In this document: in pieces, positions 1 through 64,000 of the stretch
How positions within the stretch are numbered: the stretch's first letter is position 1
Layout: every line of letters begins with the position of its first letter
Source of the DNA: [Phialemoniopsis] sp. UDSM-2020
Lineage: Eukaryota; Ascomycota; Sordariomycetes; Thyridiales; Thyridiaceae
Direction: 5' to 3'
Assembly: GCA_018873225.1 (NCBI GenBank)
Contig: JAEILZ010000004.1
Location: 186,001-250,000, forward strand
DNA: 64,000 nucleotides
Program-made: the position numbers and the translations under genes
Notes under the pieces: generated by a model
What the model saw: the letters and a program-made list of their open reading frames with translations, nothing else
What the model was told of the DNA's origin: nothing
Database searches by the model: none

Positions 1-615
1 TAGCTCAGCAATGACCATTGCCGCACCTGGTACGCGTTCGGACGGCTTCAGAATGAAGCAATTGCCGGTCACGATCGCAATCGGTAGACTCCACAAGGGA
101 ATCATGGCTGGGAAATTGAACGGGCATATCGCGGCCACAATACCCAGAGGTTCGCGATAGGAGCGTGTCTCCATATCCTTCGCCACCTCCAAGACCTGTC
201 CCGGGATCTGCGTAGTGATGCCACAGGCCGTCTCGCAGACCTGGAGACCACGTAGAACGTCACCCTTCGCATCGGCAAAAGTCTTGCCCTGTTCCTTTGT
301 GATGGCGACGGCGAGGTCGTCCATGTGGTCTCGGATCAGGCTCGTGAGCTTGAAAACGACCTGCTGCCGCTTCATGATGCTGGTCTGCTGCCATTTCGGA
401 AACGCTTCTCGAGCAGAGGCGACGGCGGCTTCGAGCTCTTGACGGGTCGATTGCGGGACAAGTGTCACCAGGTCATTCGTCGCGGGGTCGTGAACCTCGA
501 GCCAGTCGGTCGTGGAAGAAGCGACAAACTCGTTGTCGAGGAAGTTGTCCGTCTTGTGCGGCGTCTGCACCTTCTCATGGTTGTCATGATAGCGTAGTGA
601 GGCGAGACCTGCCAT
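1..615 (-). CDS. Methylmalonate-semialdehyde-type aldehyde dehydrogenase, 5' part only (runs off window)
   Basis: Open reading frame from an ATG at 615 to the window edge, 205 codons without a stop. The protein reads as the N-terminal part of the NAD-dependent aldehyde dehydrogenase superfamily. It has the spaced core KWQQTSIMKRQQVVFKL, then CPFNFPAMIPLW and GNCFILKPSERVPG, which match the NAD-binding region of CoA-acylating methylmalonate-semialdehyde dehydrogenase (MmsA). In that family the enzyme oxidises methylmalonate/malonate semialdehyde to propionyl/acetyl-CoA in valine, pyrimidine and inositol breakdown. The catalytic Cys lies outside the window. No clear mitochondrial leader is seen (start MAGLASLRYHDNHEKVQTPH), so this may be a cytosolic accessory paralogue. 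It is transcribed away from the permease at 1.5 kb. Its promoter holds one copy of a block repeated at 8.3 kb. Confidence 0.85.
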   Translation of the reverse strand, partial: MAGLASLRYHDNHEKVQTPHKTDNFLDNEFVASSTTDWLEVHDPATNDLVTLVPQSTRQELEAAVASAREAFPKWQQTSIMKRQQVVFKLTSLIRDHMDDLAVAITKEQGKTFADAKGDVLRGLQVCETACGITTQIPGQVLEVAKDMETRSYREPLGIVAAICPFNFPAMIPLWSLPIAIVTGNCFILKPSERVPGAAMVIAEL

Positions 616-635
616 CTTGAAAGCAAAGCAGCACA

Positions 636-925
636 GCACGTGAGCGACTAGTAAGGTTGGGTTGATAAGTTCAGCGTGACTGTCTGTCCCCTTTGCTGTT
701 TTGGGCTCTTCGCTTTGCTTTATGGCGGGGTAACATCGGGGGTTGATATGTCTGCCGCTCGGGCCAATAGGAAACATCCGGTGTGCACCATTCCCGAAGC
801 CTCCATTCCCGAAACCTCCATGCCCGAAATTTGGTATTCCGGGGATCGGTGTGTGTGTGGGCAGATCCACGTCGGACTAATTTATCCGGTCTTGGCGGCT
901 TCCCCGCAACATGACATAGGGGACT
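636..925. repeat. Duplicated promoter-like block, copy 1
   Basis: About 290 bp beginning at GCACGTGA, 21 bp upstream of the dehydrogenase start, is clearly related to 8264-8493. Shared landmarks, in the same order, are GCACGTGA, AAGTTCAGC, CTTTATGGCGGGGTA, an identical 18-mer with a CCAAT core (763-780), TTGGTATTCCGGG/ATCGGTGT, CAGATCCAC-TCGGACT and CTTGGCGG. Copy 1 has extra repeats inside it. No transposase frame or terminal inverted repeats are seen, so a duplicated regulatory region is at least as likely as a short mobile element. Confidence 0.7.
788..832. repeat. Three tandem 15-bp units
   Basis: CCATTCCCGAAGCCT (788-802), CCATTCCCGAAACCT (803-817) and CCATGCCCGAAATTT (818-832) lie head to tail inside duplicated block copy 1. 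Copy 2 at 8.4 kb has only one diverged unit, so the array expanded here. Confidence 0.8.
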
Positions 926-947
926 CTGCCTCGTGCGGAATAGATAT

Positions 948-1048
948 CTTGCCTGTCTAGGTAAGTAAGCTATCGCAGGCTCATCACACAAAATAGAATT
1001 CTTGCCTATCTAGGTCGTCAAAATAGTTTACTTGCCTATCTAGGTAAG
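948..1048. promoter_or_regulatory. Three copies of imperfect palindrome CTTGCCTATCTAGGTAAG
   Basis: Copies at 948-965 (CTTGCCTGTCTAGGTAAG), 1001-1015 (lacks the last bases) and 1031-1048 (full). The two arms are near inverted repeats (CTTGCCT / AGGTAAG). They lie in the intergenic region between the dehydrogenase and the permease. Multiple spaced palindromes of this type suggest an operator for a dimeric regulator. The rest of 926-1523 shows nothing else recognisable. Confidence 0.5.
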
Positions 1049-1523
1049 TCATCATACCGATACACACACATTCAACAAACCTAAGATAGGGGATATTGGC
1101 TTCTCGCCCCAGAAAGTGTGAGTCGATCGATATCTTCTCCCTGGAATCTTTTAAGTCTCAACTATGTCGATGCGCTGATAACTAAACAACACCAGCAGCG
1201 GCAGTCATTGGTCACCCCGCAAACAAAGTGAAGCCAATCTGTGTCCCATGGAGCACTCCGCAACCCCCAGCTGCCACTAGTACCTTACCTGACTCGATCT
1301 CCTTATCACCGCGCCAAGGGTCCAGACTAGCAACAAGAGCGCCGTCGTGGATGCTTCACTCGGCTATGGCTACGGCGAAGGCCTTGAAGTTGGCCACATC
1401 CATGCGACCGAATAGATATATCTCGACCTGTCGACCCTCGAGGCTGTCGACTTCTCAACAACACAAATCATATCAGATCTTCGATAGCTATTCGGGCGCC
1501 CGCCGTCTACTTCTTTACACAAG

Positions 1524-3073
1524 ATGTCCCATGAACTCGAGAAGGGGAGCGAAATCCCGCAGGTCCCGGACAGCAAAGACGACGTCGAAATGACCGGCAT
1601 CACTACCACCATTACCACTGGCGACAACAAACTCAGGCGCAGGATCGACCTGTACCTGATGCCTCTTCTGACGATCTCATTCCTGCTACAATTCCTCGAC
1701 AAACAAACCCTCAGTCTTGCGTCTGTGATGGGAATGATTCAAGAACTGGACCTCAAAGGCACGCAATACAACTGGTCCGGATCAATCTTCTATTTCGGAT
1801 ACCTTACGCTCTCGTATCCGGCGGCATATCTCATGGTCAGACTCCCTCTGGCGAAGTTTCTGGCTGTCTGTTGCATCCTCTGGGCCACAGTGTTGGCCTG
1901 CCATGCAGCAGCGAGAAGCTTTTCAAGTCTGGCAGCCATACGCTTCTTGCTAGGTGCTGCTGAGAGCAGTCTGGCGCCGGGCTTTGGTCTCATCATCTCC
2001 AGCTTCTACACCAGAGCAGAGCAGCCATTTCGATTGGGAATTTGGTTCCTTGGTTCCTCCTTTGGAACCATGTTTGGCGGCTTACTTGGGTATGCCATCG
2101 CGCACATCCATTCGTCGGTCCTCGCAAATTGGCAGTGGTTGTTTGTCATTCTCGGAATCGTCACCTTTCTCTGGGGCATACTTCTCTTCTTCACCTTGCC
2201 GAGCTCTCCAAAAGATGCCAAATTTCTGTCTGCGGAACAGAAAAGTGCCGCCATCGCGAGGATCTGCGAAAACCAGTCTGGACTCAACGAAGACGGGCGC
2301 TGGAAATGGGCTCAAGCGATAGAGGCATTGACTGATCCCAAGATCTGGCTGGTTGTGCTCTATCAGCTGGCGATCGCCATACCCAATGGCGCCGTCACAA
2401 CTTTCATGTCACTTGTCATTAAAGGTATCGGCTTTTCGCAATTCGAGGTCTATCTTTTACAGATGCCCGTCGGTTTCATCCATGGTTGCGCAGCCCTGAT
2501 CTCGACCTACATTTGCAGCCACGTCAAAAATGCCAGGTGCTGGGTGGGCATATCACTGAATGTTATAGCAATCGTCGGTACCATCCTAGTTCGATATGGA
2601 CCCAACACAGCTGCAAAGCTTGTTGGCTTCTTCGCATTCGTTCTCTTTGGAACCGGCATTCCTATTGGACAGTCCATGATCGCTTCGAACGTCGCTGGGT
2701 ATACCAAGAAATCTGTGGCATCAGCAATGATGTTCTTTGCTTATTGCGTGGGAAATATCAGTGAGTTCACTTCTGAATAGCACCCCTAGCCAAATTGCGC
2801 TGACCCCCTTCTCTAGCTGGCCCTTTCCTCTTCTTTTCGTACGAAGCAAAGCAGAACTATCCGTCTGGATTCACCGCTATGACTATCTGCTTTGCAGTCG
2901 CTGCCGCTGCCGTGTTCATCTTACGCATCGTCTTGGTCGTTGAAAATCGCAAACGGGATCGCGAGCAAGGGATTACGGCATCCGAGGCAATCTCAGCTGC
3001 AGAGCATAATGACGAGGCAATGCTGACGGACCGTACAGATGGTGAGAACAAGAGCTTCAGATATTTGTTCTAG
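1524..3073 (+). CDS. MFS permease, anion:cation symporter (Dal5/Tna1-like) family
   Basis: Two exons, 1524-2760 and 2817-3073 (56-nt intron GTGAGT...CTCTAG); 497 aa. The join restores the reading CVGNITGPFLFSYEA, typical of the sixth-to-last helix region of fungal ACS-family carriers such as allantoate, nicotinate and pantothenate permeases. Hydrophilic acidic N-terminus of about 40 residues, then about 12 membrane segments starting at LYLMPLLTISFLLQFLDKQT, with a charged C-terminal tail. In this family the substrates are small organic anions taken up with protons. Neighbouring catabolic enzymes (RidA deaminase, amidase, aldehyde dehydrogenase) suggest import of a nitrogen-containing carbon source; the substrate itself cannot be read from sequence. 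Confidence 0.88.
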
Positions 3074-3684
3074 TAGTACGCCAAAAGTTCCGTACACGTG
3101 GGGTTGCCAGTTGATTCCTCACAAAGAAGAGTACGGCAATATGGAAGGCGAGCTTCACCACCAGTTGTTAAAGATGTTAATCCTCCGTATCTTCTATTTA
3201 AATCTTGGTTCTCAGCTACTGTATGAATCACTGCACCTTGCAAGACCACGGTCTCCCACAAATTTGATGTCTGCATTTCCTGGTCGCCAAATCGTAACGC
3301 ATCCTATCAGCCGTGTGCCGAACATAATCACTGTGCAACGAAATGTCAACAGGAGTCGCTTCACCATCTTCAGGCAGAATCTAGCAAAGACGCTGGACAC
3401 TCGGTTGGAAACGATACATGTGCAGATGAAAAGAACTTGAGTGCGTTAAAACTCGATAACGTTGGACTATGGAATTCGACCCGCGGTCGAAAACATGCAA
3501 TCTACATTTAGGCCCCATGTAGATATGGAACGTTGACGAGATGCGCTTCCCATATGACTTGCCCGACAGAGCTTATAGATTATTCCTTTCGTTGATCACT
3601 ATATTTGTCATCTGCGCGTGAGTGGTGTCGATCTGTCGAGTCGAAGAATGGTCTTGTTGATGACATGTTCGAGCTCGTGCATGT
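3074..3684. other. Intergenic, convergent genes
   Basis: Lies between the 3' ends of the permease and the RidA gene. Only short overlapping frames without codon structure; no element recognised. Confidence 0.5.
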
Positions 3685-4140
3685 TCACAGCTCAATTACT
3701 GCACTGCCCTTGATTTCCACGATCATACGGGGGTCTGGCAACTGCCTCACCGCAATCGTTGCCCTAGCTGGGCCGTCGGCTCGTGTAGGGAAGACTTTGT
3801 TCCATGCCTCGTTGAAGCCCACATAGTCCCTCTCTCTATCCACGATGAACACGGTAGCTTCGATGAGGTTCTTGATGCTCCCCTTGCCCCCTGTTGCAGA
3901 CTTGATGATGGTGTCGATGTTGTCTAGTGCGGCAGCTGTCTGATCGCGGATATCGAGGCTGAGAGTTCCATGCTCATTCTCCCTGACACCAGGCCATGTA
4001 CCATCAGGCCTGTTGCAAGCGATCCCGGAGACGTACAGCATACGATGCGGCGTTTCTGGCGCGAAACGAGCCTGGGGATAATGGAAAAGGCCCTCCGGTG
4101 CATCCGGATTTGCAACATAGGCCTCGCCGTTCGGGGCCAT
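3685..4140 (-). CDS. RidA/YjgF/UK114-family deaminase
   Basis: Single exon, 151 aa, ATG at 4140. Family features are a Tyr-Val-Ser-Gly strand (LYVSGIACNRPDGTWPG), repeated DIRDQTAAALDNIDTII helix, EATVFIVDRERDYVGFNEAWNKVF, and the C-terminal signature PARATIAVRQLPDPRMIVEI, whose Arg-Ala-Thr holds the carboxylate-binding Arg. Members hydrolyse reactive enamines/imines; the slightly long form seen here resembles 2-aminomuconate deaminase-type proteins of aromatic ring breakdown. Placed among an amidase, a regulator and permeases, it likely deaminates a pathway intermediate. A TATA-like element in this gene's direction (TTTATATAA, 4224-4232) lies about 85 bp upstream. Confidence 0.85.
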   Translation of the reverse strand: MAPNGEAYVANPDAPEGLFHYPQARFAPETPHRMLYVSGIACNRPDGTWPGVRENEHGTLSLDIRDQTAAALDNIDTIIKSATGGKGSIKNLIEATVFIVDRERDYVGFNEAWNKVFPTRADGPARATIAVRQLPDPRMIVEIKGSAVIEL

Positions 4141-4223
4141 TGTATGAGGTTAATGATACAGCTTTGCTGTCTGATAAGGTGGTGATGACCACGCATCCTA
4201 CAAAGTGACACACGACCTCCACC

Positions 4224-4232
4224 TTATATAAA
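4224..4232 (-). promoter_or_regulatory. TATA-like element of the RidA gene
   Basis: TTATATAAA on the plus strand (TTTATATAA in gene direction) about 85 bp upstream of the RidA start. The rest of 4141-4549 holds no recognised feature. Confidence 0.45.
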
Positions 4233-4549
4233 TTGCCCCCGGCGATTATCGGCGCATCACTCAGTGGTCTTCGGTGCCGCAGCCCTTGCGATCAAACATT
4301 GCGGGTTTTGATAACATGCCTCTTAGAGACTGGCGGCGGACCCTCAAACACGATCCACTCCTTTTTCAACAGGTCCATTGTTGTATCAGTTGCCCCACCA
4401 TTAAATGCATAGAAGACTTTCCTAAAACGGAACGAGACGTCCTCCACTCCACATTCTAATCTATTACTCGCGTGACGGCCTAAGGCCATAGTCAATTGCT
4501 TTCGTTTACCATGTCCTATCTTGTGAAGGGTTTTGCTTTGGTATCGTGC

Positions 4550-5983
4550 TTAGTCTGGTGACACCCCCGCCGAGCTGTTCCCAGTACTGACTTGTTTCTG
4601 CAATCTTCTCTTCCGGCGCGTGGCAGCGAGTTTTTGTGCCATGGAGTAGGAAGGTGGCGACGCGGATTCACAAAAGCGCCAGAAAGACTCTGCTTTGCGG
4701 AGGTGGCGTTCCTTGGGTGCGAATATGCCCATGAAGAAGACCTGAACCTTCAAATGAACAAAACAGTGGTTCTCCAACGGCAGAATCTTGTCCACAATAT
4801 CGCATATACTGTCGGCGACCAGTGCAGCTGCTTCGTCCGTCTCCTTGACACTATCTGGGTGCAGATAGTCGAGGGCAACGTAGAAAGCTGCGTATCTCCA
4901 CGCATCTTGCAACAGAAGCATCTCATTATCCGGGCTATGGCTGACCTTGAGCAGTTGAGTACATATGCGATGGTACGCCTGATGTGGGGAGGCTGTCGTG
5001 TAACCCTGAGCAATCTCGACATAGAGCCTAAAGGTATCCTGCGCGCATCCTACGAGTTCGAACAACGTCGGTTCCATGTCTCTGCGGTGGAAGTCATCGA
5101 AGATTAGATGTCGGTCTTGATGAATCACCACTCCCATGACATCGAACCACAGGAGCAATGAGACGGCTTGCTTTAAGCCAGGTGTTGTCGAATACAACTG
5201 TGACAGTGTTTCAAAGTCTTGACAATGAAGGTCAAGCAGTGCCTTCGCGCCAGATAGATGACGAGCCCACCTGCCGAATGGTCCCTCGCGCACGTCGAGA
5301 AACGCCAATGTCGTCATTCCAAAGATGGCAAGGATATCGCTTTCTTGTACAGCTTGATTCAGTCCTTGCAGAGCCCTGGAATACAGCAGGTGCTTATCGA
5401 GTGCGTGGTGGGAGCTGCTGCTTTCTCGCAGACGCTGACTGATGTGGTCCCATGCGAAGTGCCAGACGCCAGCAACACCTCCGGGGTCGTCATCGTCAGG
5501 AGCAAGTCCAACATGGGGATTTCGTGCGACTCTTGCTTGGGCGTACTTTGAGGTAAAATAGTGCAGGTAGTCGGCCAGGTTAGAGGTCCAATTAATAGGA
5601 CTATGTTCGACGCTCATCCGCGATGAAATTAAAGAAATTGGAGAATTCTGTTCAACGCAAAGATCTGCTGTGCTCGTGCTGCTTGTTGCCTCGACGCCTT
5701 CATCAATGTTCGCCTCGGACACCCCGGCGGAGGCCAAGATGCCATTATTTGACGTCGTCACGGCTGTTGAATCCGCGTTGGTGGCAGCATCCGCTGCCCA
5801 GCGAACTCGTATGGCAAATCCAGGGCATATCAGGTCATCGCGACGACACTGGCCACACGAAGGTCGGTTGACGTCGCACTTGATTCCTCTCTCCTGACAC
5901 GTGGAGCAGTCTCGGTCGCGTCGTCTGCCCCGAGGCTTTCCCTTTCTGCGTTTTCCGCTCGCGCTACTGGTATCGAGACTCAT
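4550..5983 (-). CDS. Zn2Cys6 transcription factor with fungal-specific domain 2
   Basis: Single exon, 477 aa from the ATG at 5983; two codons upstream the frame stays open but has only a TTG. A basic N-terminus (GKRRKGKPRGRRRDRD) leads into the binuclear zinc cluster C26-x2-C29-x6-C36-x6-C43-x2-C46-x6-C53. A Ser/Thr-rich linker follows, then a helical Fungal_trans_2-type region from about residue 140 (DYLHYFTSKYAQARVARNPH) through GRWARHLSGAKALLDL and LLWFDVMG. Such proteins bind CGG/CCG triplets and regulate nearby catabolic genes. It is divergent from the amidase across 432 bp that contain a CCG tandem array at 6202-6300, so local control of the amidase is likely. Confidence 0.9.
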   Translation of the reverse strand: MSLDTSSASGKRRKGKPRGRRRDRDCSTCQERGIKCDVNRPSCGQCRRDDLICPGFAIRVRWAADAATNADSTAVTTSNNGILASAGVSEANIDEGVEATSSTSTADLCVEQNSPISLISSRMSVEHSPINWTSNLADYLHYFTSKYAQARVARNPHVGLAPDDDDPGGVAGVWHFAWDHISQRLRESSSSHHALDKHLLYSRALQGLNQAVQESDILAIFGMTTLAFLDVREGPFGRWARHLSGAKALLDLHCQDFETLSQLYSTTPGLKQAVSLLLWFDVMGVVIHQDRHLIFDDFHRRDMEPTLFELVGCAQDTFRLYVEIAQGYTTASPHQAYHRICTQLLKVSHSPDNEMLLLQDAWRYAAFYVALDYLHPDSVKETDEAAALVADSICDIVDKILPLENHCFVHLKVQVFFMGIFAPKERHLRKAESFWRFCESASPPSYSMAQKLAATRRKRRLQKQVSTGNSSAGVSPD

Positions 5984-6201
5984 GGCCAAGGGGGTGATGC
6001 AAACACGGTAGATTGCTTTCCTGATTGGGGTGACGAATCCTCCCTTTCATATTTCGGAGCACAGATTGATGCGGCTCCTCGCGGTCTTTTACGAGCTTTC
6101 CCCGCATTGATAAGAGTAACGCGATGTTCCAAACACAGGAAAGGAAAGAGATCTAATGCACGATTTGATTGGTCCGATAGTGAAGGATTACGTTAGTGAT
6201 T

Positions 6202-6300
6202 GGCCGGGACTAATCATCATAGCCGAGACTAGTCACCATGACCGAAGCTAGTCACCATGGCCGAGACTAAGCCAGTCACCATGGCCGAAACTAGTCGCTG
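6202..6300. promoter_or_regulatory. 19-bp tandem repeat with CCG in each unit, regulator/amidase divergent promoter
   Basis: Units: 6202-6220, 6221-6239, 6240-6258 (19 bp each), 6259-6282 (24 bp, 5-bp insertion) and partial 6283-6300. Consensus is GCCGAGACTAGTCACCAT; each starts with a CCG triplet and contains CTAGTCACCAT. It ends about 115 bp before the amidase ATG, with TGTATATCTACATG next to it. A regular array of CCG triplets is the expected type of target for a Zn2Cys6 protein such as the one encoded next door. Confidence 0.7.
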
Positions 6301-6415
6301 TATATCTACATGTAGACCGGCACTGTTATTGAAGTCAGTGCAAGTGTTCGTGTAGCCCATTAAGATACGTCTCTCTTTTAGCAGCTCAACAAACACATTG
6401 CAGCAGCAGCACATC

Positions 6416-8122
6416 ATGACTGTACCAAACTACCGCGAGGTTGCAGCCATTGCGCAAAGCCGCCGCAACACCAAAATAGCGGCGTACTATAATCCCCCGG
6501 AAGCCGATGAAGCTTCATTACCAAACAACCTCACCGAATACGCACTCAATTCGGGTTACTACACACCTGAAGAGCGGACCATCATAGAGACGGAGGCAGA
6601 GACTATACTCCGGAATATCGCCAACGGGGAATGGACCTCACTCAAGGTCACAAAAGCTTTCTGCAAGGCCTCAGCATACGCGCAGAAACTCACCAATTGT
6701 ATCACCGAGGTTCTCTACGATGAAGCACATGCGCGTGCCCAATACCTTGATGACTACTTCGCCAAGAATGGCAGGACTATTGGGCCATTACATGGGCTGC
6801 CAATATCGTTAAAGGATTGTTTCATCGTACCGCCTCATCCGGCTTCAATTGGAATGTCGAACTGGGCAAACGAGGCAACAGACAAGGAACAGGTTACTGT
6901 AACTATGCTGCGAGAGCTTGGAGCCGTCTTTTACGTCAAGACTAATACCCCGACAGCCATGAAGATGGCCGAGACAATCAATAATGTGTGGGGTGAGACA
7001 CGAAATGCTCTTCATAAACATCTCACACCTGGAGGTTCTTCTGGCGGAGAAGGCACCCTTATATCCTTCAAGGGATCACCTCTAGGAGTCGGTACCGACA
7101 TTGGCGGCAGCATCAGGATCCCGGCTGCTCAGGGTTTCCAGTACGGCCTAAAGCCTTCCGTTGGCAGGTTTCCTGCCTATGGCGGTAGAACCGGCGTAAC
7201 TGGGCAGGAGTTTCTTGTTGCGGTTAATGGTCCAATGTCGAGGTCATTAAAGTCACTCCAGATCTACTCGGAAGCTCTACTTTCGGAGCACTCTGCGCCA
7301 TGGACCCGTGATTACAAATGCGTACCGCTCCCATGGAAGAAGAACGTTATTCAACCACCGGGGAGAAAGCTGCGACTTGGTCTAATCGGCAACAACGACG
7401 GATCTGTTCACTGTCACCCACCGGTAGAACGTGCGCTGGATCTCACTGCTCAGAAGCTCAAGGCTGCTGGACATACCATCATTCCATGGACGCCGAAAGA
7501 CCATGATGTTATCAACAAAAATCTGGTGGAAGCATTTTTCAAGCTCGGTGGTGCCGCTATCATCAATGACATCAAGCCATACGGAGAGCCTATCTTCCCG
7601 TGCATGAAAGCCTACGAGGTTGCCGCAGAGGCTGAAGATATCGGCGTTACTGAAATTCGTGAAATGATTCTCAAGCGGGACGAGCTACAGCAAGCATACC
7701 TAGAGTACTGGATGACTGGAGCACCAGACGGCCAGCCTCTAGATGGTATCGTTATGGCAACCGCCCCTTGTGCGACGCCTCGACTACAAGGCACGCAAGA
7801 TAACTTTTATGTTGGCTACACAGGGCTGTGGAACTATATTGGTGAGTGGTCTATGTCTTGCCTTCCGTGTGATTGTCATCTAATGGTTATAGACTTTTCT
7901 GTCTGCACCTTCCCTGTACTTTTTGCCGATAAGGTGCTGGACAAACCCCGAGACATGAAGTCTTTTAGACCGCTGTCGGAACTCGACGGCAGGATTCAGG
8001 CAGACTACGACGCAGAGTTCTATCATGGGGCTCCTGTTGCGCTACAGTGCGTAGGAAAGCGGCTAGAGGAAGAGAAGGTCCTCGAGATGACGGAACTGAT
8101 TGAACAGGCTCTGAAGGCTTAG
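6416..8122 (+). CDS. Amidase (amidase-signature family)
   Basis: Exons 6416-7841 and 7893-8122; 551 aa. Amidase-signature fold with the Lys-Ser-Ser triad in place: K133 in LPISLKDCF, S208 in GGSSGGEG and nucleophile S232 in GTDIGGSIRIP. The spacing of 75 and 24 residues is the family norm. It hydrolyses a carboxamide to acid and ammonia; the general acetamidase/FAAH-like fungal clade is cytosolic. The 51-nt intron (GTGAGT...TTATAG) is a multiple of three with no stop, so the frame reads through it, but splicing restores the family reading NYIDFSVCTFPVLF. Start: the ATG at 6416; the open frame to the left has no ATG. Probably regulated by the divergent Zn2Cys6 gene through the tandem array. 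Confidence 0.9.
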   Translation: MTVPNYREVAAIAQSRRNTKIAAYYNPPEADEASLPNNLTEYALNSGYYTPEERTIIETEAETILRNIANGEWTSLKVTKAFCKASAYAQKLTNCITEVLYDEAHARAQYLDDYFAKNGRTIGPLHGLPISLKDCFIVPPHPASIGMSNWANEATDKEQVTVTMLRELGAVFYVKTNTPTAMKMAETINNVWGETRNALHKHLTPGGSSGGEGTLISFKGSPLGVGTDIGGSIRIPAAQGFQYGLKPSVGRFPAYGGRTGVTGQEFLVAVNGPMSRSLKSLQIYSEALLSEHSAPWTRDYKCVPLPWKKNVIQPPGRKLRLGLIGNNDGSVHCHPPVERALDLTAQKLKAAGHTIIPWTPKDHDVINKNLVEAFFKLGGAAIINDIKPYGEPIFPCMKAYEVAAEAEDIGVTEIREMILKRDELQQAYLEYWMTGAPDGQPLDGIVMATAPCATPRLQGTQDNFYVGYTGLWNYIGEWSMSCLPCDCHLMVIDFSVCTFPVLFADKVLDKPRDMKSFRPLSELDGRIQADYDAEFYHGAPVALQCVGKRLEEEKVLEMTELIEQALKA

Positions 8123-8767
8123 CCAAAATTCCAGCAGACATTTGAGTAGAATATATACTTTTCCATAGAGTGTCAGCGTGAAAAACATATCTTACTCAGT
8201 GGACACCGAGACGTTTTGCGCCAGGAACTCGTTCAATGGCTCGGCACCTTGACAAGCCGTGATGCACGTGAACGCGCAAGGTTGACAAGTTCAGCTTGGC
8301 CCTGTGCTCCGTCTCTTTAACCTCTTGGGGTCTCGCTTTATGGCGGGGTAGCATTGGGGGTTTGATCTGTCTCCCGCTTGAGCCAATAGGAAACATCCGA
8401 TGCACTCCATCGCCAAGACTTGGTATTCCGGGATCGGTGTATGGGCCGACAGATCCACTTCGGACTTATCCGACCTTGGCGGGCACTTCGCATCTTGGTC
8501 TAGGAGCCTTCCAGTGATCTTCGCCAATGCCATCATTTCAAGGCAATGAGGCAAGATAGTGTAGGATCTTTCCGAGTCGTCTGGTTCCAGGCGATGCACC
8601 TACGCTTTGGGTATGATGTGTTGGTCCGGAGTGCGATAGAAGATAAATGCTCGATAACGACGCTATCGGCTGAACCCCAGTTCTTAACACACTTTCAGTA
8701 CTGCCCATGACCTACTCCACGGCATTTCTCGTCTCAGAATACTGTATTTGCTCAAGAAAAGCCAAGC
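8123..8767. other. Intergenic with duplicated block copy 2
   Basis: Between the amidase and the dioxygenase. The middle is filled by the block described at 8264-8493; the remainder shows no gene. Confidence 0.6.
8264..8493. repeat. Duplicated promoter-like block, copy 2
   Basis: Related to 636-925 in the same orientation, from GCACGTGA to CTTGGCGG, including the identical CCAAT-bearing 18-mer at 8382-8399 and TTGGTATTCCGGGATCGGTGT. It lies 275-500 bp upstream of the dioxygenase start. A shared upstream region could place the dioxygenase and the dehydrogenase under the same control. Confidence 0.7.
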
Positions 8768-10104
8768 ATGTCGTCGCCCCACGGAATCGTCACTATTGAC
8801 GCCTCCGAGCCCATCGAAAAGATCAATCAGATAATTGCCAGAGATGGCGGAGTCATTGTGTCAAACTTCCTCTCCTCTGACCTTCTACAGGAATGCCTGA
8901 CAGCAAGTATGGTGATCCGACTTGAATCTCCCTGATATCATAGATTGACATCTTCCTAGTTGAACCCTACTTTAACGGCCGGGAGCTTTACACGTCTTCA
9001 GCCACTCACAATGAACTTGGGAAGGAGTTCTTTTCCCCAGGATCTCAACGCGTTTATGTGCGTTCACTTACTCATTGTAACCTTCGAATTTGAAGGCTAA
9101 GGGTCTAACAGCTACCTTTGTAGGGGCTCCTGGGCAAGATGCCAAACCAATTGATCAAGATCCTCCGGTTACCAATTTGGAACGGTGTAATGCAGCGTTT
9201 CCTCAGGTATGTAATGGCGTCACCTCCGTGACAGCTTAACTGACTGTTTGCAGCGACGAGTTCGCCTCGTACACCGGAGAGACCCTGGTTCCTCAGAAGA
9301 GTGGCTACATGCTGAACGCTACAACTGGGATTCGGCTAGTGCCTGGGGCAAAGTCGCAACCTCTACACAGGGTATGTCAATATGTTGCGCTGCTATACGG
9401 TCCGTGTGCTGACATTAATGTGCGTACTGCAGGACCAAATGGCCTACCAGATTCGCCCCGACCCTAACAACCCTCTGTTCACCGTGATGGTCGGCTGCTT
9501 GATTGCTGCGACACGGACGACAGTCAAGAATGGCGCTACACGTGTTATACCTGGCAGCCATCTATGGGGAGCCGACCGCGCCCCGAAAGAGGAGGAGGCA
9601 GTATACGCGGAGATGGAGCCTGGTTCTGCTCTTTTCACTCTTGGCTGTAAGTCTGTGACTTTTCTCGAGGATAGCAAAATGGGGCTAATGATGTAGCTTG
9701 CTTCCATGCTGGGTCCGCCAACAACTCCGATCCTGAGGATCCTGATGCACTACGCACACTTTTCGCCGTGTTTGGGTATGTATATAGCCGCTTCCTGACT
9801 GTAAGGGATCTAACAAACCGGTGTAGCCAGCGAGACTACTTCAGACAACACCAAGAAGAGGTTCTGTCCACGCCTATCGAGGTTGCACGCCAGCTTCCAG
9901 ATGATATTCTCAAGATCACTGGATACTGTGAGGATCAACCTTTGACCAAACGAATCCTGACGATAACATACTGACTTATGTACAGACAAGGCAGTCGGAG
10001 GTGTTGGATATGTCGGGGATCATCAAGCGCCGGTGGACTTCCTCCACCAGGACAACAATGGTATTGGTCAGGTAGCTCTTCCCACGGTTGCCGGGGTTAG
10101 GTAG
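8768..10104 (+). CDS. Phytanoyl-CoA-dioxygenase-family (PhyH) Fe(II)/2-oxoglutarate oxygenase
   Basis: Eight exons: 8768-8906, 8960-9057, 9124-9206, 9254-9371, 9433-9646, 9697-9775, 9827-9927, 9986-10104 (introns 47-66 nt); 316 aa, every junction in frame. Iron ligands are visible: H145-R-D147 (PLHRDQMAY) and distal H221 (CFHAGSANNS). The 2-oxoglutarate-binding Arg probably lies in the following RTLFAVFGQRDYF. The run from ATRTTVKNGATRVIPGSH to LPDDILKITGYY resembles fungal FtmOx1/AsqJ-type oxygenases of secondary metabolism. These enzymes hydroxylate, desaturate or make peroxides. Substrate unknown. Dense introns contrast with the single-exon neighbours. The upstream repeat block may drive it. 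Confidence 0.88.
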
Positions 10105-10582
10105 CTGGATGATATCTATACACCTACGTTGGAATTATATGGTGTCTATAATCACTGCGAGAGGAGACATTCGAATCATATAATCGTGTATAATTCTCGG
10201 TCATAACAGAAAGCTTCCCTTACAACCTTCAAATTTAGCTTATTATGAGAATTGTGATTGCCGATTAAGAGGACTGCTCTGAGTAAAGCCTGTATATGTC
10301 TCAGACTGTTTACCTAGTTGTAAAAAGCCTTGGAGCAAACAAGTTGTACCGATGGACATGCAAACTGGACGTCGTGCTGACAGGGAAAGTTTTGATTGTT
10401 GATGGAGGGAGAACATGTGATAGCCCCTTCGCAGTAGTACGTGGAGCCATCTGTGAATGGTGACAATGGTACAGGATTCATGTCTTGCTAATCTACGTAA
10501 AAGCTTCCAGTCACTCCACAGCTACTCAGATACCACTTCTCTATTCCAGTGTGACCAACCAACCGGTCTAATATCTTGAAAT
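10105..10582. other. Intergenic, convergent genes
   Basis: AT-rich spacer between the 3' ends of the dioxygenase and the permease gene; no feature recognised. Confidence 0.5.
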
Positions 10583-12373
10583 TCAGGTTTCAGGCTCGAC
10601 CTCCTCGGGAGAGAAAAGCTCTCTTTCTGCCTTTGTTGAGTACTTTGGAAGGTACCTGAAGATGACTGGCAGCAGAGAGGCGGTGATTAGGGAAACACCG
10701 ATAAAGCTGACTACACAAGCAAAGCCGGTTGTGTATCTTGGAGCATCGGAGGACGGCCAAAAGTAGCTGGCATAGATGGCAGAGCTGGCACCAATGCTGT
10801 TGGTGATGGCGATGGAGACAGCCCGCTTCTCCGCGGGAAGAGACAAGGTCTCAGAGGTCCAGCTCAGGATCAATGGTGCGGTCGGATACAAACCACCGAT
10901 GTACAAACACATGAAGGCGTAACGGACTTTGTCATGCCCTTTCAGTGTCAGGCCGACAACCGCGCTGATCCATGCGATGGAGAGTCCACCGACGATATGC
11001 CAGCGCCGTTCTCGGTATTTGTCGGAGGTCCGTGGAAGGATTAGAAGAACGACCGTGCCAACCTGACAAGAAATGAGTCAGTTCATGTCAGAATGAGCCA
11101 AGCAATGGCAAGTACTCACTGCCCAGATAGGTACCGTCATCCACTGAACAGCAGTGCCGGAGTAACCCATGCTTTTAAGCACGGTGGGAATGAAGTAGGT
11201 AATGCTGGTCGCACTGTTCTGGCAAATGTAGACCAGGATGAAGAAGTACATTCTCAAGTCGACAATGGAGGCCTTGAAGGCTTGCCAGCTGGTCAACTTC
11301 CTCGTGCTTCTCCCGGTATCTTGTTTGTCGTGCATAATGCGGGCTACGGCGATAGCACGCTCTTCCGTGGTCAAGCGTCTGCTGGGGCTGTGAGGGTAGT
11401 CGAGTAGGACAAACTTTGCGATGACAGCAATGCCGACGGTGACAACGCCCTCGATGATGAAGAGCCACCTCCATCCCTCCATGCCGTAAGCGCCTTCCAA
11501 GCCAGAGATCACCGCGCCCGCGATGAGGCCAGCAGCAGCGCCCGCAAAGCAGAGCCCTGTGTAGAACAGACTGAAGCGCTTGCCTGGTCCATGTCAGCAA
11601 CGTCGTACATCCGGAAGCAGGATGGCACACTTACCAATTTCGTTGCTCTTGTACCAGCAAGACATGATGTACAGAACACCTGGGAAAAAGCCGGCCTCGA
11701 TGACACCAAGGAAGAAGCGACAGACGATGATGTCTCTGCTGTTTCGAACTTTGGCCATCGCGCAGCAGACAGCACCCCAGGCCTATAAGCGAGATCAGTA
11801 CGCGTTGCGATGCACGATGTTGAATGTAAATAACCCACTGCCATGAGGATGGATAGATACCACGAAGGCTTTACACGGTACAATATCATATTGGATGGGA
11901 CTTCCCAGATGAGGTATCCGATGAAGAAGACGGAGATCAACAAGGCGTACTCTGTCAAGCCAGTCAGAGGAAGAATCCGTATTGAATAGGTGTTAGTGAG
12001 AGAGATACTTACCGGTATCAGACAGCCCAATGTCTTTACTCATGCCGGCGGCATTTGCATTGCCCTGCCCGGGTTAGTAAAACGTCAAAGGTCCTTTGAA
12101 ATAGTGCTGACCAACAATATTGTTGCGGTCGACGTATGCCATGACGCACATGATCCATAGCATTGGAATCTGGAAGAGGTCGACCTTGCGCAGCATCCTC
12201 TTCTCAACCGCCGTATCGGGCACATATTCTCTCAGGGCAGTCCCGACTTCGTCCCCGCTGAACCCATATTTGCCATGCAAGCTTTCGTCAATGACCGTTC
12301 CTTGAGTTTGGCTCGGTAGCTTTCTGGCTTCGGGCAATGTGAGGTCTTTTACGTGTTTGGGGACTTCGGCCAT
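10583..12373 (-). CDS. MFS permease, anion:cation symporter (Tna1-like) family
   Basis: Six exons on the minus strand: 12373-12116, 12064-12013, 11951-11839, 11782-11635, 11583-11120, 11062-10583; 504 aa. The N-terminal motif MLRKVDLFQIPMLWIMCVMAYVDRNNIGNANAAG is the classic start of fungal ACS carriers such as the nicotinate permease. GLSDTEYALLISVFFIGYLIWEVPSNMIL follows, with about 12 membrane segments and a charged loop SPSRRLTTEERAIAVARI. It imports a small organic anion by proton symport. It faces the Zn2Cys6 gene at 12.9 kb across a shared 502-bp promoter region, a common transporter-regulator pairing. The ATG at 12373 is chosen because the open frame further upstream has no ATG. Confidence 0.88.
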
Positions 12374-12875
12374 CTTGTTGAAGGGCGGGCAATCCTGAGT
12401 CGTGATGGGAAGGATAAGCCAGAGAGAAATTTGAATGTCTGATTGACTGGCCACTGCCTCTTTATCGACAGATCAACCTCTTCTGTACGGGCTTTTAACC
12501 CCTATTAAAGTGACAAGCCCAGTGCCGCTGCCTTCTCCTCACCCCTACCAGAACTGTCTAGCCTCCTGGGGTGAGGTTGCCAAATCTTGGCTGGATTGGT
12601 ATCTTCGGATGTAACCGCGGGTATGAGATAACAACTGTGGAGACGTTAGGAGTCTTCCGAGCGGGGGAGGTTATCAGCGGTCTAGGGAGAGACTACTGGG
12701 AGTGTGAGATCGGCGGACTCTAATCTTTACCCCGCAAGGCTCCCCACAAACCTGCTTGGAGATACCAGGATGCCTACTGGTCATCCCCGGACTTTGCATT
12801 CCGTATTTGAAAGGTTCAGCCCCCAGATGTACACCGAGAGTCGGATTTTGCCGTAGACATCTTTTCTGATTGTTC
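12374..12875. other. Divergent promoter region, permease / Zn2Cys6 regulator
   Basis: 502 bp between two divergent starts. Contains an isolated CCGCGG (about 12616) and CGG/CCG triplets but no clear array or TATA box. No ORF of note. Confidence 0.45.
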
Positions 12876-15380
12876 ATGCCGGCTCCCGAGCCACAGTCGC
12901 ACGCGGTAGTACCCATGTCAGCCCCAAATTTCCCACCGTTACAGGCGCGATACGCCCGCACTAGGATCTCTCGCGCATGCGTTGCGTGTCAACAAAAGAA
13001 GCAAAAGGTAGAGCTGCTCGGCTGAACATGGAAAGCGTCCTTTGCTAATCAATTTTTAGTGCGATGGCCGGACTCCCTCCTGCAACAACTGTCTGAGGGC
13101 AAGTAGAAGTGAGTCGCATACCTTCGTCTGTACAGGGCTGGTTTCATTCAGATGCTGACAGACAGCTTTAAGCTTGCATCATCCAGGACCCATCTACCAA
13201 ACGGCAGCATCCTCGAGGATATCTCGAAGCCCTCGAGAACCACAACGCCGCCCTCGAGAACCATGTTGCTTCGCTCGAGCAGAAGGTCAAGGACCTGCAA
13301 TGCAATGCTGGCCTAAATGGATTGCCTCGGAACACCCCGTCAACCACTGAGGGTTTCTCCCCTGAAAGGTCAGCTTGATTCAGGTGTATCTATCTGGACC
13401 ATGTTAACCCGTCTCCACACGCAGCCAACCAATACATCCCAATCACCTCGACAGCAATCCTGGCGACGACACCACCAACCGTCATAACTCCAATGCATCC
13501 ATGGTAGGGGCGTTCAGTGAAACGGAAGGTTCTCCAGTGACAGGAAACCAATCCAGCGCTGGCCCAGATATCGAAGATGCTACCAATATCGAGTTACTAT
13601 GCCTCCGGTCGGCGGGGGCGGATCCTCACTACTTTGGAGCGTCGTCGACCTACTCCTTCACGAAGATCTTCTCGGCGTCTCTCCGCGCGATACGAACGCA
13701 AGCGCCTGGGATGAGCATGTCTGGAGTGTCAGACAGCTTTGTCCAGTATCGCCCGAAACCGACTCCAATGCAACTGCCTGGCAAGTCTCTCACCACGATG
13801 CTCACAGCTGCATACTTCGACCAAATACACCCACAGTTCCCGTTCCTTCATCGACCAACGTATATGCAATGGGAAGATGAAGTGTTAAAGGCGTCTGAGG
13901 GAGGATACGCGCCTGACCCTGCCAAAGCTTTCTTCGTATATGCGGCAAGTACTGTACGAATATGTTGCCCGAGCTAGTTAGCTGACCTTCTTAGCTATCG
14001 GCAGTAGGAGCCCTGACTGGGCCACTGGCCGGTGGCACCCTTCCTGAGGTATAGCTTGTGCCATAGCATCATCATGTTCCCACGGCTCGCGCTGACTTTG
14101 AAATAGGGGCTCTTTGCATCGGCAGAAGAGCTTTTCGAACACGTCATCAAACTGAACACCTTGGAGTCAATACAGGCGATCCTTTGCTGCGCCATGTACT
14201 CCATTCGGTCGCCAGTCGGGGTTTCAGTATGGTAGGGGCTCTTATGATACCACGATGATGCATGCTTGGACTAACATCAGTCAGGCTCCTGTCGGGGCTC
14301 GCCCTGCGGCTGTGTACCGAGCTCGGACTGCATCGGAGAATGCGATGGAACAAATTCGATGCGAATCCAGTGAAGACGCAAATCCGTAAGCGTGTGTTCT
14401 GGTGCAGCTATAACTTGGACCGTGCAGTGTCTGTCACCTTGGGTCGCCCCCAAGGCATCACTGACAGCGACATTGATGTTGAGGTAGGATGATGGTTATC
14501 CGCACTATCAGTAATTTGCTGACAGAGATCACAGTTCCCGCTTGATATCGACGACGCAAACCTCACACCAACAGGTATGCTTTGCCAACCAAGGATGAGT
14601 GGAAACGACAATAGTGCGGCCAGTACCACGATGTCAGCTGCGATTCATACTCTCCGTCTGCGGCGGCTTTGGGCAAGGATACAAGGCTCTGTATACCCCC
14701 AAGTATGTGGTGAGAACAACGCGACACCGACTTCCGTGATCGAAGGATTGAAGTGTGAGCTCGACCAGTGGCTCGCGTCGGCGCCGCCACAGCTACCCTC
14801 CAACGAGGAACACAACAATGCTTTCGGTTCACCTGAATGGTTCGAGGCGATATATCACCATTCGGTTCTGCTACTCTACCGCCACAGTCTTGTCAATCGC
14901 TGCGAACGCGCCCCACCCGCGACTTTCATATTCTGTGCCCGATCGAGCTCCCAGCTCTGCGCTTTGTACCGGCATTTCTATGTGAGCAATCGTCTCACAG
15001 ATACGTGGGCATCACTGCACAACCTGTTCCTCGGTGGAGTTACCTTTATCTACTGTCTGTGGTCGAGTGCCGAGGCGAGAGCACATTTCCGATTAGACAG
15101 CGTCTCGGACACGTTCACCGCCTGCAATGTGGTCCTGTCCATCATCACCGAGAGATGGGCGTGTGCGGGCCCATACAGGAACGCCTTTGACATGCTGACG
15201 CGGGCAACGATGGCGATGCTGGTGGAGAACATGGCGACAACAATGGAGCCGTCATTTCCAGTCCTACCTTCACCAGCAAATGACCAGTTCTCAGGATACG
15301 TCGCTGATATGGCCGAGGTTGGCATATGTACATCTCTAGAAGACTTGCTGTCAACGATGATGGACCCTCCAGCACCTTGA
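12876..15380 (+). CDS. Zn2Cys6 transcription factor, XlnR-type with fungal_trans domain
   Basis: Eight exons: 12876-13007, 13060-13108, 13173-13368, 13425-13948, 14005-14048, 14107-14231, 14285-14483, 14526-15380; 707 aa. The zinc cluster is built across three exons: C35-x2-C38-x6-C45-x6-C52-x2-C55-x6-C62. A short coiled coil follows (YLEALENHNAALENHVASLEQKVKDLQ), suiting dimerisation. The regulatory domain has DQIHPQFPFLHRPTYMQWED, LSGLALRLCTELGLHRR and RVFWCSYNLDRAVSVTLGRP, the standard fungal_trans signature. The seventh intron is only 42 nt, so that junction is the least certain. Probable regulator of the divergent permease and perhaps of the dioxygenase. Nuclear. Confidence 0.87.
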
Positions 15381-16152
15381 GAAGTCTGGCTCTGATGCTG
15401 GCACTCCAAGCGGATTGCGGAGCCAGACGCTGTACCATTCAAACCAGATGCAAATGTATAAGCCGCCCTTAGACTTCATTCAGGAGTGGCCCGAACGCAC
15501 AATAGGCTGCACATAATATAGTGGTATTATAGGATCCTATGTCTCGTCCATCTGCCAAAGATCAATCGAAGGTCGACGTTACGTTCAGGCCCATTCACTT
15601 TGTGGTACTCGCACAAGCCGCTCATGTTCTCTGAATGCTGGCTAGCTCACTGCAAGCTAAACACACCTAAGCAAAGTCTGGCGTACACTTGCAACCAGTG
15701 ACGAGCCATGAACACCAGGAGATAGCAAGTCATCATCACAAATCACCGCTGCGATAGCAGTAAAAGGCTTTCTATCCATTAATCAGTGAGTGAGTGATGC
15801 ATGGAGGCACTGTGGGTCATGTCATGCTTTGCTCCAGAAAGCTTGTCCAGAGCTTAGTGCCATTAGGGTTCAACCTGCCTGTGTTCCCAGACACTATGTC
15901 GAGATTTAGCAAGGCGCCTCTACCGGTCTCACATGGTGATAGGTGACGAGAAGCCTCAGCGCGCACGCACTTCATAAGTATAGCATAATTGACTCACTAC
16001 CTCACTCCACAACTATATAAAATCTCAAGATTCCTCGTTCCTAAATACGTCGGAGACCCAGGTATGCAAGCTCACAAAACATCAACCAAAAGACATCATT
16101 GCAATCCACGATCCAGCCAGACACAGTTTATTTTGTCATCACTCGGCCTATC
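15381..16152. other. Intergenic, AT-rich tract begins
   Basis: No gene recognised. TATATAAAA at 16014-16022 is the likely TATA box of the cysteine-module gene, 139 bp before its ATG. Confidence 0.55.
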
Positions 16153-16701
16153 ATGTCAGCACACACAAAAACGTGCAGTTGCGACCAGTGCGGTGGCTGC
16201 CGCGCTCCGGTCGACGCAACGCAAACACTTTGCGCCTTCTGCCGTGGAAGACGATGCTTGATAGTCTGCACCTGCGATTGCGGCTGCAAAAGTACGATAG
16301 CGGGCGAGGCGAGCAGAAAGGCGGGAAAATGCTGGTATTGCCGCACCAACCACAGAAATTGCGACTGCGCAGTCTGCGGATGCACCAAACCGATCGCCGC
16401 CAAAAAGCGGGAAACCAAGTGTTATAAGTGCCAGCGACAACCGGAATGCCGCGATGGTACTGCTGCAAAGGAAGCCAGTGCGAGCTCCTCTGGTGACTAC
16501 ATCTCCAGTACCAAGGCTGGAGACTCCGGGGATGGCGATGTGAGCACTGGGTACACTAGCTCGACAGCCAGCGGTCTCTTTGCAGTCGACGGCAAAACAT
16601 CGCTATGCCGGTGCCCCAAGGTAGAATGCGCCTGCATCACTCCGGTCGAGCCGGCTGGTTCGACCTGCAATCTATGCATTGAGAATAGTCATATGTATTG
16701 A
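16153..16701 (+). CDS. Cysteine-module protein A (unrecognised family)
   Basis: Single exon, 182 aa, ATG at 16153 (the open frame to the left has only a TTG). I do not recognise the family. 26 Cys in four tandem modules of the form C-x-C-x(1-4)-C-x-C-x(9-14)-C-x2-C-x(4-6)-C. Module 1 is C8,10,13,16,27,30,35; module 2 is C39,41,43,45,60,63, followed by C70; module 3 is C70,72,75,77,90,93,99. A Ser/Gly/Thr-rich linker (about 103-148) precedes a final six-Cys module. No signal peptide, so probably cytosolic or nuclear. CxxC and CxC pairs suggest structural zinc or copper binding; this is inference. Paralogues B, C and D follow downstream, each with its own TATA box. It is not a Zn2Cys6 or ring-type pattern I can name. 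Confidence 0.75.
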   Translation: MSAHTKTCSCDQCGGCRAPVDATQTLCAFCRGRRCLIVCTCDCGCKSTIAGEASRKAGKCWYCRTNHRNCDCAVCGCTKPIAAKKRETKCYKCQRQPECRDGTAAKEASASSSGDYISSTKAGDSGDGDVSTGYTSSTASGLFAVDGKTSLCRCPKVECACITPVEPAGSTCNLCIENSHMY

Positions 16702-16867
16702 CTAGGAGGCTTCTCAAACCCGAATCCAACGAGTTGACTTCTGCAACCGCCTTGGTCATATTTAAAAGGTCCACAATAGGATAGTCTTAATCGAACTGTC
16801 TGTCCAAATGCACTGTATATTCACCACGGAAAGGTCTCCGTGTAATGAGCAAGGTCAGCAACATTGG

Positions 16868-17083
16868 TTACGTTAAGTGTCGTCAACTAGACTCTGTAGT
16901 TTGTGCAAGGTGGGCTATCTGACCACATCGGTCTCTATACAGGCCGGTGCAATAGCAAGGGAAACTTACCAAGAACAGCGTCTGAACAGTTTTGGAGATC
17001 CTGCTTCTATAACAATTGATGAGGCAGGAGACGGACAATGTACGAAGGTAGATAGAACAAGCATTCCATCAAATCATTCTTAA
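16868..17083 (+). pseudogene. Possible degenerate trace of a cysteine-module gene
   Basis: An open stretch without an ATG begins with RLCSLCKVGYL, matching the CxxC-x4-C end of a module with the last Cys replaced by Tyr. It continues into a Ser/Ala/Gly-rich linker and one more Cys. Too short to be sure. Confidence 0.25.
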
Positions 17084-17164
17084 CTAAAACGCATCAGAAT
17101 GTGTTTCGAGTCGGCTACCAGGCGCTTTCAGTATGACCATTTCAATAGATGCGAATAGATTCAC

Positions 17165-17401
17165 TTGATATCTTCATATATTTGTATTGGCGGTCGATTT
17201 ACAAGCTCCTGTGTGATTTCCAGCCTAACTCACTACAACTATAAAGTCATGACACTAGAAGCGGGACATTGTGATCGGAAATGTTATGGATGCAACATAG
17301 GCAGGTGTGTACTCAGTAGTGAGTGTGATCTATATTTCAAATCGTCATTCAGTGGGCGAATCACCTGTAACTGCACCAAGGATGTAAGACCCATGTCATG
17401 A
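17165..17401 (+). pseudogene. Relic of a cysteine-module gene between A and B
   Basis: 78-codon open stretch with no ATG start. It reads Y-N-Y-K-V then GHCDRKCYGCNIGRC, matching the C-x-C ... C-x2-C-x4-C module, followed by a linker FSGRITCNC like YFPGIQCQC of protein B and then a stop. The two Tyr where the family has Cys fit C-to-T decay. Interpreted as a truncated, unstarted copy of one and a half modules. Confidence 0.5.
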
Positions 17402-17534
17402 GCGAATTTTCGCATATAAGTCAACACAATAATACACAAAAGGCGTTGACACATGTTGGTCTGCAACACACTATTAATGCAATGAATCCGAGTACTGTGC
17501 CATTATAGCTAGCTGGAGGAAGGCTAGGACAATC

Positions 17535-17542
17535 TATATAAA
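17535..17542 (+). promoter_or_regulatory. TATA box of cysteine-module gene B
   Basis: TATATAAA, 118 bp before the ATG at 17660. A similar box precedes A (16014), the dead copy C (18855) and D (20032). Confidence 0.55.
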
Positions 17543-17659
17543 CTCTTGACCCTACCGAGCGGATATGGTTGATTTACTGCCTGGCAAAGAGGAAAATCGA
17601 AGAGACTCTGACAAAGCATCACTCACGTATTACAGTCGAGAAAACAATTCCGCTTGACA

Positions 17660-18247
17660 ATGTCCGCCCGTGCAAGCTCCTCGCGTGCCACCAACAGCCA
17701 GAACGATGGCGAGAAAGGCAAAAAAAGCCGCAAGCGGTACGGTCACTTCAATCACACATGCGCCTGCAGCGGCTGCGACTGCCCGATCAAAGTTCGAACT
17801 CGCACCGAAGTGTGCAGGCGATGCCGCCACCAATGTGGAGAAGGATACACTGAATGCGAATGCACTCGTTGCGTTGGCTGTACTACCCAGGTCAAAATAA
17901 GCAATTCCGGACAGCCTTCGATATGTTTTGACTGCAAGGCGAACAGGTGTGAAGCGTCTGAGATCACCAGCACCTACTTCCCGGGCATCCAGTGTCAATG
18001 CAGCTGTGGCTGCCGGGGCATGCTCTCAGACGTCGGTGTCTGTCTCCTTTGCCAAAACGGCGCCTGTATTGGTGTTAGGGCCCGGCCCGAGGACATCTTG
18101 AGCACCGTTCAAGGTCAGGTTGGGCAGCCGCAGATAGCTGACACTTTTCAAGGCTTGTGCGCATGTGTATGCGCCTGCCAGTCTCCCGTCGTCAATGTAG
18201 GCGACGCTTGCTACTTCTGCCGCTTGGGTGGGTGTCAACAACAGTAG
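17660..18247 (+). CDS. Cysteine-module protein B (unrecognised family)
   Basis: Single exon, 195 aa, ATG at 17660. A Lys/Arg-rich leader (GEKGKKSRKRYGHFNH) could act as a nuclear localisation or nucleic-acid contact. It precedes exactly four seven-Cys modules, 28 Cys in all. They start at about residue 34 (CACSGCDC...CRRCRHQC), 67 (CECTRCVGC...CFDCKANRC), 111 (CQCSCGC...CLLCQNGAC) and 168 (CACVCACQ...CYFCRLGGC). No signal peptide and no membrane segment. Same architecture as A with a different linker. Gene C downstream has the same 588-nt length and aligns module by module but is inactivated. Function unknown; metal binding is the simplest guess. Codon use and intronless structure resemble A. 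Confidence 0.75.
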   Translation: MSARASSSRATNSQNDGEKGKKSRKRYGHFNHTCACSGCDCPIKVRTRTEVCRRCRHQCGEGYTECECTRCVGCTTQVKISNSGQPSICFDCKANRCEASEITSTYFPGIQCQCSCGCRGMLSDVGVCLLCQNGACIGVRARPEDILSTVQGQVGQPQIADTFQGLCACVCACQSPVVNVGDACYFCRLGGCQQQ

Positions 18248-18958
18248 GCAATCATAAAAATGGCGATCCACCATGGGAAGCATGTAATTATAACCAGCAA
18301 ATGACAGATCCTGGGGTTGGAAGATGGGAGATAAGAGGAAGCATTATCAGTCAGGGGTTTTTATTTGATCCTTTGGGGTGAGATTCGGAATTGGACTTGT
18401 TTCAGATATGCTAAATCATTGAATTGGTTACACTATCCCTCGTGAGCCTTCGTTAGACCGATTTGCAAACCCAAGTCATAAAATATAAGTCTAAAAGCTA
18501 TAGATGGATATGAAAGTTCAAGTGTGTATTCAATATTGTGGCCTATCTTCAGGGCTATATTGGGTCCATGATATCACCGCCATAATGGACAGGCTGTAAA
18601 TTAAAGTACTGTCAAAGAAATAAGCATCAGAACGTATAGAGCTACATCAGTGAATATAGATTCTCATTGTATAACTGCGAAAGTCTTGGCTCTGTGGACA
18701 AGCCGATTGGAGTGAATTCGTGCCTGAGCCGTAAACTAATACATCTTTCATGTTAGATGTGAGCATTCAAAGGCATGTATCCAAATACTACTATACAAGT
18801 GACTGGCTAGACCACAGCCTTATTATACGCGAATATTGACTTGACCAAAATAGGTATATATAGAGATGTCTTCTCCTTCTAAAGACCTGGTATCAGGCCT
18901 TTTATATTCTGACCTCTTGAAGATTCTCCTTCCTAGAGCAGGTTGTGCTCTGTTCGAT
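18248..18958. other. AT-rich intergenic
   Basis: No gene seen. Rich in TA dinucleotides; contains TATATATAG at 18855-18863, about 100 bp before the dead copy C. Confidence 0.5.
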
Positions 18959-18961
18959 ATG

Positions 18962-19549
18962 ATGTCTAGCAGCATACAGCCCTCAAACTCTTAGAAGCAT
19001 GGTAAGCATAAGGGTAAAAAAGCTTACAAGCAGGACAATAAGAAAGATCGCAAGCAGGATGAGAAGAAAGAAAGCAAGAAGGACGGTAAAAAGGATAAGT
19101 CTGGCCCGACTGAGATATGCTGCTGTTGGAACTGCGACTGCTCTCGACTTGCATATGGCACCCGTCAATGTTGCTAATGTTGCGCGGCTGGTAGATACGG
19201 CTTAACTGCGATATGCAAATGTAGTAACTGCGGTGATTGTAAAGCCTTGGTGCTGAAGGTTTCTGGTTAACTATCGATATGTGCGCGATACCAGGAAGGT
19301 CAGTGTCTAGAGATCGAAAGCAGTACGTTTACCGGCTACACATATGCTTACTTCTATGGCTACCGGGTCATCCTCGAAACCCCAGGAGAGTATCCACTGT
19401 ATCAGAATAGCACATACACCGCCCACAGACTCCTATCCATCCCACTCAGCGATGGATTTCGCTGTACATACCCTTATTACTACACCAACACAGTCGCCGT
19501 CATAGACACTGCATGCAGACACTACCGTTCTGGCTCGTGCCGGTTTTAG
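18962..19549 (+). pseudogene. RIP-inactivated cysteine-module paralogue C
   Basis: One frame of 588 nt from ATG 18962 to TAG 19549, exactly the length of intact gene B, with three internal stops: TAG at 18992 and TAA after codons reading CC and VSG. A Lys/Asp-rich leader (KQDNKKDRKQDEKKESKK) is followed by four modules in register with B. About thirteen positions that are Cys in the family are Tyr here (TGC/TGT to TAC/TAT), seven of them in module 3 (YAYFYGYR, EYPLYQNSTY) and four in module 4. TG to TA is CpA to TpA on the other strand, and CAG to TAG or CAA to TAA is the same change on this strand. That is the RIP pattern. No frameshift is present. Confidence 0.8.
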
Positions 19550-20099
19550 CAAGTCTAGAACGGACTAAGACTCACCGGAGATGATGACATAAGATGGGAG
19601 ATTAGTATAACGAGTTGACATACATATGCGATCAGATGCTTAGGCCGCCAGCCTGTAGGATTCTAGGCATCATATTTTAGACGCCTTAGCTCAACTGATG
19701 GATCAGCGACAATAGGGTTCCGTAGGGACTCATAGAGGCGAAAACAATTCTCAACTTAATTCTAAACATATTAATTAATTTCATTATAATACGACTCTTT
19801 AGTATCAAGTCTAACATTCATTGAACACAGGCATAACCCAACTGAATGAAGTGTATACATAGGCCCAGAACGTGTTTCCCTCAATATCCGGGATATAACA
19901 AATACTTCTGCACCAGTCCTTTCCTTAAGGGGAAACTCTTTAAGCCGTTTGTAGTCTATCCAGTCAAAGATCAGCAAAGAACAAACAATAGGATTTCACT
20001 ACATAAATACCTTGCCTCCCAGATCTAGAATTATAAAAGGCCAAAAGAGAAAAAGATTCCTAAACCTCAATCCCTGACTCCACCATCCCAAAATCAGCA
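19550..20099. other. AT-rich intergenic
   Basis: No gene recognised. Contains TATAAAAG at 20032-20039, the likely TATA box of gene D. Confidence 0.5.
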
Positions 20100-20342
20100 A
20101 TGCCCTCCGGATATATCGAGAAGGCTAAGGCAGCCGAGGCTTCCAAGTCCGCAGAATCCAAAACAGATACACCCAAAGACACCATAAGAAAGCGCATAGA
20201 CAAAATTAAAGACTACAATAACCTCCAGCAGTGCGCGTGCAAGAAGTACAAGTGCGTCATCCCGCCTTCCGGGGGCCACAAAGTATGCATTATATATCGA
20301 AGGTCCGGCAAGCATCAGAAGCCTCGAGTTAAAACCGAGTGA
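20100..20342 (+). CDS. Cysteine-module protein D, short member
   Basis: Single exon, 80 aa, ATG at 20100, TATA box 61-68 bp upstream. A Lys/Ala/Asp-rich leader of about 45 residues (AKAAEASKSAESKTDTPKDT) leads into one module, CACKKYKC...HKVCIIYRRSGKH. Two of the expected Cys are Tyr, the same change seen in dead copy C, so this may be a partly mutated or shortened copy rather than a working gene. A long frame on the opposite strand (20094-20675) covers it but shows no family signature. Confidence 0.45.
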   Translation: MPSGYIEKAKAAEASKSAESKTDTPKDTIRKRIDKIKDYNNLQQCACKKYKCVIPPSGGHKVCIIYRRSGKHQKPRVKTE

Positions 20343-20741
20343 GACCGTATCGCACAAGGCGACAAGCGACTCAGGGATGGTATTCTTTCCAAGAAAGTGA
20401 CCAAATGAAGCAAAAAGGCTCGAACAAGTCGACAAATTCACTCGAATGGGTTTAGTCAGGTCATAATGGTCTACAAAGCTTAGGGTACCACATTTGGAAC
20501 TCTCTAGCAGGTCAATGGGAGCTAGAATGAGTTGGTCACTAGGGAACGACGGCATGAAGAATGGGAGGCAGGACATATATTCAAGTAGACTCCAGCATCC
20601 ACAACTGATATGAAGGAAAGTCTCCGCCATAAGATATGGAGTGAATCTTTGACTCGGTTCCGTGGCCTTCTCCATTTGTCCTGCTTAGGCATCACATTGT
20701 GCTATTCTCCTGCTGGAGTGACATGATGAGACGACGCCACC
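20343..20741. other. Intergenic
   Basis: Between gene D and the 3' end of the monocarboxylate-type transporter. Nothing recognised beyond an unconvincing minus-strand frame. Confidence 0.5.
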
Positions 20742-22221
20742 CTATAACAGCTTCAGGCTCTTCCACAGAAAATTCATCCCACTAACAAGAGCCGTCAGTC
20801 CAGTATACAACACCAAAACGCCGTACCCACTGCCAAAGCCCCCGATGACCTTGCCTTGCCACGGCATACCCCTAGTCAGTGCATCGCTCAGCGGTCCAGA
20901 CACAATGTTGCCCAGACCTCTGCCTACACAGAGATGGCCCTGCACCATGGCCGGATCGGCATAGTCGTGGCCAGATTCTAAGCCTCTCTGCACCATCTCC
21001 CTCATAATACCAGGCCAGATGGCTGCCCACGAGCCAGCAAATAAACCATATAGAACACAGAAGAGGTACAAAACGGGCAGCGAGGATGTCAATCCCCAGA
21101 CTAGAAGCGCAGATGCAGCTGCGCCGGTGGCCGATATAAGCATGCACGTGGTGACCGGAAGCCTATCGCTAAGCGAGCCCATGGTCACTAGACCAACTGT
21201 AGTCGCCAGGTTAACCAGCATGATTGTCAACGCTGACAAGAAGCGAGACGTGCCAAAGGTCGTGCGAGCGTAGAGCGGGAGGTAGATGCTGGGCAGGAAG
21301 TAGCCGGTGGCTTGAACAACGTTAGCCAGCTGGTGAAATACGAATAACTTGGACATGGCGAAACGCATGTTGAACGGCCTGTTGTACGTGTTGGCGGAGA
21401 TAGGCAGTCTGGGCTTGACGAAGAGGGCCAACGGGGCTGATGATGCGAAAAGAACGCCGGCGCAGATGCGCAGAGCTGTCTGAAGGCCAAATTTCCCCAG
21501 CAGCGCCTCAATGAGGAGGGGCAGGACAACGCCTCCGACTCCGGCAGCACTCCAGGCGAGCCCGTAAGCCAGCCCTTTGCGTCTGACGAACCATTCATTG
21601 ATGTACAAGGTGGAGGGACAGTACGCTACGCAGCCGCCGATCCCGTACATGATGCCCTGGGTTGCGATGAGCTGAGGGACTCTCGTGCAGAAGGAGCTCA
21701 TGGCAAGGGCTAGAGAAGCAATGCAGAGGCCCGCAAGCGTGAACCATCGGGCCTGGCGCGGGTAGAGGCGGCAGACCATCAGCACGAAGGGCGTGCCGAT
21801 GTACATGAGACCCTGCCAACACACATGTCAGAACGAAAACGGAGACAGTTCACGATTATCGTGGTTCACCGAGGTTGTAGTCCCGATGGCGGCAATGCTG
21901 CCCGAGGCCGCAAAAGGCTCATGACTGCTGTAGTAGTCTTGAAAGACGCCGAAAGAGAACCCGAAACCTGAACAAGCTGTCAATGGCCATGTCTTGTCAA
22001 GGGCGTATGCGGCAAAGAGTGGACCCACCAAAGGTGACAGCTTCGACGCCCCATGCGGCAGCCAAGCACAACCACGCATCCTTGCCGGTGTCTACAGGAG
22101 GCAGCGAGAACTCCGTGGCCGGTGGCTGTGGACTCTGGCTATTAGGCTCGAGCTGGTGCTCCTCAATGCCACGCAAGGGTGGAGCATCGAGATTGCGGAG
22201 TTCAGTCGGGCTCTGAGTCAT
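20742..22221 (-). CDS. MFS transporter, monocarboxylate-porter-like
   Basis: Three exons, 22221-22029, 21967-21870, 21812-20742; 453 aa, all junctions in frame. A Pro/Glu-rich N-terminus of about 45 residues precedes KDAWLCLAAAWGVEAVTFGFGFSFGVFQDYY, the standard first helix and signature of fungal MCT-like carriers. YIGTPF, GIGGCVAYCPSTLYINEWFVRRKGLAYGLAWSAAGVGGVVLP and about 12 membrane segments follow. Fungal members move monocarboxylates, riboflavin or unknown metabolites at the plasma membrane. It is in tandem with the Zn2Cys6 gene upstream. No TTCCGCGGAA palindrome was seen in its promoter, so its membership of the downstream regulon is open. Confidence 0.88.
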
Positions 22222-22782
22222 CGTTGGGGAGCAAGCAGCTTATGTCAAGCTAGCAAGGAATGGAAGGACAAGCTTCAACGCCCTCGAATGGGCCGCACAA
22301 CAAGGCAAGTACACTAAAGAATCGAGTTGCAACTAAGAAAGGTGATCCAAAAGCGATAAAGGCACAATGTTTAGTATTTGTATTATTTAACGACCCTCGG
22401 GCGTGACGTAGGTTTGTCTGACCGACATCAACCCCTCCAGTGCGAGCCAGCGCAGTCCGAGCCAAGCCGAATCTGAGCGAGGAGCACACCAACCAGGGCG
22501 CCGATGCCGTCATCTGACAAACAATATGCGGTCTGCACACTTCTTAAGGGTGTTCTCGGTCGCCCGATCTGGGTTTCACAAAGCTCTCGATTTGTCCGCT
22601 CGCATCTTTGCAGCTTGCGTACTTGGTACACCTTGTCCTTTCAATGGCGCAAAAGGAGGGCTGTTGTAACGATGACGGACTGTCCCTGGCTATTGTTCTT
22701 GCTCGTGCTAGGTGATATACATCTCAACGTAAAATACACTGCTCTAGGTGTTCCAGGGAAGACGTTCCCTAGAACATTGTCG
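22222..22782. other. Intergenic
   Basis: Between the transporter start and the regulator stop. GAGCC/CCGA-rich repeats around 22440-22480; nothing else recognised. Confidence 0.45.
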
Positions 22783-24946
22783 TCAGGTCAGTCCAAATTC
22801 GCCCAGATGAGTATCCCATAGTGTTGTAGACTCCCAGAAAGCTGGAAAGGCGTCATCGTTGGTGTTCTCGCACAGTTGAGCGATATCCCCGGACGAGAAG
22901 TCCAGGTCGCCATCAAACACGGTAATCGAATCAAAGCAGCCGGTGGGAGAGTTTCCCGCCAGGGCAGTCTCGTCCAGGGGAGCCATCTGTATCTTCGCCC
23001 CAAGCTTTCGCAGATCATCCAAAGAATTCCAAACTTCCACTTCCGAGTCGGTGAGTCTGTAGGATGACTGTTCCAATAGATTGATGGCTGTCTGGAAGGC
23101 GACACGACAGATGGGTCCGTATTGTTCTGGGCTTTGCGATGCTGCCAGAAACATGCTGGAGATCGAGCCCATCAGCAGCCTATCTGCCAGTGGTTGCCAG
23201 AGGAGGCTCGCATGCTGCATGCCCATGTAGATATCGACCGATGACATTGCTAGGGAAATGAGGGTGTGCACGGCCTGGTTCCTACAAGGGAAGTCTTCGT
23301 AGGAGCTGCTGAGGTACCCCGTGTAGGCCTGCATCCGAACCTGATTGGAGCGAAGCTTCAGAATCGAGGTCATAGTGTTCTGAATCTCGGGTGGAGGGAG
23401 GCCGGATACGTGCAAGGGGAATAAGCCTTTCGCAAAGACGTTGTCCACCAATTTCTGGATGCGGTAGTCAAACATTTCGATCTGCTCGTCATTCTCCTTG
23501 CTGCCGCTTGGTGGTGCCGGTGCATTGAACCTCATGATTTCGGTATGCACGCGATCGAGCCCAAGCATCGCCGAGAGGAAGGGGTGTTGATCATCCTTGC
23601 CAATAAGTCAGTAACAGGCTACATAGCGGATGCAGGCTCGGGAAGGACTGGGGATCTTACCAGACTCATGGCATTAGCATCAGCATCTTTGTGATGCAAT
23701 GCCCAGGGGAGGTTTGCAAAGAAGCTGCATCTCTTGTCCAGGTCGTATACGCAAGGGAAGATTTCGAAAGCGTGCAAGAATTGTGTCTGGTTCCGCCTCT
23801 CGTGAGACATTGTCCGGTGTAAACCTAGCTCGAGGCTCGTGGTCGCAGCGAAGCGGATCATGCGCCATGCTTTCAGTGACTCCTTTTTGAGTGTCAGATA
23901 AATAGTCTGTGATGCAACTCTTCGTCAGTTTGTAGCCAATGATACAGGGGTGAGTATGACCAACCATCAAGGTAGCCATGATCACGTCCTCGACTTGTGC
24001 TTGATCTTCGTCCATGTTGGTGCCGACGCTCCATAATAAATGAGATGTCAGGTCTCGACAAAGGGTGTTCTCCTCTTCTCCCTCGAGTAGCATGGCAATC
24101 GCAAAAGTGACTTTCATAATCTCCACGTCGATGAGATCGAGGCCGATATCGTCGAACTTGTGACCTCCGGTTGCCGGGGTTCTGGCACTGTAAAGTGCCG
24201 AGATGCGCTCCGACGCCACGATCAAGCTGATACAGGGATATGCGGAGCAAATGTGATCCCTGAATGTAGCAAGGTATTGCATAGCCTTATCGTGACCTAG
24301 GTGTAGAATCGGTTTCGCTGCTCGGAGGATGTCCTCCGCGGGAACTGTGACGTTCGCATCCTCGGTCATTGCTGGCTTGTTTGAGGGTGATCGGCTGATG
24401 CTGCCTTCGGAAAAGCCTTTGCTGACGAGAATATCCTGCGCCAAATTCAAGAGATGAGCATAACCTGGAGCTGGATATTTTGCTTTGGGAACGTCCTCGA
24501 TAGCATGACGGTGTGATCGCTTCAGCGAGCAGGCGGACAAGTCGGCGAATTCGTCCTTTGATGCCGATGACTCGATGTCGTCGCACACTTTCCTCATGGC
24601 CAAAACTAGCTGTCCCAGCTCCGGATTGCTGAAGTTTGACGTCCGTCGTCTCTTTGCGATGCGTCCGCAGGCGGACATGGTATCGCTCGGGGCCTCAGAC
24701 AGGGCCGAGGCGTCGTGGTATTGGCATTCGACTCGGAGCTCCAAGCATCGACTGCATGGCATCGCCCCACTGCACTTGACTTTCCTGGTTTTGCATGTTT
24801 CACTGGGAAGAACAAGTCAGCCAAGGTACAGAAAGTTTGCCAAATGACGCTTCAGGCTCTTACCATGCCCTTCGAGTGTACTTCTCTCGCCTGCGTACAG
24901 GGCGGTCCTTGCCAGTCCCCTTTGAGGCTGGTCTCTCACGATTCAT
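22783..24946 (-). CDS. Zn2Cys6 transcription factor (candidate pathway regulator)
   Basis: Four exons, 24946-24864, 24802-23965, 23906-23661, 23595-22783; 659 aa. Exon 1 ends inside the first zinc Cys, and splicing gives RRACETCKTRKVKCSGAMPC: C28-x2-C31-x6-C38-x5-C44-x2-C47-x6-C54. The fungal_trans domain is visible as PILHLGHDKAMQYLATFRDH, RMIRFAATTSLELGLHRTMS and VYDLDKRCSFFANLPWALHH; the second intron shifts the frame and is needed for that region. An acidic C-terminus may be an activation domain. It is the only regulator inside the 20.7-43.8 kb metabolic cluster, directly beside the P450s, so it is the best candidate to bind the TTCCGCGGAA palindromes there. Nuclear. Confidence 0.88.
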
Positions 24947-25384
24947 GTTCAGCTTTGTTCTTGATTCCACTTTAACTGATATCAGGTGGGTTGTCAATTG
25001 CTTGGTCATATGAAGGAGGGGCGAGGTCGATGGGGAAGGTTGGAGGCAGGAGGAAGGAGATTAAGGAAGAAATCTAGGTTCTCCACACGACTACCCCGGA
25101 CGCAAAGATGAGACCGCGCATGTGGGGAAAGGCTGCGACTAACAACTCGACCACTCCACTGAGACGCAAACAAATACCCCGCACACCACTCGTCGGCAGT
25201 CTGGGTCGGCTGATCCCAAATCGAGGCCATGGGATGGGGAATTTAGTGCTCATTCTAAGGGGTGCTAAGATACTAGACTAGGCCATCCGTGCAAATACGC
25301 TTTCCCGCATCCCTCCAAGGTCGCTTCGGATGGTACGGAGTTACGCTCCCACAAGCTCTGCTAGGCTAGTCCCCAAGCCAAGGC
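24947..25384. other. Intergenic
   Basis: Upstream of the regulator and downstream of P450-1. No palindrome of the TTCCGCGGAA type and no ORF of note. Confidence 0.5.
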
Positions 25385-27173
25385 TCAAGACGATGGGGTG
25401 CGCAAGGGGTCCATCGCCTCGGCGTCCTTCCAAGCCTGTTCGACCAAAGTCTGGCGAAGTTTACTACGCGGCTTAAGCTCGAAAGCAAAGGGTTTGGGTT
25501 GCGTGTTGAAGCCGCTGACATAATCATAAGATGGGACACTGATCGCTTGTCCATCAGGCCCTCGTTTCTTGGAGAACTCACAGGCCCATGCGATTCTTGC
25601 CGTGAGAATGTAGAGAGAGCGTTCAGCAATGTTCATCCCCGGGCAAATACACCGTCCAAAGCCAAAGCTGGAAAAATTCTGGAGCGACGGGAATTTTGAC
25701 AGCGGCTCTCGGTATGTAGGATACTCGGGGGTTAGCCAGCGGCCCGGGTTGAAGCGTTCAGGCTTCGGATACAGAGCCTCCTCACGGTGGATAGCCCATT
25801 GATTGGCGTGGACAATCGTCCCGGCTTTCAAGAAGATGCCGTTATATACGTCATCTTGCGTTAGTTGGTGCGGAACGCCCCCTGCGGCTACCGGTCTCCA
25901 TCGAAGAACCTCCTTGATGACGGCACGGATGGTCGGGAGCTGGGGAATGTCCTCAAATTCCGGCATTCCATCCCCGCAGACCGCGTCTACCTCATCCCAC
26001 ATAGGCTTCTGCCACTCGGGATGCAAGGTCATGGCAAGACAGAAGCTCATCATGGCTGCTGCAGTCGTACCGCTGCCGGCTTCAAAGAGCGTCCCAATTG
26101 CATACGCACCCTCATCATCACTGAGCTGGAACTTTTCCTGTTCGCTAATGAATGTTTAGGCAAAGCTTAGGGCTGCCGCACCCGACCTCATAGAAGCTTT
26201 CGTGTCATCAATGAGCTCCCGGAAGAGCTCCAGCTCCAGAGCATGGAGCCGCTTCGCTTCAGCTTTAAATGGCGCCAGTGTCTCGGGAAGGTAGTTGAGA
26301 GCTGGGATGGTGTCGACCAGGTATGATCCAGGTGAAGCGATACGTTCTAGATTGTGGTTGACCTCCAAGATACGGCGGAGTTGACTTTCGTCGCCAGTAA
26401 TTATGGCCTTGCCATATCCAATTCTAAAGATAAGACCCCCCGAGTATTGTTCAAACAGTTGCTGGTATTTGGTGGGGTCTCGCAAGAGGTAGCAGAGCAT
26501 TCTTTTAGACTCGAGAGATTGGGCAGGTTCGTAGGAGGTGGCCGCGCTTGGCATTGTTAGGCGGTGCATCAACTTTCTAACTCGCCTCCAATGATCTTCT
26601 CGCGTATCAGCAGATTGTCTTGTTCACCATAGCAAGAAGGATTTACCGTTGTAGGGCAACAATAGTGGTCTAAGGTTCCTCGATAGTAGCTCCGCTGCCA
26701 TGACGGTTTGTTCTCGGGATGAGTAATGGCTTCCACGCTCTCTCAGAAGATCGTTAGCAACGCTTTCGGTGGACAGAACAACGTGCTCCTGGTTGGCTAG
26801 TCGAAATCGAAAGAGAGATCCATATTCGTCCGCCCATGCCTTGAACTTGAGCCATGAATGCTGCGAGGGGATATCGAAGAGATTGCCAACAATGGGATAT
26901 CCTGCAGAATGTTACAATCATCAGCTACAGTAAATAGACTGGTACAAAAGAGAGTGATTTAGGCAATGTTAGGGTCGCAATGAGCCGTCTTCAGCTGGAG
27001 TGTCCGAATTTGCACTTGCCTTCTGGTCCTGGGGGTAGCCGGGCTCCCTTGGGCAGACGCCTGTGATGGGATACGGAGCCGATCGCGAGAATGAGCGCAA
27101 AGCATCCAGCAAGAATGCACAGGCTCTTGAGGACTGGATTGTCTGCAAATATCAATGTGTGAAGGAGTGCCAT
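25385..27173 (-). CDS. Cytochrome P450 (OrdA/CYP64-like group)
   Basis: Four exons, 27173-27020, 26901-26647, 26595-26187, 26144-25385; 525 aa. N-terminal membrane anchor (SLCILAGCFALILAIG), Pro-rich hinge RLPKGARLPPGPEG, I-helix AGSGTTAAAMM, ExxR as KEVLRWRP, and heme-binding FSSFGFGRCICPGMNIAE with the Cys ligand. The FGFGRCICPG form and helix order resemble the O-methylsterigmatocystin-oxidoreductase group. Intron 1 (118 nt) begins with GC in the consensus AG|GCAAGT, a rare GC-AG intron; intron 3 is only 42 nt. ATG 27173 is used because the frame upstream has no ATG. ER-bound monooxygenase, substrate unknown. TTCCGCGGAG lies about 200 bp upstream. Confidence 0.88.
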
Positions 27174-27756
27174 GTTGATCAAGATGATTCAACCGAGGCG
27201 GTAATCTGGAAAGCTTGTCACCCGAGAGTGATAGATGAGATGTGAGATAACTTGTGATTGGTCTGCTAGACAGCTGACTGCGCACTCAAGCTAACGCCTA
27301 CTACTAGTACAAATATTGACCTGAAGTGAGAGGCGCAGGTCGCCCTGCTAGGCTAACATCCACTCCGCTTCCGCGGAGGAATAGTTCCGAGGAGGTTTTA
27401 CTCCACACAGCAACCCACGCCTGCGAGGCACGCCAGCACGGTATTGGTAATTACGGAAATTCAAATGGGCACGATGAACTTCGCTTCTGCTGGCTCTGAC
27501 TTGAGAATGTCACGGGCGAATGAAAGGAGGACAGAGTGTAGTTCGCTCGTCATGCTCTCACACCGGAAGCTTGGATCTGTCCCAATGACAAACACCACAA
27601 CAGAAAATGCCATTGATACAATTACAGAAGCAAGGATTCACATTAACCAATTTCAGCTAAATTTCCGGAGCAGCATGTTAGATTGTGATGTTATTTTTGC
27701 GCTTGTGAGCTCACTATCTGAGAGTAGGTACTAGACTACATGTGACTGTTTCAAGA
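27174..27756. other. Intergenic holding the P450-1 promoter
   Basis: Apart from the palindrome, no further feature; no ORF with a recognisable domain. Confidence 0.5.
27369..27378. promoter_or_regulatory. Palindrome TTCCGCGGAG upstream of P450-1
   Basis: One mismatch from the perfect 10-mer TTCCGCGGAA; 196 bp upstream of the P450-1 start. Part of a set repeated ahead of the genes at 31.7, 32.6, 35.8 and 38.8 kb. Confidence 0.65.
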
Positions 27757-29432
27757 TCACGCCTTCTGTCTATCAACGATCCGAACCTCAATTTTCTGCT
27801 TCACAAACCAGCCGCTGCTAGTAGTCCACTGGTCATTTCCAACTGGAACAAAGTCGAATCTCTGAATGAGCTGCGGGAGGAGCTTTGACATCTCGAGGAG
27901 AGAGATATTCTTGCCAATGCAGGTTCTTGCACCGGCGCCGAACTGTAGATCTGTCAGCCATGCTCGTCTCTTGTCGCATTAGATTCCAGAACTCACTGTC
28001 AAGAAGTGTTGATCCAGGACAGCAAGCTGCTCCTTGCCGACTAGCCAGCGCTCGGGCCGAAACTCGTTCACGTCTTTGCCCCAGATGCTCTCGTCACCAT
28101 GGATCACCCAAGCGTTGACGCCGACGACAGTCTATACCACCGTGGTTAGTTATTTCATCCCCGCAGACGAGATCATTGACATTAGACAGAACTTACGCCT
28201 TCTGGAAAATGCCTACCAGCAAGCTGCGCACCACCCTCGGGCACAACTCGGCTGAGAATCTGACCGACAGCCGCGTGCAGCCGCAATGCCTCCTTGATGG
28301 TAGCCTGTAAATAAGGAAGCTTCTGGCCCTCTTGAAACGTCGATGGGCTGGAAAGTTCTCCTCTCTGAGTAGCTTCATCGATCTCGTCGCGGAGCTTCTG
28401 CAAGCAGCGCGGATGCTTCATGAGGAAATAAAGGATTGCAGTCATGCTGATGCCGGTGGTATCTGACCCGGCGCCGATGTTGGACCCAATCACGTTGTTG
28501 ATTGTGGACTGGTCTAGCTTGCCAGCTTTGGAAAGTTCCACACACTTTTGCAAGAAGTCCTTGCGATCCGAGGGCACAGCCTCACCCTTCATCCTCGCCC
28601 CGATCTCTCTCATGATGACTCGTTGCGATACCTTCCAATGACTTTCGACGGGGAAGGTGTTCTGGAACCAGAGGTACCATAGATGAATCTCGGGAATGAG
28701 TGCGACCATGGAACCATACGCGATGGATCCAATGTGCACGGCATGGAGCAGTCCGTCCTTGTCGTAGCCGGCATCGATCAGGCCAAACGACCTTCCGAGA
28801 GTGATTTCACCAATGACATCAAATGCATAGAACTGCAGCCAGGTGAACAAATCAATAGTTTGTTCATTCTTCGCCATGTCAGCCAGAGTCGACATGAACT
28901 GGCCATTCACCTTGTCGACGAAGGGCTCGTATGACACCAGTGAGCTCATGGCGTACATATTGGACGTCTTCCGCCGCTCCAGGGCATGCTTCTCGTTGCT
29001 CGTCTCCGAGAACACATCCTTATGATCCATGGCCGGTGAACCAAAGGGGATGTAATAGTCCGACTTGTAGAACTTCGAGCCCGGGCCGTAGATGGTGCGG
29101 ATCGCGGTGGGATCGCTGATGCTATAGCGATGTGGCGCCAGTCTCACGATAGGCCCTAAGGGGCGATTAGCACATATGCCAAGGTACTTGGCACCTCATG
29201 GTTAGTTTGACTTACCGTATTGTTTGTGTGAAGCGACAGTAACATGCTCAAATTGGCCCTGCCAATTCTTGTAGAATTCCCAAAGGCGCGAATACCGCGC
29301 AAGAGTTGGGCCTCGAACATCTCGTAGCGGGTCTAGAAGAGCCCCAAGAACATAGTACAGGGCTACAACAGCGACCGATATGGCCAAAACCAGCGGCAGG
29401 CTGCACTGAACTGGTGCTACAGCTGAAAGCAT
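27757..29432 (-). CDS. Cytochrome P450, pisatin-demethylase-like
   Basis: Four exons, 29432-29216, 29155-28197, 28131-27997, 27942-27757; 498 aa. N-terminal anchor (LPLVLAISVAVVALYYVLGALL) then DPLRDVRGPTLARYSRLWEFYKNWQG and IVRLAPHRYSISDPTAIRTIYG, which are typical of the fungal pisatin demethylase/benzoate hydroxylase-related group. I-helix SNIGAGSDTTGISM, ExxR as KEALRLHA, and heme loop FGAGARTCIGKNIS; the third acceptor was set so that HFLTFGAGART is restored. The group includes phytoalexin-detoxifying O-demethylases and many secondary-metabolism enzymes. With a stilbene-type cleavage oxygenase next door, demethylation or hydroxylation of a plant aromatic is plausible but unproven. Confidence 0.88.
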
Positions 29433-30077
29433 CGTGCAGACCTTGGTGCAAGCAGAGATGTTCGAATAGACAAGCCAGCAGAAAGGCTTCCAAACATCGA
29501 GCTTGAGGGCATATTAATCAAAGACCGGTTCACTAGACCTTGCTTTCTTTCCATATTAGGCTTGGTGTTACCGTCCGATGGTGGCAGCCATTCTGCAAAT
29601 TGAGTTCCGACCATTCCGCGGGAACAACATTAAAGGCATGCTAGTTGTGGGGTGAATTTGCGGGGGAGGATAGCGCCGTGTTTGCGTCACGCGAGACGCG
29701 AGACGCAGAGGTTCAAACCCTTCTGACCCTAATCGAAATGAAGCTGTACCGCCATGCACCGTCAGGCGTCATTTGGTTCTTGTGATGATATCGCAGTATG
29801 GCTTTCTGACCAAATGTCAGGAGGACTCGGGCCCCTTCTTGGCAGTGGACAGCCACGAGACACCATTTGCACTACGTCTTGCACGAATGTGGATATTGGT
29901 ATATCAGTGAAAGCGGTGTTTTATTCTTGATTCATGTTAAGGATACATGTTATGTTATGGAATGTCCTTCGATATCTTTGACCGAATCTTCGGTTGAACT
30001 GAAGACAATGGAAGCCCCGTGCCCCTAATCTCCCACTCCTCCTAATCCGTTCTGTCCGCAGTAATGGGAATCAGAAT
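29433..30077. other. Intergenic holding the P450-2 promoter
   Basis: Contains TTCCGCGGGAA at 29614-29624, 182 bp upstream of the P450-2 start: a palindrome with one extra G compared with the set described at 31882. A tRNA-like B-box sequence near 29705 has no A-box partner. Confidence 0.5.
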
Positions 30078-31715
30078 CTACGGAAGCTTTGTCAGTTGTG
30101 AGTATTTGGTAGTCATCTGTACATCCTCAATCGGAGCCGTCAGGAGCGGCAGAGGCGTTTCGGGATGAGGGTTCGGAACCCAGTTCCCATGGACCTGGTT
30201 CTTCGTCTGGAAAGGCAGCAATGCCACGGCGATGGGCTTGGAAAAGTCTTTGCAATCAAGGATCATCAATTCGCCCTTGGGTGAAGAATCCCTTTGAGTG
30301 TAGAAGATGATGTAGCCGTCTCCTTCCTCGCAATCAGCGCTCCGTGGAATGTAGGCTGGCTCAGCGACGCTGCCGTCCTTGGCGGCATAGAATACCGACT
30401 TTTCGCCAGTCTCGGTATTCAGCTTGATGATTGCGTTGAACCGCGGCGAGGGCGACCCGTCCGGGGTCATCATGCCAGTCATGTACACAATATTCGTCTT
30501 GCGACCTGTCATGCGCTCGTCGAAAATGGGGAAGTCAAAGATGCCGTGCAGAAGCGTCTCTGGTGGCGGCAGTGCACTGCCATCGGGCTTGGCAAGATCC
30601 AGAGTCCATCGCTTCCAGTCGCCGCTGGGTTTGCCTTGCGGGCTATAACCCTCCGGATTGAAGAACTCAAAGACATTGAAGGAGACGAGATGACTCTCGA
30701 GCTTCAGTATCCCACCATCTTCCTCCCAGGCGTTTCCCGTGTGTATAATCAGGCCATGTGGAGCTGTGTACTTGCGCATCTCCCCGGGCTTCCAGTCTGG
30801 ATGGGCAGGTGTAGTGGCATAGCGTGGCGTGACGAGAAATTCGGATGGCTGATCTGGGACAAAGCGCCAATAGTCGCCGCCAGCCTTCATCACCTCGTCA
30901 GAATTGACAGCGAACGGCATGTTGGAGAGGATGATCCAGTTGTCTGTGATCCACGCATCGTGAGGCCAGCCACACTTGTCCTGCTTGAACCAATGCTCGT
31001 TGGAGATGCGGCCCTGGGGATCAATCGAGTAGGTGCAAATATCTCGAGTGCTGAGCCCCTTTGCCGAGTAGCTCCAGGTGACGAGCTCGTTCTTGTGCGG
31101 GTCGACTTTGGGATGAGCCGCGAAAGTCTTGGCTGCGACCTGACCGCCGTATGGATCGGGGCCTCTAGTTTCAAGAGTGTCCGGGTCCAGAGCGTAGGGC
31201 AGTCCACGCTCTGCCAGAGCAAGCACGTTGCCTCCCCAGTAGATGATGTTCGTGTTGCCAGTTGTGTCGTTCGCAAGTCGAACGCAAGGGTGATTATCGA
31301 AAGGGTTTCGATAGCGCCCAAAAAGGCGACGACCGGCTTTGCGTTCTAGCAGCCATCTCTCTGTATGGACATATTTGATCTTCATGGATATCTTGCCGTC
31401 TTGAACGCGGAATGCGCAGACGTGCCCGTCCCCATCGACAAAAGGGATGCCTTCCTGCGGGCAGAAATGAGGGTCAACTAGGATGCGATACCACGTCCCA
31501 CTGATGTCTTTGGGGAGGTCACCAAAGACAATGACGTCGTCTAGCTCGCATTCAAATCGCCCTTGAGGCGTGGCGTCGGAGCGGTAGTAGTGCTCCCATG
31601 GAGAATGAAGGCCGAAATGGCGCTCATGTTGACTTGATTTCTCTTCCGAATCCGAGATTGGCACTGACGGGACTTTCAGCACCGTCTGCATGACTTCTGA
31701 CCCAAGTGTTGCCAT
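30078..31715 (-). CDS. Carotenoid/stilbene cleavage dioxygenase (RPE65 family)
   Basis: Single exon, 545 aa, ATG at 31715. The four iron-binding His of the seven-bladed propeller family are visible: H201 (KTFAAHPKVD), H252 (GWPHDAWIT), H325 (IIHTGNAWE) and H509 (QVHGNWVP). FVDGDGHVCAFR near the N-terminus is the family's substrate-tunnel strand. No membrane patch or signal peptide. The spacing is close to that of fungal resveratrol-cleaving oxygenases and lignostilbene dioxygenases, which split an aryl-alkene double bond into two aldehydes; carotenoid cleavage cannot be excluded. A perfect TTCCGCGGAA lies 167 bp upstream, linking it to the neighbouring genes. Confidence 0.9.
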   Translation of the reverse strand: MATLGSEVMQTVLKVPSVPISDSEEKSSQHERHFGLHSPWEHYYRSDATPQGRFECELDDVIVFGDLPKDISGTWYRILVDPHFCPQEGIPFVDGDGHVCAFRVQDGKISMKIKYVHTERWLLERKAGRRLFGRYRNPFDNHPCVRLANDTTGNTNIIYWGGNVLALAERGLPYALDPDTLETRGPDPYGGQVAAKTFAAHPKVDPHKNELVTWSYSAKGLSTRDICTYSIDPQGRISNEHWFKQDKCGWPHDAWITDNWIILSNMPFAVNSDEVMKAGGDYWRFVPDQPSEFLVTPRYATTPAHPDWKPGEMRKYTAPHGLIIHTGNAWEEDGGILKLESHLVSFNVFEFFNPEGYSPQGKPSGDWKRWTLDLAKPDGSALPPPETLLHGIFDFPIFDERMTGRKTNIVYMTGMMTPDGSPSPRFNAIIKLNTETGEKSVFYAAKDGSVAEPAYIPRSADCEEGDGYIIFYTQRDSSPKGELMILDCKDFSKPIAVALLPFQTKNQVHGNWVPNPHPETPLPLLTAPIEDVQMTTKYSQLTKLP

Positions 31716-31881
31716 TTTGCTCGGATGTCGGGTAGGTTGCCTTTTCTAAATCGAAACAACAATATCACCCGTCGATCTCACGTTGAATGAAACTTGGCGT
31801 TATATGGAATGAGGTTGCATGACTTGTACTTCGGGTAATTACTCCAGCCACCGGAAGGATGTGTATAGTCCGATTGTAAAG

Positions 31882-31891
31882 TTCCGCGGAA
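31882..31891. promoter_or_regulatory. Perfect palindrome TTCCGCGGAA upstream of the cleavage oxygenase
   Basis: Everted CCG-CGG flanked by TT/AA; 167 bp upstream of the oxygenase start. Confidence 0.7.
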
Positions 31892-31909
31892 ACTCACCAC
31901 CTCCGCAAT

Positions 31910-31933
31910 CCTGGAATCCTGGAATCCTGGAAT
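31910..31933. repeat. Three tandem copies of CCTGGAAT
   Basis: Perfect 8-bp direct repeat, 31910-31917, 31918-31925, 31926-31933, just upstream of the TTCCGCGGAA site of the oxygenase gene. Confidence 0.7.
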
Positions 31934-32397
31934 CACGCTGGAAGATAGTTCGCCAGCTCGCTTTCGACAGTTCTCTCAACGAGCTTCTTAGACACTCTAG
32001 GCCAACCGCCAAGCATCGTAATCTAGGAGCCTCGTAATCATTCAGCCAAGTTTGCCACTTTCTAGGCAACCAGTCAGTCGCCATTCGGTGGCCTCGCGGA
32101 GGACAATTTTTCGGAGAACGAAAGCAAAGGGCATGGGCGACATTATGTGTATTGTCACAACGCTCAATGTTTCTGAAATTCTCTGTGAGCCTGTCTGTTT
32201 CCTCTCTTTGAGCACACTTCAGATACTTTAGATAGGCCATGTCACGGGGTTGCTCTGTGAAGCATTTCAGCACAGTCATGTTGACACCCGCTTCATTTTC
32301 TTCAATTGAGAACACCCAATAGGGTTCTTTAGCTTGCTAATCACATTCATTGTTCAGAAAGCCACGTTCTATCATGCCTGCCCTTCACAACCATCTC
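31934..32397. other. Divergent promoter region, oxygenase / MFS exporter
   Basis: Part of the 882-bp region between the divergent oxygenase and MFS starts. No gene recognised. Confidence 0.5.
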
Positions 32398-32407
32398 CTC
32401 CGCGGAA
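32398..32407. promoter_or_regulatory. Palindrome CTCCGCGGAA upstream of the MFS exporter
   Basis: One mismatch from TTCCGCGGAA; 191 bp upstream of the MFS start. Confidence 0.6.
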
Positions 32408-32597
32408 TGGGGCAAGGTCCCTGTGCATGACGCCGATTGGCCACCCCCGCAAACCGTACCCCAAAGACCCTGGGAGCGACAAATCAGCTTTGAAAGGGAG
32501 GGCCGATAGGAACATAAAATCCCCCGGATGGTGACCCCAGGTTCGTCTGACTTACCCCGGATGCAGAAAATCATATGACCTTCATAAAAAAAAAAAA

Positions 32598-34511
32598 ATG
32601 GCTCGTGTTCGTGATCACCAGTTTGACGATCCGGAGATCACTCCGCACCGTGGCGTCCCCCAACAAAGCCTTGGCCATGTCCAACTCCAGGATGTGGTGA
32701 CCGGTCAGACCTTGCTCGTCCCTCAGCCATCCTCCGACCCGAATGATCCCTTGAACTGGTAGGTCCTCTTGCAAGAAGCACATCAGGGCAGGTCGTTAAC
32801 ACAAGTTGACATTTGCAGGTCGAGGGGATTCAAGACGTACATTTGTCTACTCACCTGCGTTGCTCTGACATGGGTCAACTTCTTTGCGGCAGGACCTTCG
32901 ACCCTTATGGTCTCCATTGTGATCGATCTCTTCGGCGCGTATCCGCCAGATCCCTCCCATCCAGAAACGCTGTCTCCCACATCAGTCTCCAGATTCTCCA
33001 ACGGTGTCACCAATGCAGCCTTGCTGTTTTCAACGACCAGTCTGGCAGCGGGTGTGTCCAACCTCTTATGGGTTCCGCTCGCAATCAAGTACGGTCGCCG
33101 GCCGGTCTATGCCTTTACATTTCTCGCCTTCGGCCTTTGCTGCATCTGGTCGGCAAAAGCTACTACCTATGGAAGCTTGTTGGCATCGAGGATCGTAGCC
33201 TCTTGGTTTGCTGGCGGTGCTGAGTGCGTCGCGCCGATCACAATTGCGGACATATCCTTTCTACACGAAAGAGGAGTCATGACCGCGTAAGCACTCCTTT
33301 AGTAGTTACATTCGGCGATGTCTCAATACTAACCAATAACTACTAGCATGTACTCGGCAGCTCTATCTACGGGGGCGTCCCTTGGATCAATGGTGTCTGG
33401 GTTGATGTCGATCTCGGAGACGTGGAGAACGTTTCACTACCTCAACGCAGCACTTGTACTCGCCACCACCGTTCTTATCGTCTTGACCATGCCTGAGACT
33501 GCATATCAACGAGAACTGAGCTCTGTGGAGAGATCAAGCTCGGCTACCGTAAAGAGCGAGAGTACAGCTGCATCGCAAGTGGAACAAGTCGACTCTGAAA
33601 ACATTCCTCCCAAGAAGTCATTCATTCAACAACTCAGTTTTAACTTCTCGCCTTTGACCAACGAGTCTATCTGGAAGGTTGCGTTTCGGCCGGTACCGGT
33701 GCTGTTACTGCCTCCAGTCCTGTGGTCGACAGTGTCCTTCGGCATCGGAATCGGCATATTCGTCATCCTCGGTACCACTGCTGCAACGGCCTTCTCGCAG
33801 GTCTATCACTTCACGGTGTGGCAGATAGGACTAGTCTGGATATCGAGCATCTTAGGCAACCTCCTTGGCATCCCGTTCGGCGGGTACTTTTCGGACTGGG
33901 TCGCCAACAAGGCGACGTCGAAGAACGGCGGAACTCGCGAGCCGGAGATGCGCCTTCCAGCCGTAAGCATCGCCATGGTTGCGTACCCTGGGTCCCTTCT
34001 TCTCTACGGCCTTGGTATCCACTTTCAGGCGCATTGGATCGTTCCTACTCTGGGGATGTTCTTGTGTGAGTACAGTGACAGCGAACAGCGAACGTGGAAT
34101 GGCCCCAACTAATCCTTTGTCGGCAGTCTCTTTTGGAAGCAGTGCTGCGATTGGCATCAGCGTCGTCTATACTATCGACTGCTATCGACCGATTGCCGGA
34201 GAGATTGTGGTGAGCCAGGTGGTCTTCAAATGTGAGCATTTTACATTTACCCTCGAGTCTCAGGCATCAGAATGCCAGCTAACATTTTCGGCCCAGCCTT
34301 CATCACGTTTCTTATGTCCTTCTATGCAAATCCATGGGTAGATAGGGACGGCTATGCTGGTGCATTCTCAGCCATGGCAGGGTTCAGCTTCTTCGTGTTG
34401 GCGCTATGGATCCCACTGTACATCTGGGGCAAAAGGATTCGCCAGGCTACTTTCAAGTGGCGCGTCATGCGACTGGCCCACTGGGATGCGGACCGGGAGA
34501 CGGGAGAATAA
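32598..34511 (+). CDS. MFS transporter, DHA1-type
   Basis: Five exons, 32598-32758, 32819-33286, 33347-34065, 34127-34231, 34297-34511; 555 aa. The DPNDPLNWSRGFKTY motif before the first helix is typical of fungal DHA1 drug/polyamine-type proton antiporters. About 12 membrane segments follow, with GRRPVYAFTFLAFGLCCIWSA after helix 2 and a long charged central loop (ERSSSATVKSESTAASQVEQ). The C-terminal half has VYTIDCYRPIAGEIVV. Probably a plasma-membrane exporter or importer of the cluster's compound. It is divergent from the cleavage oxygenase and carries a near-palindrome site upstream. An uninterrupted run of 12 A precedes the ATG directly. Confidence 0.87.
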
Positions 34512-34735
34512 GTTGGGCTTCCACATAAAGGTTATGTCGATCGAGTCACCAAATCAATGACATAAGTAATTTTGACATAGGAAATGCTTGAAAAAGAAGA
34601 CGATAGGTGGACGCTACTTGAGGTTATCAATTGATGCTGTATCAACAGTCTAATTGTCATGGTGCACTCTCAAACCAATGAATACTGTTGAAATCTCTTG
34701 AGGTGGCATCAATATCTGTTGAAATATTTAACAAG

Positions 34736-35807
34736 CTACTTGTTGACATACTGTGCCAGAAAGTCAATACCTCTCTGGATGGGTTCAAAGTTGGCATCGC
34801 TGCGTTTCAAGCGGGTATCGAAGCCATGAGGTGCATCTTCCACAAGAACCAGCTCAGATTTCACCCCATTCTTCTGCAACTCTGCGTGGGCCCATTTGGA
34901 GAATTTCTGATCGACGACCGTATCCGAAGTACCCTGGACGAAGAACGTTGGTGGAAAATCGTGAGTCTTGAAGAGCTTCTCCGGGTCAACCAGATCGTAC
35001 TCATCCTCGGCAATCACCTTGTCAAATTGCGTGCCCTTTCTGACCGAGGTCACGAGGTAAGCACCACGCGGTGTGCTCAGGTCTGGACCATTAGGACGAA
35101 ATGGTGGAGGTGCCGCCGTTGGTGGAGGCACTTGCTGAAAGACCTGCTCGATGAAATCTGCAGAAGGGGGACCAGGCGCACTGGGCGGGGGAGCGGCGGT
35201 ACTTCCAGCACTGTAGAATGGATCGCGGAGATACTTGAACCCGAAGAGATCAAGAACAGCCTTGGGCGGGTGCGGTCGAGATGCCTGTATTGAATAGCAT
35301 AAGATCAGTCGTCAAGTTCTGTCCGGGAAGCACACCAGAGTTCTCACTGACCATCAGGAGTGCAAGCCCACCACCACAAGAGTGACCCAGCGTGACAATG
35401 TTTTTCCCATCGACCTTGATGCCGTGATCCTTCTCCAGTAGTCTTGGTAGATCATTTTGCGCCCACTCATACGCAGCTACTGAATCAGAGACCGGGCCGT
35501 CTACTACCGAGATGGTCGGGACCAGACGATAATCAGAAGAGACGGCGATAAGTCCAGCTTCGTTCAGTGCTTCGATATGCGCAGCCGGGAGCATAGCTCG
35601 GCTGCCGACCACGTAGCCACCTCCATGGAAGTACAACGCTGCGACGATGGGTCAGAATACTGTGCAACAAGCCGTTCGATATCCGCGGGGGAGCTCACCG
35701 ATGCCCTTAACGGCGTCAGACTTTGTCGGAATGTGTACAGTGGCCGTCAAGTTGACCACCTGCTCCCCGTACTCGATAGTTTTGAAGATGTAATCAACAC
35801 TACCCAT
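34736..35807 (-). CDS. Alpha/beta-hydrolase fold-3 esterase (HSL-like)
   Basis: Three exons, 35807-35699, 35638-35352, 35284-34736; 314 aa. Oxyanion motif FHGGGYVVG, nucleophile elbow GHSCGGGLALL (Cys in place of the usual Ala after Ser), acid in VQGTSDTVVD and His in EDAPHGFDTR. The second intron donor is GTCAGT rather than the nearer GTGAGA; only that choice gives LALLMASRPHPPKAVLDL. The central lid TAAPPPSAPGPPSADF is Pro-rich. Hydrolyses short-chain or aryl esters; it could release a phenolic acid or open a lactone in this pathway. TTCCGCGGAA is 182 bp upstream. Confidence 0.85.
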
Positions 35808-35988
35808 GTTGACCGGACTAGGTATTCGTTGTTTTGAAAGGATTATACACGTCACGACCAGACGAGAGTTCAGGACTGTTAAGCTGAATCGACCTAGTAA
35901 CCACCGCGGCCCTAAGAATTAAGCCGCTATCCACCTGTCTCTTCCAGGGCGAGACGGAGCGCCGATGGGCGGTGGTCGGAAAGGTCGA

Positions 35989-35998
35989 TTCCGCGGAA
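35989..35998. promoter_or_regulatory. Perfect palindrome TTCCGCGGAA between the esterase and ThDP genes
   Basis: 182 bp upstream of the esterase start (minus) and about 320 bp upstream of the first coding sequence of the ThDP gene (plus); it could serve both. Confidence 0.7.
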
Positions 35999-36314
35999 CG
36001 GCCTCCGAACCATAGTGGGGCCTCGAGTCGGGTCGCAGATGATCCCGGTAAAGAAGCCATTGCCGTATTGGGTAAAGTGTTGATCCGACGTCCCGTCGCT
36101 GGAAGCCGAGTTCCCACCCCCGCTTTACCGAAACATGTCCGTCCTCCAAATTTGCCTCCTAGCGAAAGGCAGGTCTGCTTGATCAAGAAGTGACGATATT
36201 CATTATTCAGGGCGGCAAGCAAAGACCTGCGTCAACTCACCAGCCTCAAGTGGAAATTCGTCTATCCTTCAGACACAGCCTACAATGTAAGAAAGCATTC
36301 AATGGAGTACCGAC

Positions 36315-38220
36315 GTGCAGCACGGTGGCGCTAAGGAGCCTGACAGGGACTACACAGCATCATCAGCCTTCTTCGAGGCATTATGGGGCGTATGTATCTC
36401 CGTCGTTGTAGAAAGAAGGAATCATACTAACACAAACAATTGGTGCGTAGGCAGGCGTCAGGTACTGCTTCGTGAACCTGGGCTCGGACCATCCCAGCAT
36501 CATGGAAGCGATGGTCAAGGGCCAGCGCGAGAGGCCAGACGCCTTCCCCAAGTTCATCACGTGTCCTAGCGAGATGGTGGCTCTGTCCATGGCGGATGGC
36601 TATGCGCGCCTCACCGGCCAGCCTCAAGCCGTCGTCGTGCATGTCGACGTGGGGACTCAGGCGCTCGGCTGTGCCGTCCATAATGCCAGCGTCGGCCGTG
36701 CCCCAGTGCTGATCTTCGCCGGTCTGTCCCCATGCACGCAAGAGGGCGAATACAGGGGAAGCAGAACCGAGTTCATCCACTGGCTTCAGGATGTTCCCGA
36801 TCAAAAGGCGATTGTTGCACAGTACTGTCGGTACAGCGCCGAGCTGAAGAAGGGCAAAAACATCAAGCAGATGGTGAACCGGGCGCTCAGCTTCGCTACC
36901 AGTGAACCTCGGGGCCCTGTGTATCTGCAAGGGGTTAGAGAGGTCATGGAGGAGGTCATAGAGCCGTACGAGCTCCAGCAGGAGTTTTGGAATCCTGTTG
37001 AGCTCGGTGGCTTGACCCCGAAGCAACTGAATTTGGTGGCTGAGGCGTTGATCTCGGCTCAGGAGCCTCTTATCATCACGGGGTACAGCGGGCGAGATAC
37101 TGCCGCCGTCCCTTTGCTTGTAGAGCTGGCCAACACCATCAAGGGCTTGCGTGTTCTGGACACCATGGGTTCAGACCTCTCATTTCCCGCGGATCACCCT
37201 GCCTGGCTCAGTGTCCGGTACGGGTCAGACGACGCAATACGCACCGCCGATGTGATACTGGTGGTCGATTGCGATGTGCCGTGGATTAACACACAGTGCA
37301 AGCCCTCTAAGAACGCAAAGATCATTCATTTCGACGTCGACCCATTGAAACAGCAGATGCCACTGTTCTATATTGACGCTATTCTGCGATGCCGTGTCGA
37401 TACCACCTTCGCCCTCAGTCAAATTGTGCAGCACCTGACTACACAATTCGCGGACAAGATCAGCGCAAATCAGGAGGTCTACAGAAGCCGTTGGTCTGCC
37501 CTTCAAAGCTCCTACGAGCAAAAGTTGAATGGCATTGCCAAAAGTGCTGAGCCCAACTCAGACGGCTCATTTGGGTGCGGCTTCCTGATGTCGCAGGTGC
37601 GGCAGACATGTCCGCAAGACACTATCTGGGTCATTGAAGCTGTGACAAATACCTTTGGCGTGCACGATCAGCTGCAGGCATCGCTACCGGGCAGTCTGTT
37701 CAGCGCGGGTGCCGGAGGGCTCGGGTGGTCCGGAGGGGCAGCCCTGGGCATCAAGATGGCTACTGACGATCGCCACGGCGGCAAGGGCAAGTTCGTTTGT
37801 CGAATCATTGGCGACGGCTGCTTCCTTTTCTCCATGCCTTCAAGTGTCTACTGGATCGCACAGAGGTACAACATACCAGTGCTCACCATCGTGCTTAATA
37901 ATGACGGTAAGTTGCGTCCTTGGTTTCATAGGACGTTCTTAAGCTGACATGCATCTTCGTTAGGATGGAACGCGCCTCGCAAGTCCCTGCTTCATGTACA
38001 TCCGCAAGGATTAGGGTCCAAGGTGACAAACGCGGAGCTCAACATCTCGTTCTCGCCGAACCCGGACTATGCGATGATTGCAAAAGGTGCTTCAGGAGGG
38101 AAGTGCTGGGCGGAGCGGGTTGACACCGTAGATGACCTAGCACGGATGTTGCCCGAGGCCGTCAAAGCTGTTCAAGGTGGAGTATCGGCCTTGTTGGACG
38201 CACGTTTGGCTGCCGCTTGA
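36315..38220 (+). CDS. Thiamine-diphosphate-dependent enzyme (acetolactate-synthase-like); 5' end unresolved
   Basis: Coding sequence supported from about 36315: 36315-36389, 36451-37906, 37964-38220, about 595 aa. Pyr-domain FFEALWGAGVRYCFVNLGSDHPSI, catalytic Glu in CPSEMVALSMADGYAR, central NAD/FAD-like domain, and the ThDP signature GDGCFLFSMPSSVYWIAQR...IVLNNDGWNAP. The family includes acetolactate synthase, benzoylformate decarboxylase and oxalyl-CoA decarboxylase; the exact reaction is unclear. No ATG in frame was found: an in-frame TAA lies upstream, and the first in-frame Met falls within the ThDP domain (SIMEAM). An ATG at 36302 is out of frame. Either a further 5' exon, a non-AUG start, or a start lost by mutation. 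TTCCGCGGAA is 320 bp upstream. Confidence 0.8.
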
Positions 38221-38554
38221 TGGGACTGGATTGTACGTTTGGTTTAAGATGCGTGACAGGAGGCAATATTTCAACAAGGAACTCGAATAAAGTTCATACA
38301 TGTAGCCCATGATACGTGTACTCGTGACCGACCGTAAATGATTATCCGACGGGAAGCTGAGCCACTAATAAGCGATGCAATCTCCCTTAGACTTGTTGAA
38401 GTTGGATTTTGGGATCCTGTGTCTTCCAGTGCTCCTCAGCATCTTGCAATCGCATTATCTTGCCGATGGGTACGGGGTTAATAAATGTCCCGTCAGTTTA
38501 CCGATCCTGAAATTCGTTATGCTGAAATAGACCCGAAGTAAAGATGACTTCGCA
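38221..38554. other. Intergenic, upstream part of the CocE promoter region
   Basis: 3' flank of the ThDP gene; nothing recognised. Confidence 0.5.
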
Positions 38555-38624
38555 TTCCGCGGAGATATCTAGCCCTCGATGAGGTACCAAGTACGCCGAA
38601 GGCGAAGCGGGCGGTTCCGCGGAA
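38555..38624. promoter_or_regulatory. Two palindromes, TTCCGCGGAG (38555) and TTCCGCGGAA (38615)
   Basis: Sites at 38555-38564 and 38615-38624, 60 bp apart, 264 and 204 bp upstream of the CocE hydrolase start. A TATATAAA box follows at 38695-38702, 126 bp upstream of that ATG. Confidence 0.7.
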
Positions 38625-38827
38625 GACGGAGACTAGCGCAGTTGCGCACGACGACTGCTCGTGCCCCCCGACTATCCTATCCAGATCATCAACATATATA
38701 AAGATTCTTGTCGATAACGAACAATCTACGTGAGGAGATTATTAGACGCTAAAATAAGCCTTTAGCAAATCTCGACGCGAATTGTATCACAGTACACATT
38801 CCTGCATAGAGACTGGTGCTCGAAGAC

Positions 38828-40993
38828 ATGGCTTCTGGACCAAAGCTCGACCTTGGGGGCTTCCCAATCCCCTGGACTGATGCCATCCGACCCGAAGATG
38901 AGACTAACATGCATCCATACAAGAAGCAGAGTCGAAACACTCGGACTCTCCCAGCAGGATGGACCTTTGCGTCAGGCCGTCGGGCGGTGACAGAAGAGAC
39001 GGTGTTTGACGAAGCTGTTGAGATTCCTCTCAGAGATGGCGTGAAGGTATGCATCACCTGGATAAAAAAATGGGCTCGTATCAATCGCGAGGGACTTCAC
39101 TGATTGGTGGCAAAGATCCAATGTGACATCTTCAGACCTGTCACAGACGAAAGGATTCCCGCCATTCTGGCTGTTAGTCCATATGGCAAAAACGGACACG
39201 GTACAACCAATGCACAGCATCTAGGGTGACTGCAGTGCTGACCGCCTCGACCAGGCTTTCGCATCTTCGACAACATTCCGTTCCGGCTTGGGCTACCTCT
39301 GAGCGCTACTTCGGGCTTGGAGAAATTTGAAGGGTAAGGAAGTTACGCTGATCAACCCAAATGCCAGATCAGAAGTTGACATGGCATGCAGGCCTGATCC
39401 CGTTGAGTGGTGCCCCCGTGGGTACGCGATAGTCAACGTCGATATCCGTGGCACCTGGGACAGTGAAGGTGATCTCTACATCGAGGGGAGCCAAATGGGT
39501 AAGAATTCGGTCACTCAATTACTAACACTCACAAAATACGGCCAAGTAACTAATGCCAAGCAGGTATTGATGGCTACGACACGGTCGAGTTCATCGCATC
39601 TCAGCCGTGGTGCAACGGCGCCGTAAGCATGTGTGGCAACTCGTGGCTAGCGACAGAACAGTGGGCCACCGCCATCGAGAAGCCGCCCTCTCTGAAGTGT
39701 ATCGCCCCGTGGGAAGCGTTCACTGACAAGTACCGCGACCTCATTTGTCGTGGTGGCGTGCCCAAGACAAGTTTTGCCTCTTTCATCTTCAACAAGACAA
39801 TCCGCGGACGCAACCGTCGTGAAGATATTGGCGCGGCTCTGACCAAGTGGCCACTGTTCAACAGATATTGGCAGGACAAGATTTATGACACCAAGGACCT
39901 CACACTGCCCATCTACGCTCTTGCGAGTTACTCTTCAGGCAATCACGGGTCAGGCACTGTGCGAGGCTGGAAGAATGCGCCTTCGAAAGATAAATGGATC
40001 CGTTTCCACCCGACCCAGGAGTGGTTTGACTTATATACCCCACGATATATCGACGACTTGCAACGCTTCTTTGATCGATACCTAAAAGGCATCAACAATG
40101 GATGGGAGAAGACACCAAAAGCCAGGATTTCCATCCTCACGTACGGAAGTCGATTCGAATCGGTAAGCTCACCGAAGCCTCTTGCCAGCGACTTGTGTCT
40201 AATGTTCATCAACCAGGGTCCAAAGTGGGACGTTCCATATACTGACTACCCAGTGCCCTCGACCGAGTATCGCGATCTATATCTGTCCGAGGGAGGGTCG
40301 TTAAACACCTCACTACAAGCTAGCGAAAGTCATGTCAGTCATCACGCAGATAGCTACCAAGCAAAGCCGTCCGAGTTCAAACTCATCTTTGACAAACCAA
40401 CAACACTGGTTGGCCACTCCAAGGCGGAGCTCTGGATGTCTTGCGAGGACAAGGACGACATGGACGTCTACGTCTCCATCCGCAAGTTGAGCAAGAGCGG
40501 CGAGGTTCTGGAGCACGTCAACGTCCCATGGGACCATCTGCCCGACGGAGTCAATACGCAGCACGATGTCCCAATGGCACAAACTGTGAAAGCAAGTATC
40601 CACCCAAACTGACTGTGGCAACAAAATCTAACCGGCCCGAACCACCAACAGTATACTGGACCGACCGGCATCCTGCGAGCCTCGCATCGCGCACAAGACC
40701 CTAAGCGCAGTACCCCGCTAATCCCCTACCACCCGCACGATAAGGAGGACAAGGTACGTCCAGGAGATGTCGTCAACTTGGAAATCTCTCTGTGGCCAAT
40801 GGGCATTCACTTTGAAGCTGGCGAGGGCTTGATCTTCCGCGTCCAGGGGTTCCTTGACACAAGCACGGACTTTCCGAGCCATATCGACTCAAAGCTTGAC
40901 AACTTGAACGAAGGGCAGCACACAATTCATTTTGGTGGGAAATACAACTCCAAAATCGTTGTGCCTGTAGTTCCCTTGCCGGATGGACACTAG
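38828..40993 (+). CDS. CocE/NonD-family (X-Pro dipeptidyl-peptidase S15-like) hydrolase
   Basis: Seven exons: 38828-39046, 39116-39200, 39255-39333, 39392-39498, 39564-40162, 40217-40585, 40652-40993; 599 aa. IFRPVTDERIPAILAVSPYGKNGHG and YAIVNVDIRGTWDSEGD mark the hydrolase core; nucleophile Ser in SMCGNSWLATEQW after GIDGYDTVEFIASQPW. The C-terminal jelly-roll domain is seen as YTGPTGILRASHRAQDP and VVNLEISLWPMGIHFEAGEG. Members cleave esters or amides (cocaine esterase, cephalosporin acylases). Intron 5 is 54 nt without a stop, so the frame is open across it; splicing restores SRFESGPKWDVP. It has no signal peptide. Two TTCCGCGGA sites upstream place it in the cluster regulon. Confidence 0.88.
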
Positions 40994-41281
40994 GACAGGA
41001 GGAAATATCATTAGTGTGGCAAGCTGGATAGAGAGCGTGGAGGTACAAGCTGTGCCACCATAATTCAAAAGGAGTAATATGAGCCCTCATCGAACGAGCA
41101 AGTCATTCAGTATATAGGAGAGGAATTAGTGTTCCACTATTGAATCATGTCCGGGATTGGAGAGTCCCCCAGCGATCGTGAGACATCCCACGGTAAATTA
41201 GATTCAACATGGGCACCTATCAAGTTTGAAAGTTAAAGACAACCACCGTCGACCAATCAATGTCCCTCTCGACATGCTAAA

Positions 41282-41799
41282 TCAGGGAAGCCAGCCGTCA
41301 GCCGTAGGGCAGGTAACCATGTAGGACTTGATGCTGTTGCCGCCCATCCAAAGGCATCCGGTCACATTGAAAGTGGTCGGCTGCTCGGGGTAGTCATCGC
41401 AGGTTTGGTGCTTCCAGACCGAAACTACAGAAGAGGTTCATTAGCCACTCATCTTTGAATGCATTGCTATGCATCACATGATTTCTACCGTAGACACAAC
41501 CCATAAGAGTCAAGGAAATCAAGTAACTTACCCCTGCAACCTTTGTCGAGTTCGTGGATGTACAGGCCGTGGGTGTCCTCGTGGAGAGGCTGGCAGACTC
41601 TGGAGAGCTTCTCCTCGACTTGGTAATATCCCCACGTGTGGCCGTCTGGCGATCCACATCGGCCGTTCCACACGTCGAGACGCGCGGCGTACTGGTACTC
41701 TGGCTTGTGTTCGGGGTCGTCCCGCCTGTCGACCGCAAAGGGGCTGGCAGACACGCCGAGGGCGAGGGCAAGGGTTGAAACGAGAGTTGCGAAATGCAT
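41282..41799 (-). CDS. Small secreted cysteine-rich protein 1
   Basis: Two exons, 41799-41532 and 41424-41282 (107-nt intron); 136 aa. Signal peptide MHFATLVSTLALALGVSAS, then a dibasic Kex2-like site R25-R26, then a mature protein with six Cys (48, 69, 88, 98, 113, 128), enough for three disulfides. Tyr/Trp-rich (WGYYQVEEKL, CLWMGG). ATG at 41799; a TATATAG box lies about 140 bp upstream. I recognise no named family. Size, cysteines and secretion fit the loose class of fungal small secreted proteins, which includes effector candidates; no function can be assigned. Confidence 0.75.
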
Positions 41800-42778
41800 G
41801 ATGATTCTTGACACACTGGGCTACCGTTGACGGCGTGGGTAGTTGATGCAGAGATGGCTGGTAAGGTTGAGTATTTTGACAAGACCACGACTTCTGTAGC
41901 TGTGCAGTTGATGGAGGGAATACGAGAAAGATCGCATCTATATAGTTTTCTTTCCTGAATAATCCTTGCCCAGTACAATCAAGGTCGACATATCTAGTGT
42001 GCCTTAATCAGGCGATCGAACGGCGGTACCAGGCTCGAGAGTGCCGATGTAATCAGAATATATTGATTCAATACACGATAAACTCCTACAGCAGAGAAGG
42101 AGCCAATTCAATCATGGCCATTCATTGGGTAACTGTCCTCAGTCATGATGATTGAATCAACCGCAGGCGAGGCGGGATACCGAGCCGACCCGTAGCTCAT
42201 AGTGCTTATTCAACGTCATCCGTTCTCTTCTTCATACTCACGCCGCCAGAAGCAAAGGTGACCGCCGTCAAGGTTATTTGGCCTCAATAGCAAGGCTCCT
42301 CCATTCTGAAGACCGGCCGATTGATCATCAACAGTCATGTTGTTCTGGTGATGAAGCGTGTGGCTAAGGACAACAAAGCTTGAAATGTTGTCAGGTAGTC
42401 CAATGCTTGAAGCAAAAACAGCCGCTTGGTTCACTTGGGCGTAGTTGAGACGTCGTGTTAAATTGATCGCACGCCTTACGCTCTGACCGCAGTGTGCAAC
42501 TGATGAATACTAATCATTCCTTGAATGCCAGCCAGCACCCGCCACGCGATTAGTCTCACCCTCACTACGCCCGGGCCGGGATGGCAACAACACTCACCAG
42601 CTTCGAAGATGACACGAACAGCTCAAAAATCATTCTCCTTTAACTCCGTTAGAGCCGTTCCACCAAAGTTTTCTATAAACTCCCCGATGACCTGTCCACC
42701 CAACGTATGGAAGTTTTTAGGGAGTATTGCCAATCTCCAGCTTCTTTCGCACTTCGATACAATCTCAACACTTAGACC
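41800..42778. other. Divergent promoter region, secreted protein / reductase
   Basis: 979 bp without a convincing gene. CTATAAAC at 42673-42680 is a TATA-like box 99-106 bp before the reductase ATG. A minus-strand frame at 42216-42434 has no ATG start. Confidence 0.5.
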
Positions 42779-43762
42779 ATGCCCGAGATCCTCATTATTG
42801 GCGCCACAGGCTATCTTGGCAAGAGGGTGGCCGAAGTTCTTGTCCGAAGCGGCCAGCATGAAGTTCACGGCATTGCACGGACCGAGTCCAAAGGAAGAGC
42901 CCTCACGCTTGGAGAGATCAGGCCAGTAGTCTGTGCAGATCCTGTCAACAAGCCAGAAGCCTTCTTGGATGCCATACGCGAGCGTCACATCGACATCGTC
43001 GTTGATGTTGCTGGAGCCAATGTGGACTCCGCAAAGTTCCTCCACGCGATTAGGCAGATTGGAGAGGAGCGGCTTGCAGATTACACGCGCCGGGGATTCG
43101 CGACAGTCCCCAAGCTAGGCTATGTCTACTGTTCTGGCACATGGGTTCACGGTTCGAGTAACACTCTGGTCAATGACCTCGACGTACCTGGGCTCGAAAC
43201 CTCCACACCACCTCCAGCACTGGTCTCATGGCGAGTCGATTTGGAACGAAACATCCTGGACGCGCGGAACGTCCTGGATGTCGCTATCGTACGGCCGGCA
43301 CTGATCTACGGATACGAGAGCACGATCTGGTCCAGCTTTGTCCTTCCGATGCTCGAGGCCGCCAAGGACGGCAGCAGCAGCGCATCAGAACCAATCCAGA
43401 TACCACTCAAGCCCGACTCCCGACCAGGTCTCATTCACGTGGATGATGCGGCAACTGGTCTCAAGGCTGTTATTGAGAAATTAGAGTTGATCAATAGTGG
43501 GAGTGTTTATCCAGTCTTTGACCTGGTGACCAGCCAAGAGAGCATGACCGAGATTTTCAAGGCGATCGCGTCGTTTCTAGAGTTCAAGAGGAGTAATGAG
43601 CTCATCGGTGCATCTGGGAATGCTTTTGCGGAGGCTATGAGCACTAGCCTCAGAGGTTCGTCGGCGCGAGCGAAACAGCTCCTTGGGTGGGAAGCGACAA
43701 GAATAAACGGATTTGTCACAGATATGGACTTGTACCTTGCTGCCTTTGCGTCACAGCACTGA
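42779..43762 (+). CDS. NAD(P)-binding epimerase/NmrA-like reductase
   Basis: Single exon, 327 aa. N-terminal Rossmann dinucleotide site ILIIGATGYLGKRVAEVL (GxxGxxG), then VVDVAGANVDSAKF, YVYCSGTWVHGSS, IVRPALIYGYEST and LIHVDDAATGLKAVI, the order seen in extended/atypical short-chain dehydrogenases of the epimerase-dehydratase type. The usual YxxxK pair is not evident, which points to an atypical member. Could reduce an aldehyde or ketone of the neighbouring pathway, or be unrelated; no TTCCGCGGAA site upstream. It is the last gene before the sequence changes to core-type genes. Confidence 0.85.
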   Translation: MPEILIIGATGYLGKRVAEVLVRSGQHEVHGIARTESKGRALTLGEIRPVVCADPVNKPEAFLDAIRERHIDIVVDVAGANVDSAKFLHAIRQIGEERLADYTRRGFATVPKLGYVYCSGTWVHGSSNTLVNDLDVPGLETSTPPPALVSWRVDLERNILDARNVLDVAIVRPALIYGYESTIWSSFVLPMLEAAKDGSSSASEPIQIPLKPDSRPGLIHVDDAATGLKAVIEKLELINSGSVYPVFDLVTSQESMTEIFKAIASFLEFKRSNELIGASGNAFAEAMSTSLRGSSARAKQLLGWEATRINGFVTDMDLYLAAFASQH

Positions 43763-45048
43763 TGGGTTTGGATCTGCGAAAACGCGCGGAGGAGCTGAAT
43801 AGAAACCAAATCTTGTAAAGGAGGCATTTGGAGACTTTCACTATTCAAATGTTGGCTGTGAGTTCCTTGACTTCGCCTCATGAAGCTCAATGCTTTTCCA
43901 GGTAAATAGGTACGAAGCAACACAATAATAGCCTTCGAAATGCCGGGGCGGAAGAGCTAACATGGTGCCATTGTGACCGGGTGCAGACAGACGGAGTCCG
44001 AGCCGGGCCGACGCTGAGCTCGGAGCAAAGCAACCTCAGCTCCGATCCCGCCATATGACTAATAATATTTGGTCTCGACCAAGTTTCAGGTTTTGTCACT
44101 TTTGTCAACAAACATCAGACGAAACAACACACCGCCAGCTCAGACCGAAAGAGAGGCAAATTAAACAGTAAAAAGGCTCATCGAGTCATCGCCCGGTCCT
44201 CCTGCTCCTACCTACAGAAACCTTGCAGCTCCTTATTTTAGCCTACTGCTGATGGGAAATGATTGATCATCCGTCCATCACCATCGCGCAACACGCGCGC
44301 GTTGGCTGCTGCTCCAGCCCAGCCCAACCATCGAGTCCGGCCTAGCTTCCAGAGCTGCGCGCGTGCCCTTCACCGCCGTTTGACACGCCACCGGCTCCAT
44401 GCGACTCGTTTGGTGAGATGATACACCAAGAGCGGAGGCGGTGTGGGGCCAATGAGGGTCGGGCCTTGGCCGCGATGCATGTGGCCAACGGGGATAGGGT
44501 CTCGCAGGGCCCAGCATCTCCAACGACATGCATGAGATCCGTCCACCAGGCGATACGCTAGATCCCCTCTTTTGCCCCTCTTCCGCTCAGCTTCTCTCTC
44601 GCTCCAAGCTTTCGCTGGCAAAAAGCTGGCCACGCTGGCCCGATTTGTCCGTACTTGTCCGTTTGCATGCCTCAGCCAGCTACTGCCGCTGTGCCCGACG
44701 TGGAAAAAGAGGTACGCATGGGTACATGCACGCTTGGATCGGAAGGGGAAACTTGTCCCATGGCGAACATCGGAGTCTGGAACCGGGGGCTGGTAGAGGG
44801 GCAGACGAGAAACCCTTTATCAATCGCCCGTGCCTGCTTCCCCCCGGTCTGATTCACCCCTCCTCGAACAGCTACCGTATTCATCTCTCTTCTCGTTACT
44901 CTCTACTACTACCTTTTGATACCCCAAGTCTTCAAGGCAAGCTCTCGTCTTGTCTACCCACAAACTCAACCCATCTCGCTCGCTGCTTGAACACCTCTTC
45001 AAGCAACAAAGCCGCTCCAGCTTCACTCACAACCCCCGCCAACAAACT
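43763..45048. other. Intergenic, boundary between accessory cluster and core genes
   Basis: No gene recognised. Contains a 7-bp inverted repeat TCCGAGC / GCTCGGA at 43997-44003 and 44018-44024. CT-rich leader before the next ATG, typical of a constitutive fungal promoter. Confidence 0.5.
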
Positions 45049-46096
45049 ATGTCTGCTGCCGTCCTCGTCCCTCTCTCCCAAATCAACCTCAACGGCGGCG
45101 TCCTGCCCCCGAGCGCCATCACACAGCAGCAGTCGCCCCGGCACGGACGGAGCAGGGGCGCCAGCGTCGCCAAGGGCAAGAACTCGCGCGGCCGCGGCTA
45201 CAGCTTGGTCGACGACAGGCAGACGCAGGTCTCCAAGGCGGTGGTCTTTGTGCTCAAGCGCACGGCCCAGGACGGTAAAGAAGAAGAAGGCAGCGACGAT
45301 GGCAAGGTAGTAGCTGATGCCGACGGCTGGGTCGGCGTGGAGGACGTGGTACGTTACATTGCCCAGAGATCATCACCCCCGAGGGGCATCAGAGACTAAC
45401 AGCCCCAAACAGCTCGCACACTCCAAGGTCTCAGCCCTCGGCGTCTCCCTCTCGGAGCTGCGCGACGTCGTCGCCTCGCCCGCCGGCAAGGGCCGCCTGT
45501 CCCTGCGCCAGGCCCCCGGCGCCAAGGACTCGGACGCCGAGAGCCCCGCGGCCTACGAGATCCGCCGGGCCTCGGGCCCGGCCAACGCCGCGCACGAGGT
45601 CCTCTCGAGCCCCTCGCCCGTCTGGCAGCAGATCACCGCCGCCGACGCCGAAGGGCTGCCCGAGTTCGTCGTGCACGAGACGTCGTACCCAAAGTACCAC
45701 CTCATCCTGACGTCGGGCAGCATCAAGCGCGCGGGAGGGCAGCCCTTCCTGTCCTTCAGCCCCGTCGACGACGACCAGACGAGCAGCAGCAAGTCGACCG
45801 CGGACGTGAGCATCTGGATCAACCTCAAGGCGGCCATGGCCGCCAACCCGGAGTCGGTGTGGCGGCGCACCGAGGCCGGCGCCATCGTCACGTCGGACGA
45901 GATCCCCAAGGCGCTGTGGACCAAGGCGGTCGCGCGCCGGGGCGACCTCGGCGTGCTGTTCGAGGACGGCGAGGTGCGCAAGGAGGTGCCCGTCGGCCTG
46001 CGCGGCAAGGGCGCCAAGGCCAAGAAGGGCAAGGGCGTGCTGAAGAGCGGCCGCACCGGCGACGACGACGGCTCCGGCAGCGCCAGCGACGAGTAA
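45049..46096 (+). CDS. Tpt1/KptA-like RNA 2'-phosphotransferase homologue, divergent
   Basis: Exons 45049-45348 and 45413-46096; 327 aa. A low-complexity basic N-terminus (HGRSRGASVAKGKNSRGRGY) precedes QVSKAVVFVLKRTA...DADGWVGVEDVLAH, matching the winged-helix start of tRNA 2'-phosphotransferases. The C-terminal half has HETSYPKYHLILTSGSIKRA and DVSIWINLKAAMAA...TEAGAIVTSDEIP, matching the NAD-binding lobe. Tpt1 removes the splice-junction 2'-phosphate from tRNA. The usual active-site stretches R-H in helix 1, RA-x-QGHS and H-I-H-L are not seen in their normal places, so activity is doubtful. Lys-rich C-terminal tail. GC-rich codons. Confidence 0.7.
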
Positions 46097-46472
46097 AAAG
46101 CGAGCACACACAAGGGACAGGCTCGCGAGTTTCTCTTTTTTTCCATAAGAAAAGGAGCTGACTCTTATGTATATGCGTCCTGCACACACATGTAGTTAGA
46201 TTGGACTAGAGGCCCTTTTTTGCGCTTCTAGTCATTTTGCATCGAGTGCGCCAATCTATCATGATGAATGAGGCTTCGATTACATACTCGACCTCAAAAG
46301 CACCGATTCAGGTTCCACATTGCATTTGTGAAAATGTTATTTCAGGTGATTTGGACGAATAATGTGTGACCTAGACCGAGTGATAGTTGGCTGCCTATCG
46401 CTTGAGCACCTCAACTCCTCCCAGGCACCAAGATCCAATTTCTGACGAGACTCACAGCATCACCACGACAAG
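46097..46472. other. Intergenic
   Basis: 3' flank and promoter spacer; nothing recognised. Confidence 0.5.
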
Positions 46473-47414
46473 ATGAGCGTCAAACAACAACACGCCAGAG
46501 TCCTCCCTCTCCAAGACCCGTCAACTCGATTCAAGCATACCTCATTCATCATGGCTCCAAAGCAAATACCCCAGCCACCCCCACCCTACATCATCCGCCC
46601 AACAATCCCTCACACAAGTACATTCATCCTCCTCCACGGCCTAGGCTCCAACGGCGAGAAATTCGGCAAAGAACTCCTCGAAACAGGCCTCACATCAGCC
46701 GGCCTCGCCCTCCCGCAGATCTTCCCCGGTGCGAAATTCATCTTCCCCACCTCCCGCTGGCGCCGCTCAACGGCCTTCGGCCGCGCCATGCTCACGACGT
46801 GGTTCGACAAGGCGCGCCTCGATGACCCCTCGTACCACAGGGAGATACAGGTCCCCGGGCTGAGCGAGTCGGTGCGGGAGATCATGGCGCTCATCGCGCA
46901 CGAGCGTGACGTGTGCGGGATCGAGGCTAGCAACATCGTGCTGGGAGGCCTGAGCCAGGGTTGCGCGACGGCGGTTTCAGTCCTGCTCTGCCTTGACTAT
47001 GCTATCGGCGGTTTCGTGGGTATGAGCGGGTATCTCCCCTTTTATGAGGACATCAGGGACGCCGTGGCGGAGTCGGACTGTGACGGCGAAGAAGAGAATC
47101 CGTTTGCGAGCGAGGAAGCTGCGGAGGCGCAGGACCCGAGTGTTGGAGCAACGATGTTCGAAAGGGAGCTACTGAGTCTACCTCCGCTTCAAAACGCCGA
47201 TCCCAGTTCAACTGCCCGAGCGACGCCGGTGTTCTTGGGCCACGGCGCCGAGGACGACAAGGTCACTTGCCGTTTGGGCAAGGCCATGGCTGACACCATG
47301 CGGAGTTGTGGCTACCGAGTCGAGTGGAAGTGTTACCCTGGCTTGGGCCACTGGTACAAGATCCCCGATGAGATCGATGAGATCGTTAACTTCATACGGC
47401 CTCTTCTCAGATAA
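46473..47414 (+). CDS. Acyl-protein-thioesterase-like phospholipase/carboxylesterase
   Basis: Single exon, 313 aa from ATG 46473; a second in-frame Met at codon 27 (MAPKQIPQPPPPYI) could be the real start. Alpha/beta hydrolase with FILLHGLGSNGEKFG, nucleophile S161 in VLGGLSQGCATAV, acid in GHGAEDDKVT and His in PGLGHWYKIPDE. FPGAKFIFPTSRWRRSTAF matches the APT1/lysophospholipase lid strand. Members remove palmitate from proteins or hydrolyse lysolipids. An acidic insert (ESDCDGEEENPFASEEAAEA) before the last strands is longer than in APT1. Cytosolic. Confidence 0.88.
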   Translation: MSVKQQHARVLPLQDPSTRFKHTSFIMAPKQIPQPPPPYIIRPTIPHTSTFILLHGLGSNGEKFGKELLETGLTSAGLALPQIFPGAKFIFPTSRWRRSTAFGRAMLTTWFDKARLDDPSYHREIQVPGLSESVREIMALIAHERDVCGIEASNIVLGGLSQGCATAVSVLLCLDYAIGGFVGMSGYLPFYEDIRDAVAESDCDGEEENPFASEEAAEAQDPSVGATMFERELLSLPPLQNADPSSTARATPVFLGHGAEDDKVTCRLGKAMADTMRSCGYRVEWKCYPGLGHWYKIPDEIDEIVNFIRPLLR

Positions 47415-47916
47415 TCCCACCATCATGAACTATAACGTGCAAGAGACTCAAGTTCACTCTCCTAAGAGTACTTCAAGTTGGGGAGCAGAGACTAAATGAT
47501 CCTCACGTAGGTTTTCAGAACTTGATATTCAATTGCTCATCACTGTCATCAACACCTCCCTATTCAGCGCGTCCGCTTCACTACTACCGACAATCATAAA
47601 ATAAAGGGGTATCGACCGTATCACCGCCTCCATCGTAAAAACCAGGTACAGTAGTACACAAGACATCCATCCAAAAATATTCATAAAGAACATCCAGTTG
47701 CATCATAGGCCAGGACACGCCTCGCCTACGATATCAGCGATGCTAGTAGCAATAACTCGCTCTGCCTACTCGGCCACCTGCCAGCGAGGTCTATCCAACC
47801 CAGTTCGGTCCAAGCCAAGCCAATCCCCCCAAGATGCATGCAAGTATGTTTCGTATCGTCGTATCGCTTTAGACAAGAAAAGCAGGTATGAAAAAAGTAC
47901 AGGCAGATCCATTCCA
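47415..47916. other. Intergenic, convergent genes
   Basis: Only short spurious frames. Confidence 0.5.
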
Positions 47917-50913
47917 TCATCGTAATCCCGTATCGCTCTTCTCCACCACGAAACGCACAGCGGCACGCACCCGACGTCGACTGACACCTCTAGGTGGGAT
48001 AATGGGTCTCATAACAGGTCCTTGGCCGGGGAGTACACCTACCCCGCCTCCTCCTCGAGCTGGCTTGCCGCCCGAGCCCGGGGTCGGTGACTTCTTCACG
48101 CCGTCTCGACCCTTCTCGTCAGCGCCCCACCGGCCGACGCCTCCACCGGCAAGCCAGCCGCTCAGGTTCTTGCACTGGCTGACGTCGAGCCACTGGAGTC
48201 GCCCGCACCCTTCTAGCACATTCTCAACCCCGACACCCGTGACTCGCACGCAGCCCCGGACGCTGAGACCTCGTAGCTCGTTGAGGTGCAGCGCGATGCA
48301 GCCTAGGCTCGCGTCGCTGACTGCGCTACCGCAGAACGCGAGCCGCAGCTCCTGCAGACGCTGTAGGCCGAGAGCCACAACCTCGGTGGCGGTGTCTGAC
48401 AGTGCACAACAGAAGCTGAGGTCCAGGTGCGTCAGGTTCTTAGCCGCATTCACCAGCGCGACAATTGCATTGTCGGATAGGTACGTGCAATCGGCCAGGC
48501 AGAGGCTCTTAAGCTGAGTGAAGTGATGCGGTGCCCAGGACTGAAACCCCGCGTCTGTGATGGAGGTGCAGCGCGTGAGTGACAGTGATGTGAGTCTAGA
48601 TGAGGCGTGCGCAGCCATGTGTGCCATTGAGCGGTCGGTAATGTGTTTGCAGTAGGACAGGTTGAGGCGTTTGAGGTTAGGACATCCAATGACAGTCCCC
48701 GGAGCCGGACCCGTGGGGGCCGGCTTCTTCGCCTGGGCTGTCTTGCTACCCTTCTTTGCAGCGGAGCTGGAGATGATAACGTTCTTTGAAGGAGCTGAAG
48801 GCGCCGGCTCGGGCACAACCCATCCGACGACCCTAGCGAGGAGATTGTCGCCAACCTTACGGCAGTTACTCCAGTCGATCTCCTCGAGGCCCTTGGCGTT
48901 CTCGGCCATGTCTAGGATCTGACTGGCAGACACCTCCCAGACCGACTTCATGCGCCATATCTTGACATTCTGACCGCATCGCTTCCACAGTGCTTGGAAG
49001 CCTTCATCGCTTACATGAAAGCAGTTGCTGATGTTGATCTCGATGGGCCGCGCTCCGACGAAGGGAGCGACGATGTTGACCAGTGACCAGTCTGAGATCT
49101 GGCGATTGAACGGGCTGAGATCGACGTGGGTGCAGAGCTTGGGGGACTCTGAAAGAAGCCGTCGCCAGTGCCGAGAGACTGCGCGCATGCGGATGAGCTC
49201 CATAAAGTCCAGGTGTGAAAAGATGACGACAAGGGCCTCGTCGGGGAGGGTGGGCATTTCGGATGATGCTGTCCGAGGTCGTGAAGGGAGAATCCGCGGT
49301 TTCTTGTAAGGACCCGCTTCGTCTTCGGTTGGGGTAGGAGGAGGAAATGTGAAGAATTTCAGAGGACTGCTGTCTATCGAGTTCAATCTGCTCCCGTGTA
49401 TGGAGGGTGGTGAACTGGATTCTGACTGGGGCGTTGGTGGCGCGAGGGAGTTCCTCCGTCTGTTGCGCATGTTTTCCATGTCGACGCTCAGGAAAGGATC
49501 AGGGTCGCTGGGTTGGCGAGTCTCGGATTCGTCCTTGGCCGGCGAGGCAGGTTTTGAAGGTGTGGTGAAGACGACTTGGGGCAGCGAAAGCCTTCGTTGC
49601 GGGGTGGCTGGCCGTTGCACTTCGGTCTGGTCTCTGGTCTCTACTACGTCCCTCATCTCTAGGTCACCGTCATCTGATTTTTGGTAGCGAATTTTGGCCG
49701 TCTCCTCAACCTGATGTTTCAATTCGGGGGGACATCGGCGCCACAGCTCGTCTAGTGCCTCGCCTCCGATCATCAGGCACTCAACCGTGGTGATCGAGCG
49801 GACGGTAGCGGTGCGCCCCTGGGACAGTCCCAAACTGGCGACCTCACCAAAGTACTGCCCCTGCATTAGCCGCGGCCGAATGCCAGAAGGGCTCGCGGTC
49901 CGCGTCGGACTGACGTCCTCTGGCTCCTCGTGAATCACCTCGGCCTCGCCCCGGACGATAAAGTATATTTCGTTGCCAGAACTTCCCTGTCGAACGATGT
50001 CTGTGAAGGGCGGATAGGTCTTGGGCTGGGCGCTCAGCCCGAGGAAATGAAGGATGTCTGATGGCAGAGTCGAGAAGAGGGGTAGCTCCTTGAGGGTTTT
50101 GCGCACGTTGAAGTACCCGCTGCTCAACGCGCTTCCTCCTACTGCCGGGTCCTCGATGATCCCAGGGCTGGGCGACTTGCGCTTCTTGCTCTTGATCACG
50201 GCGCCGTCCGATATTGTCCCCACCTCGCCCGTGGACACCTGTCCCGGAGCAGCTTCCCGAGATCTCGAGCCAGCGCCCTCGACGAGCTTCCCGTACGAGC
50301 CTCTCTCTTGCTGCTTCTTCTTGAGGATGGTCAGGCGTTCATCCGCCTCGTGTCGAATGGCCTTCTCCATGTCTGGAAAGTTGGGCAGTACGGAATGAAG
50401 ATCCTCCTTCTTGAGCACGGCAAGCATGCACTTGGTGCGGGCGATTATGGTTGCCGTCCTGGGCACCTCCATGAGCACGCCGATCTCGCCAAAGAAAGCG
50501 CCGGGCTTGAGCTCGGCATAGACAGCCTCGCCGTCACGCGAGGTGACGGCGACGAAACCACGGACCAGCCAATACATTGCGCGAGCGTCGTCTCCCTCGT
50601 TGAGTATGTGGTCGTGGGCGGAGTGGACTTGGATCCTTAAATGTTTGCCGATGGCAGCTAGGAACTCGTCCGGGGCAGACATGAAGAGGGGAAAGGAGCG
50701 TATGCGGTCGACCAACTCGAGCGGCATGTCCGCAATAGTCGAAGCCGTCAGAGGGCTCGGCCGCATGGGCCGGGTCGGATTTGTCTCGCCATTGAATGAC
50801 CTGATCAGGGACGAGACAGAGTCGGAACCCTGCTGACCACCATTACTGCCCTGATGGTGGGCGAGGGCCCTATAGGGAGAGGAGGGCGAGGACGGGACTC
50901 GACTCCGCCGCAT
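47917..50913 (-). CDS. Cyclic-nucleotide-binding / F-box / leucine-rich-repeat protein
   Basis: Single exon, 998 aa. Two cNMP-binding domains: about 72-185 (FPLFMSAPDEFLAAIG ... FFGEIGVLMEVPRTATI) and 277-395 (LPLFSTLPSDILHFLG ... YFGEVASLGLSQGRTATV). Both keep the FGE...R-T-A phosphate-binding cassette. A long Ser/Pro-rich linker with many SP sites runs from about 400 to 545. An F-box (MPTLPDEALVVIFSHLDFMELIRMRAVSRHW, 553-600) and Amn1-like cysteine-containing LRRs follow to about 930 (NLKRLNLSYCKHITDRSM). F-box proteins recruit targets to SCF ubiquitin ligases; coupling to cNMP domains implies cAMP/cGMP-responsive degradation. Functional inference only. Confidence 0.88.
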   Translation of the reverse strand: MRRSRVPSSPSSPYRALAHHQGSNGGQQGSDSVSSLIRSFNGETNPTRPMRPSPLTASTIADMPLELVDRIRSFPLFMSAPDEFLAAIGKHLRIQVHSAHDHILNEGDDARAMYWLVRGFVAVTSRDGEAVYAELKPGAFFGEIGVLMEVPRTATIIARTKCMLAVLKKEDLHSVLPNFPDMEKAIRHEADERLTILKKKQQERGSYGKLVEGAGSRSREAAPGQVSTGEVGTISDGAVIKSKKRKSPSPGIIEDPAVGGSALSSGYFNVRKTLKELPLFSTLPSDILHFLGLSAQPKTYPPFTDIVRQGSSGNEIYFIVRGEAEVIHEEPEDVSPTRTASPSGIRPRLMQGQYFGEVASLGLSQGRTATVRSITTVECLMIGGEALDELWRRCPPELKHQVEETAKIRYQKSDDGDLEMRDVVETRDQTEVQRPATPQRRLSLPQVVFTTPSKPASPAKDESETRQPSDPDPFLSVDMENMRNRRRNSLAPPTPQSESSSPPSIHGSRLNSIDSSPLKFFTFPPPTPTEDEAGPYKKPRILPSRPRTASSEMPTLPDEALVVIFSHLDFMELIRMRAVSRHWRRLLSESPKLCTHVDLSPFNRQISDWSLVNIVAPFVGARPIEINISNCFHVSDEGFQALWKRCGQNVKIWRMKSVWEVSASQILDMAENAKGLEEIDWSNCRKVGDNLLARVVGWVVPEPAPSAPSKNVIISSSAAKKGSKTAQAKKPAPTGPAPGTVIGCPNLKRLNLSYCKHITDRSMAHMAAHASSRLTSLSLTRCTSITDAGFQSWAPHHFTQLKSLCLADCTYLSDNAIVALVNAAKNLTHLDLSFCCALSDTATEVVALGLQRLQELRLAFCGSAVSDASLGCIALHLNELRGLSVRGCVRVTGVGVENVLEGCGRLQWLDVSQCKNLSGWLAGGGVGRWGADEKGRDGVKKSPTPGSGGKPARGGGGVGVLPGQGPVMRPIIPPRGVSRRRVRAAVRFVVEKSDTGLR

Positions 50914-53900
50914 GGTCTCAAGAGCCCCCTCTCGGGCGGTGGTTCGTGGAGAGGGGTAGACAGTGGGTGACAGGAGAGCACGGAGGAGCTATAGCAGGTG
51001 TAGCTACACACCAGCTGACAGCTTCCGACGTGTCGCGGACTGCTGGGCAAGCGCGGCGCAGCTCGATAGCTCCCTTCCGATATTGCTATTAGGGGATGAC
51101 GTGGAGCGTGCCGCCGTAGTAGGTAAATTGCGGAGGAGGGGCCGTTAACAAGAGATTAGGCGAGGACGGTTCATGCTATAGCCTGCCGAGGAGGGCGGGT
51201 GGCCGACGCAGGAACCCCCAGGCACGGGCACAGGGTAAATGAACCGTTGGAGAAGGACGAGGTTTATGCCTCGTTTCCCAGCTCGGGGTCCCGGTTCGCC
51301 AACGCGGTTTCCGATCGATCGTGCGGAGAGCAGTTGGTAAATCCTGGAACAGGAGCCTCGGGCGCAATTGGAGTAGCTCGAGAGCCGTTTTGGTACCTTA
51401 TTTCCTCCCCGGAAAATGGGTGACAAGCTGTCAAACGTAGATTGCTACCCTGCCCCGCGTATGTACCAGTATAACAGACGGGCCGGGGCAGCTTCCTCCG
51501 ATCCTCCTTGGTATTGCTATCTCACGTGGTCGAGTAGCGGTCAGAATGAAGCTGGTAGGCACATGTTTGAAAGGGCGAATCGGCGCAAGTAGGTCAGTCG
51601 GTGGTGTGGGAGGTTGCCGAGTGTTCGAGGTAGAAAGGGAGCTGTTGTTGGAAAAACTTGGTTAGCTGTCAATGCCTCTCTGATCTCCGCCAAGGGTGGG
51701 CTACAAGTTGTTCTATCTGGTGGGGAAGAGTTGGGGAAAGCTTGAAACGTACCACGGGGAAGGCGGTGCGCACGCGCGTGCGTGGTGAGCGCGGGATGGG
51801 TGGGAAAGACCCGATGAGGAGATGCGCACAGCAAGCAGTGGCCAGTCGTGTGGAGTAGCAGCTCAGACTACCAGGAGGGAGCCGGATCAGGGGGCCGTGG
51901 AGAGGTGGAGGTCGGAAGCTTGTGTTTGAGGAAAGGAGGACGACGAAGTTGGCTCGGAGCCAAGGACGGCAGGTCGCGAGGATATTCTTGGAAGTTGGAG
52001 TGTCAGATTGTTCTGGCGATCGTCTCGGCTTTGTGGAGGGCGTGGGGCGATGCAGCTACAGCAGCTCCGGCATGACAAACGAAGGCTGTAGCTAAATGAC
52101 AAACAGCGTAGCGACTGGGATTAGAAGGTGGAAGAGGAGAGAGAGGAGCGAAGACAGCTTGTGAAGCTGTCACCATCTGCAAGAGGTGTGTGGCATCCGG
52201 GGTAAGCTTGGAGGGGGGAATGGTCGAGCACAGAATCAGGGTCGAATGGCGTAAGGGTGATCCTGGCGGGCGCGCGGTGTGTCGGCAGCAATGCAAGAGG
52301 GAGGATGGGTCCCAAGAAACTGCAGATCTCCAATCCGGTGCACAGGAGAGAAGCAAATGCGTGAATGAATTGCTCACAGCACAGATGAAAGAGAACCTGT
52401 AGATGGGGGGGATTTTGGTAGAGACGGGTGTGTGTTCCGTGGTCCTGCAGGCATTTCGCGAATGGCCAGTACCGGAGCAGTGGCAGGAGCAGCATGGAAG
52501 CTACAGAAAAGAAGAAAGTGCGACCTGTGCTCCCTGATGCTTGCTTCCCGTCGTCCACCGTGCTTTCCATGTGGGGCTCAATGACGCTCGTCCCCGTCCC
52601 CTCAATCCGCTAAAGGGTGTGGTGGCTCTCACGCGCGCTATCGGCGATGACTGGGAAATCTACAGGAGGATGAAGTGAGGGGTTGTCCTCAATGTGTCTT
52701 GTCTCTTTGGTGCAATGCCGTGACAGCATCATTGATGATGAGTAAGATTGATCATGACTGTAACTGTAACCTTGTCTTTCATCTTCCTAGGTGTTGCTTT
52801 TTGCCAATTCACACTCTCATCAATACCCCCCCTTCCCTCATCTCTTGTCTTCTCATCAAAAGCACTAATGTCGCCATCCCGGAGGGAAATGAAGCGAGTC
52901 TCAGCCCAGGATGGATGGGTATTCTATGACAGCTCTCGGCCGACCCTCGCTGGCGCATAAAATTGGGTCGGACTAGCAGCCAAAACGGCATTCTCGCCCA
53001 CTGAAGCTTTTCCCATTGCTCCCTCGGGGCCCTAAATCCTTAGCTAGAAAGAATGGTGGAGCGAAGAGTCCGGTGCAGCAATGAATGCCATCACAATGGC
53101 GGCGGGGGTATCCTCGATCGTTTCGAGGCTTATTTTTGCCCTTGTCCGGGGTCATCCATCGTTGTTGCAGAACGATAAAGGTTATCGGCTTACTCAACTG
53201 TGGCTAGCCCCTTTCCCGTGCTGACAAGCATGGTAGTCGAGCCGGTAGATGGTCAGTCGGTGAGTCTACGACAGGATAGAATTCCGCCCAGCACAAATAC
53301 AAGCTTAATTTTACGAGTGGCCGCCTCGGGCCAATTCTTCCCAAAATCTGCAGGCAGTGAGTGTCTGGTGTGGGTGGAGGAACGCGGGATACCTCCCGTA
53401 ATCTCACTCGCGTTCTTTGCCGGAGACAATGAGCAGATTTTTCTGTCCTCTCATGGCTCTGTGTGTCCCCAATGCCACAAATGATGCATTCAAAAAAGCA
53501 TGGGTAGATGGAAATTCTACGTGTTCTCGAACACTTCCTTGCATCTTCCCAATCCATGGAATCAACCAGGGCTGCAGGCTCCGAGCAAGCCCAAGCTTTG
53601 GTGGGCTCCAGCTGTCACGCTGTCAACTTCCCAACGCCGCCACAGGGGTCTGTCCGCCCTCACCCCACCTGCTGCGGGCGCTAACCAGGTGCCCCGCAAT
53701 CACCACAACCGTGGCGCCTGCCCGGGGCTTCCTCGAATCGCGGACCTTGCTTTTACCAGCCCTGGAGCGTCCCTTGCATGCCACCCATGTTCTGCCATGC
53801 CGCCGTCACCTGTCCGTCCAGTCCTTTGTTGATGTCTTGCATCCCTGACGTAGATGCTTGTTTGGTCTTGTTCTCGAAAAGAAAAGCAGGCAAACAAAGC

Positions 53901-54558
53901 TCTTGTTGCACACAGTTAAGAATAATTTGATGGTGGTGCTGCTTGGCAGGGGCAAACACGAACCCTGCAAAGCTTCAGATAATGATGTACTTTCTTGAAC
54001 AATAACCCAAGGTACAAGTAAACTCTTTCCCGCATTTCAAACCGCACAGCGTCCAGAGGTACGATTTCTGCACATTGCTGGTGCTCGCATGTTTTCCCAG
54101 TCACGTTTCACAAGCTTTTTGATCGACAAATATAAGATTACAGATAGAACTCGGAGTGGTTTGTCAAGTTCTGTTGTATTATGATATCCGATCCAGAAAA
54201 AATACATATGGGCCTCGCAGCTATCCTGACGCCTTTCTTGAAGCCTGCCCTAGATGTATTATACAGAATGTATCAAATAAAGCCGTTGTGAAGAGAATGG
54301 TACTCCATGTCGAGGACTCGATGGCGACGCAGTTGCCCCCATTCATGCGTCATTCTCTCTGGCTTCTGTGCCGACATCGTACGCTGGTAGGACTGTGGCT
54401 AACAACCCTAATCTTCCTCCGTATGCGCATCAGAGAGCCTTGAGCTCCCGATCCGGTAACGACCGCATATCCAACTGTGGCTTGTGGTCTCAGACCGGTC
54501 TCTAGGTCGAGATATCTGTGCTGTCACCATATTATCCAAAGCATTCGTTTCCGTTCTT
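50914..54558. other. Long intergenic (3.6 kb)
   Basis: Several short frames on both strands, none with a domain, consistent codon use or credible start. Could hold a long 5' leader or promoter of the cNMP/F-box gene, or a noncoding RNA. No repeat array or transposon seen. Confidence 0.5.
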
Positions 54559-54954
54559 TCAGGATCCGAGACCGCACACGCCGAAATTGCAGTTCATGCC
54601 CTCAGCCCCGTGGCAACATATCGAGCCTCCCGCACAGAAGCAGGCCTTGGGGTTCTCCTTCATCTTCCTCGCCAGCTCGTCTTTGACCGCCTGGACCTTG
54701 ATCCACGACAACTTCTTGCCCGGGACGGGCGGGTGCGAGACCGGTTTCGTAGCCTCCGCCAGCTTGGCTTTAAACTCTTCGAGACTAGGCTTCTTGACCA
54801 CAAGGGGTTTGCTGAATTCGTCGAAAGAGATGAGTGGCTCCTCGAGGACGTGTTCGAGCTTCGCCGGTAGGGGTATTTGTAGCCGCTCCAGCGGTATCGC
54901 GCTGATCGAGGTGACCAGCAGGGCTAGCAGGGCGGAGATGACGAACAGCTTCAT
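54559..54954 (-). CDS. Small secreted protein 2 with C-terminal cysteine cluster
   Basis: Single exon, 131 aa, ATG at 54954. Signal peptide MKLFVISALLALLVTSISA, then a Lys/Glu/Pro-rich middle (FKAKLAEATKPVSHPPVPGK). A compact C-terminal cluster of six Cys follows (105, 107, 113, 114, 122, 127; CFCAGGSICC...CNFGVCG). Not a family I recognise; the CC pair in a six-Cys knot-like cluster recalls small disulfide-rich domains. Probably extracellular. Function unknown. Confidence 0.7.
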   Translation of the reverse strand: MKLFVISALLALLVTSISAIPLERLQIPLPAKLEHVLEEPLISFDEFSKPLVVKKPSLEEFKAKLAEATKPVSHPPVPGKKLSWIKVQAVKDELARKMKENPKACFCAGGSICCHGAEGMNCNFGVCGLGS

Positions 54955-56680
54955 GATGTCGTGGGTTTGTCGAGTTCGCGATGTGGATGAGTTTGGAATT
55001 CGAGACAGAAGCTTGCCGTCTCTGGCCCCTTCGCCAAGGTTTGGCTTAATTAAGTAGCCCTGCAGCTACTGAACTGCGCAATTACCGTCAAAGAACCCTT
55101 CAGGCCGAGGTGAAGTCGAGGCAATGATTTGCGAAGTATTCACGCGGTCGACGATACCGTCTTTGTCGCTAAGATTCACCACGAGAAACGCGCAAAGCAG
55201 AGTTGAGAAGGAGCAAAAAAGGAAAGGGATCGGCCAGGACGTCACCGAGGAGCAACAGCGCGTCTCGACAAGAAATAAAATTTGAGGCACTCGTGCATAC
55301 AACCAACGCCTGCCGCGCGATAGTAGCCTCATATGGATGAATGCAGGGAAGGTCTGGGCCGCACATTGGCTTCTCCCCCACGCCAGGGCGAGCCGCGCAT
55401 CGACAACAGAGAAGCTGCTAGCCAAGGCGTCGGGACTTCCCAGGGTCCCCCAGGGTCTGCTGGTCTGCTGAGCGCGGGGACCGAGAGAAACAAGAATGAA
55501 AGCTCATGAACTAAGATGAGCTATTCCCATGAGGGAAGTCGCTAGAGGGGGAGAAGTGCGACATGTTCGGCTGTTGGGTGCCGGCAAAATACCATGGTTG
55601 TATCGAGAGGGCGGCGTGACTGGTGCCGTAAATTGCCCTGGATATTAACCAGACCGACTAAGAATGCTGACGAGAACGCGACAACTGTAGCTCGCTATTG
55701 CGAGCAAGCAGAGACCTACCATTGATAACAAACCCAAGAGAGGTGATGGAATATCTGGCAAAGGTGGTCAGGTGTTTGAACCTGAGCTCGAATCCATCAA
55801 TTGATGAGTATCACAATGAGATTTAGCTCCTGCAACTCAATATTGGTAATCGGAAGGACACGGAGCTGTCAGTACTAGAGGAGCTCGGGATGTAACTTGA
55901 TCAGCATGATCAATGCCGGCATCTTGACCAGCCGGAACTCCTGAACTGACCACCATGGCGTTTTAGAAGGCTGATGGCAACTACTTTGCCGCGATAGACG
56001 CTATATTTGGGCGATCGATCCTATGAAGGCGGCTCCTGAATAACTACCTGGGTAGCTTGTGAGGTTGAACCGCGATAAACGGCAAGTTAAGCCACAGTGT
56101 AAAATGCTTGACCACGACATGTCGCGCGACAGACACTCAGAACGAAGGAAACCAGTGACGTGATGGGATGAGAGACTGAAAGAGTGAATGTTCCAAGATT
56201 TCACAGCCACTCTGGTGAGTCAAGTCAGGACCATGACAAAGCCTGAGGCAATAGGAGAAAAGGCAGCTCGGCTCCGGTGTTGGTGACGGAGGTAAAACAG
56301 GAATTGGCCTATTAACTCCAGCGGAGCACTTGGCTCAGTGAAGGTCGGCGCGCCGGCGAGGCCGTTGTCCGCCCTTTTTATTGGGTGTTCCAGTAGAAAC
56401 TCAGGCATTTCCAGCAGCTTCCAAGGTGCCGTAGAAGCCCCACGTGATGGCAAAAGCGGGGATCGCCATTGGACCATGACAAATTACCTAAGCCGACCGA
56501 GGCGATTCTGGCCGAAAGCTCCAGTCAAACGTCATGCTTTTGCGTGCCTCAAGACAAAGCTTCAAATTCTCTCCTCATCGCAAACACTTTTGCGCTTCAT
56601 CCACCACCACCTCTTCCTTCCACTGACATCACCTTTTTCTTTTGTCACATACCTCGCCCATCTCGGACGCCACATAGACA
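54955..56680. other. Intergenic (1.7 kb)
   Basis: No convincing gene; B-box-like sequence near 55778 without an A-box. A large frame from 56338 overlaps the next gene in another frame and is a shadow of its GC-rich coding sequence. Confidence 0.5.
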
Positions 56681-57823
56681 ATGTCGTTCACGATAACGGT
56701 CCGCCAGGGCCCTACCCGCTTGGCCTCGAGACTCCCGCAGATCGCCAAGAGCACGACGACTCGCTCCTCGGCCGCCGCCGGCCTGCGCGCCTTCCATCAG
56801 TCGACGCCCAAGAACAACTTCTTCTCGTCGCGAACGACGCTCCTCGCAGCCTCTGGCCTGCGGTCGACGCCCCAGCCCGCCAAGAGCCTGGTATCCCGCC
56901 TCGCCGGCGCCAGCAGGACGTACTACCAACAGACGCAGCAGCAGACGGACCAGTCTTCGTTGCTGCGCAAGCTGCTCGTCGGCGGCGCCATCTTTGGCGG
57001 CACCCTCGTCGCGGTCAATGTCGTCTTCAACCGGGAGACGAGGGACGACGGCGGGATGCCCATCTACGAGCGCGAGTACCTGAACAACACCTTCCTGCAC
57101 ACCGGCCTGGGTGTCGGCATCATCGCCCTCACGGCGCGCCAGATGGTCCGCAGCGGCTTCGTCTACCGCCTCATGGTCACCAACCCGTGGGTTGTCGGCA
57201 TCGGCGGTCTGGCGCTGAGCTTCGCCACCATGATTGGTACCCGGTCCATTTCGCCTGATAAGTAAGTTTTTGCGCATTTTCATCGTGTTAGTATCTTTGG
57301 TAGGAGCAAAGAGAAAGAGATTGACTCATTATCTAGCTACATCCCCAAGTACGCCCTCTGGACCGCCTTCAACGCCACCCAGGCCGCCTTCATCGCTCCT
57401 CTGATCGCCTTCGTCCCCGGTGCCCTGATCGCCCGCGCCGGTCTCTACACTGTCGCCATGATGGGCTCGTTGTCCTTCATCGGCGCCACCGCCAAGCAGG
57501 AGAAGTACCTCTACATCGGCGGTCCTCTGCTGGCCGGTGCTGCCATAGTCGCCGTTTCCGGTTTCGCTCCTCTGCTCATCCCCGCCACTGCGGCCCGTAC
57601 CCTGGCCCTGACTGAGAGCATCTGGCTGTACGGCGGTCTGGCCGTCTTTGGCGGCTTCACCCTGTACGATGTTCAGAAGGTTCTGTACCACGCTCGGATG
57701 GCCGAGCGCGGCATCATGAAGCGGGATCCGGTTAACGAGAGCATCAGCCTCGAGCTCGACTTCCTCAACATCTTTATCCGCATGGTGCAGATCCTGATGA
57801 TGCAGCAGAACCGGAGGAAGTAG
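56681..57823 (+). CDS. Mitochondrial Bax-inhibitor-1-family membrane protein (GHITM-like)
   Basis: Exons 56681-57261 and 57337-57823 (75-nt intron); 355 aa. The first 75 residues are Arg/Ser/Thr-rich without acidic residues (QGPTRLASRLPQIAKSTTTRSSAA), a clear mitochondrial leader. Seven to eight membrane segments follow (LLVGGAIFGGTLVAVNVVF, TGLGVGIIALTARQMV, ALWTAFNATQAAFIAPLIAF and others). They end in GGFTLYDVQKVLYHARM and ISLELDFLNIFIRMVQILMM, the C-terminal signature of the BI-1/TMBIM family and of GHITM/TMBIM5 in particular. Inner-membrane protein linked in animals to cristae and calcium/proton exchange. Core gene. Confidence 0.9.
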
Positions 57824-58171
57824 AGGGTCGGCGAAAGAAAGTGAAGGGAGAAGACTGTAGGACGAAGAAAGCCAGATGAATTTTGATACCTAGGAATGAA
57901 AGTGAGAAAGTCATGGGGACTTTTCGGGCGGTAGAAGAAACTCCTCTCCGTAGCATAGAGCTTGGACAGAGCCAGCAGTCAACAGAGACACTGCGTGTAT
58001 TGCAATACAATTGAATGAATATATTTTACTACGTTGATCTCATAAACCCTTCTTTGACGATGTATTTGCACCACTGATCAAAGCCTGAAAACTCCTGCGC
58101 TGCTATTAACCCAATTGTGTCCTGTCCCACGTCACTCGAGCCTTTTCTCATACTCGCAACGCCCAATCAAC
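57824..58171. other. Intergenic, convergent genes
   Basis: 3' flanks only. Confidence 0.5.
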
Positions 58172-58906
58172 CTAGTACTTGAGCTCCGGCAGCGGCCGGA
58201 TATAATGGCTCGCGCACTGGTAGCCGTAGGGGTTCTTCTCGAGGTACAGCTGGTGGTACTCCTCGGCGTCCCACCATTTTGCGGCGGGCAGCAGCTCCGT
58301 GGCGATCTTGCCGTGCCACCACTGCTCGTTGGCGGCCTTTGTCACCTCGCGCGCGATGCCCTCCTGCTCGGCGTCGTGGTAGAAGATGCCGCTGCGGTAC
58401 TGCGACCCGTAGTCGTTGCCCTGGCGGTCCGGCGTTGTGGGGTCGTGGAACCGGTAGAAGAACTCGACGAGCTGGCGGTAGGTGATCTTCTCTGGGTCGA
58501 AGGTGAGTTGGGCGGCCTCGGCATCTGTTTGTAGTCGTTTGTTAGCATAACCTCGAAAGGTTAAAAAGGGGGGAAAGGGGGATTGGGTAGGAAGGAACGT
58601 ACGGCCAGTCTCGCCGGAGCACACGGCGCGGTAGCTCGGGTTGTTCACGTCACCGCCGATGTACCCGACGCGCGCGTCGTACAGGCCCTTCTCCGCGCCG
58701 CCGAAGTGCTTGCGGAACTCGTGCTCGACGCCCCAGAAGCAGCCCGCGGCGAAGGTGGCGCGCTGGGCGCCGGAGGGAATGGAAGCGGCGGCCGAGTCGG
58801 AGGGGTTGAGGGACAGGCCGCGCGCCGAGGTGGTGAAGGGGCGGGCGAGGCGGTGGATGAAGGAGGGCATGGTGCCGAAGAAGGCGGCCGAGGAGTAGTG
58901 TGCCAT
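58172..58906 (-). CDS. msrA: Peptide methionine sulfoxide reductase A
   Basis: Exons 58906-58603 and 58524-58172; 218 aa. Catalytic Cys in [16 protein letters not shown] (C56), then [56 protein letters not shown] and a C-terminal [14 protein letters not shown] whose Cys can resolve the sulfenic acid. The 78-nt intron falls inside the ETGHAEA motif and its removal restores it. The first 40-45 residues ([16 protein letters not shown]) look like a mitochondrial leader, though a start at the second Met (codon 13) is possible. Reduces methionine-S-sulfoxide in proteins using thioredoxin. Core gene. Confidence 0.93.
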   Translation of the reverse strand: [244 protein letters not shown]

Positions 58907-59616
58907 TACCGCCGAGAGTAGGAGGAGCACGGGTGCGAGCGAGAGGAGGAGAAGGATGGTCGATGTGCTGCGATGCGCCGTGGTGGGAGTAGAAGCCGAG
59001 ATGCCGGGGTTTGAGCGGCGGGGTTGTGATCTGGAGCTTGGATGCGGTAGTGATGGGAATTGGTGAAGGCGGTTCGTGAAGGGTAGACTGCTTGGACTTC
59101 ACAGAGGGACGGTCGATGTCGTTATATACTGATCAATTGCAGGGAAAACAGTCAAGAAGTCGATGTGATGGTTGTGAGTAACGAAAGTCTGGAGGGTAGT
59201 TATGTCGATCCAGGGACGCCTCTTTTTTAGTGGGGTGAATCCCTGACGTTATGCGACAGCGTCGATGATGCGATCAGAATCGCCGCTTTCGGGTATGACA
59301 AATTCTATTCAGTGGCGCAGACTCAGCCTTTGCCCGTCAGCGCAGCCCTATGGAAAGCGATGAGATAAACGAATCCAACGCCTGGTGAGTAGTTTCTTAG
59401 CGTAGCAACATTTCAAATATTTTGAGGCTGTATCATCTCAGAGAGGACAGTTCAGGCTTGTAGTATGTCCGGACTGCCGTGAAGCACCCTGCTAAATTTT
59501 GTGATGAATGATGACGGGAATACGAGTTGTCTCAACAAATAGCCTCGAAATGTAATCACTCGTCATATTTTTGGTAGTCTAAGAACCGTAATCTCTATTT
59601 ACAAAACACCCCCTCT
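58907..59616. other. Intergenic, upstream region of msrA
   Basis: Upstream of msrA and downstream of the dehydrogenase; no feature recognised. Confidence 0.5.
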
Positions 59617-60765
59617 CTACAGCTTATTCTTGAGCTGCTGCCCGGCAATGAACCGCCGCAGGTTATCCGCAATCAGCGCCTCAGCGCCCTGGGGCCGGCC
59701 ACCAGCGGCGTGCGGCGACAGCACGAGGTTCTTGGTCTTGTACAGCCTGTTGCCCTCGGGCAGCGGCTCCGTCTCAAAGACATCGAGCGCCGCGCCGCCG
59801 ATGCGCTCCTCGTCCAAGGCATCCGCCAGCGCGCTCTCGTCGACCGACGTGCCGCGGCCGACGTTGACGACCCACGCGTGCTTGGGCAGCAGTCGCAGGC
59901 GCTCGGCGTTGAGGGCGTGGCGCGTCGAGTCTGAGCCCGGCAGGATCATGACGAGGGCGTCGGTCTGAGGCAGGAGCTCGGGCAGCTTGTCCTCGCCGTA
60001 GACCTCGGTGCCGTCGCGGACGCCGGCGTGGCGCGCGACGCCCTTGACCGTGGCGCCCAAAAGAGTCAGGTGCGGGGCGAGCTTCTTGGCGATGTTGCCG
60101 AAGCCCCAGATGGTGATGCGGGCGTCGCGCAGCGTGGCGAAGCGGTCCGAGGGCCTGTCGGGCTGGGGGCCTCCCAGGTGGCCCGGCCACTTGCCCTGGA
60201 CCTGGTACTCGCGCATCTCGTAGAAGCGGCGCGCGGCGTTGAGCAGCATGCCGAGGGTGTGCTCGGCGACAGTAAAGTCGTGCAGGCCGGAGCCCGTGGT
60301 GAGCAGGATGGACTTGCCGACGTCGAAGCCGGCGTTGATGACGTCGTTGGGGCCGGCGGCGAGGGACTGGATCCAGCGCAGCTTCTTCATGCGGCCGGCG
60401 GCGTCCTTGAGGGGCTCGCCCTTGTTGGACCAGGTGACGAGGACCTCGGCGTCGATGTGCTCCTCGGGGATGGGCTTGGTGACGTCGTAGGGCTGCAGCT
60501 CGACGCCGAAGCCCTCGATGCTCTGGGTGTCGAGCTTGAGGGAGGTGGGGTAGAGCAGCTTCATCGTGGCGGCGGGTTTTGGAGTAGTAGCGGAGGTGCT
60601 GTGGTGGTGTCTTTTTACCGGGTGGTGATGTCGGAGGTGGTAGCTTGTTCTACTCGAGCAGGCTGAAGCTGAGGAGAATCGAGAAAAAGTTGGGAGTGAC
60701 AAGAGAGAAAAGCGAAGAACAGTAGGACGGCTCGACAAGAAGGTCATCCCGCACCGGGTGGACAT
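59617..60765 (-). CDS. D-isomer-specific 2-hydroxyacid dehydrogenase
   Basis: Single exon, 382 aa from ATG 60765. Catalytic region LPKHAWVVNVGRGTSVDESAL (Arg), DVFETEPLPEGNRLYKTKNLVLSPHAAG (Glu, His), nucleotide site TIWGFGNIAKKLAPHLTLLGATVKGVARH. N-terminal part QSLAAGPNDVINAGFD and LHDFTVAEHTLGMLL also fit. Members reduce 2-keto acids or oxidise D-2-hydroxy acids with NAD(P). The first 67 residues are Ser/Arg/His-rich and could be a mitochondrial leader or untranslated: a second ATG at 60564 (MKLLYPTSLKLDTQ) gives a normal 315-residue enzyme. Confidence 0.88.
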   Translation of the reverse strand: MSTRCGMTFLSSRPTVLRFSLLSLPTFSRFSSASACSSRTSYHLRHHHPVKRHHHSTSATTPKPAATMKLLYPTSLKLDTQSIEGFGVELQPYDVTKPIPEEHIDAEVLVTWSNKGEPLKDAAGRMKKLRWIQSLAAGPNDVINAGFDVGKSILLTTGSGLHDFTVAEHTLGMLLNAARRFYEMREYQVQGKWPGHLGGPQPDRPSDRFATLRDARITIWGFGNIAKKLAPHLTLLGATVKGVARHAGVRDGTEVYGEDKLPELLPQTDALVMILPGSDSTRHALNAERLRLLPKHAWVVNVGRGTSVDESALADALDEERIGGAALDVFETEPLPEGNRLYKTKNLVLSPHAAGGRPQGAEALIADNLRRFIAGQQLKNKL

Positions 60766-61953
60766 CCTCTTTTGTTTTGTTGCGTGGGCGACGGAGTAAG
60801 TGCACTCGGGTCAAGCTGCAGCGATGCCGGAGAAGCACGCAAAAACGTGGGGCAAAGCCCGCCAGAGGGGTTCGGCAGCCAACGCCGTCGCTTCGGAGGG
60901 GGAGGGCGAAGGTATGGATGGTGTGGGCTTGAAGGGATGGATTACCTAGCCTGGTAATTCCAATTGGGAGGACTGGTTGGAGGAGCTCCTCTTTGCTAGC
61001 TAATTAGGTGACGGGTATCGACGCGGAAAACCCAAAGCAAGTACTTATTAGTAGAGTAGAGTGGGGGTGGAGATTGAATTGGTGTCTGGTCTGCCTGTCT
61101 TTCCCCAGCGGGATGAGGGATGATGATGCTCCGACTCGAGTGGCCCGGTAATTGAAGGGATCACGGCTATTAGAATCGAACGGACGCCAAACCGGAGGAG
61201 GCTGGCAGTCTATTTGTCTAGAAAAAGCAGCCCGCTCCTCCCCTCCTCTTGTCAATCGCCGAGAGCAGTTCCATCTCTTGAGAGTGACATGGCAATCCGG
61301 CAATCGACTTTTGACCTCCGTGATCCACATCTGTGCCGATACTTCACTTTCAATTACCGACTTGGGCACAGCGAGTCCGTCATCGCTCGCATCGATTTAC
61401 TTTATCGTATTGATAAAATATCACTCAAATCGTAGCTCGTCCTTTCCTCCTGCTCGTCACCTAGGCTTTGTGCTTCAATCGCCAGGCCGCTTGTTCCAGC
61501 GTCTCAGGACAATGATTCGAATCGGAGGAGCATTAATTGGCTCATTGTCGGCCCGCTAAGTTTTTGGTGGGACTTCGGTGGGAAACGCCGGGGCGAATAT
61601 TTTCATCGGCCGCACTACCACTAGAGCCAGTGCCGAGCTCCTCCTAAAACAGCTGAGAAACTGTGGTTCCTCATGTGAAGCAAGTGGCAAGACCATGCAT
61701 TCTGAGCTTAGACATCAGATCACGATCCGACGTAGAGCTTGTAAGTAAAGCCACATGTAGTAAATCCCGGTGACAAGAGACATGAGCCACAAATCGTAAA
61801 CAGGAGTGTAAGTGTCCTGTAAATCATTTCATATCCACATTCCTAGCCTGCATTGGCAACTTGAGACGGCCCAAATCCCTGCCCGTCAACATCATGAAAC
61901 ATACAAAAACATCATGATAGGCGCGGCGATGGCATTTTCAACCCTGATCAAGC
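60766..61953. other. Intergenic (1.2 kb)
   Basis: Between the dehydrogenase promoter and the efflux-pump 3' end; no gene recognised. Confidence 0.5.
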
Positions 61954-64000
61954 CTATGCCACCTCCTTGGTCTGCTCCTCCACATCGGCCCGCGCCGGTC
62001 GGCCCTTGACGCCCTGCAGCTTGCGCGCCACGTCGTCGGTCAAGTGCTGGTCCAGGTTGCGGATGAAAAACGCCGAGCTCGCGCTCGTCACGCCGAACGC
62101 GATACTCACCAAAAACATGGTCCGGAAGCTCATGGCGTTGGCCACCCTCGTCGCCATAAGGATCGCGTCCTTGATCGCCGGCGTCATGCCGGGCACCTTG
62201 GCCAGCGCCGCCGGCGTCCCGGCCTCGGCGGCCTTGATCGCCGCGGGCACGGCGCCGGGCGCCAGACCCGCTGCAAGGGCCGCGGGGCCGACCTGTCCGG
62301 GGATGTTGATGAGGTTGCGGTTCGCGAGGACAGTCGCATAAATCGCCGTCGCGATGGTGCCCATGGTCCCGCGGCAGCACGACTGGAAGCCCGAGGCCAG
62401 GCCGATGTCGCCCGGCGGGCAGGTAAAAGGGACGAGCACGAGGGCGAGCAGCTCGACGTAGCCGACGGAGAAGCCGGACAGGGCCATGAGGGCGATGGCG
62501 AGGGTGCCCTTGTCGACGGTGATGGCGGCCATGCTGGCGACGAAGGCGGCCATGGCGATGGCCGAGATGCGCATCTGCCAGTGGGCCTTCATGGCGCGGC
62601 CGAAGGGGCGGACGGTGAAGCCGGCGCAGATCTGGCCGAAGGCCACGGAGCCGCCGAGGGCACACTGTTTTTCGGTTTTGTAAGTACTGTGTAGACATGA
62701 CATTAGGAGTGTCGGTGGGGGAACTTACCGAGTACCAGCCAACCTGCATGACATCGGTCGTGAACAGGGCGCCGACCATCTGCGGCCACAGGACGTTCAT
62801 GCTGTTGTAAATCATAGTGGCGACGGCAGCGGTCGACGCGAGGGCCAGGAAGCTCCTGTCCTTGAGGATGGAGGTCGGGACGAGAGCGTGAATGTCCTTG
62901 AATGGCATGTACGCCTCTGGAAAGCGAGACGGTGGTCAGCCAGACGGATATACCAATATCGTGGTCGCAGGTTGAGGAGCTTGACGTACCATAAAAGAAG
63001 AAGATGATGATGGTCACAATACCACCAATCAAGAGACCAATGACAGTCGCCGAGTTCCACTCGTAGACCTTCCCGCCCCAGCTGATACCGAGGAGCAGCA
63101 TGAGCAGGCCCGAGATGAACAGCAAGACGCCGAGGTAGTCGAGGCGCTTGAGCTCGTGGCGCATCGACTTGCCCTGGTGCAGCAGACCGTAGCTGGGCGG
63201 GTGGTAGCAGAAGACAAAAAGGATTACCGACAGGCCGCAGGTGATCATGTTGAGGTAGTAGCACCACCGCCAGCCGAGGGCCGTGTACTGGACGAAGGCG
63301 CGGGCCATGACGGGGCCGAAGCAGGCAAAGGGGAAGGACATGATGAACTGCAGGGCGACGATGTAGCCTCTGTACTTGTTGGGCACCAGCTCCTGGATGA
63401 CAAAGGAGAAGGTGAGCTGGACGGCGCCGGCGATGCCTGGTAAGAGTTGTGTGTTAGTCGGTGGCTTTCTGGATGCATCACATGTGATTAAGCTTACCGA
63501 TAAAGGCCGTGCTTCCCATGAGAACGTTGACATCCTTTGCAGTGGCGCCAATGACGGCCCCGATGAAACCGAGAGTTTGTCCACCGATAAGGAACCAGCG
63601 ACGACCAAAGATGTCACCGAGGCGACCGACCAGAAGTACGACGACACCCTGGCCAAGAGTCTTGACAATGGGCACAAGGATGATGTTGGGGCTAGGACCA
63701 ATGTCTGCATTGATGATAGACAGAACGTTGACCTATTGAGCTTGGAGTCAGACATGGACTTTTTTTGAGTGCAAGTAAAGTCAATCGCCTCATCACTTAC
63801 CGGCAACACGTATCCAACATACAGACTGATATTCATCAGCGTGACACCAACCAGGGTGCCGATGAACTTGGGGCTGTAGAAATATCCCGGCGGGATGTTG
63901 CCAGTCCCGATAGCCTCCTTGGCCACGTCAAACTCGCCGTCCTCGCGCTCCCTCAGCTCCTCCGTCACCGCCGCGTGGGGGCGGGTGCTTTCGACTTGGT
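61954..64000 (-). CDS. MFS efflux pump, TRI12/siderophore-type (DHA2), 5' end outside window
   Basis: Five exons visible: 64000(partial)-63801, 63732-63498, 63436-62990, 62916-62729, 62664-61954; 592 aa seen, all junctions in frame. The frame is open to the window edge, so the start codon is missing. IPPGYFYSPKFIGTLVGVTLMNISLYVGYVLP, NADIGPSPNIILVPIVKTLG, VGRLGDIFGRRWFLIGGQ and IAGAVQLTFSFVIQELVPNKYRG are standard for the fungal Tri12-type pump family, with 14 predicted helices. The family name comes from a trichothecene exporter, but most members move siderophores or unknown compounds; nothing nearby indicates toxin synthesis. An Ala/Pro-rich loop (PAALAAGLAPGAVPAAIKAA) sits before the last helix. 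Confidence 0.88.

Follow-up and report, generated by a model that had tools for sequence, protein, structure and literature searches.

In the Zn2Cys6 domain (PF00172), six Cys are arranged round two metals, and the CXC/Tesmin (PF03638) and pre-SET Zn3Cys9 domains are CxC-rich multi-zinc Cys clusters of intracellular proteins. The window considered here, a 64,000-nucleotide stretch of contig C6 of [Phialemoniopsis] sp. UDSM-2020, carries at 16153..20342 a tandem family of Cys-module proteins, whose presence is confirmed and whose repeated units, judged from their sequence, look built for holding metal ions inside the cell. The module is like the CXC/Tesmin and pre-SET clusters in its CxC-rich character, and its first six positions would fit Zn2Cys6 in number. 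However, its spacing differs from all of them. Unlike Zn2Cys6, it has seven ligands and occurs in tandem, without a Fungal_trans domain; unlike the CXC/Tesmin and pre-SET clusters, it stands alone and is repeated; and it has no Pfam match to either group. According to the accessible part of their description (PMC12508003), fungal metallothioneins of the Agaricus AcMT type, with the heptaCys motif C-x4-C-x-C-x2,3-C-x-C-x4-C-x-C, share with this family a unit of seven metal-ligand positions with CxC pairs, and duplication of both genes and domains, but the family differs in its spacing, its long aliphatic-bearing loop, its seventh Cys/His, and its four or six units per protein. The broad features of metallothioneins, namely very high Cys content, CxC motifs, and no signal peptide by hydropathy, are all present, whereas the N-terminal signal peptide of secreted small Cys-rich proteins is absent by the same measure.

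Four copies, A to D, follow one another on the forward strand and, as the first-pass annotation had claimed, A and B are intact and C is dead. Gene A (16153..16701, ATG at 16153, stop at 16699-16701) encodes 182 aa with 26 Cys in four modules (16174..16257, 16267..16353, 16360..16449, and 16606..16692), the last of which has the C-terminal form CxCx4CxCx10CxxCx4H, common to all four genes of a second cluster on contig C10, and is preceded by a Cys-free linker of 52 residues rich in Ser, Thr, Gly, and Asp. Gene B (17660..18247) encodes 195 aa containing exactly the 28 Cys reported earlier, with a Lys/Arg-rich leader and four modules (17759..17836, 17855..17950, 17993..18067, and 18158..18235). 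The closing Cys expected of every module is found throughout B and in modules 1 and 3 of A, but modules 2 and 4 of A close with His. Copy C (18962..19552) has a Lys-rich leader and three internal stops (TAG, TAA, and TAA). The D ORF (20100..20342, 80 aa, 4 Cys), with a Lys-rich leader and one degenerate module of the C-terminal type that retains the 4 Cys and its closing His, looks more like a decayed remnant than the short gene copy proposed at first. Between A and B, a short Cys-rich ORF on the same strand (17249..17401, 50 aa, 7 Cys) contains CxxCx4C without a full module and is a weak candidate for the relic of a further copy. The gaps between copies have 39-43% GC, compared with 56-57% in the A and B coding sequences and 53% in the whole window, so that the AT-rich island described earlier is mostly intergenic. 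Contig C6 starts with telomere repeats, and the cluster lies about 202 kb inside.

The second tandem cluster, which like its promoter palindrome and the Cys-to-Tyr pattern of C lay beyond the reach of the first-pass annotation, contains four intact and strongly diverged paralogues, G1-G4 (C10:243917-249073). A is related to three of these genes at E 1.8e-8 to 1.2e-4, B matches G4 at E 5e-5 in direct tblastn, and at the DNA level the clusters on C6 and C10 did not match each other in blastn. Across all 15 pairs of intact copies, Cys is kept in 80-100% of the Cys columns at an overall identity of 31-47%; dN and dS between G1 and G2 are 0.45 and 0.93. The local duplication, decay, and strong divergence suggested by the first-pass annotation are thus borne out by comparison of the copies in both clusters, C being broken. 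Searches of the genome with A, B, D, the four C10 genes, and the C reading, in which the best candidates were scored, found no third cluster; a weak match at C6:719490 had E 0.33. Other tblastn links, at 24-47% identity, connect C10 266-277 kb to C6 182-189 and 197-198 kb, and C10 206 kb to C6 251 kb. The linking genes were taken for dispersed families rather than a shared syntenic segment, and no blastn DNA match was found.

The overall module pattern first proposed stands, with a C3-C4 gap of 1 or 2 residues, not always 1, and the consensus is C-x-C-x(1-5)-C-x(1-2)-C-loop-C-x2-C-x(3-5)-[C/H]. The six-frame sequence searched around the two loci (172 kb) contains 24 strict matches, all inside the six intact genes, and 2-mer-block shuffling gave 0 matches in each of 20 rounds. 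After a spacing of x4 from C-x2-C, the last ligand is Cys in 7 of 25 modules and His in 9; given how much His the family contains, His at this place has a P of about 1e-8. In another 8, the last Cys/His follows a spacing of x3 or x5 from CxxC, and only module 2 of G4 (1/25) is without one of its own. The ligand closing the terminal module is Cys in B and His in A, G1-G4, and D. An aliphatic residue (VILMF) occupies C4+4 in 20/25 modules, compared with 22% in loops, and Arg directly follows CxxC in 11/25. No hydrophobic N-terminus was found in any of the six intact genes by hydropathy, used here in place of a dedicated predictor (first 42 residues, Cys set to 0, highest 12-residue mean 0.52), in agreement with the earlier remark that signal peptides are absent. 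Taken together, the Cys/His exchange, the fixed aliphatic place, and the lack of a signal peptide are more consistent with folded intracellular metal modules of zinc type than with disulfides or a plain metallothionein, and the exchange at one position lends support to the metal binding that had been put forward as a possibility.

That the family is multi-copy and unrecognised also holds. A strong profile match to a described domain, which would have spoken against this claim, was looked for in Pfam and NCBIfam, with CXC/TCR, RING, LIM, and further zinc domains on record among them, and no credible one was found: AAA_18, at E 0.1 in one protein, was the sole match of the six intact ones. PF00172 did not match these proteins even at E 10, and the same library detects it at 4553-5989 of the window, where a Zn2Cys6 factor is found. 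PDB matches (E 0.57 to 3.1) were weak and taken as chance, and a match of D to Swi5 (E 0.001, 19.6 bits against a Pfam cut-off of 22.1) was not believed, because it sits mostly in the Lys-rich leader and under the cut-off. No credible homologue was found among 5.8 billion proteins, including fungi, by a search that requires shared 5-residue words and may therefore miss distant relatives: B alone gave 17 candidates, all with E above 10, and the six-member alignment gave 1195, none accepted. With A, 96 stretches of genome contigs fitted a pattern, and with G3, three stretches of viral contigs, and no relative was among them. As a control, the neighbour at 47920-50913 of the window gave at least 1323 matches at E<=1e-50 among 8000 scored (best 72%), the first named among the matches listed being those at 68-70% in Apodospora, Thozetella, and Lasiosphaeris, which indicates that fungi are present in the database. 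Judged by titles and the starts of abstracts, no description of the family was found among the papers listed.

A TATA box for each copy, as annotated, is found at the level of consensus: TATA-like sequences lie on the forward strand 139 bp before the ATG of A (16014..16022) and 125 bp before that of B (17535..17543), and 107 and 68 bp upstream of C and D, with a weaker one at 99 bp upstream of D. In the C10 cluster, a TCACTG-N5-YAGTGA palindrome is present in all four promoters, each exactly 18 bp ahead of a TATA-like sequence. The exact palindrome occurs in 7 places in 44 Mb, namely these four and three others on C1, C4, and C9, which are at about the level of a backwards control (3 forward, 2 reverse) and have no modules, by eye, in the 3 kb around each. 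The promoters of A-D hold no palindrome-like site better than random, A and B being without the palindrome, and the window has three sites at 2 mismatches where 3.31 are expected. Among the paper titles listed, none concerned such an element. The C10 genes could be co-activated by a dimeric transcription factor bound to the palindrome 18 bp before TATA.

The four modules assigned to C are there as positions, but at the 28 Cys positions of B it has Cys at 16 and Tyr at 12, with no other replacement. All 12 losses being to Tyr has a P of 2e-4 even if half of Cys changes gave Tyr, and Tyr occupies only 5 of 144 other aligned positions (Fisher P 1.2e-7). Since C is Cys-rich, damage to it shows as Cys-to-Tyr, and losses to Tyr alone are what repeat-induced point mutation (RIP) would be expected to cause; RIP has probably erased its cysteines. 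As far as the accessible parts of PMC7296669 and PMC2621366 describe them, RIP-inactivated duplicated genes seem to resemble C in C:G to T:A changes, a strand-biased tract, and TAA/TAG stops; however, C is weak by the usual indices, with TpA/ApT of about 1.02 and a substrate index of 1.09 at 19001-20000, compared with thresholds of above 2 or below 0.7 (PMC7296669, in its accessible part). Thus, C could instead be a random pseudogene, its Tyr excess arising by chance or as a trait of the copy. This is also suggested by the lack of significant skew in its first half (P 0.15), by TG/CA skews just as strong elsewhere in the window (e.g., 46401 and 58701), by the RIP context of only 20/51 G-to-A differences from B (preceded by T) and 11/31 C-to-T differences, B not being the ancestor, and by the absence of a DNA-similar donor from the genome, where only the query itself was found, although copies may have diverged since. 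Against random decay, which seems unlikely, stand the Tyr counts and a strand-asymmetric, TpG-poor, RIP-like stretch (19301..20342, assigned to neither strand) from the second half of C through D, where TpG to CpA is 34 to 95 against 99 to 92 in A and B (P 6e-6, with bounds set after seeing the counts). The first 2 kb of C10, with a substrate index of 0.10 at 17% GC, and five cytosine methyltransferase family matches in the genome are also at odds with it. RIP, CpA, and "cysteine to tyrosine" did not occur together in any paper of the collection searched.

The first-pass interpretation is, overall, partly supported, and the most likely explanation, held with fair confidence from sequence features, is that of small intracellular proteins of tandem metal-binding modules, perhaps lineage-restricted, with the C10 genes co-regulated through the palindrome and RIP acting on alike copies. 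Each module would contribute the pairs C-x-C, C-x(1-2)-C, and C-x2-C plus a final Cys or His, seven ligands in all, and most likely fold round two zinc ions with a shared thiolate, Cu(I) being possible. Three modules (five in G1) are followed by a C-terminal one, which in A and G1-G4 forms a conserved Cys6-His module behind a linker that is Ser/Thr-rich and presumably flexible. The proteins could serve as metal-thiolate reservoirs or present compact, zinc-folded binding surfaces with multiple sites. Nevertheless, the Cys/His exchange leaves the metal unspecified, no other domain points to a role, and the extreme Cys content would suit a metallothionein too. Proteins of little fold, whose Cys clusters serve in storage or detoxification of Cu(I), Zn, or Cd and whose genes are metal-induced through the promoter element, are a serious though rather doubtful possibility, in keeping with the share of Cys in A, B, and G1-G4 (14-15%), repeated CxC, tandem modules and genes, the TATA and palindrome of the C10 genes, and the gene duplication and domain expansion reported for fungal metallothioneins (PMC12508003, accessible part). 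However, the Cys spacings do not follow the heptaCys motif given there, no Pfam metallothionein match appeared at E up to 10, and the conserved aliphatic position, aromatic residues, and fixed His argue for a fold.

Nucleic-acid-binding zinc modules, such as a nuclear regulator family, are improbable: the first-pass suggestion of this role finds no evidence past the basic leaders of B, C, and D, to which the Arg behind CxxC may be added, whereas a basic leader is missing from A, G3, and G4, those of G1 (MPRR) and G2 (MPKK) are short, A and G1-G4 are only slightly basic as whole proteins, and no DNA-binding Pfam match was found with a library that names the Zn2Cys6 factor in the window. Secretion as disulfide-rich small proteins is highly implausible, although Cys-rich, diverged, tandem genes fairly near a chromosome end would suit it, because, by hydropathy, no intact gene (0/6) encodes a hydrophobic N-terminal stretch, one ligand position alternates between Cys and His, Cys totals are odd in G1 (39) and G2 (29), and CxC is a poor spacing for disulfides.

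Within the metal-binding-module explanation, new copies would arise through local duplication, those still alike would be hit by RIP, turning Cys codons into Tyr codons, and diverged copies would survive. More tentatively, and with less than even confidence, the module may be a new seven-ligand (Cys6 plus Cys/His) binuclear domain with its own small hydrophobic core, repeated in tandem, confined to one fungal lineage, and served by a dedicated palindrome regulon. All Cys codons begin with the RIP-prone TG, and the family would therefore be unable to expand by recent duplicates, which could account for the strong divergence of all surviving tandem paralogues. A Cys-dense intracellular family without a profile match is unusual; the Cys/His exchange at one site makes a direct, testable claim on metal coordination, and the promoter palindrome offers a route toward finding the inducer. 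In its Cys-to-Tyr damage, copy C seems to show genome defence hitting a Cys-rich family hardest, which bears on how families of this kind, such as metallothioneins and effectors, are able to grow in fungi that have RIP.

Direct frame reading of the window, on the + strand throughout, gave two intact genes, A (16153–16701; 182 aa, 26 Cys) and B (17660–18247), the latter with the 195 residues and exactly 28 Cys counted in the first-pass annotation. Its descriptions of copy C as dead and copy D as short were also borne out: the frame of C (18962–19552) carries three internal stops, and D (20100–20342) is an ORF of 80 aa with 4 Cys. Moreover, a Cys-rich ORF in the gap between A and B (17249–17401; 7 Cys, CxxCx4C) may be a fifth, decayed copy. 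As C6, the contig that includes the window, starts in telomere repeats, the cluster lies ~202 kb from the chromosome end. None of five neighbours in the window, a Zn2Cys6 factor (4553–5989), an amidase (6398–8122), an MFS transporter (20742–21824), a cytochrome P450 (25385–26053) and an RPE65/carotenoid-oxygenase-type protein (30078–31715), is evidently linked to the Cys-module family.

The family is bigger than these copies alone. In a search of the genome (44.2 Mb, 11 contigs, window included), A detected related open frames on contig C10, where four intact single-frame genes, G1 (255 aa, 39 Cys), G2 (202 aa, 29 Cys), G3 (175 aa, 26 Cys) and G4 (172 aa, 26 Cys), form a tandem array on one strand (C10:243917–249073). 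Queries with B, C and D retrieved only themselves genome-wide; when B was compared directly with the C10 stretch by tblastn, G4 matched at E 5e-5, C was assigned through its alignment with B (31% identity), and D on module shape alone. No third cluster came to light when the genome was searched with G1–G4, B, D and a reading of C. A weak match to G2 (E 0.33) was seen at C6:719490–719651, within a 116-aa open frame.

The earlier view of the family as unrecognised is upheld by the absence of strong profile or structure matches: neither A nor B matched any Pfam family at an E cut-off of 10, the sole Pfam match among the six intact members was AAA at E 0.1, NCBIfam gave none, and the PDB gave nothing above chance level. 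Neither B nor the six-member alignment matched the protein database, in which a control gene neighbouring the family in the window had at least 1323 matches, the first named of which, among the matches listed, were Sordariomycetes proteins at 68–70% identity; thus, fungi are plentiful there. The host is probably a Sordariomycete whose close relatives are missing from that database. Since this search requires shared short words, restriction to one lineage is not proven.

Every C10 gene has a palindrome-TATA promoter, in which TCACTG-N5-YAGTGA falls within −226 to −164 relative to the ATG and is separated by exactly 18 bp from the next TATA downstream of it (4/4 genes). The element is 71–88% alike among these promoters and its flanks are mostly diverged (15–52% identity in the 60 bp before, 35–67% in the 60 bp after). 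Genome-wide, seven places carry the exact pattern, four being the C10 promoters, and backwards controls gave 3 and 2 sites. No family gene was seen in the 3 kb fetched around each of the other three; one of them, C9:509891, which sits between putatively GH76-like and GH18-like genes, has a TATA-like sequence shortly downstream that may be due to chance. In the window, the exact palindrome is absent, three two-mismatch sites correspond to chance level, and the A–D promoters hold no similar site above random. The element thus argues strongly for shared control, but within the C10 cluster only.

When C was aligned with B under plain BLOSUM62, the 28 Cys positions of B were occupied in C by 16 Cys, 12 Tyr and no other residue, with Tyr at only 5 of 144 other aligned positions (Fisher P 1.2e-7). 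From 19301 through D, bounds set after the counts were seen, TpG is scarce relative to CpA on the + strand (34 to 95, versus 99 to 92 in A and B; P 6e-6), which fits repeat-induced point mutation (RIP) because strand-biased clusters are its usual product, ~91.9% of clusters being solely C-to-T or solely G-to-A as reported in PMC7296669. Five genomic matches to the cytosine methyltransferase family are candidates for the RIP enzyme, and the contig end C10:1–2000 is heavily RIP-like in composition (GC 0.17, substrate index 0.10, CpA/TpG almost gone). Against RIP, the C–D stretch does not attain the classical index thresholds, no donor copy is left in the genome, the skew is not significant in the first half of C, equally strong TG/CA skews occur elsewhere in the window, and the preferred context accounts for only 20/51 G-to-A and 11/31 C-to-T differences over the whole B–C alignment, in which B is a distant paralogue and not the ancestor. 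On balance, RIP, probably old, is likely to lie behind the decay of C. Strong TG/CA strand skews were observed at 44801–47900 and 58201–60700 of the window, with GC up to 62% near 45–47 kb.

Each of the 15 pairs that the intact copies form keeps 80–100% of its Cys columns, at overall identities of 31–47%. A rate could be usefully estimated only for G1/G2 (dN 0.45, dS 0.93), the remaining pairs having dS of at least 1.6, often past the measurable range. Because Cys columns persist at such low identity and high dS, the genes are old and maintained by selection acting chiefly on the ligands.

These ligands follow the order C-x-C-x(1-5)-C-x(1-2)-C-loop-C-x2-C-x(3-5)-[C/H], with 25 modules scanned in the six intact genes and a 26th recognised by eye in G2 (C3–C4 spacing 5). 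When the scan demanded a seventh ligand at x3–x5, 172 kb of six-frame sequence gave 24 matches, all within these genes, and 20 shuffle rounds gave none. Four residues past C-x2-C, Cys occupies the seventh position in 7 of 25 modules and His in 9, where less than one His is expected at the family's own frequency (P ~1e-8); in eight of the other nine, the final Cys/His follows after three or five residues, and module 2 of G4 lacks a Cys/His of its own. His closes the C-terminal module of A, G1–G4 and D; in B, Cys takes that place. Cys/His interchange is a mark of metal-binding and not of disulfide-forming positions, and the family proteins very probably bind metal.

As to how the metal would be held, an unfolded store is conceivable, if rather doubtful; zinc-folded modules are the reading that we moderately favour, the fold being suggested by the ligand pattern together with a conserved aliphatic position, V/I/L/M/F at the fourth residue past the fourth Cys in 20/25 modules (22% in loops overall), which suggests a small folded core. 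The last module is preceded in A and G1–G4 by a Cys-free stretch of 45–53 residues rich in Ser/Thr/Gly/Ala/Asp, and in B by one of 30 residues with unlike composition. Beyond metal binding, candidate roles for the family are a reservoir, a redox-sensitive switch or a binding surface.
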